From positions 1-27,003 of IMG/VR virus record IMGVR_UViG_3300022200_008240: a stretch of DNA of 27,003 nt; one strand, 5' to 3'. Numbering within the stretch: position 1 is the first letter of the stretch; each line of letters begins with the position of its first letter. Under the pieces are notes generated by a model that was given only the letters and a program-made list of their open reading frames with translations, was not told the DNA's origin and did not search any database. Positions 1 through 27,003 of this stretch are shown piece after piece. Source of the stretch: a virus. Position numbers and translations under genes: made by a program.

Positions 1-10
1 ATGAACGACA

Positions 11-62
11 GGTCTATTATAGACCCGATATTCTATATAGTCAAGTGGTTGTATTAACCACT
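11..62. repeat. Two short inverted repeats at the left edge
   Basis: Two perfect hairpins lie in the first 62 bases: GGTCTA-TTA-TAGACC (11-25) and AGTGGTT-GTATT-AACCACT (44-62). They directly precede the longer terminator-like hairpin at 62-94. I see no gene I can support in 1-159. A plus-strand frame open from position 1 ends at TAA 55-57 and could be the tail of a rightward gene, but it is only 18 codons in this window. The hairpins may be transcription or RNA-processing structures between convergent genes. Confidence 0.4.
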
Positions 63-94
63 ACAAAAAGTTCGGTTTGATACAACTTTTTGTA
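62..94. terminator. Terminator-like hairpin, possibly bidirectional
   Basis: There is a perfect 11-bp inverted repeat: TACAAAAAGTT (62-72), an 11-nt loop (73-83), and AACTTTTTGTA (84-94). The arms carry A/T runs, so a U-rich 3' arm exists in either direction. It lies about 65 nt beyond the stop of the leftward gene ending at 160, where a terminator for the leftward operon would be expected. The stem is AT-rich and lacks a GC core, so efficiency is uncertain. Confidence 0.45.
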
Positions 95-159
95 TTACAA
101 TTTTAAAAAACCTTAGAGAGAAAATTTTTACCGGGATTTTTTTCCGCCGATTTTGGGAA

Positions 160-504
160 TCACTTTCGCTTTTTGGTTTCGGGTGCCTTATTGCCCCAGA
201 GTTTTGGATTGACTGTACCGTATCCATACTCAATGTTTTGCACTGATAATGCACCATAAGTATCATAGTACATATCAAACAAACTTACCTGACTCTTACA
301 ACGAGTCAAATCCATGTAAGTTTCTCCATCAACAACATAAGTAATCAAATACGCATCGTTTGGAAGTGACTTATCATTTGCCAGTTGACGTGTAGTTTTT
401 TCTTGCAGAACCTCACATCCATACTTTGGACCTAATGGTTTGATGCTAGGTTGTTCCATAGTTTTTTCTTTTTTCTTTGGCGGATCTGCCAGTTTATTTG
501 CCAT
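160..504 (-). CDS. Conserved phage protein of unknown function
   Basis: This encodes about 114 residues beginning MANKLADPPKKKEK. The N-terminus is Lys-rich and charged, the middle (about residues 25-95) looks like a compact mixed alpha/beta domain, and the tail is basic and ends in KKRK. I recognise no catalytic motif. The start is set at 504 rather than the in-frame ATG at 522. At 504 the ATG overlaps the stop of the preceding gene as TAATG, and a GGGGAGG Shine-Dalgarno sits about 9 nt upstream, inside the end of that gene. This points to translational coupling with the 504-1073 gene. It is the last gene of the leftward run, followed by the hairpin at 62-94. The sequence style resembles short conserved proteins of T4-like cyanophages, but I cannot name a function. 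Confidence 0.75.
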   Translation of the reverse strand: MANKLADPPKKKEKTMEQPSIKPLGPKYGCEVLQEKTTRQLANDKSLPNDAYLITYVVDGETYMDLTRCKSQVSLFDMYYDTYGALSVQNIEYGYGTVNPKLWGNKAPETKKRK

Positions 505-1073
505 TACGAACGACCTCCCCATTTAATATCAGGATATGCTTCAGCAACAATTTCTTTGGTGATCTTATACTTATCAGAGAGTTTTTTATCTTTTACCAAA
601 CAAAGAATCTCTGCTTCAAGTGGATGAAGTCCTTCGAGAATATTAATAAACATGGTTTCACGACGAATATTATTAAGACCATCGTTACCACCTTTAATAA
701 ATTGATAAAAGTGTTTAAATTCTCTACGGATAGTAGTATGTCCTTGTCTATCACTTGCACCCAGAGAAAAAGATCCTGTAGTGTGCATCTTACGGACTTC
801 TTCTGTAATTTTAGTAGTCAAAGATCCTTTATTTTTTGATTGCTCTTCATATCCAGAATAAGGCACTTCACCCTCTGGTAGCAGTGTAATAATACTATCA
901 TCAAAATTCCAAATAAGCACTGCTTTCAATGAAGGATCATCATATTTTTTGAGAACTTCAACTTTTTTTGCTTTGGATCTTTGCTTCGATACTAAATCTA
1001 AAATTTCAAATACAAAAGGATTTTTTGGTAATTCAAGACTCGTCGTAGTCGTCTTCTTCTGTGCTGTTGTCAT
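504..1073 (-). CDS. Conserved T4-like phage protein (DUF6433-like, tentative)
   Basis: This encodes about 189 residues beginning MTTAQKKTTTTSLELPKN, mostly predicted helical. Conserved-looking segments include PFVFEILDLVSKQRSKAKK near the N-terminus, LIWNFDDSIITLLPEGEVPY near residue 60, FYQFIKGGNDG near 130, and a C-terminal KITKEIVAEAYPDIKW. It resembles a family conserved in T4-like phages that I associate, from memory, with DUF6433; function unknown. I chose the ATG at 1073 over the TTG at 1097 because MTTA gives a normal start and TTG is rare. With this start it overlaps the preceding membrane-protein gene by 41 nt and joins the following gene through a TAATG junction, so the three genes form one unit. 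No signal peptide or membrane segment is seen. Confidence 0.8.
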   Translation of the reverse strand: MTTAQKKTTTTSLELPKNPFVFEILDLVSKQRSKAKKVEVLKKYDDPSLKAVLIWNFDDSIITLLPEGEVPYSGYEEQSKNKGSLTTKITEEVRKMHTTGSFSLGASDRQGHTTIRREFKHFYQFIKGGNDGLNNIRRETMFINILEGLHPLEAEILCLVKDKKLSDKYKITKEIVAEAYPDIKWGGRS

Positions 1074-1266
1074 GATAGTTTTCAAAATTAAATGCAATTA
1101 CTTCATCAGGTATTAAATTCCCTTGGTTGTCAAACATTTCAGGATGAGGTCTTGGCACTTCCCGATAATTCATCATATATTCTCGTGCAGTCCATCCAAT
1201 CACCACTCCCATTATGAGAAACAAAATAGTCAAAAACGAACCAAAAACTAAACTAACTGCTAACAT
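1033..1266 (-). CDS. Small single-pass membrane protein
   Basis: This encodes 77 residues. Residues 2-27 form one strongly hydrophobic helix (LAVSLVFGSFLTILFLIMGV...), followed by a basic/aromatic turn (TAREYMMNYR) and an acidic C-terminal tail rich in D and E. An N-terminal anchor with the acidic tail in the cytoplasm is the simplest reading. The motif HPEMFDNQGNLIPDE followed by AFNFEN resembles a small membrane protein found near glutaredoxin in cyanophages; its role is unknown. The ATG at 1266 has a strong Shine-Dalgarno (GGAGAAAG, about 5 nt upstream). Its 3' end overlaps the next gene. The leader is unusually long (about 180 nt) if the late-type promoter at 1447-1454 is used. Confidence 0.8.
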   Translation of the reverse strand: MLAVSLVFGSFLTILFLIMGVVIGWTAREYMMNYREVPRPHPEMFDNQGNLIPDEVIAFNFENYHDNSTEEDDYDES

Positions 1267-1446
1267 TTTTCTTTCTCCGGGAAACTAAATTTCTCTTCCT
1301 TGTGCTAAAGGAAAACTCAAAGTAGATGTTTACTTCCCGATTTAGAAAGCAAACCATCTTCTCAAAGATGATGTGGAATGGGTGTGTCTGCTTTCTTTTT
1401 CCTCCATTAAGAATGAATTCAACACCACGATTACTGTGGTTATTTT
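1267..1446 (-). other. 180-nt leader with two hairpins
   Basis: This stretch lies between the glutaredoxin stop and the membrane-protein start and has no convincing gene. Read leftward, it begins right after a CATAAATA late-type motif. It holds one hairpin ACCAC-N7-GTGGT (plus strand 1424-1440) and another CATCTT-N4-AAGATG (1355-1370), and ends with the GGAGAAAG ribosome binding site. A 21-codon ATG frame starts within it but has no Shine-Dalgarno. It could be a structured 5' leader or a small RNA. Confidence 0.4.
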
Positions 1447-1454
1447 TATTTATG
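1447..1454 (-). promoter_or_regulatory. T4-type late promoter motif CATAAATA
   Basis: The plus-strand TATTTATG reads CATAAATA leftward, matching the NATAAATA late motif described for T4-like cyanophages. It abuts the glutaredoxin stop codon at 1455 and would serve the 1266-160 gene group through a long leader. Confidence 0.5.
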
Positions 1455-1697
1455 TCAGGATCCGACGACTTGTTGTTCTCTGAGAAACTTGATTGTATCA
1501 ACTGCGCCTCCTAGTTTTTTCTCATCACAAAGTACCTGTGGAAAGGTAGATCCTTCACCAAATTCGGCATAAAACTGCTCTTTGGTAAAGTCCTCTCCAA
1601 GAGTATACACCACAAATTTACTGCCTGTCAACTCTAAAACAGTCTTAACTTTATGACAATATGGACAGTCTTCTTTTGAATAGATTGTAAAATTCAT
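1455..1697 (-). CDS. Glutaredoxin
   Basis: This encodes 80 residues starting MNFTIYSKEDCPYCHKVK. The CPYC dithiol active site is at residues 11-14, the cis-proline loop is in STFPQV, and the glutathione-site glycine pair is in KLGGAVDTIKFL. All are standard for a class I glutaredoxin of the thioredoxin fold. The likely role is glutathione-dependent disulfide reduction in the infected cell, plausibly as electron donor for ribonucleotide reductase, as known for T4 glutaredoxin; that link is inferred. An in-frame ATG exists at 1715, but the late-type motif CTAAATA at 1723-1729 would put the transcript start almost on it. The ATG at 1697, preceded by AGAAG, is therefore preferred. The gene is a stand-alone unit between the tail-fibre block and the membrane-protein group. 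Confidence 0.93.
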   Translation of the reverse strand: MNFTIYSKEDCPYCHKVKTVLELTGSKFVVYTLGEDFTKEQFYAEFGEGSTFPQVLCDEKKLGGAVDTIKFLREQQVVGS

Positions 1698-1722
1698 ATC
1701 TTCTGTAAGAACCATAGTGACT

Positions 1723-1729
1723 TATTTAG
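1723..1729 (-). promoter_or_regulatory. Late-type promoter motif CTAAATA
   Basis: Leftward CTAAATA (in GATCTAAATAAGTC) lies 25 nt before the preferred glutaredoxin start. The same heptamer occurs before the genes at 18164 and 20956 in this window. Confidence 0.45.
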
Positions 1730-1766
1730 ATCACTCTATATTATCCAAATATTATATCATATAATA

Positions 1767-2243
1767 TCATGAAGTTGAACTATCTCCACCAGAATTCAAT
1801 TCTTCAAGTGTTGGCCAAACAACTTCTAATGGATTTGTTGTGGAAGATGTAATATCCCTGAGTGCCTGAATGTATGTGTCTAAATCAGAAATACTATCAG
1901 TTGTAGTAGTAATACCCAGTCTAGTTTCACTCAAATTTCTCATAACTCTCCATTCAACTTCATTAATCTTTAAATCCCTAGTTTCTCTAACTTCTGTCCA
2001 GAGTTCTGCCGTTCTAGAATTAATTTCTTCTGCGGTTAATGAAACAACTTCCCATGCAACACCATTCCAAACTACCTTTTGAGTATCACCATCAAAAGGT
2101 GGCGAATCTCCTGCAGCAACATACCCCGCATCAGTGAGTTCTTCTTCAGTAAATGTAGAAGAATCTGTTCTCGTGCTACCATCAGAAAGACGAATTCTTT
2201 CTGGTAATGGTCCTGGATATTGTTCTTTGTATGAATAAAGCAT
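1767..2243 (-). CDS. Tail-fibre assembly chaperone-like protein
   Basis: This encodes 158 residues. The N-terminal half (YPGPLPERIRLSDGSTRTD, then a Trp-containing region near residue 60) is typical of phage tail-fibre-associated proteins. The C-terminal half reads W-x-x-V-R-x-x-R-D at about residue 85, then IQALRDI near 128, then VVWPTLEEL. That matches the layout of the phage tail assembly chaperone family I know as PF16778. Members probably help fold or trimerise fibre tips. This fits its position as the last gene after the Gly-rich and Calx-beta fibres. A strong AAGGAG Shine-Dalgarno precedes the ATG and the gap to the preceding gene is 11 nt, so it is co-transcribed with them. It may instead be a structural component. 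Confidence 0.72.
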   Translation of the reverse strand: MLYSYKEQYPGPLPERIRLSDGSTRTDSSTFTEEELTDAGYVAAGDSPPFDGDTQKVVWNGVAWEVVSLTAEEINSRTAELWTEVRETRDLKINEVEWRVMRNLSETRLGITTTTDSISDLDTYIQALRDITSSTTNPLEVVWPTLEELNSGGDSSTS

Positions 2244-2254
2244 TTTAAATCTCC

Positions 2255-3424
2255 TTAATAAACAGCAACATATAAACTATCAGTTCCATTCATTGTTGAA
2301 CTCATACTGGTAGGACCCGTAAGAGCATGAATAACTCTTATATATTCTCCACCACTAAAAGTGTATGTAGGACTCCTCATAACAGTTCCAGAATATCGTG
2401 TAGACCCACTTGTCTCACGATATGCATAATAAGTGGAAGATGATTGTAAAATTGTTCCATTACCTACAGGTGCGAGAGTATTAGATCCACCATTTATAGA
2501 AAATTTATATGTACTACTAATACCATCTGCAGCACCTGTGTAACTTGAACCAGTGGATGTTGCCCAACTAAATCTACTAATACTGGCACTAGTTGTTATA
2601 CTCGTATAGGTATAACCAGATGCCGTTGCGGGTGTCACAGGAAAACCTTGAGTAGAAGTTCCACCAATTTGTGATGTATAGGTCTGCCATGCAGAACCAC
2701 TACCTCCAGTACTAGTATTAAAGATCCAAGATGCTACAAGAGTAGTTCCAGATATAACCTGAACACCAGCGATTGGAATATCATTATAAAAAGTGGTTGA
2801 TGCTGTTACTTTTACTCCAATATAAACTCTTCCCGTACCAGTAAAATCAGTTTGAACTTGACCAACATCATATGGACCATTATAGTCACTAGTAGTTCCC
2901 ATATATGATTGCGAATCAATAAATCTATTGCTTATTTCGTAGAAAGATGTTGTAATATCAGTTCCGACAGGAAGTGCGGCATCAGTTACAGTCAAATTAG
3001 CAGTTTCATTTAAAACTAGACCAGATGTTGAACCTAGTCTTATTTGCAATTTAACAACATTATTTTCAGCAAGTCCATCAGCAGTCGGTTTGATAGCAAC
3101 ACTAGTAGTATTATTAGTTATAGTAATACTTCCACTTAATCCCAGATCAAAATCAGCTGCTGACAAAGAAGTACCAGATACATTAGCAATAGTCCAATAA
3201 ACAATATCACCATTATTAAATCCTTCTGTAGTTATACTAAAAGTTGAAGTAGAACCTTCAGGAAAAGTTGTACCATTACTATTAGATATAGTTGTAACTT
3301 TCTTAACTATTGGCCATTTACCATCTATTTCCCCATTATAATTATCAAAAATCTCATGCACACCAGATGCACTAGTTAAAGATATTTGTTGTTTTTGACC
3401 AATTATTCCCGAATTTCTTCTCAT
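2255..3424 (-). CDS. Tail-fibre-like virion protein with Calx-beta-like domain
   Basis: This encodes 389 residues rich in Ser, Thr, Gly and Tyr. Residues 1-40 (NSGIIGQKQ... SGVHEIFDNYN) resemble the N-terminus of the Gly-rich neighbour and may be a docking module. Residues about 43-150 look like a Calx-beta/Ig-like beta sandwich: FPEGSTSTFSITTEG, then SAADFDLGLSGSITI, ending ETANLTVTDAA. Such domains are common in marine phage fibres. The remaining 240 residues are Ser/Thr-rich beta-strand sequence with no recognised family, ending GTDSLYVAVY, and are probably the distal receptor-facing part. There is no signal peptide. The ATG is preceded by AGAGGT, and only 12 nt separate it from the previous stop. 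It likely acts in host attachment; this is inferred from composition and neighbours. Confidence 0.78.
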   Translation of the reverse strand: MRRNSGIIGQKQQISLTSASGVHEIFDNYNGEIDGKWPIVKKVTTISNSNGTTFPEGSTSTFSITTEGFNNGDIVYWTIANVSGTSLSAADFDLGLSGSITITNNTTSVAIKPTADGLAENNVVKLQIRLGSTSGLVLNETANLTVTDAALPVGTDITTSFYEISNRFIDSQSYMGTTSDYNGPYDVGQVQTDFTGTGRVYIGVKVTASTTFYNDIPIAGVQVISGTTLVASWIFNTSTGGSGSAWQTYTSQIGGTSTQGFPVTPATASGYTYTSITTSASISRFSWATSTGSSYTGAADGISSTYKFSINGGSNTLAPVGNGTILQSSSTYYAYRETSGSTRYSGTVMRSPTYTFSGGEYIRVIHALTGPTSMSSTMNGTDSLYVAVY

Positions 3425-3436
3425 TTTATATTACCT

Positions 3437-4504
3437 CTATACTCTAGTAATTTTTGCATATCCATTTGTTGCATTCGCTCTAAGATGACCACCAGTTCCT
3501 CCATCAGCACCTGCAGTAGCAGAAACAAGTGTTCCAGTCCAATAAGATCCTCCTCCGCCAGCATTTCCCCAAGTACTACCTGACCAATCATTACCAGCAG
3601 GACCACCAGTATATCCGCCGCCGCCACCGCCGCCTTCACCATTTCCGTTAGATCCTCCACCACCCCCAAATCCCCCATATAGAGCAGTAGTGTCAGTAGA
3701 AGTACCACCTTGCCAATTGGGAGTTCCGGAACTATGACCACCGTCTGCTTGACTAGCAAGGTCAGAACCATCACTCAACCAACCAGCACCGCCAGCAGAA
3801 CCACCAAAACTTCCTGTTGTAGAAAGTCCACCACCATACCCAATACCGTTAGTAGATCCAGTACCATTACCAGTTCTTCCATTAATAATAGTATTTACAG
3901 CAACTCGTCTACTATCACCATTAGAATTATTATTTCCACCCAATCCGTTACCACCATTGCTGGTGCTATTTCCATGTCCCCATCCTCCTCCACCACCAGC
4001 AACAGCAACTAAACCAGAACCTCCAATAGAACCAGTATAAATCCAAGTTCCTCCACCACCGGCAGATCCATTTTTAGATACCGCACCAGTTGGTGTTTGT
4101 CCAACAACAATATTATAAACTGTTCCTTTTGTCAAGTTAACTCTTGTTATGATAAGTGCTCCCTGTCCAGGATCACGTGGATTATAAGTACCTGTCGTAT
4201 TACCTCCACCACTTCCACCTCTCAACTCTATTTCATATGTGCCAGTTTCCGGAGCAGTCCATTGCTGTATTCCACCACTTACAGAAAAATAAGATGTCAA
4301 AAATACAGCACCAGAATATGCACTTTGACACTGAGCAAGAGTTGGTCCTTGATATCCACTTACTCCTGCACTAGTAAATGTGAAACTAGTAAATGAATAT
4401 AGCGCATCACCGATAACTTGTGATGCAATTAAATCATAAACTCCTCTTTTTTCACTTATATTACCAAATCCAATTAAACCACCATTTTTAGTATAATATC
4501 CCAT
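3437..4504 (-). CDS. Glycine-rich tail-fibre/adhesin protein
   Basis: This encodes 355 residues. Residues 1-35 contain NGGLIGFGNISEKRGVYDL, similar to the start of the downstream fibre. Around residues 80-95, QQWTAPETGTYEIELRGG opens a Gly-rich domain of the type seen in Gly-rich (PF12810-like) proteins and T-even-like adhesins. It runs to the end as polyglycine blocks (GGGGGW, GGFGGGGG, GGGGGGGY) separated by short polar loops, and closes with NGYAKITRV. Folds of this kind pack polyglycine-II helices, and in T-even-like phages the loops contact the receptor. This one is probably a host-recognition tip protein. It starts 2 nt after the preceding stop. Other frames across it look long only because of the GGN codon bias. 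Confidence 0.82.
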   Translation of the reverse strand: MGYYTKNGGLIGFGNISEKRGVYDLIASQVIGDALYSFTSFTFTSAGVSGYQGPTLAQCQSAYSGAVFLTSYFSVSGGIQQWTAPETGTYEIELRGGSGGGNTTGTYNPRDPGQGALIITRVNLTKGTVYNIVVGQTPTGAVSKNGSAGGGGTWIYTGSIGGSGLVAVAGGGGGWGHGNSTSNGGNGLGGNNNSNGDSRRVAVNTIINGRTGNGTGSTNGIGYGGGLSTTGSFGGSAGGAGWLSDGSDLASQADGGHSSGTPNWQGGTSTDTTALYGGFGGGGGSNGNGEGGGGGGGYTGGPAGNDWSGSTWGNAGGGGSYWTGTLVSATAGADGGTGGHLRANATNGYAKITRV

Positions 4505-4506
4505 AA

Positions 4507-4866
4507 TTAACTAATTTCTTCATAAGAACAGAATGCGTGCAGATCAAAAGTGTTGCTTGCATATAAGTATAATCCACTATTTTCTTCAAGATATATTGAA
4601 GTATCTTTTGAAATTAAAACAAGAGTTGCATCAGCAGGAACTGATACAGTCCATGCAAGCATATAGTTAGTACCAGCTTTGCTCACATATGCTGTAAGAT
4701 CGGCAGCATTCGTTCCATCAACGTTAGCAACGGTTAAAGTATTAATTTTAATAATTTTTCCACTAGATGTTGGATTTGATACTATTGCGGAACCAACAGT
4801 TCCAAGTCCAAGACCAGCCGATTTTCCGTAGATACTTGTTGCATTTATTATATTTGGATTAGCCAT
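4507..4866 (-). CDS. Small conserved virion structural protein
   Basis: This encodes 119 residues beginning MANPNIINATSIYGKS. The central segment IVSNPTSSGKIIKINTLTVANVDGTNAADLT and the C-terminal YLEENSGLYLYAS give an all-beta, jelly-roll-like pattern. I recognise it as a type of short structural protein common in T4-like cyanophages, usually found among tail-fibre genes; its exact virion position is not known to me. A GGAG sequence precedes the ATG, and a late-type AATAAATA motif lies 27 nt upstream, overlapping the end of the collagen-like gene. It is probably the first gene of the short late unit 4866-1767. Confidence 0.8.
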   Translation of the reverse strand: MANPNIINATSIYGKSAGLGLGTVGSAIVSNPTSSGKIIKINTLTVANVDGTNAADLTAYVSKAGTNYMLAWTVSVPADATLVLISKDTSIYLEENSGLYLYASNTFDLHAFCSYEEIS

Positions 4867-4893
4867 TCTCTAGAGTGTTTCTCCTATTAAAAA

Positions 4894-4901
4894 TATTTAT
4901 T
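4894..4901 (-). promoter_or_regulatory. T4-type late promoter motif AATAAATA
   Basis: Leftward AATAAATA lies 27 nt before the ATG at 4866. It overlaps the TAA stop (4900-4902) of the collagen-like fibre gene, so the promoter is built into the gene end. Confidence 0.5.
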
Positions 4902-7900
4902 AAGAATTTAAAAAAGCAAGTGTAGTTAATGCACTGCTACCTCCACCACCACCTCCTCCTCCAGCATCACCAGTTCTTGAGAATGTTAATGCCAACGGAT
5001 GACTATTAGAAGGTACAGAACCTGATGGATTACTAACATTAACAAGATAATATTGATTAGATCCGGATCCTTGTAGAGATGATACCAAAGTAACATTAAA
5101 TACTGTAGTATATTGAGTTCCAGAAGTTGATGCGGACTTAAGTGTCAAATAACCTTTAGTTGAACTTGTAGAATCATCCCAAGACGTAATCCATCCTGTT
5201 TGAGTAGTTGAATTAGCATCATCTTTGTGTACATATATCTGACTTACACCACTAATACCTCCCCAATTAAATCTAATTGTACCTGCAGGTATCGCACTAG
5301 TAGTGATATCAGTACTAAAGTTATATCGTACACCTGAAATATTTCCTTGAGTTCCTGTTGTACCTTGTACCGAAGTTCCTGTTGTACCTTGTACCGAAGT
5401 TCCTGTTGTACCTTGTACTGAAGTTCCAGTAGTACCCTGAGTTCCTTTTGTACCTTGTACTGAAGTTCCGGTAGTACCTTGGGTTCCTGTTGTACCTTGA
5501 GTGCCCGAACCACCACTTATTGCAGCACCATTGACAGTAAGAGTTCCATCAATATTGGTGTTACCACTTACATGTAATTTATATTGTGGATTAGTAGTGC
5601 CAATTCCAACTTTATCTCCAGTGGTACTATATGGTCCAACTAAAATAGTGCCACCAGCATCAACATCAATTGAAGGAATACCCGAAATATCATTGACTGA
5701 GAAGATACTTCCTGAAGAAAGGTTATTAGTAATAGAGAACAACTGACCAGCAGATGCTTCAAAACTTAAAGTTCCACTATTTAAAGTATCATAGTGAACA
5801 ATATCAATTATAGTTCCTATTCCAATTGTTCCAACACCAGAAGAAGGGCCACTATATGTAAATGAATCTGACCCTGCAGCAGTATTACTACTATTCTTAT
5901 AAACAATTTGATTCGCAGATCCTGCTACTGGTCCAGAGGTTCCGGTAGTACCTTGTACCGAAGTTCCTGTTGTACCTTGTACCGAAGTTCCGGTAGTACC
6001 TTGTACCGAAGTTCCTGTTGTACCTTGTACCGAAGTTCCTGTTGTACCTTGAGTTCCTTTTGTACCTTGTACTGAAGTTCCGGTAGTACCTTGTACCGAA
6101 GTTCCGGTAGTACCTTGTACCGAAGTTCCTGTTGTACCTTGTACTGAAGTTCCGGTAGTACCTTGTACCGAAGTTCCTGTTGTACCTTGTACTGAAGTTC
6201 CTGTTGTACCTTGAGTTCCTTTTGTACCTTGTACTGAAGTTCCGGTAGTACCTTGTACCGAAGTTCCTGTTGTACCTTGTACCGAAGTTCCTGTTGTACC
6301 TTGTACTGAAGTTCCAGTAGTACCTTGGGTTCCATCGGTTCCCTGAGTACCATCTGTACCTTGGGTTCCATCAGTTCCCTGAGTACCATCTGTACCTTGG
6401 GTTCCATCAGTACCTTGGGTTCCATCGGTTCCTTGAGTACCTGTGGTTCCTTGAGTTCCATCAGTACCTTGGGTTCCATCAGTACCTTGGGTTCCATCGG
6501 TTCCTTGAGTTCCTGTTGTACCTTGGGTTCCATCAGTACCTTGGGTTCCATCAGTACCTTGGGTTCCATCGGTTCCCTGAGTTCCATCAGTACCCTGAGT
6601 ACCTATGGTTCCTTGAGTACCTGTGGTTCCTTGAGTTCCATCGGGTCCTTGAGTACCTGTGGTTCCTTGGGTTCCATCAGTACCTTGGGTTCCATCGGTT
6701 CCTTGAGTACCTGTGGTTCCTTGGGTTCCATCAGTACCTTGGGTTCCATCGGTTCCTTGAGTACCTGTGGTTCCTTGGGTTCCATCAGTACCTTGGGTTC
6801 CATCGGTTCCCTGAGTACCTGTGGTTCCTTGAGTTCCATCGGTTCCCTGAGTTCCATCAGTACCCTGAGTACCTGTGGTTCCTTGGGTTCCATCAGTACC
6901 CTGAGTACCTGTGGTTCCTTGAGTTCCATCAGTACCCTGAGTACCTGTGGTTCCTTGGGTTCCATCGGTTCCCTGAGTACCATCAGTACCTTGAGTACCT
7001 GTGGTTCCTTGGGTTCCATCGGTTCCCTGAGTACCATCAGTACCTTGAGTACCTGTGGTTCCTTGGGTTCCATCGGTTCCTTGGGTTCCATCGGTTCCCT
7101 GAGTACCATCTGTACCTTGGGTTCCATCAGTACCCTGAGTACCTGTGGTTCCTTGGGTTCCATCGGTTCCCTGAGTACCATCAGTACCTTGGGTTCCATC
7201 GGTTCCCTGAGTACCATCTGTACCTTGGGTTCCATCAGTACCCTGAGTACCTGTGGTTCCTTGAGTACCATCTGTACCTTGAGTACCAGAACCTGTAGTT
7301 CCCTGAGTGCCATCAGTACCCTGAGTTCCATCGGTTCCTTGAGTACCATCAGTTCCCTGAGTACCATCTGTACCTTGGGTTCCATCAGTTCCCTGAGTTC
7401 CATCAGTACCTTGGGTTCCATCGGTTCCCTGAGTTCCATCAGTACCCTGAGTACCTGTGGTTCCCTGAGTTCCATCAGTACCCTGAGTACCTGTGGTTCC
7501 TTGAGTTCCATCGGTTCCTTGAGTACCTGTGGTTCCTTGGGTTCCATCGGTTCCCTGAGTTCCTGTTGTACCTTGGGTTCCATCAGTTCCTTGAGTACCA
7601 GAACCTGTAGTTCCCTGAGTTCCATCAGTACCTTGGGTTCCATCAGTACCTTGGGTTCCATCGGTTCCCTGAGTACCTGTGGTTCCTTGGGTTCCATCGG
7701 TTCCTTGGGTTCCATCAGTTCCTTGAGTACCAGAACCTGTAGTTCCCTGAGTTCCATCTGTACCTTGGGTTCCATCAGTACCTTGGGTTCCATCAGTTCC
7801 TTGAGTACCAGAACCTGCAGTTCCCTGAGTACCATCAGTACCCTGAGTACCATCAGTACCCTGAGTTCCATCGGTTCCTTGAGTACCAGAACCTGTAGTT

Positions 7901-9180
7901 CCCTGAGTACCATCAGTACCCTGAGTTCCATCGGTTCCCTGAGTACCAGCACCTGTAGTTCCCTGAGTACCATCAGTACCCTGAGTTCCATCTGTACCTT
8001 GGGTTCCATCAGTACCCTGAGTTCCATCTGTACCTTGAGTACCTGTAGTTCCCTGAGTTCCATCGGTTCCTTGTGTGCCATCAGTTCCCTGAGTACCATC
8101 ACCTGTAGTTCCCTGAGTACCATCTGTACCTTGAGTACCTGTGGTTCCTTGGGTTCCATCGGTTCCTTGAGTACCAGTTAGGAAAGAACCATTAGCGTAA
8201 AACGAAGTAGCACTAATAATACCAGTGTTTCCGTAGATTGTTACACCAGCACCAATAGTAACTTCATTATTGATACCATCAATAGTTACGGAAGCAGGAC
8301 CGACAGTTAAAATGCCAGTAACTCTTGCATCTCCTTCGACAAGCAGACTATATTCAGAATCTGCCGTAGTTCCAATGCCGACGCTACTTGTAGTATGAAT
8401 ACCGGCAGCAGTCTGTTCAAAGTAACCTGTTCCACCGCCACCGCCACCGCTATTGTTAGTTACAAATTCAAACTTCCTTATCGAATGATCATATCTTAAA
8501 AACTTACCATCATATGCAGATGCATTAGTAGCAATACCAACAATGTCATCAAGATACTTAAGTTGCGTCTCACCACCTCCACCTAATGTGGATAATTGTT
8601 GTTGAATACGATTGACAAAAAGACGATAGTGATTTGAAAGATCATCTAAGGTTGCAAAATTCGTATTAGCATCAGGATTTTTTTCATCGAGAAGTCCTTC
8701 AGACAAAGAAACAATTTCTTGTTTTTGTTGTATTTCTGCGACTAATTTATGAAGTAATTTTATATCCTCATCATAATATTTTACTTCAGGAATTTCTGGA
8801 AATTGTAAAGGTTTAACTAATAATTTTTCTGCTTCACTATAACCAAATGCTCTACGAAGCCTATCTAATTCTACAGACAGTTGTCCTATATCTTTTTTAT
8901 AATCAACTACTTCAGGAATATTAGAAACTTGAGATTTTACTTGTTCAACTAATTTCTCAAGTTCTATAATTCTTTGATAGTTTTTATTCTCAACATTATC
9001 TACACCTTCTACTACTTCCTCCTCCTCATTATTTTCTTCAACAACAATCTCTTCCTTCTCATCCAATAAATCGGAAGGAGATAAAATTTTTTTTTGAGAT
9101 TCAATTTCTATTTCTTCATTATTTAACTTTTCTTCATTCTTTTTCTTCTCAAAGAAGTCCGAAGGTTTATTCAATGGCAC
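4900..9180 (-). CDS. Giant collagen-like tail-fibre/virion protein
   Basis: This encodes 1426 residues. Residues 1-60 are highly charged and acidic, and about 60-160 look coiled-coil (IIELEKLVEQVKSQ...). A poly-Gly hinge near 245-250 leads to a VGIGTT... LLVEGDARVTG neck module (about 265-330). Residues about 336-1083 are collagen-like Gly-X-Y, almost entirely GTQ, GTD and GTT, then GTTGTSVQ octads. A second VGIGTTNPQYKLHVSG module lies near 1190, then a short second collagen block (about 1224-1279), then a C-terminal beta domain ending in a GGGGGGGG stretch and AFLNS. It is probably a trimeric fibre. The start is GTG with AGGAG upstream; a CATAAATA late motif is 37 nt upstream. The triplets are essentially proline-free (one GPD). 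Host-recognition or virion-decoration roles are inferred. Confidence 0.88.
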   Translation of the reverse strand: MPLNKPSDFFEKKKNEEKLNNEEIEIESQKKILSPSDLLDEKEEIVVEENNEEEEVVEGVDNVENKNYQRIIELEKLVEQVKSQVSNIPEVVDYKKDIGQLSVELDRLRRAFGYSEAEKLLVKPLQFPEIPEVKYYDEDIKLLHKLVAEIQQKQEIVSLSEGLLDEKNPDANTNFATLDDLSNHYRLFVNRIQQQLSTLGGGGETQLKYLDDIVGIATNASAYDGKFLRYDHSIRKFEFVTNNSGGGGGGTGYFEQTAAGIHTTSSVGIGTTADSEYSLLVEGDARVTGILTVGPASVTIDGINNEVTIGAGVTIYGNTGIISATSFYANGSFLTGTQGTDGTQGTTGTQGTDGTQGTTGDGTQGTDGTQGTDGTQGTTGTQGTDGTQGTDGTQGTDGTQGTDGTQGTTGAGTQGTDGTQGTDGTQGTTGSGTQGTDGTQGTDGTQGTDGTQGTAGSGTQGTDGTQGTDGTQGTDGTQGTTGSGTQGTDGTQGTDGTQGTTGTQGTDGTQGTDGTQGTDGTQGTTGSGTQGTDGTQGTTGTQGTDGTQGTTGTQGTDGTQGTTGTQGTDGTQGTTGTQGTDGTQGTDGTQGTDGTQGTDGTQGTDGTQGTDGTQGTDGTQGTDGTQGTTGSGTQGTDGTQGTTGTQGTDGTQGTDGTQGTDGTQGTDGTQGTDGTQGTTGTQGTDGTQGTDGTQGTDGTQGTDGTQGTTGTQGTDGTQGTDGTQGTTGTQGTDGTQGTDGTQGTTGTQGTDGTQGTTGTQGTDGTQGTTGTQGTDGTQGTDGTQGTTGTQGTDGTQGTDGTQGTTGTQGTDGTQGTDGTQGTTGTQGTDGTQGTDGTQGTTGTQGPDGTQGTTGTQGTIGTQGTDGTQGTDGTQGTDGTQGTDGTQGTTGTQGTDGTQGTDGTQGTDGTQGTTGTQGTDGTQGTDGTQGTDGTQGTDGTQGTDGTQGTDGTQGTTGTSVQGTTGTSVQGTTGTSVQGTTGTSVQGTKGTQGTTGTSVQGTTGTSVQGTTGTSVQGTTGTSVQGTTGTSVQGTTGTSVQGTKGTQGTTGTSVQGTTGTSVQGTTGTSVQGTTGTSVQGTTGTSGPVAGSANQIVYKNSSNTAAGSDSFTYSGPSSGVGTIGIGTIIDIVHYDTLNSGTLSFEASAGQLFSITNNLSSGSIFSVNDISGIPSIDVDAGGTILVGPYSTTGDKVGIGTTNPQYKLHVSGNTNIDGTLTVNGAAISGGSGTQGTTGTQGTTGTSVQGTKGTQGTTGTSVQGTTGTSVQGTTGTSVQGTTGTQGNISGVRYNFSTDITTSAIPAGTIRFNWGGISGVSQIYVHKDDANSTTQTGWITSWDDSTSSTKGYLTLKSASTSGTQYTTVFNVTLVSSLQGSGSNQYYLVNVSNPSGSVPSNSHPLALTFSRTGDAGGGGGGGGSSALTTLAFLNS
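5345..5509 (-). repeat. Second collagen-like DNA repeat block (GTQ/GTSVQ)
   Basis: Approximate limits. Tandem near-identical units encode GTQ-GTT and GTTGTSVQ, reading on the plus strand as CCTTGTACCGAAGTTCCTGT with synonymous changes. The block sits between the second neck module and the C-terminal domain of the collagen-like fibre. It matches the larger block at 5936-6318, suggesting duplication. Confidence 0.8.
5936..6318 (-). repeat. Tandem 24-nt repeat encoding GTTGTSVQ octads
   Basis: Approximate limits. A run of 24-nt units encodes GTTGTSVQ, with GTKGTQ inserted twice. Each octad breaks the Gly-X-Y period with two extra residues (VQ). Units differ mainly by synonymous changes (for example GAAGTTCC followed by GGTAGT or TGTTGT), a sign of unit duplication with drift. 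Confidence 0.85.
6319..8178 (-). repeat. Long 9-nt-period collagen repeat with 54-nt higher-order units
   Basis: Approximate limits. About 1.86 kb encodes GTQ-GTD-GTQ-GTT triplets. Higher-order periods are visible: the 54-nt unit 6661-6714 is repeated exactly at 6715-6768, and again at 6769-6822 with one mismatch. Such arrays slip and recombine readily, so length may differ between related phages. The same array creates long spurious open frames on both strands. Confidence 0.9.
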
Positions 9181-9217
9181 CGCAAAATACTCCTATATTT
9201 CTATATCCCATATATGA

Positions 9218-9225
9218 TATTTATG
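9218..9225 (-). promoter_or_regulatory. T4-type late promoter motif CATAAATA
   Basis: Leftward CATAAATA lies 37 nt upstream of the GTG start of the collagen-like fibre. The leader contains AGGAG before the GTG and a short ATG frame of 14 codons that overlaps the GTG; the latter may be chance. Confidence 0.55.
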
Positions 9226-9322
9226 ATTGTAACATAAAAACCAAAAATAGATAGAGATAAAATAATTAAAAAATTTTTTTATTAAAATACACGTTTCCAG
9301 AAATAGAAATTCTATATTCATC
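9226..9322. other. AT-rich spacer with A/T palindrome
   Basis: This is a non-coding spacer between the GT17-2OG fusion and the late promoter of the fibre gene. It holds an A6T7 run near 9268-9280 and an imperfect inverted repeat at about 9300-9319. It would be where the upstream cassette terminates, but I see no GC-stem terminator. Confidence 0.35.
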
Positions 9323-10882
9323 TTAATTTTCCGTATCAAAAAAGAACATTTGCCACAATCTACTGTTATCTTTTACTGTACCAAAATACTTTGATGCAGA
9401 ATGAATACAACTAGCATCAAAGATGACCAAACGATTATAAACATTGCCAAGAACATCTACTGGTTCAAAAGGAGTTCCATCTAAATGATAATCTCCCGGA
9501 ATATCTTTCCAAGAAGCATCATACCCTTCTTCATTATATGTTCTAGCTCTTGTTTTTTTGTGTGCGTACAAAGTTGTGCCACACTCAAAAGGAGCATTTG
9601 GACTTAAATATAGCATACCTCCCCACATCTGAGAGTCGCAATGATATACAATTGGTTGCCCAGACCAACAATATTGGAATCTACCATTCATTCCATGCTC
9701 TTTCCACTTAGTAATTTTTTTACCCATTATTTGCTCAAATCTTTCTTTGAGTCCTGGAAATAAAAACTGTTGATGGGTTCGATTACCAATATACCCTCTA
9801 CCAATACCACCAATATGATAATCTTGTTCCAATGCAAATTTTCTTATTGAATCCGGATTTTCATAAAAATTGTCCACCATCCATGTAGTTGATTTTGTGT
9901 TAGATGATATACCAAAATTTAAACCTGTTTCTATATTTTTTTCTTGGGGTAACAAAAATTCTTTGACTCTAGGTAATTTAAAAATAATTTGAGGAAGAGA
10001 TTCTAATGGGTAATTTTTCAGAACATAATTACATTTATTTTTATATTCCTCAACGAGTTTATCATCTTTAACAATTTGTTTGAATGATTCTACTGATAAG
10101 TTATTTACTACAGACAAATTTCCATGATTACAGAAGGATTTTGCCTTTTCATTTCTCCTTTCTTCTCCCATCCATGTAAAATGCCATCCACAATCTTGAA
10201 TGATTTTATTATCTTGAGTTACCCAAACTGGAGAAATGGGACATTTATATTGTCCCCTAAATTTGGTCGGAGATCCTCCATTTTTTAATTGTTTAGCAGT
10301 ACATAAAACTAAAGATTTACTCCAATCTGCAGGAGTATCGTCAATAAAAAGTCTTTTATCCGCTCTACCTTCCAGAAGAACTAAAGGAACTTTTAAATAA
10401 TTGCCATTTAAACATCTACACACATTTGAAAAATATTCAATAAACTCTGGATTTATTATCTCATCACAGTCACTAGAAATAAAAACGGTATCGTCATCAT
10501 ATTTGTCAATAATATTAAGTAGTCCATCTTTTTGCAGTCTTTCTCTAGTCCAATATAATTCTCGACCAGTATTTTTTGCCACGCTTGCTTCATAAAAATC
10601 AACTTCATCTGGCGTTAAATTTATTTTATCATAATCAATTTCAATTACAGTAACTTGATTCTCAAAACCAAATTCTTTAATCAAATCTTTACAAATAAAC
10701 TCTTTTTTATTTCCACTAAATGTATGACTAGCTTCTACAATAATAAATTCATCAACATAATCTTTTAATAAATTTAATCTTAGTTCAAGAAGTTCTTTTT
10801 CATTAAAGAAAAAAAAGTAATCAATAATTTTTTTCATTGCAAGTTGACGATATGAACTTAAAATTTTAGTGGTGTTTTTCAT
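9323..10882 (-). CDS. GT17 glycosyltransferase fused to a 2OG-Fe(II) oxygenase-like domain
   Basis: This encodes 519 residues with two domains. Residues about 17-310 match the GT17 family (beta-1,4-mannosyl-glycoprotein GlcNAc-transferase type): KKIIDYFFFFNEKELLELRL, a DxD-type site SDCDE (D138, D140), LEGRAD, then the family-typical CGWHFTWMG at 231-239. Residues about 330-519 look like a cupin-type 2OG oxygenase (DUF6445-like): HCD (H414, D416) as the HxD metal pair, LVIFDASCIHSAS with distal H494, and R508 in SRLWQMFFF as a candidate 2OG anchor. The ATG directly follows the previous stop (TAAATG), so it is coupled to the upstream multidomain gene. A later ATG at residue 16 is possible. The acceptor is unknown: phage fibre, host glycan or peptide. 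Both domain calls come from motifs only. Confidence 0.83.
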   Translation of the reverse strand: MKNTTKILSSYRQLAMKKIIDYFFFFNEKELLELRLNLLKDYVDEFIIVEASHTFSGNKKEFICKDLIKEFGFENQVTVIEIDYDKINLTPDEVDFYEASVAKNTGRELYWTRERLQKDGLLNIIDKYDDDTVFISSDCDEIINPEFIEYFSNVCRCLNGNYLKVPLVLLEGRADKRLFIDDTPADWSKSLVLCTAKQLKNGGSPTKFRGQYKCPISPVWVTQDNKIIQDCGWHFTWMGEERRNEKAKSFCNHGNLSVVNNLSVESFKQIVKDDKLVEEYKNKCNYVLKNYPLESLPQIIFKLPRVKEFLLPQEKNIETGLNFGISSNTKSTTWMVDNFYENPDSIRKFALEQDYHIGGIGRGYIGNRTHQQFLFPGLKERFEQIMGKKITKWKEHGMNGRFQYCWSGQPIVYHCDSQMWGGMLYLSPNAPFECGTTLYAHKKTRARTYNEEGYDASWKDIPGDYHLDGTPFEPVDVLGNVYNRLVIFDASCIHSASKYFGTVKDNSRLWQMFFFDTEN

Positions 10883-13816
10883 TTAAAATCCCAAATATTT
10901 TTGTCTATTAAAATTTAAATCATAAGTAGTATATGATATATCATAGGTTTCATTATTAAATGGATTAGAATATGTATCTGAAAAAAAATTTTTTCCCCAT
11001 TTCTTAGTAAGATATTCATTTTTATTTAATGTTCGCGATTTATTCACTTTTTCCTTTAAATCCATATTTAATCTCCAGGTTTGAGAACCACTAGTTTTAT
11101 AGTCAGATTCTCCATGCAGATAGTCAATATTTAAGAAACTGGATTTTATGTTTTTTGTTGTTATTCTAATGTGATAATCAACATCTTCTATATAAGCTGG
11201 ATATAAGTTTTCATCAAATAATCCACACTCTTGGACAACCCAATCTTTTATTAAAAATAAATCATAAGATCCACCTCCCCAATCAGATTTTTTAGCGTGT
11301 ATCATACCGGAATCTGTTTTTAATGCTTCTTCATTCATTTTCTTCAGTAAACCAGATGTAAAACAAATATCATTGTTTGCAATGATCCAATACGGACAAT
11401 TCATATATGATTTAATAATCAAATTCCATGCACCACTTACCCCAAGATTAGATGGTAGATGGGTTACTTTAATTTTTTCTATAAATGGATGTTTTATACT
11501 TGCTATCTTATTTAAGTCCTCATCAATTTCCCCTTTTCCATTATTATTAATAATAAAAAACTCTTTTACGGGATAATCAACGCTATCTATTAATCGTTTT
11601 AACCAGTGAACTCCATTTACTATAGGAACTCCTATCATGGGAATAGAACTTTCATACTCAAATAATTTTTTAAAATCCGAAACTTTTATTAAGTTTAACC
11701 ATTCTTCACGATTTCTTTCAAGATTTTCATATACAAGATCTTCTTTTTTTTCAACTAAATTTTGAATACCTTTTCTAATAACTCCGCACCCATGATCAGT
11801 ATCAACAACAAACATTTCCAAATCATTTCTCTCCTTACGAAGATGAACAAATGCTTTCCAAGAATCCCCATTCCAAGTATCAACAACAGGATATGGTCTT
11901 TGATATTCTTCTTTCGTTGGATTCATATCATGACAAATAATATACCCACCAACATTTAAAATATCAAGGGAATTTAAAATGTCCGTTAAAACTTGATTAT
12001 ATTCATGAAGTCCATCAATAAAAATAATATCAAACTTTTCTTTATTTTGTTTAAAAAACTCATCCGAAGTTAAATGAAATGTTGCTGGACTATCCTCATT
12101 TGGATCAACACCAACTTTATAATCACATATTATATTTGAAATATTATCTCCTTTACTAACTCCTATTTCCAAATATTTTTTGGATTTTGTTTTTTCGATT
12201 AGAAAATTAATAATATCTGTTCTTCTTGTTGATTCTTTTATAAATGGATCATGAGGTTCTATATTTAAAGTTTCTGGTATAAAAAACTTTTTTAAATGTT
12301 CAAACTCAAGTATTTCTGATGGAAGATTATTTAAATCATAATTCCTTAAAACTACTTTTTTATTTCCCCACGTATTTAAACCATTATCTTTTGGAGTCCA
12401 TTTGTCGATATAGTCTTCAAGTTCTTTTGAATTCATGTCTTTTATGATTGCAGATTCTATGTGATCTGCATAATGTGATGTTGATTTTTGTTTTGTCTTT
12501 AATCTACTAGAATCACCCATCCAACTAAAATGCCACCCACAATCTTTTAATCTCTTTCCATCTTCTGTAACATATACTGTTTCAAAAGGATTTTGAATAT
12601 TAAATCTCATCTGAGCGGGAGTTGCTTTTTCAAAATGCTTCTTAGTGCATACGAAAAAAACATTGTCGATACTTAATGGAATATTAGTATCGGAATGATA
12701 TACTCTAAAATTTGCTCTTCCTTCTAGTTCCACTAGGGGTATTTTAATAATTTTATTTTGATTCTTAGATATATTATAAGTAAAATAATTTATATATTTT
12801 GGGTTGATAATTTCATCAGCATCTGAAACAAAAAATATATCTCTATCATCAAATTGCGAAATAACAGAAAGCAAATCATCTAAGACTAATCTCTCTCTTG
12901 TTCTTGCATTCAAAGAATTTTTATAAGTATCATTTGATTTTCCAGACAAAGAGCGAAAAATAATGTCAAATTCAGTATTTTCAACATCTTCATCATTTGA
13001 TGGAAGGTTAGTCTGAACAAAAATAAATTTTTCCTCTGGCAAATTCAATTCCTTGATATATTCTTTTGCCAAAGGTTTCCAATCATTTCCACTATGAGTT
13101 TTTGTTCCCTCAAGAACTATAAACTTATCAACTTTATCATGAAGAAGTTTATACCTTAGTTCTAACAACTCTTTTTCATTAAAGAATCTAAAACAATCTA
13201 TAATTTTTTTTCTTCCAATTTCCAATTTATCCACATTTTTTTCTTCAACCTCAATATTTAAATTTTTAATCTTTGTCTGTACAAAATTTTTATGATAATC
13301 ATCCAAATCATTGAAATACATATTTCTTAAATCAAGAAGACCTTCTTTATGTTCTTCCGTTTTTCCCCACCACCAAGATGATACTACCTTTTCATATAAA
13401 ATACCCCACTTACCTGGATATCCACATTCTAATCTAAGTTTAGGTGAATCGAAATCACAATTTTCTAAAGACTGTTTGCACAAATAATATGCATCTTGAT
13501 ATTGGTTGTGCCAATTTTGGAAGTTTGCGAGTTTATAATATGCTTCAGGTCTTTTTGGAAGAATAGACATTGCATGTTTATACATGCAACGAACATGTTC
13601 AAATCTATTTCCTTGAAGATCAAAACAAGTTCCAATATGAAGTAAACACTCATATGCTAGGTCTAAATCGTCTCCAGATCTATCGGCACATCTAAGAAAG
13701 AATGAAATTGCTGCAGCAGTTTGCCCTATAGAAAAATATTCTGTTGCTAAATTAAAATTAGTTTCAGGATTTTCTGGATCTAGAATATATTCAATTAAAT
13801 AATTTTTTTCATTCAT
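10883..13816 (-). CDS. Multidomain TPR - GT17 - methyltransferase - GT2 protein
   Basis: This encodes 977 residues. Residues 1-190 are helical repeats of TPR type (FNLATEYFSIGQTAAAISFF, then EAYYKLANFQ). Residues about 200-520 are a GT17 domain (DCFRFFNEKELLELRYKLL, SDADE with D332/D334, LEGRANF, CGWHFSWMG at 426-434). Residues about 530-690 are a class I SAM methyltransferase (YLEIGVSKGDNIS at 548-560, FIDGLHEY at 599-606, CHDMNP at 629-633 region). Residues about 725-960 are a GT2-type transferase (IGVPIVNG, NLGVSGAWN, IANND at 812-816, EDVDYHIR at 877-884). It probably assembles and methylates a short glycan in one chain. Its start overlaps the preceding gene by 8 nt (ATGAATGA). The GT17 domain is paralogous to that of the next gene. 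Confidence 0.87.
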   Translation of the reverse strand: MNEKNYLIEYILDPENPETNFNLATEYFSIGQTAAAISFFLRCADRSGDDLDLAYECLLHIGTCFDLQGNRFEHVRCMYKHAMSILPKRPEAYYKLANFQNWHNQYQDAYYLCKQSLENCDFDSPKLRLECGYPGKWGILYEKVVSSWWWGKTEEHKEGLLDLRNMYFNDLDDYHKNFVQTKIKNLNIEVEEKNVDKLEIGRKKIIDCFRFFNEKELLELRYKLLHDKVDKFIVLEGTKTHSGNDWKPLAKEYIKELNLPEEKFIFVQTNLPSNDEDVENTEFDIIFRSLSGKSNDTYKNSLNARTRERLVLDDLLSVISQFDDRDIFFVSDADEIINPKYINYFTYNISKNQNKIIKIPLVELEGRANFRVYHSDTNIPLSIDNVFFVCTKKHFEKATPAQMRFNIQNPFETVYVTEDGKRLKDCGWHFSWMGDSSRLKTKQKSTSHYADHIESAIIKDMNSKELEDYIDKWTPKDNGLNTWGNKKVVLRNYDLNNLPSEILEFEHLKKFFIPETLNIEPHDPFIKESTRRTDIINFLIEKTKSKKYLEIGVSKGDNISNIICDYKVGVDPNEDSPATFHLTSDEFFKQNKEKFDIIFIDGLHEYNQVLTDILNSLDILNVGGYIICHDMNPTKEEYQRPYPVVDTWNGDSWKAFVHLRKERNDLEMFVVDTDHGCGVIRKGIQNLVEKKEDLVYENLERNREEWLNLIKVSDFKKLFEYESSIPMIGVPIVNGVHWLKRLIDSVDYPVKEFFIINNNGKGEIDEDLNKIASIKHPFIEKIKVTHLPSNLGVSGAWNLIIKSYMNCPYWIIANNDICFTSGLLKKMNEEALKTDSGMIHAKKSDWGGGSYDLFLIKDWVVQECGLFDENLYPAYIEDVDYHIRITTKNIKSSFLNIDYLHGESDYKTSGSQTWRLNMDLKEKVNKSRTLNKNEYLTKKWGKNFFSDTYSNPFNNETYDISYTTYDLNFNRQKYLGF

Positions 13817-14789
13817 TTATAAAATTCTCCAACGCATCTTCAGAAATTTTTAAAACATAAGAAGCATTATCTTGCAATCCAAATGTAATTATATAATCAT
13901 CTTTATACTTAGACATACCACAACAAAATTCAATATTTGCTCCCATAAAATCAAACTGTTTAGATTGTTTTAAAACATTCCAATTCTTATCCCAATAAGT
14001 AAATACATGCCGATATGTTGCATTTTTTCTATCTTGTTCACTACGAAAAAGATATGTAATATGGTGTATACATATATATCCATCTTTATATGGCATTACC
14101 TGAGATCCTCCTCTCAGATTTTGCATCATATTTTCTTTAAGATTACCAAGAAAAACTGTTTTGGTTGTATTAGTTTTTATGTCATATTTAACAATTTGTA
14201 CTGGATTGGACCATTTAACAAAGTGATATGGTTGATCTAATATAGGCATCCAATTTTTTTCACAATAACTATCTGAATTTTCAGGTACAGGTATTCTATG
14301 CCGATTAATTTCTTTAAATGAATTGGGAATATCGATTTCAGATAATTCCATTCTACCAACACCATTTGTAGTTGTATCTCTCCTAACACCACAAAGATAA
14401 AATTTTTCTTCCCATTTAACAATTCTACAATCTTCCAACCCGACAAATTCCCATAAAGGTTTTCTATCAAAGTTAGAAGTATCTATTTTATCAAATGAAG
14501 TTAAAATTAAATTTTCATCCAAAATTCCAAAATAATTTGTAGTTGTCAAAGAAATATCATTTTCTGGATTTAAATATAAAAGAGGTCCCCACTGATGCTC
14601 ATAGTTATTCTTTTCAGAATGGTACAGCGTATATTGACAGTGCCTTATATTTACAAAAATATCATTTCCATCAACAAAAACCGATGGATTGAAAAGGCCA
14701 GTACCATTAGTATGTTCGGATGGAATAATTAAAGGTTCTACAATTCCTCCAGAATTCAAAGCATACTGAGAAAAATTCATATCATCCAT
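13809..14789 (-). CDS. GH130-like five-bladed propeller protein (glycoside phosphorylase/hydrolase-type)
   Basis: This encodes about 326 residues beginning MDDMNFSQYALNSGG. The pattern NPSVFVDGNDIFVNIRHCQYTLYHS near residue 35, GLEDCRIVKWEEKFYLCGVRRD at about 117, EKNWMP near 180, RGGSQVMPY near 230, and ITFGLQDNASYVLKI near the C-terminus fits the beta-propeller of the GH130/GH43-like superfamily. GLEDCRI is close to the EDPR-type motif of GH130 enzymes. It may cleave, phosphorolyse or simply bind a sugar; the acceptor-side residues cannot be judged by eye. The TTG at 14798 is rejected in favour of the ATG at 14789, which has AGGA 9 nt upstream. It is the first gene of the leftward sigma70-type unit and overlaps the next gene. 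Confidence 0.72.
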   Translation of the reverse strand: MDDMNFSQYALNSGGIVEPLIIPSEHTNGTGLFNPSVFVDGNDIFVNIRHCQYTLYHSEKNNYEHQWGPLLYLNPENDISLTTTNYFGILDENLILTSFDKIDTSNFDRKPLWEFVGLEDCRIVKWEEKFYLCGVRRDTTTNGVGRMELSEIDIPNSFKEINRHRIPVPENSDSYCEKNWMPILDQPYHFVKWSNPVQIVKYDIKTNTTKTVFLGNLKENMMQNLRGGSQVMPYKDGYICIHHITYLFRSEQDRKNATYRHVFTYWDKNWNVLKQSKQFDFMGANIEFCCGMSKYKDDYIITFGLQDNASYVLKISEDALENFINE

Positions 14790-14809
14790 ATAAAACAATC
14801 CTACATTTT

Positions 14810-14838
14810 ATTATAGCAAAAAAACAACCCCTTGACAA
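14810..14838 (-). promoter_or_regulatory. Leftward sigma70-type promoter
   Basis: Read leftward: -35 TTGTCA (14838-14833), a 17-nt spacer, and -10 TATAAT (14815-14810) preceded by TGC (extended -10). Transcription would start near 14803, just before the AGGA ribosome site of the GH130-like gene. It would drive 14789-9323. Confidence 0.72.
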
Positions 14839-14860
14839 GTGATCCAAATATAAGTAGAAT
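14832..14860 (+). promoter_or_regulatory. Rightward sigma70-type promoter
   Basis: TTGACA (14832-14837), a 17-nt spacer, and TAGAAT (14855-14860). This is near consensus and lies 50 nt before the ATG of the plus-strand oxygenase gene. Its -35 box overlaps the -35 box of the leftward promoter inside CTTGACAAG. Confidence 0.75.
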
Positions 14861-14909
14861 ACCTTTGTTAGGGTTGAAGGATACATAATATATTACTTTA
14901 ATAATATTA

Positions 14910-15518
14910 ATGAAAATATTTGGATTAAAAAATAAAACAATATCAAACTTTGAAAAAAGAGGATGGCATTATCTACCTAATATTATTTCACCAACAGAAG
15001 CAATACAAATCAAATATCAAAACTTAATGGGTGCTGTTCATGATCTTGGTGGATTAAAATCTCACCATGATCCTGAAAGAGGTAAAGTAATGTGTTGTTA
15101 TGCTCCACCATCTTCTGTTTTTGTGGTTCGTAGAGTTAAACCAATTCTTGAAAATATACTTGGAGAAGAATTAATTCCATCATATTGGTTTACAACAACA
15201 TATCATAATAAAGGTTTTATGGTTAGACATACTGATAGACCTTCTTGCGAAGTATCAGTTACTATGAATATAGATGGAACAGTAGATTGGCCTATACAAC
15301 TTCAAGATCTTCAAGGAAAAAGAAGAAAAGTAGTAACTCCTATTGGGCATGGATTAGCATACCTTGGAATAAAAGTTCCCCACTGGAGAGCACCTCTTCG
15401 ATGTAAAGAAGGTGATCAGTTTATGCAATTATTTTTGCATTATGTTAGAAAGAGTGGTCCATGTGCTGACTATGCTTATGATAAAAATCAAAAATGTTAT
15501 AATCTTTTAAATCAATAA
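14910..15518 (+). CDS. 2OG-Fe(II) oxygenase-like protein, plus strand
   Basis: This encodes 202 residues. The core double-stranded beta-helix shows FMVRHTDRPSCEVSVTMNID, with the HxD metal pair H107/D109, and VPHWRAP with the distal H158. FMQLFLHYV forms a late strand. The Arg/Lys that normally binds 2-oxoglutarate about ten residues after the distal His is not obvious; G-D-Q170 occupies the region, although R160/R164 and K166 are nearby. Similar proteins are annotated as 2OG oxygenases in cyanophages; the substrate is unknown. This is the only plus-strand gene of the window. It has its own sigma70-type promoter and no clear Shine-Dalgarno. Its 3' end overlaps the convergent gene by 7 nt without a terminator. 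The orientation suggests separate acquisition or early expression. Confidence 0.82.
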   Translation: MKIFGLKNKTISNFEKRGWHYLPNIISPTEAIQIKYQNLMGAVHDLGGLKSHHDPERGKVMCCYAPPSSVFVVRRVKPILENILGEELIPSYWFTTTYHNKGFMVRHTDRPSCEVSVTMNIDGTVDWPIQLQDLQGKRRKVVTPIGHGLAYLGIKVPHWRAPLRCKEGDQFMQLFLHYVRKSGPCADYAYDKNQKCYNLLNQ

Positions 15519-16171
15519 GCTTGAATTCCATACTTTTCCGATATTGCTTTATCCTGATCTTCTTTTGTTGGAACACCTTCAACTCTCATCCAACAAACAC
15601 TTGCGATTCTTTCTCCAGAAATAACTGGTTGAACACCATGAAGATAATGATGTGTTGATGGAAAGGCAATAAACAATCCCGGTTCTGGTTTTATACTAAT
15701 ATTCCATGCAGGAAAAACAAATTCCCCACCTTCAAAATCATCATTTAAAAAAAGAACCGTTGATAAGTCTCTATCAATAGTCTTTTTCCATTGTTGTGTT
15801 CCATCAGGATTTGTCCATAATCCTTCGCCGTCATAGTGAGGTTTATAGTGTCCACCTTTTTCATAATAAAGGAACTGTGGTATTTCACTATCCTTGACTT
15901 TAAATTGATAAAATGGATTAATCACATTTTTAACAATGTCTTCATAAAGACATTGAACTTCTGTTATAATTGGACTTATATCAGCACACAAAACATCTCT
16001 TACTTTAGGATCTATTTTGTGCTCATCTTGTCTAGTATCATTTGATTTCTCTGCATCATAAACACCCATTCTATCTTTGGGTGATTTTTTTACATAATCA
16101 GTTAGATATTTACATCCTTCCTTTGTTACAACATTGCGTTGAATTAATATTTTTCCAAGTAAAATATCCAT
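15512..16171 (-). CDS. Prolyl-4-hydroxylase-like 2OG-Fe(II) oxygenase
   Basis: This encodes 219 residues. FLYYEKGGHYKPHYDGEG carries the HxD pair H112/D114, LSTVLFLNDDFEGGEFVFP is the typical P4H strand, and HGVQPVISGERIASVCW gives distal H178 and the 2OG-binding R188. All catalytic residues of the P4Hc fold are visible, so it should be active; hydroxylation of a peptidyl residue is the usual family reaction. There is no signal peptide. A CATAAATA late motif lies 22 nt before the ATG, so it is probably expressed with virion genes, unlike the plus-strand oxygenase it converges with. No Shine-Dalgarno is seen. The substrate is not evident: the nearby collagen-like tracts have almost no proline. 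Confidence 0.9.
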   Translation of the reverse strand: MDILLGKILIQRNVVTKEGCKYLTDYVKKSPKDRMGVYDAEKSNDTRQDEHKIDPKVRDVLCADISPIITEVQCLYEDIVKNVINPFYQFKVKDSEIPQFLYYEKGGHYKPHYDGEGLWTNPDGTQQWKKTIDRDLSTVLFLNDDFEGGEFVFPAWNISIKPEPGLFIAFPSTHHYLHGVQPVISGERIASVCWMRVEGVPTKEDQDKAISEKYGIQAY

Positions 16172-16192
16172 ATAGAATAATATAGTTTTCAG

Positions 16193-16200
16193 TATTTATG
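16193..16200 (-). promoter_or_regulatory. T4-type late promoter motif CATAAATA
   Basis: Leftward CATAAATA is followed after 22 nt by the ATG of the prolyl-hydroxylase-like gene. The leader ends ACTATATTATTCTAT before the ATG and is nearly the same as the leader of the GT4-FkbM gene at 22610. Confidence 0.6.
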
Positions 16201-16202
16201 TG

Positions 16203-18164
16203 TTAAGTATGAGTTATTCCATTATCAGAAACTGTTGCTGCCCAATAAGAATTTCCTTTTTGCAACTGCACTCCAGGCAATGACATAGTTTCACTTGAAA
16301 ATTCCATTCTATCAATTACACTTCTACTTCCTGGACTCCATCCACCGGCAATGTATCCAAAATTTTCATTGCAGAATGCATTCAACCCTTCCCTGCCCTC
16401 TGGCATAGAATTTGTTGTATAACTAAATGTTTCAGAAGAAAAATCTAGTCTTTCTATACGACATTGATATGTGGGCCATCCACCACCACCTGCCACATAT
16501 CCATATTCGGGACTTTGAAATGATGCAAATTCTTGTCTTTTTGTAATCATAAAACCAGAATTATTTACTGATTCTGTGGAAAAATCTAACCTATCATATG
16601 TGCTTTTCTCCGATCCCCCAAATGGAGGAGGTCCTTCTCCTCCACAAAAGTATCCATAACTTGGGGTCTTAAGTGAAGACATCCATGCTCTGTCATATGT
16701 TAACATATTTCTAGAAGTTAATACTTCTGTGGACAAATCCATTCTTGTAACTTCATCATCATCTCCTCCAGCGGGTCCAGCACCACCAGCAGTGTAAATA
16801 TAATTATTGTTTGCAAGTGATGTTGTTCTTTTAATTCCAGAACCGCCAAAAGCTGGAGGATTCAATGAAAGATTATCAGTTAAAGTTTCATTACTAAAAT
16901 CCATTCGATCTATTTTGGAACTAGCTTGGGGTTTAGAAAGTCCTCCTATAAAATATCCATAGTTACTATTTCCGGCAGCAGAAAGTTCAGATCTACGTTG
17001 AGCTAACTGAGCATCAATAGGAAGCGTTGTCATCGTTTCGGTTGCATATTCCATCCGATCTATGTTTTGATAAGGAAAACCTGGAAGTTCCCCTCCACCA
17101 TAATATCCATATTTGCCACTTATGCTTTTTCCGTTTTTATCAGTGGATTTTCTAATCCTAGAATTTACTGATTTTCCACCACTAAATGATGCCAACTCAT
17201 TTCTACCTGCTGGCAAATTAAATGTTGATGGAGCTTCTGGTGCAAATGTAGTTTCATTTGAAAAATCAAGACGAGTAATCTTACTATATTCAAAAGATGG
17301 TGGGTGAAATCCACCAGCAAAATAACCATAATCTAACCCACTAACTCCACTCCATGTATTACGCTCTTCAGTAAAACCTATTAGCGCCACCCCTATAGTT
17401 TCACTAGAAAATTCCAAACGATCTATTGTACAAATAAATGCATTTGGCGGATGTTGTCCACCAGCTGCATATCCATAGTTTTTTGTATAGACTGATCCCT
17501 GACCAGATTTAGCAATTGGTAAATTATTCCCTGGTGCTGATGTAGTTTCATTAGAAAAATCTAATCGATCAACAACACAATTATAAGGTGGAGAAGATCC
17601 ACCAAAAAAATAACCATAATCACTGGTGTTGAAAGTAGCAAAAGTTGCTCTAGCACTCGTTAATTGATTTGGTGCAGGAGCTGGAGGAACTGCTACTGTT
17701 TCACTACTAAAATCTATACGATCTATAGTACAAACTTGTCCCAAAGAAACATTGGGATTAGAACGACCGCCCGCAAAATAACCGTATTGTGGACTAAAAA
17801 TTCCTCCCAATCCCCATCTTGCCTGAGTTAATTGACTTCCCGTAAGTGGAGATGTTAATAATTCATTTGAAAAATCTAAACGTGAAATTACATTAGTTCC
17901 AACATATCCAGTTGTAGGATTATATCCGCCAGCAAAATAACCATATAATGAATTACTAATTCCCGTAAGAGAGGAAAAAGCAGTTTGAAGGTTATTACCT
18001 GGTGCTGATGTAGTCTCATTAAATAAATCTATTTTATCAACAATAGTAGTTGGGGTATTTTGAACATCAATTCCACCGCCAAAGTAACCATAGTTGGCAG
18101 ATTCATCTATATTACCTTCTAACTGTTCTACTCTAAAATCAGAAAGACCGAATACTCCTGCCAT
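16203..18164 (-). CDS. Kelch-like repeat (6+6 blade) virion/adhesin-type protein, copy 3
   Basis: This encodes 653 residues starting MAGVFGLSDF. I count six repeats of about 50 residues (NYGYFGGG, LYGYFAGG, QYGYFAGG, DYGYFFGG, NYGYAAGG, DYGYFAGG). A linker (SRIRKSTDKNGKSISG near residue 335) follows, then six more repeats (KYGYYGGG, NYGYFIGG, NYIYTAGG, SYGYFCGG, EYGYVAGG, NFGYIAGG). Each repeat has a GG strand, a variable loop, then a [ILM]DRxDFSxET-like strand and a loop often containing a basic residue, which is the kelch layout. Two six-bladed propellers are likely. The role is probably tail-fibre or surface binding; this is inferred from neighbours. Repeats here are the most diverged of the three paralogues in both halves. 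A CTAAATA motif precedes the gene. Confidence 0.82.
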   Translation of the reverse strand: MAGVFGLSDFRVEQLEGNIDESANYGYFGGGIDVQNTPTTIVDKIDLFNETTSAPGNNLQTAFSSLTGISNSLYGYFAGGYNPTTGYVGTNVISRLDFSNELLTSPLTGSQLTQARWGLGGIFSPQYGYFAGGRSNPNVSLGQVCTIDRIDFSSETVAVPPAPAPNQLTSARATFATFNTSDYGYFFGGSSPPYNCVVDRLDFSNETTSAPGNNLPIAKSGQGSVYTKNYGYAAGGQHPPNAFICTIDRLEFSSETIGVALIGFTEERNTWSGVSGLDYGYFAGGFHPPSFEYSKITRLDFSNETTFAPEAPSTFNLPAGRNELASFSGGKSVNSRIRKSTDKNGKSISGKYGYYGGGELPGFPYQNIDRMEYATETMTTLPIDAQLAQRRSELSAAGNSNYGYFIGGLSKPQASSKIDRMDFSNETLTDNLSLNPPAFGGSGIKRTTSLANNNYIYTAGGAGPAGGDDDEVTRMDLSTEVLTSRNMLTYDRAWMSSLKTPSYGYFCGGEGPPPFGGSEKSTYDRLDFSTESVNNSGFMITKRQEFASFQSPEYGYVAGGGGWPTYQCRIERLDFSSETFSYTTNSMPEGREGLNAFCNENFGYIAGGWSPGSRSVIDRMEFSSETMSLPGVQLQKGNSYWAATVSDNGITHT

Positions 18165-18183
18165 TTATCTTATCACTTTTTTA

Positions 18184-18190
18184 TATTTAG
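18184..18190 (-). promoter_or_regulatory. Late-type promoter motif CTAAATA
   Basis: Leftward CTAAATA lies 19 nt before the ATG at 18164; its TAA is also the stop codon (18187-18189) of the preceding kelch-like gene. Confidence 0.45.
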
Positions 18191-20106
18191 ACCGCAATGT
18201 CTGATGGGAAACAATGAGAAGCGCGTACAGAAGGACTTGACATTGTTGTTGATGGAGATGTACTAGTATTTGTGGAAAATTCATACCTATCCATTCGATT
18301 TAGAGTAGTTGGTGGTCTGTATCCAGGTCCTATGTAACCATAATGTTTGGATAACCCTACGGTAAGATCCATTCTTCCTACGGGAGCAGGACAATATGTC
18401 CCTCCTGGAGAAAATGTTTCTGTTTCCATATCAAATTTATTTGCTACATTTAAATAACTGCTAGTATAGAGACCATTACCACCAAAGATATATCCATAAC
18501 TTCCTACAAGATCTTTACCTCCAGCCGTGCCCTGTACTCTATATGTAGTGGGAACTGGAGCAATACTAGTTGTTTCAGTTGAAAATTCTAAACGATCTAT
18601 AATACTCGCTCTAACTGGAGGTAATCCTGGAGTTTGTCCCATAGAAAACCATCCATAATAAGGAGAAGAAAAATTAGCTACACCACTTGGGGTTCGAGTT
18701 GTGGATACTGATATTATATTTGCTATAATTGTATCAGTATCTGTTGATTTATCGTATCTATTACCATTCGTTTCATTCTGTCTGGTAGAATATCCATAGT
18801 GATTATTACTAAAAGAACTTCCTGTTCCTGCTGCTGAAAGCTTATCTAAAGCACTTCTAGTATCATTCTTAAATTCATATCTATCCAAAATTGTTGTTCC
18901 GGTTTTTACTTGATATCCATAATCAATACTTGTAAATATACTACCATGAGGTTGTGCTGTACCAGCCATATCTGTTGGTGGGGTAGTTTGAGTTTCAGTC
19001 GCATAATCGATTATATTTCTTTGCCCAGGAGCACTTCCAGAAGGAAGTCCGTTCATCAAATAAAAACCGTATCCACTGACAGAACTTCCAGTTTTATCAG
19101 TTGTTCGTCTTATTCTTGTTTGTCTGCCAGAAACTCCTGCTACAGAATTTCTTGCTTGAGTTAAATTTGCTCCATGAACTGGTGGTCCTACTACAGTTTC
19201 ATTAGAAAAATCAATGCGGTCAATGGTACAAAAACGTGATCCGTCAAAACCACCACCAAAATAACCATAATTGGAACTAAAAACTCCTGCTGAACCTTGT
19301 CTACTTACAGATAAAGTACCTCCTATCTCTAATACAGTTTCACTAGAAAAATCAATGCGATCAATGGTGCAAACATAAGGTGGAGAAGAACCACCTGCAA
19401 AATAACCATAATCTGAACCAGAAACTCCTGCGGAAGTAGATATTGTTTTAGTTAGATTATTTCCTGGTGCAACTGTAGTTTCGGTAAAAAAATCAATGCG
19501 ATCAATAGTATTTTTATAACCGCCAGATATTGGATTGTCACCCCCAGCAAAGTAACCATAATTGGAACTAAAAACTCCTTCTAAAGCATTTCTTGCTTGA
19601 GTTAATTGACTTCCTACTGGTGGTACTGCTACAGTTTCACTAGAAAAATCGATGCGGTCAATAGTGCAAACACGATCTGGAGTAAGAGCAGGATCACGAC
19701 CACCAGCATAATAACCATAATCTGAACCAGAAACTCCTGCTAAAGCATTTCTTGCTTGAGTTAATTGACTTCCTACTGGTGGTACTGCTACAGTTTCATT
19801 AGAAAAATCAATACGGTCAACTTCATCCGTAACGCCAACTCCTGGAAAACCACCACCAAAATAACCATAACCATAATCGGAACCGGAAGTTGATATTGTA
19901 TTAGTGATTGCTCTAGTTAATGATGATCCAGGTAGTGATACAGTCTCATTAGAAAAATCAATACGGTCAATGGTACAAACAACAGGTCCTGGAGTAGAAC
20001 CACCACCAAAGTAACCATAGTTAGCAGACTCCGGCCAAGTATTGTCTACTTGTTTGTCATATAATTTACTACTATTTGTCCTGAGACCGAATATATCTCC
20101 TGGCAT
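18187..20106 (-). CDS. Kelch-like repeat (6+6 blade) virion/adhesin-type protein, copy 2
   Basis: This encodes 639 residues starting MPGDIFGLRTNSSK. The first six repeats (residues about 28-330) are close copies: [SN]xYGYFxGG, a variable loop, CTIDRIDFSxETV, then PVGSQLTQARNALAGVS. The linker TRIRRTTDKTGSSVSG follows. The last six repeats (YGFYLMNG, DYGYQVKTG, HYGYSTRQ, YYGWFSMGQ, SYGYIFGG, HYGYIGPG) are strongly diverged and often lose the GG. Thus one half looks recently homogenised and the other does not. Two six-bladed kelch-like propellers are likely; a surface-binding role is inferred. It begins 4 nt after the stop of the unknown protein gene, so the two are probably co-expressed. DNA of its first half is nearly identical in places to the paralogue at 22642-24633. 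Confidence 0.82.
   Translation of the reverse strand: MPGDIFGLRTNSSKLYDKQVDNTWPESANYGYFGGGSTPGPVVCTIDRIDFSNETVSLPGSSLTRAITNTISTSGSDYGYGYFGGGFPGVGVTDEVDRIDFSNETVAVPPVGSQLTQARNALAGVSGSDYGYYAGGRDPALTPDRVCTIDRIDFSSETVAVPPVGSQLTQARNALEGVFSSNYGYFAGGDNPISGGYKNTIDRIDFFTETTVAPGNNLTKTISTSAGVSGSDYGYFAGGSSPPYVCTIDRIDFSSETVLEIGGTLSVSRQGSAGVFSSNYGYFGGGFDGSRFCTIDRIDFSNETVVGPPVHGANLTQARNSVAGVSGRQTRIRRTTDKTGSSVSGYGFYLMNGLPSGSAPGQRNIIDYATETQTTPPTDMAGTAQPHGSIFTSIDYGYQVKTGTTILDRYEFKNDTRSALDKLSAAGTGSSFSNNHYGYSTRQNETNGNRYDKSTDTDTIIANIISVSTTRTPSGVANFSSPYYGWFSMGQTPGLPPVRASIIDRLEFSTETTSIAPVPTTYRVQGTAGGKDLVGSYGYIFGGNGLYTSSYLNVANKFDMETETFSPGGTYCPAPVGRMDLTVGLSKHYGYIGPGYRPPTTLNRMDRYEFSTNTSTSPSTTMSSPSVRASHCFPSDIAV
19147..19227 (-). 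repeat. Segment shared almost exactly with 23416-23496
   Basis: These 81 nt in kelch-like copy 2 match 23416-23496 in copy 1 at 80 positions: 55 identical, one mismatch, 25 identical. It encodes a repeat core with GPPVHGANLTQAR. It indicates recent exchange or duplication between paralogues about 4.3 kb apart. Confidence 0.9.
19581..19798 (-). repeat. Direct repeat within kelch-like copy 2 (59 nt, 159-nt period)
   Basis: The 59 nt at 19581-19639 recur exactly at 19740-19798, a spacing of 159 nt or 53 codons, which is one blade. This supports expansion or homogenisation by whole-blade units. Confidence 0.9.
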
Positions 20107-20110
20107 TTAA

Positions 20111-20956
20111 TTACTGGCGTAGATCGTTATTAAAAAGTGGTACCTTTTCTTGTTCTAATTGCTTTGTTTCTTCTTTACCCCCAAGAAGTTTTTCTGTCAT
20201 CCCACTGATTTCTTCAATGCCAGAAGCAACATGCTTTTGAAGGCTCTCAAGGAATTCCCTTGCGTTTGTTGGGTCAGCATATCCTTCCTTAATTCTATTA
20301 ACATCATCATCAAGAACAGTTGGTGCCGTTGCTCTTCTCATAGAACGAATATTTCCACCTGACACACCAGTTTGTGCTGCTAGTAAATCATCAAGTGCTT
20401 GGTTTGCAAATCTTCTTTCCCAATAAACTGGTTGGTCGGCATCAAATTCTGCTTTGGTTGGAGGATGACCACCATTTAACTCAATAAGTCTTTCAATAAC
20501 TTTATCGAAAAAAGATAGTTCATCAATTTGTGCCTTGAACCCAGAATTCAATCCATCAATAAAACGATGAAAATGAAACTCGTCAATATCATACCAACAA
20601 AGTTCTTCTCCACCATCTCTGGTTTTCCACCAAATTGGTTTTGATTTATCTTTACCTTCCCATTTGAAATGAAATTCCCTAGCATGTTTTTTTGCTTCTT
20701 GAATGCTGGAAAGTAATCCTTCGGCAACAGACTTTCTATTAATAATTGCTGCTTTAAATGCCGATGGAATTGTAAAGTTGTCATGAATAATAAACTTTTC
20801 AATTTGGAAATTTGATCTTCCCTGTGCTAATTCAATTTCAGATGCTCTCCAACGATTACATTCAGAAAGAGCTTTTAATGTAAATTCTTTATTTTTTTCT
20901 TCATCTAAAACATCTTCTGCTTTAGCCAGTGCAAATTCATTGTAATTATCAGACAT
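20111..20956 (-). CDS. Phage protein of unknown function
   Basis: This encodes 281 residues beginning MSDNYNEFALAKAEDVLDEEKNK. It is mainly helical and charged. It contains a Trp/His-rich central part (HFKWEGKDKSKPIWWKTRDGG, then WYDIDEFHFHRFIDGL near residue 125), an HPPTKAEFDADQPVYW stretch, and a C-terminal helical region ending NNDLRQ. No signal peptide, membrane segment or enzyme motif is recognised. It has a GGAG Shine-Dalgarno close to the ATG, and a CTAAATA motif about 33 nt upstream. It lies 4 nt before kelch-like copy 2, so it may help assemble or attach that protein; this is a guess from position. It could equally be a conserved virion protein. Confidence 0.78.
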   Translation of the reverse strand: MSDNYNEFALAKAEDVLDEEKNKEFTLKALSECNRWRASEIELAQGRSNFQIEKFIIHDNFTIPSAFKAAIINRKSVAEGLLSSIQEAKKHAREFHFKWEGKDKSKPIWWKTRDGGEELCWYDIDEFHFHRFIDGLNSGFKAQIDELSFFDKVIERLIELNGGHPPTKAEFDADQPVYWERRFANQALDDLLAAQTGVSGGNIRSMRRATAPTVLDDDVNRIKEGYADPTNAREFLESLQKHVASGIEEISGMTEKLLGGKEETKQLEQEKVPLFNNDLRQ

Positions 20957-20978
20957 AAAACTCCGTTAAATTATGATG

Positions 20979-22610
20979 TCAACTTGATTTATTTAGGTTG
21001 TTGTTTTTGGCAAAAAATAATCCGGAACAATCATTTTCCCATTCAAGGTCTATTGTAAAATTTTTATTTTTTAAGAATGAAACTAAATTATTGATGTTAA
21101 ATTTTGAAGTTACGTTGTTATGAAATTCCCCAACAATTTCATTGACTTTATGTAGAAGTTTCGAGTTCATAATAATTTCAAACTCCGATCCCTCTGTATC
21201 TATTTTTATTAATCGCACTCTTTCCAATTGATTTAAAATATCATCTAAAGATATGCACCGTACCTTTTGAATCGAATAATTTTTATATCCTTCTTGTTTA
21301 ATATTGTATAATGTATTCATACCAGTATTCCACTTTGTTGGATATGAATAAAGATCTACTTCATTAGCATTGTGTCCATAGACTGCCATATTAAAAGTTC
21401 TAACACCGGAATAACTTTCCAAATTTTTTTGTAATAAGTTATAATTTTCTTTTTCTGGTTCAAAAGAAACAACATTTTTACATCCAAGATCAAGACACAA
21501 TTTTGAAAAAGATCCGCGATGTGCTCCAATATCAATTACAACATCAGTAGATTTTAAATTTTTAATTTGATAATCATTTTTAATATAAACATTATTAAAA
21601 ATAATTTCATCCATAGTCATTCTTTCAAAAATAAAAATTGGAATTTTTTTTGTTATAACATCTATATAATATTTCCATTTATTTGATATTATTTTCCAAT
21701 TATAATTTTTTGTGGCATACATTGATATTTTTTTTGATATATCATTATATTCATCTCTAACCTTATCAAATGCCGAAAGAGCACGAATTACTTCCTCGGC
21801 AAAGTTTTTATGAAAAGTTTCATCAGGAATCCAACCTCTTAAAGTATTCTGTCCTGACATTGGAATATATTTACCCATCCAGTTAGAAGTCTCTGGAAGT
21901 GCTCCCATGCCTGTTGTAATAGGAAAGCATCCACAAGACATTGCTTCTGCCAAAGACACGCAGAAGGTTTCCTCCCAGACATTAGGATGGATATAAAAAG
22001 CAGCATCCTGAATATGAGAAAGAAGTTCTTCTCTATCAATACAAGGAGAATATTCGACACCAGGAAGTTCTTTAAGTTCTTTATAAACAGGAATAAATGG
22101 TGATGGTTCTAGTCCATTTGGTCCAGTGACAGTTTCATTATCCCCTTCGCCTGGTTGAATATCTCCATAAAGAGACATGGAAGAAAATACTTTGAGTTTT
22201 GCATCTGGATGATGCTTAATAACTTCTTTCCAAATAGGAACCAAAGGAGCAACTCCTTTGTGTGGTGCCGAAAAGAAAATACAAGTCTTTGACTTTGGTT
22301 TTCCAGATGGACGAAACATCTCATGCACTCCATTTGGAATAACATGAAGTTTCTCTGCTGGTGCTCTGTTATACTTTATAAACTGCTCCCTTTCCCAATT
22401 TGAAACGCAAACGATTCCATCAACTTTATCCACATGTTGTGGAAGATCTTTGTGTCCCATCTGGTCACAATTATCATGTGCCCAGATAATTTTATATTTT
22501 TTATCTGACTTTATAATTTCATGCGTTGTTCTCTGCACATCAACATTTTCTGGAAAAGTATAATGTTGAGAAAGATAATGAAAAGAACTTTCAGTCGCAC
22601 CAGATTTCAT
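20979..22610 (-). CDS. GT4 glycosyltransferase fused to FkbM-type methyltransferase
   Basis: This encodes 543 residues. Residues about 40-320 are a GT4 (GT-B) transferase: IIWAHDNCDQ near 41, CVSNWEREQFI near 68, IPNGVHEMF at 91-99, and the donor-site EX7E motif E214-E222 in EETFCVSLAEAMSCG. The N-terminal Rossmann half is short (about 100 residues). Residues about 330-530 are an FkbM-family methyltransferase: VVIDIGAHRGSFS at 357-369, SFEPEKENY at 382-390, IKIDTEGSEFEII at 468-480. The pairing suggests addition of a sugar and its O-methylation by one polypeptide. A GATAAATA late motif lies 22 nt before the ATG, in the same arrangement and leader as the prolyl-hydroxylase-like gene. No Shine-Dalgarno is seen. 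The acceptor is unknown. Confidence 0.87.
   Translation of the reverse strand: MKSGATESSFHYLSQHYTFPENVDVQRTTHEIIKSDKKYKIIWAHDNCDQMGHKDLPQHVDKVDGIVCVSNWEREQFIKYNRAPAEKLHVIPNGVHEMFRPSGKPKSKTCIFFSAPHKGVAPLVPIWKEVIKHHPDAKLKVFSSMSLYGDIQPGEGDNETVTGPNGLEPSPFIPVYKELKELPGVEYSPCIDREELLSHIQDAAFYIHPNVWEETFCVSLAEAMSCGCFPITTGMGALPETSNWMGKYIPMSGQNTLRGWIPDETFHKNFAEEVIRALSAFDKVRDEYNDISKKISMYATKNYNWKIISNKWKYYIDVITKKIPIFIFERMTMDEIIFNNVYIKNDYQIKNLKSTDVVIDIGAHRGSFSKLCLDLGCKNVVSFEPEKENYNLLQKNLESYSGVRTFNMAVYGHNANEVDLYSYPTKWNTGMNTLYNIKQEGYKNYSIQKVRCISLDDILNQLERVRLIKIDTEGSEFEIIMNSKLLHKVNEIVGEFHNNVTSKFNINNLVSFLKNKNFTIDLEWENDCSGLFFAKNNNLNKSS
20990..20996 (-). promoter_or_regulatory. Possible late-type promoter motif CTAAATA
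   Basis: Leftward CTAAATA, inside the last codons of the GT4-FkbM gene, lies 33 nt before the ATG at 20956. AT-rich coding sequence makes a chance match possible. Confidence 0.3.
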
Positions 22611-22631
22611 ATAGAATAATGTAGTTTTGAT

Positions 22632-22639
22632 TATTTATC
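22632..22639 (-). promoter_or_regulatory. T4-type late promoter motif GATAAATA
   Basis: Leftward GATAAATA follows the stop of kelch-like copy 1 by 2 nt and stands 22 nt before the ATG of the GT4-FkbM gene. The spacing and leader match those of the motif at 16193-16200. Confidence 0.6.
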
Positions 22640-22641
22640 AG

Positions 22642-24633
22642 TTAGTTTGAGACTCCTGCTGAACCATATCTTGCTTGAGTTAATTCATTTCCTACTGAAG
22701 GTACTGCTACTGTTTCGCTGGAAAAATCAATACGGTCAATGGTGCAATACCACGTAGTTCCATTATAACCACCAGCAAAGTAAGCATAATTGGAATTGGA
22801 ACTTTCTGCTAAGTATCGTCTCTTTAAAGTTAAATTTGCTCCATGAACTGGTGGTCCTACTACAGTTTCACTGGAAAAATCTAAACGATCAATGGCACAA
22901 GTGTCACCTGGAATTGTTGGACTAGAACCACCAACAAAGTAACCATAATTAGAACTAGAGACTGCTGTTAAACCTTCTGTTATTTTATCTAACCCATTTC
23001 CTACTGGAGGCACTGCCACAATTTCGGTAGAAAAATCAATTCGGTCAATAGTATTAAAATAACTCACCGCATCATTGCCACCGGCAAAGTAACCATAATT
23101 TGAATTAGATAGTGCTGTTAATGCACTTCTTGGTTTAGTTAATCCTCCTGGTGGTGTTCCTACTGTTTCATTGGAGAAATCTAGACGATCAATGACGCAA
23201 TACCGCGTAACTCCATTATTACCACCGGCAAAGTAACCATAATTAGAATTGGAAAGTGCGCAAAGATTAGTTCTTTGTTGACTTAACCCATTTCCTACTG
23301 TAGGTACTGCTACTGTTTCGTTAGAAAAATCAAGTCGATCAATAAGATTAACCAAAGGTGGGGCAAAACCACCAGCAAAATATCCATAATTGGAATTAGA
23401 AACTGCTGCTAAATTATTTCTTGCTTGAGTTAAATTTGCTCCATGAACTGGTGGTCCTACTACAGTTTCACTAGAAAAATCAATGCGGTCAATGGTGCAA
23501 ACCTGAGGTGGAGCAAACCCACCGGCAAAGTAACCATAAGATTGTGAAATTGGATTTCCATTTTTAGCAGTATAAATGGTTGAAAATCTAGTGATTGGTT
23601 TTCTTGGCGATTCTGCAAATGCTGTTACCGCTGCTGCTTCGGCAGATATTTTTTCGGTTCCTAAGGTATAAGTGGAATTTGAATAATCAAATCTGTAAAT
23701 ATTTGTTGTATTATTGGGAGCATTATAAGTTGGTTTTCCGCCAACAACGTAAGCAAAATTATTTCCATCCGGAAATGCTCCACCATTTCTAAGATTAACT
23801 GGAAATGAAGTCGAGGGAGACACTGTATCGCTACTAAATTCGATCTTGTTTACTGAGTTCCATGATCCGGAAGGACCCATTCCAGCAAAAAAATAAGCAT
23901 GTTCTTTACTACTTGCACCACTATGTTCTGCTTTAATATTTGATAAAACACCAGGTAAAGTAGAAACTACTTTGGATGAAAAATCAAGTTTTCTAATAAT
24001 ATTTCGATATGCATGGGGGTTAGATGGGGGTATTCTGCCATAACCACCAGAAATATATCCAAACTCAAATTTAGATTGATTTGGTGCTTCAACAGCAGCA
24101 GTCTGGGTCAAAAACATCCCTTCTGGTGTTGGACTTGGGAAATAAATAGGACTAGATACTGTTTCATTGGAAGTGGAATATACGAGAGCATTATCTCTAT
24201 CAATTCCACTACCCAAATGATTACTACTATAACCATGACATGCCATTCCATATCCATATTTGATTGTTGACATGGTTGCATTTTGAGCATTAACTCTATT
24301 ACTTGTCCACCAATTCGTAGTATCAAGTCCACTTACAGAAGCACGAGCATGAGTTGTAAAATCAATTCTATCAACGCTGGATATATAGTTTGGACTAACT
24401 AAACTAGAATATCCACCAACAGCATAAGCATGTTCTTTACCAACCATTCCAGAAATGGAAGATTGTTGAAGAGATAAACTTATATCGCTAAGTTTAGTAG
24501 TACTATTGTTAAAATCATACTGGTCAATTTCGGTTGAAGAAGAAAATATATAACCATACTGAGGATCATAAGAAGTCCAAATATCCTTAATTTGTTTTTT
24601 ATATGTCGTCTTTAAACCAAATACGCCAGCCAT
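22642..24633 (-). CDS. Kelch-like repeat (6+6 blade) virion/adhesin-type protein, copy 1
   Basis: This encodes 663 residues starting MAGVFGLKTTYKK. The first half (about residues 24-355) has six diverged repeats (YGYIFSS, HAYAVGG, YGYGMAC, FGYISGG, HAYFFAG, FAYVVGG). A linker (TRFSTIYTAKNGNPIS) follows, then six near-identical repeats of about 47 residues (SNYGYFAGG, a loop, IDRIDFSSETV, then PVGN or PVHGANLTQAR), ending LTQARYGSAGVSN. This is the reverse of copy 2, where the first half is uniform. Two kelch-like six-bladed propellers are likely. The only variable parts of the uniform repeats are short loops, as expected for a binding surface under change. An AATAAATA late motif lies 21 nt upstream. 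A virion or host-binding role is inferred. Confidence 0.83.
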   Translation of the reverse strand: MAGVFGLKTTYKKQIKDIWTSYDPQYGYIFSSSTEIDQYDFNNSTTKLSDISLSLQQSSISGMVGKEHAYAVGGYSSLVSPNYISSVDRIDFTTHARASVSGLDTTNWWTSNRVNAQNATMSTIKYGYGMACHGYSSNHLGSGIDRDNALVYSTSNETVSSPIYFPSPTPEGMFLTQTAAVEAPNQSKFEFGYISGGYGRIPPSNPHAYRNIIRKLDFSSKVVSTLPGVLSNIKAEHSGASSKEHAYFFAGMGPSGSWNSVNKIEFSSDTVSPSTSFPVNLRNGGAFPDGNNFAYVVGGKPTYNAPNNTTNIYRFDYSNSTYTLGTEKISAEAAAVTAFAESPRKPITRFSTIYTAKNGNPISQSYGYFAGGFAPPQVCTIDRIDFSSETVVGPPVHGANLTQARNNLAAVSNSNYGYFAGGFAPPLVNLIDRLDFSNETVAVPTVGNGLSQQRTNLCALSNSNYGYFAGGNNGVTRYCVIDRLDFSNETVGTPPGGLTKPRSALTALSNSNYGYFAGGNDAVSYFNTIDRIDFSTEIVAVPPVGNGLDKITEGLTAVSSSNYGYFVGGSSPTIPGDTCAIDRLDFSSETVVGPPVHGANLTLKRRYLAESSNSNYAYFAGGYNGTTWYCTIDRIDFSSETVAVPSVGNELTQARYGSAGVSN
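23416..23496 (-). repeat. Segment shared almost exactly with 19147-19227
   Basis: This is the partner of the 80/81-nt match in kelch-like copy 2. A third, weaker relative with the same PPVHGANLT core lies near 22835-22890 in the same gene. Confidence 0.9.
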
Positions 24634-24643
24634 TTATAACACT

Positions 24644-25312
24644 CTATTTTTCTATATTTATTTCCTGAAATACATGAGAACCAACATGGCACAAACGAAT
24701 TGTTGTATCTAACCATGCGGTAAATCCAACACTCTTTGCTCTTTCAAAGAACGAAAAATCTTCTGGAAGATAACTCATGTCTTTTTTCAATTCATTAAAA
24801 TAGTGATATGAATTATAATATTCTGCTTCAGTAATTGGATAGGTAGAATGCCCCTGTGCAGGAATATATTTTAGATCTTCATAGTTCTCTTTTATTTTTT
24901 CAAATACTCTACGGTGAATAAGAGCAAAACCAAATCCAATACTTTCAATCTTTACCAAACTATTCTCTGCTACCGGTGGTTGAGAGATATTATAATTGTA
25001 TTGTAATGGAATACTCTTCATTGGATATGCGCCACATACAATATCCTTTTGATGTGATAGAAGTTTTAATACATCTTCAGAAGTGAATCCAACATCAGCA
25101 TCAATAAACATTACATACTCATATTGAGTATTATTCATAAAGAAATTGGCAATCCTTGATCGACCTTTTGTGATTAGACTCTCATTTGCAAGAGTAATCA
25201 AACCATGATCAATTTGATTTGATCTCAAATCTTTGCCAAGATTAAACAATCCCTTGGCAGTTTTATCACTAACAAGTCCGCCATAACAAGGCAGTGCAAT
25301 TAAAACGCTCAT
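24644..25312 (-). CDS. GT-A (GT2-like) glycosyltransferase
   Basis: This encodes 222 residues. The N-terminus MSVLIALPCYGG is the first strand of a GT-A fold. RSRIANFFM near residue 51 and VMFIDADVGFTSED with the DxD pair D71/D73 form the nucleotide-sugar/metal site. IVCGAYPMKS and IGFGFALIHRRVFEKI are typical of this phage transferase group, and PEDFSFFERAKSVGF near residue 183 corresponds to the acceptor-side acidic motif. It is shorter than bacterial GT2 enzymes and has no membrane segments, so it is likely soluble. Its ATG overlaps the stop of the 2OG oxygenase gene (ATGA), so the two are translationally coupled. Its 3' end contains the AATAAATA late motif for kelch-like copy 1. Confidence 0.88.
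   Translation of the reverse strand: MSVLIALPCYGGLVSDKTAKGLFNLGKDLRSNQIDHGLITLANESLITKGRSRIANFFMNNTQYEYVMFIDADVGFTSEDVLKLLSHQKDIVCGAYPMKSIPLQYNYNISQPPVAENSLVKIESIGFGFALIHRRVFEKIKENYEDLKYIPAQGHSTYPITEAEYYNSYHYFNELKKDMSYLPEDFSFFERAKSVGFTAWLDTTIRLCHVGSHVFQEINIEK
24655..24662 (-). promoter_or_regulatory. T4-type late promoter motif AATAAATA
   Basis: Leftward AATAAATA lies within the last codons of the GT-A gene, 21 nt before the ATG of kelch-like copy 1. Confidence 0.5.
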
Positions 25313-25887
25313 ACTAATAACTCAATATTAAAGGAAATGGAAATACGATTTTCGTCTGATGTGTTTGGTACAACAGAATGTGGAAGCCAGGATGGAAATA
25401 AAAGTAAATCTCCAATCTCTACCTGATGTGTAAAATACTCATCTTTAATTAAACAACTTCTTTGGAAATCCATCATTCTTGCTGGTCGTGGATCCTCAAA
25501 CATGATTGAATTATTATCTTTTGATAATTGTATATAATATACTCCACTCATCCAACCAGATGGATGAACATGAGAAAAATTCATTCCTCCTTTTGGGTTA
25601 ATATTTCCCCACATGGATCTAATAACCATTTGTGGTGTTTTTTTACTTATATCCGCAATAATATTCTGTGCAATAATTGTCGTCTTTTCTAAGAGTGGTT
25701 TAAAAATTTCTTGATTCCAGAGATCAGTATCACTTTGCCATCCACCTCTATTACTTCTTATCTTTCCAGAAGTTTTTTTAGATAGATCAATCAAAAAATT
25801 TTTATATTTTTCATTTTCTTTTTCATCAAAAATATTAGAACTGTAAAATACAGTGGGAAATAACTCCCCCTTTTTAATATTAAACAT
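25309..25887 (-). CDS. 2OG-Fe(II) oxygenase (PF13759/TIGR02466-like)
   Basis: This encodes about 192 residues starting MFNIKKGELFPTVFYSSN. The layout matches the 2OG-FeII_Oxy_5 group: SHVHPSGWMSGVYYIQ with the HxH in place of HxD, FEDPRPARM, GDLLLFPSWLPHSVVPN with the distal His near residue 170, and ENRISISFNIE with the 2OG-binding Arg near 181. The ATG at 25887 is preferred over the TTG at 25890. No clear Shine-Dalgarno is seen. It follows the collagen-like fibre gene by 17 nt and overlaps the GT-A gene by 4 nt, so an oxygenase and a glycosyltransferase are made together just after a fibre. The substrate is unknown; such proteins are common in cyanophages. Confidence 0.88.
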   Translation of the reverse strand: MFNIKKGELFPTVFYSSNIFDEKENEKYKNFLIDLSKKTSGKIRSNRGGWQSDTDLWNQEIFKPLLEKTTIIAQNIIADISKKTPQMVIRSMWGNINPKGGMNFSHVHPSGWMSGVYYIQLSKDNNSIMFEDPRPARMMDFQRSCLIKDEYFTHQVEIGDLLLFPSWLPHSVVPNTSDENRISISFNIELLV

Positions 25888-25904
25888 CAAAAATAATATT
25901 CACA

Positions 25905-27003
25905 TCAAGTTATATATCTTCCGGAAAGATTAACTGATATTGAACTTGTAACTCCAACCTCAACAACAACTGCATCCGTTGGTTCAATTCTTTTTTCTTT
26001 TTGTAGAATTTGAACCACACTATTCTGTGGTATTGTCAACTCTTTGACAAGATAACCTTGTCTGATTGTTCCTAATCTAAAAATAGAAACAGAAACATCT
26101 ACATCCAAAATATCACTATAATTTGTCAAATTGATTACATTTAATGAGAATGGATTTGAACTTGCCGTAAATACAGTATGAATTCCAGTAACTCCTATAG
26201 ATGCTGCAATTCCAACATAAGTTGTATCAGTTCTTTCTTTATAAGTAACCCAACAATCTAAAGCATTATTGACTCCGGCAGCAGTGGTTCCTACTCCAAC
26301 AAAGGATGCAAATCTTAATTTGTCTTGAGGGTTCATGACCAATGACTGATCGATAACTTCAAGTGCTCCTTGGTATGGAACTAATACCTTATTAGTTAAA
26401 GGAACACCATTCCAAGTATTACTTCCAGTATTGAAATCAACATGTGAGGTAAAATAAACATCTGCGGGAGATATATTTGCAGCATGTATGCTTAGTAATT
26501 CATAAGTTTTTCCTGCTGTTGATGGGAAAGATTTTGCAACGGCAACAAAACCATCGATATCATTAGAAGCCGAATGATAGATTGTTGTTGTTATACCGAT
26601 ATCAAACCTTAAACCAGGACCATCTTCACCTGGAGTACCAGCACCTATAGTTCCCTGGGTACCATCAAGACCTTGAGTACCATCTAGACCTTGGGTTCCA
26701 TCAGTTCCCTGAGTACCAGCACCTGTAGTTCCCTGGGTACCATCGGTTCCTTGAGTACCATCTAGACCTTGGGTCCCATCAGTTCCCTGAGTACCAGCAC
26801 CTGTAGTTCCCTGGGTACCATCGGTTCCTTGAGTACCTGTGGTTCCTTGAGTTCCATCGGTTCCTTGAGTACCTGTGGTTCCTTGAGTTCCATCGGTTCC
26901 TTGAGTACCTGTGGTTCCTTGAGTTCCATCGGTTCCTTGGGTTCCATCGGTTCCTTGAGTACCTGTGGTTCCTTGAGTTCCATCGGTTCCTTGAGTACTT
27001 GTG
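25905..27003 (-). CDS. Collagen-like fibre protein, C-terminal part (cut by window edge)
   Basis: The frame is open from the right edge to the stop at 25905, about 366 codons; the start is outside the window. The apparent start near 26340 is only an internal codon, because the frame continues upstream without a stop through DQSLVMNPQDK. The edge-proximal part (26628-27003) is collagen-like: GTQ, GTD, GTT, GLD triplets with GTTGAGTQ breaks, then GAGTPGEDGPG. A C-terminal domain of about 240 residues follows (LRFDIGITTTIYHSASND, then FVAVAKSFPSTAGKTYELLS, YFTSHVDF, and CWVTYKERTDTTYVG), ending SVNLSGRYIT. The C-terminal domain resembles beta-rich phage fibre or virion proteins. It is a second collagen-like fibre besides the one at 4900-9180, with a different tip. 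Confidence 0.82.
   Translation of the reverse strand, partial: TSTQGTDGTQGTTGTQGTDGTQGTDGTQGTTGTQGTDGTQGTTGTQGTDGTQGTTGTQGTDGTQGTTGAGTQGTDGTQGLDGTQGTDGTQGTTGAGTQGTDGTQGLDGTQGLDGTQGTIGAGTPGEDGPGLRFDIGITTTIYHSASNDIDGFVAVAKSFPSTAGKTYELLSIHAANISPADVYFTSHVDFNTGSNTWNGVPLTNKVLVPYQGALEVIDQSLVMNPQDKLRFASFVGVGTTAAGVNNALDCWVTYKERTDTTYVGIAASIGVTGIHTVFTASSNPFSLNVINLTNYSDILDVDVSVSIFRLGTIRQGYLVKELTIPQNSVVQILQKEKRIEPTDAVVVEVGVTSSISVNLSGRYIT
26628..27003 (-). repeat. Collagen-like DNA repeat array, continues past the edge
   Basis: The 9-nt-period repeats use the same codon blocks as the main array at 6319-8178 (plus-strand GGTTCCTTGAGT, CCATCGGTTCC). Near-perfect 36-nt units (GTTCCTTGAGTACCTGTG with GTTCCTTGAGTTCCATCG) repeat toward the edge. 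Shared codon choice suggests common origin or exchange with the other fibre gene. Confidence 0.85.

Follow-up and report, generated by a model that had tools for sequence, protein, structure and literature searches.

Gene content of the locus

The window, by which we mean the whole 27,003-nucleotide stretch of the virus record IMGVR_UViG_3300022200_008240 that was analysed, carries three genes for kelch-repeat proteins, called K1, K2 and K3 here (Table 1). The interval 16203-24633 is not kelch only and includes two non-kelch genes (20111-20956 and 20979-22610). The 281-aa product of the former showed no family match in Pfam or PHROG, and most trios have a gene for a relative of about 280 aa immediately upstream of their class b kelch gene. 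The 2OG-Fe(II) oxygenase downstream of K3 belongs to the most frequent neighbour family (122 loci). Tail-fibre and baseplate genes are located upstream of the kelch genes, and a tail-fibre-chaperone gene downstream. K1-K3 gave no fibre match in Pfam or PHROG and are therefore not placed in a known fibre family; their tail-fibre, baseplate and chaperone neighbours suggest that they are phage fibre-class proteins.

Table 1. Genes and protein segments in the window.
Feature	Coordinates	Strand	Remarks
2OG-Fe(II) oxygenase	15512..16171	minus	downstream of K3
K3 kelch gene	16203..18164	minus	653 aa, class a N-terminus
K3 propeller 2	16206..17111	minus	blades 7-12
K3 inter-propeller linker	17112..17174	minus	pLDDT <50 at aa 332-339
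K3 propeller 1	17175..18092	minus	blades 1-6
K3 N-terminal module	18093..18164	minus	class a, VFGLSDFRVEQ type
K2 kelch gene	18187..20106	minus	639 aa, class b N-terminus
K2 propeller 2	18190..19071	minus	blades 7-12, divergent; blade 9 set by spacing
K2 inter-propeller linker	19072..19119	minus	
K2 propeller 1	19120..20019	minus	blades 1-6, regular
K2 N-terminal module	20020..20106	minus	class b, GDIFGL...YDKQV type
281-aa protein	20111..20956	minus	between K2 and K1
Glycosyltransferase + FkbM methyltransferase	20979..22610	minus	member of conserved enzyme cassette
K1 kelch gene	22642..24633	minus	663 aa, class c N-terminus
K1 propeller 2	22645..23538	minus	blades 7-12, regular
K1 inter-propeller linker	23539..23592	minus	
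K1 propeller 1	23593..24558	minus	blades 1-6, divergent; blade 3 set by spacing
K1 N-terminal module	24559..24633	minus	class c, MAGVFGLKTTYKKQ type
Glycosyltransferase-like protein	24644..25312	minus	immediately upstream of K1
2OG-Fe(II) oxygenase	25309..25890	minus	cassette member
Collagen-like tail-fibre protein	25905..27002	minus	truncated by window edge

Repeat plan and fold

Splitting at YGYF-type starts divided each of K1, K2 and K3 into 12 kelch-type units of about 50 aa, and the unit after the sixth repeat measured 66-73 aa in all three. A blade profile trained on relatives only detected 12 of 12 blades in K3 (16-62 bits), while 11 blades each scored above 0 in K1 and K2, a few of which (6-9 bits) barely exceeded the top score of 4.2 bits among 300 shuffles. 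K1 aa 126-190 and K2 aa 437-483 had scores of about 0 and were placed as blades by spacing alone. The first-pass annotation had described twelve repeats in each gene, six on either side of a linker, and this plan was recovered completely in K3 and with one spacing-placed blade each in K1 and K2. The linkers of K1 (TRFSTIYTAKNGNPIS), K2 (TRIRRTTDKTGSSVSG) and K3 (SRIRKSTDKNGKSISG) agree with the same annotation, which gave the pattern TRIRxxTDKxGxxxSG, weaker in copy 1; however, the TRIRxxTDK motif is lineage-specific, and the family-wide constant is the linker position after each sixth blade.

The repeats showed the hallmarks of the kelch superfamily, namely a length of about 44-56 aa, four-stranded blades and a diglycine that follows the second strand; the diglycine is missing from several K1 and K2 blades. 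Against the Pfam model PF24681 (cut-off 50), K1 scored 54.6 bits, K2 46.9 bits and K3 37.3 bits, and relatives scored up to 69.7 and 111.7 bits. PHROG 19111 was matched over most of its profile by all three proteins with E values of 1e-90 to 1e-109 (K2 1.5e-90, K3 1e-109).

The AlphaFold2 model of K3, built from 96 in-register sequences, had a mean pLDDT of 84.4 and showed four strands in each repeat. As its pTM was only 0.57, the model does not fix the relative placing of the two propellers. In the N-terminal module a helix was predicted at aa 8-15 with low confidence. Comparison with the PDB gave KLHL17 (target TM 0.93, rmsd 1.6) and Keap1 (target TM 0.91); matches to closed six-bladed kelch rings, the designed SAKe6 propeller among them, had target TM values of 0.89-0.94 over about 300 residues, each alignment spanning a single propeller. 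Poxvirus kelch proteins were present among these structural matches. Sequence-profile comparison matched SAKe6FR at an E value of 8e-17 and the Keap1 kelch domain along its whole length. Judged from these matches, the K3 model is a chain of two closed six-bladed kelch propellers, in agreement with the two propellers per chain predicted beforehand. A K1 model built from 11 sequences had a pLDDT of 32 and was discarded; the modelling thus covers K3, and the divergent propellers of K1 and K2 are predicted from the repeat plan.

Propeller number in relatives

Repeats were counted with the earlier blade profile in 139 complete, non-redundant relatives; a profile retrained on all relatives, in which the register moved and one divergent blade each of K1 and K2 went undetected, was rejected. 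The repeat number was divisible by six in 132 of the 139 (12, 18, 24, 30 or 36, with one protein of 6), and the seven exceptions had 17, 17, 11, 10, 10, 7 and 4 repeats. Long gaps occurred after 172 of 194 sixth repeats compared with 49 of 1649 positions elsewhere. Chains across the family hold two to six propellers and are 600 to about 1900 aa long. Counts other than 6+6 in homologues had been named in advance as evidence against the propellers. Such counts do occur, but they increase by six at a time (18, 24, 30, 36), a pattern that makes the propeller reading stronger. One protein of 16 repeats differed from one of 18 by the exact loss of two near-identical adjacent blades, which could be an assembly collapse or a genuine deletion. 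Some relatives carry a MAM-like domain at the C-terminal end.

Genes of the psbA/psbD type were found in 7/8 large records and gp23 in 5/8, and the larger relatives are T4-like cyanophages of the S-SKS1 type. A search of 84,980 bacterial and archaeal genomes found no relatives.

Three paralogues in step

The kelch genes come in threes: a locus has one gene of each conserved N-terminal type (a, b and c), and no class was duplicated in any of 41 loci. These classes were defined by motif rules written after inspection of the data, together with mean similarities; unsupervised clustering of the N-termini separated class a cleanly and b and c only in part. N-terminal similarity was 0.61 for the same class across loci and 0.37 for different classes inside one locus. 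No known attachment domain was recognised in the N-termini of K1-K3.

All members of a trio had the same repeat number in 31/35 loci, against a mean of 20.6 and a maximum of 27 in 5000 shuffles. Linkers were strongly rank-matched between the three genes (0.50 against 0.11-0.13). Blades, in contrast, have lost positional orthology (same rank 0.51, other rank 0.505), and blade-framework similarity was 0.67 inside a locus and 0.58 across loci. Frameworks that are alike within a locus and blades without positional orthology indicate that the copies do exchange sequence with one another.

Variation on the ligand face

Entropy in the blade alignment was highest at columns 8-14 and 39-40. At these columns pN/pS was about 1.64, compared with 0.17 in strands B and C, values measured between paralogous blades picked for similar frameworks, a selection that can bias them. 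The variable columns correspond to the B-C loop and to the residues preceding strand A, which are the ligand-face loops of kelch propellers. We take the contact residues of Keap1 to map to these same B-C loop and pre-strand-A motif positions. The Keap1 residues that contact ligands are listed in PMC6891428. Restriction of the diversification to ligand-face loops suggests varied binding partners.

Interpretation

On balance, we favour the view that K1-K3 are multi-propeller host-binding proteins of a T4-like cyanophage whose N-terminal modules dock on the tail-fibre/baseplate apparatus. Each chain would comprise a short helix-like N-terminal module and then closed six-bladed propellers strung by linkers. 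The N-terminal modules, which are constant between genomes, may dock the paralogues on this apparatus at distinct sites or in a set order, and the propellers would bind host-surface ligands via residues in the B-C loops and directly ahead of strand A. The binding face would diversify as the blade framework stays similar inside each genome. We infer a virion location, host binding and, possibly, assembly as a trio for the three proteins. As the exposed propeller faces evolve fast, the propeller chains are probably docking arms that aid host recognition. A further step, which we put forward as tentative and rather doubtful, is that the three paralogues may form one hetero-oligomeric appendage. 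Parallel chains of equal length would then be stacked propeller on propeller, with the rank-specific linkers as register and the three N-terminal docking helices as start; arm length would change by whole propellers, and binding faces would be renewed by blade exchange.

A lesser but real possibility is that the trio comprises three separate receptor-binding proteins, directed at different hosts and never assembled with one another, their equal propeller number and matching linkers coming from recombination between copies. The framework similarity inside loci and the copy exchange indicated by the blades are in its favour, but strongly rank-matched linkers beside blades that are hardly rank-matched do not resemble simple gene conversion, and in-register gene conversion is disfavoured as the only cause of the matching linkers. 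It is unlikely that the proteins are virion decoration or spacers, whisker- or Hoc-like, that cover the head or tail, attach weakly or make the particle stiffer, and do not decide host specificity. Phage CBB, which has tail whiskers, encodes the kelch proteins CBB_550, 552 and 554, of which CBB_552 is a virion protein, and its whisker-coding genes were not assigned (PMC5259590). A spacer role would also fit long propeller strings, but the confinement of diversification to ligand-face loops and the adjoining tail-fibre and baseplate genes count against it.

Intracellular kelch adaptors that bind host proteins in the poxvirus manner and are absent from the virion seem quite improbable. The nearest fold is that of the eukaryotic KLHL substrate receptors, and the poxvirus matches point the same way; yet the family has no BTB or other effector domain, its proteins reach about 1900 aa, its genes lie in a tail-fibre region with a fibre chaperone, and three copies are maintained together with the same propeller number. 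Galactose oxidase is a seven-bladed propeller with a Cys-Tyr cofactor and a His/Tyr copper site. Galactose-oxidase-like enzymes have a negligible chance of being the answer despite weak matches to kelch/galactose-oxidase Pfam models, and membership was rejected because the blades come in multiples of six and their consensus has no conserved His.

Comparison with known systems

KLHL/Keap1 kelch domains and the designed SAKe6 propellers share with K3 the six four-stranded blades per propeller, and the variable positions of the K1-K3 family coincide with the ligand-contact sites of Keap1. The family differs from them in having multiple propellers per chain, no BTB/BACK domains and 15-20% sequence identity, and in being phage-only within the searched data. 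The Synechococcus phage S-SKS1 is a direct relative with the trio a, b and c, of which 12 blades were countable in a and b; the reading frames of its copies are broken in the deposited record and one copy is cut by the record ends. Both PHROG 19111 and the S-SKS1 kelch genes are annotated as hypothetical, of unknown function.

Phage vB_PcaM_CBB is likewise large and has three kelch genes close together, and mass spectrometry detected CBB_552 among its virion proteins (PMC5259590), a likeness in description. It differs as an enterobacterial Rak2-like phage, and neither six-fold quantisation nor trio N-termini were reported for it (PMC5259590). Kelch-like proteins of the giant Pseudomonas phages PhiPA3 (protein 360) and PS119XW gave Foldseek matches of >600 alignment columns, compatible with two propellers, at 14-15% identity and an rmsd of about 20, so that propeller placing differs. 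The eBAP3 fibres of extracellular contractile injection systems bind targets through beta-propeller lectins and collagen-like shafts (PMC12923769). The likeness is one of architecture, as eBAP3 joins propeller and collagen shaft in one chain and the K1-K3 locus has them in separate neighbouring genes. P-HM2 was reported to have a kelch-repeat protein (PMC3037559) and was not among the relatives in tblastn. E217 and HFTV1 were rejected as precedents, 'kelch' in those papers being an author name only.

The first-pass annotation had regarded the three-copy double propeller as a fibre-class protein not known to be described. That is too broad in view of the kelch proteins already known from phages such as CBB and of the existing PHROG 19111, but the quantised multi-propeller three-gene family was not found described. 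In marine cyanophages, many of the proteins used for adhesion still await identification. A family that grows by whole six-bladed propellers, with three paralogues in step and diversification mainly on the binding face, is a concrete candidate for host recognition, and this candidacy can be tested in the cultured phage S-SKS1. The kelch trio family is also a natural counterpart of designed six-fold kelch scaffolds.

Repeat Plan and Predicted Fold

The open reading frames of the paralogous kelch proteins K1, K2, and K3 were confirmed on the minus strand at the positions of the first-pass annotation. Splitting the proteins into repeats gave twelve units of ~50 aa (blades) in each, the one following the sixth being longer, so the proposed 6+6 plan around a central linker held in every gene. 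A blade profile, trained on relatives only, recovered 12 blades in K3 and 11 each in K1 and K2, where one blade per protein fell below detection and was assigned by spacing; the best score in 300 shuffled controls was 4.2 bits. The divergent half was the first in K1 and the second in K2, and K3 was intermediate in both halves.

The structure of K3 was predicted with AlphaFold2 from 96 in-register sequences. The mean pLDDT was 84.4 and the pTM was low (0.57), so the model speaks to the single propellers and not to their mutual placing; residues 1-21 at the N-terminus and 332-339 in the linker were poorly determined. The blades showed one common four-strand pattern of YGYF (B), DRLDF (C), a short strand that follows SNET (D), and LAAVS (A), which runs on into the next YGYF. 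Each half-chain runs from an initial strand B to a final strand A; by this order, the ring would close where the final strand A of a propeller joins its first blade. Foldseek matched the model to kelch six-bladed rings, with TMt values of 0.93, 0.94, and 0.91 for KLHL17, SAKe6, and Keap1, respectively, each corresponding to one propeller. The family sequence profile matched SAKe6FR (E 8e-17), and its alignment extended over the complete Keap1 kelch domain. The predicted structure agrees with the two six-bladed propellers per chain expected earlier; for K3 the six-bladed kelch architecture can be taken as nearly certain, and in K1 and K2 it is likely.

Relatives were collected from IMG/VR. Repeat number was divisible by six in 132 of 139 complete, non-redundant proteins, which are phylogenetically non-independent: 12 (99 proteins), 18 (18), 24 (8), 30 (3), 36 (3), and 6 (1). 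With a second profile, long gaps followed repeats 6, 12, 18, etc. in 172/194 cases and other repeats in 49/1649. Without closed six-bladed units, sizes stepping by six throughout would be difficult to explain. Two otherwise near-identical relatives, from loci L047 and L057, have 16 and 18 blades, respectively; two near-identical adjacent blades are exactly missing, by assembly collapse or real deletion.

Coordinates of the kelch genes, their neighbors, and selected relatives
Feature	Record	Position	Strand	N-terminal motif of class
K3, class a	window	16203-18164	−	IFSLnEVRtEQ
K2, class b	window	18187-20106	−	GDVFGL..vYdrQV
K1, class c	window	22642-24633	−	GVFGL.kVYKKQ
Collagen-like fibre proteins	window	4900-9180, 25905-27002		
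Ferrochelatase-labelled PHROG match	window	14910-15518	+	
2OG-Fe(II) oxygenases	window	15512-16171, 25309-25890		
281-aa protein	window	20111-20956		
Sulfotransferase	L084	6088-6915		
S-SKS1 kelch genes	L023	201810-206345		
16-blade relative	L047	7418-9922		
18-blade relative	L057	2740-5538		
Class c, extended	L016	2817-5345		
Class c, extended	L017	8627-11197		
Class c, extended	L021	9330-11942		

Variation on the Putative Binding Face

Among 1382 blades, variation peaked at columns 8-14, directly after YGYFxGG in the B-C loop, and again at columns 39-40, directly after the R of LTQAR and before strand A. pN/pS was calculated for 1640 pairs of blades from the same gene whose frameworks were similar; it was 1.64 and 1.65 at the two peaks, against 0.17 for strands B and C, values that are indicative only given pair selection and saturation. 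The contact tyrosines of Keap1 come after the diglycine and its contact serines after the conserved Arg, which puts them at the two places that vary here. Keap1 ligand contacts include Tyr334, Tyr525, Tyr572, Ser508, Ser555, and Ser602 (PMC6891428). We consider host binding on the virion the most likely role of K1-K3, with moderate confidence.

Evolution of the Gene Trio

A locus has three kelch genes at most, and the N-termini fall into three types. Class rules were drawn up after viewing the data. Among the non-redundant loci, 41 had two or more genes that could be classified; of these, 24 held a+b+c, 17 held two different classes, and none repeated a class. N-terminal core similarity was 0.61 for the same class across loci and 0.37 for different classes within a locus. 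Repeat number was equal within 31 of 35 loci (shuffling expectation 20.6, maximum 27; 5000 shuffles). Some relatives have a C-terminal MAM-like domain; class c proteins of one lineage carry a ~270-aa glycine-rich and MAM-like C-terminal extension.

Between genes of a locus, linker similarity was 0.50 at the same rank (order along the chain) and 0.11-0.13 at other ranks; different ranks within one gene gave 0.03, and the same class and rank between loci 0.19. The linkers of an 18-blade and a 24-blade protein in locus L037 agree if numbered from the C-terminus. For blades, rank mattered little when paralogues of a locus were compared (framework 0.656 at the same rank vs 0.634 at others) and hardly at all when orthologous genes were (0.51 vs 0.505), and frameworks were more alike within (0.67) than between loci (0.58). 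Hence blades are exchanged or homogenised inside genomes, N-termini retain orthology, and linkers retain rank. Parallel, in-register assembly of three chains would explain the linker matching; a single appendage built from the trio is possible, though less likely than not.

Genomic Context and Known Systems

Large relatives carried psbA/psbD-type genes (7/8) and the T4-type gp23 capsid gene (5/8), which identifies them as T4-like cyanophages. The sole cultured relative found was Synechococcus phage S-SKS1. Its deposited a and b genes (L023; also L022) are split by frame changes, yet both show 12 countable blades. The two ends of the record fall within the repeat array of the c gene and interrupt it.

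Tail-fibre or baseplate-wedge genes precede the trio and a tail-fibre chaperone follows it, with 2OG-Fe(II) oxygenases, glycosyltransferases, FkbM methyltransferases, and a sulfotransferase interspersed. The fibres flanking the trio in the window are collagen-like. Next to them lie 2OG-Fe(II) oxygenases, glycosyltransferases, and a methyltransferase, with which the phage may itself modify its collagen-like fibres by hydroxylation and glycosylation. The 281-aa protein, without any family match, has relatives directly upstream of the class b gene in most loci and is a possible partner or chaperone. In most cases the sulfotransferase gene (PF13469; 81 loci) is the immediate upstream neighbor of the class a gene; it was not found in the window. 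Relatives of the ferrochelatase-labelled gene, which lies opposite to the kelch genes, occur in 92 loci, mostly on the opposite strand.

The family corresponds to PHROG 19111, annotated as unknown function, and a search of prokaryotic genomes gave no relative. The open-access papers searched yielded no description of a multi-propeller kelch trio. Jumbo phages are reported to have kelch proteins; one of these, CBB_552, belongs to the CBB virion (PMC5259590), and their function was termed unresolved (PMC7760394). P-HM2 has one kelch protein (PMC3037559), and in contractile injection systems propeller lectins are combined with collagen shafts (PMC12923769).
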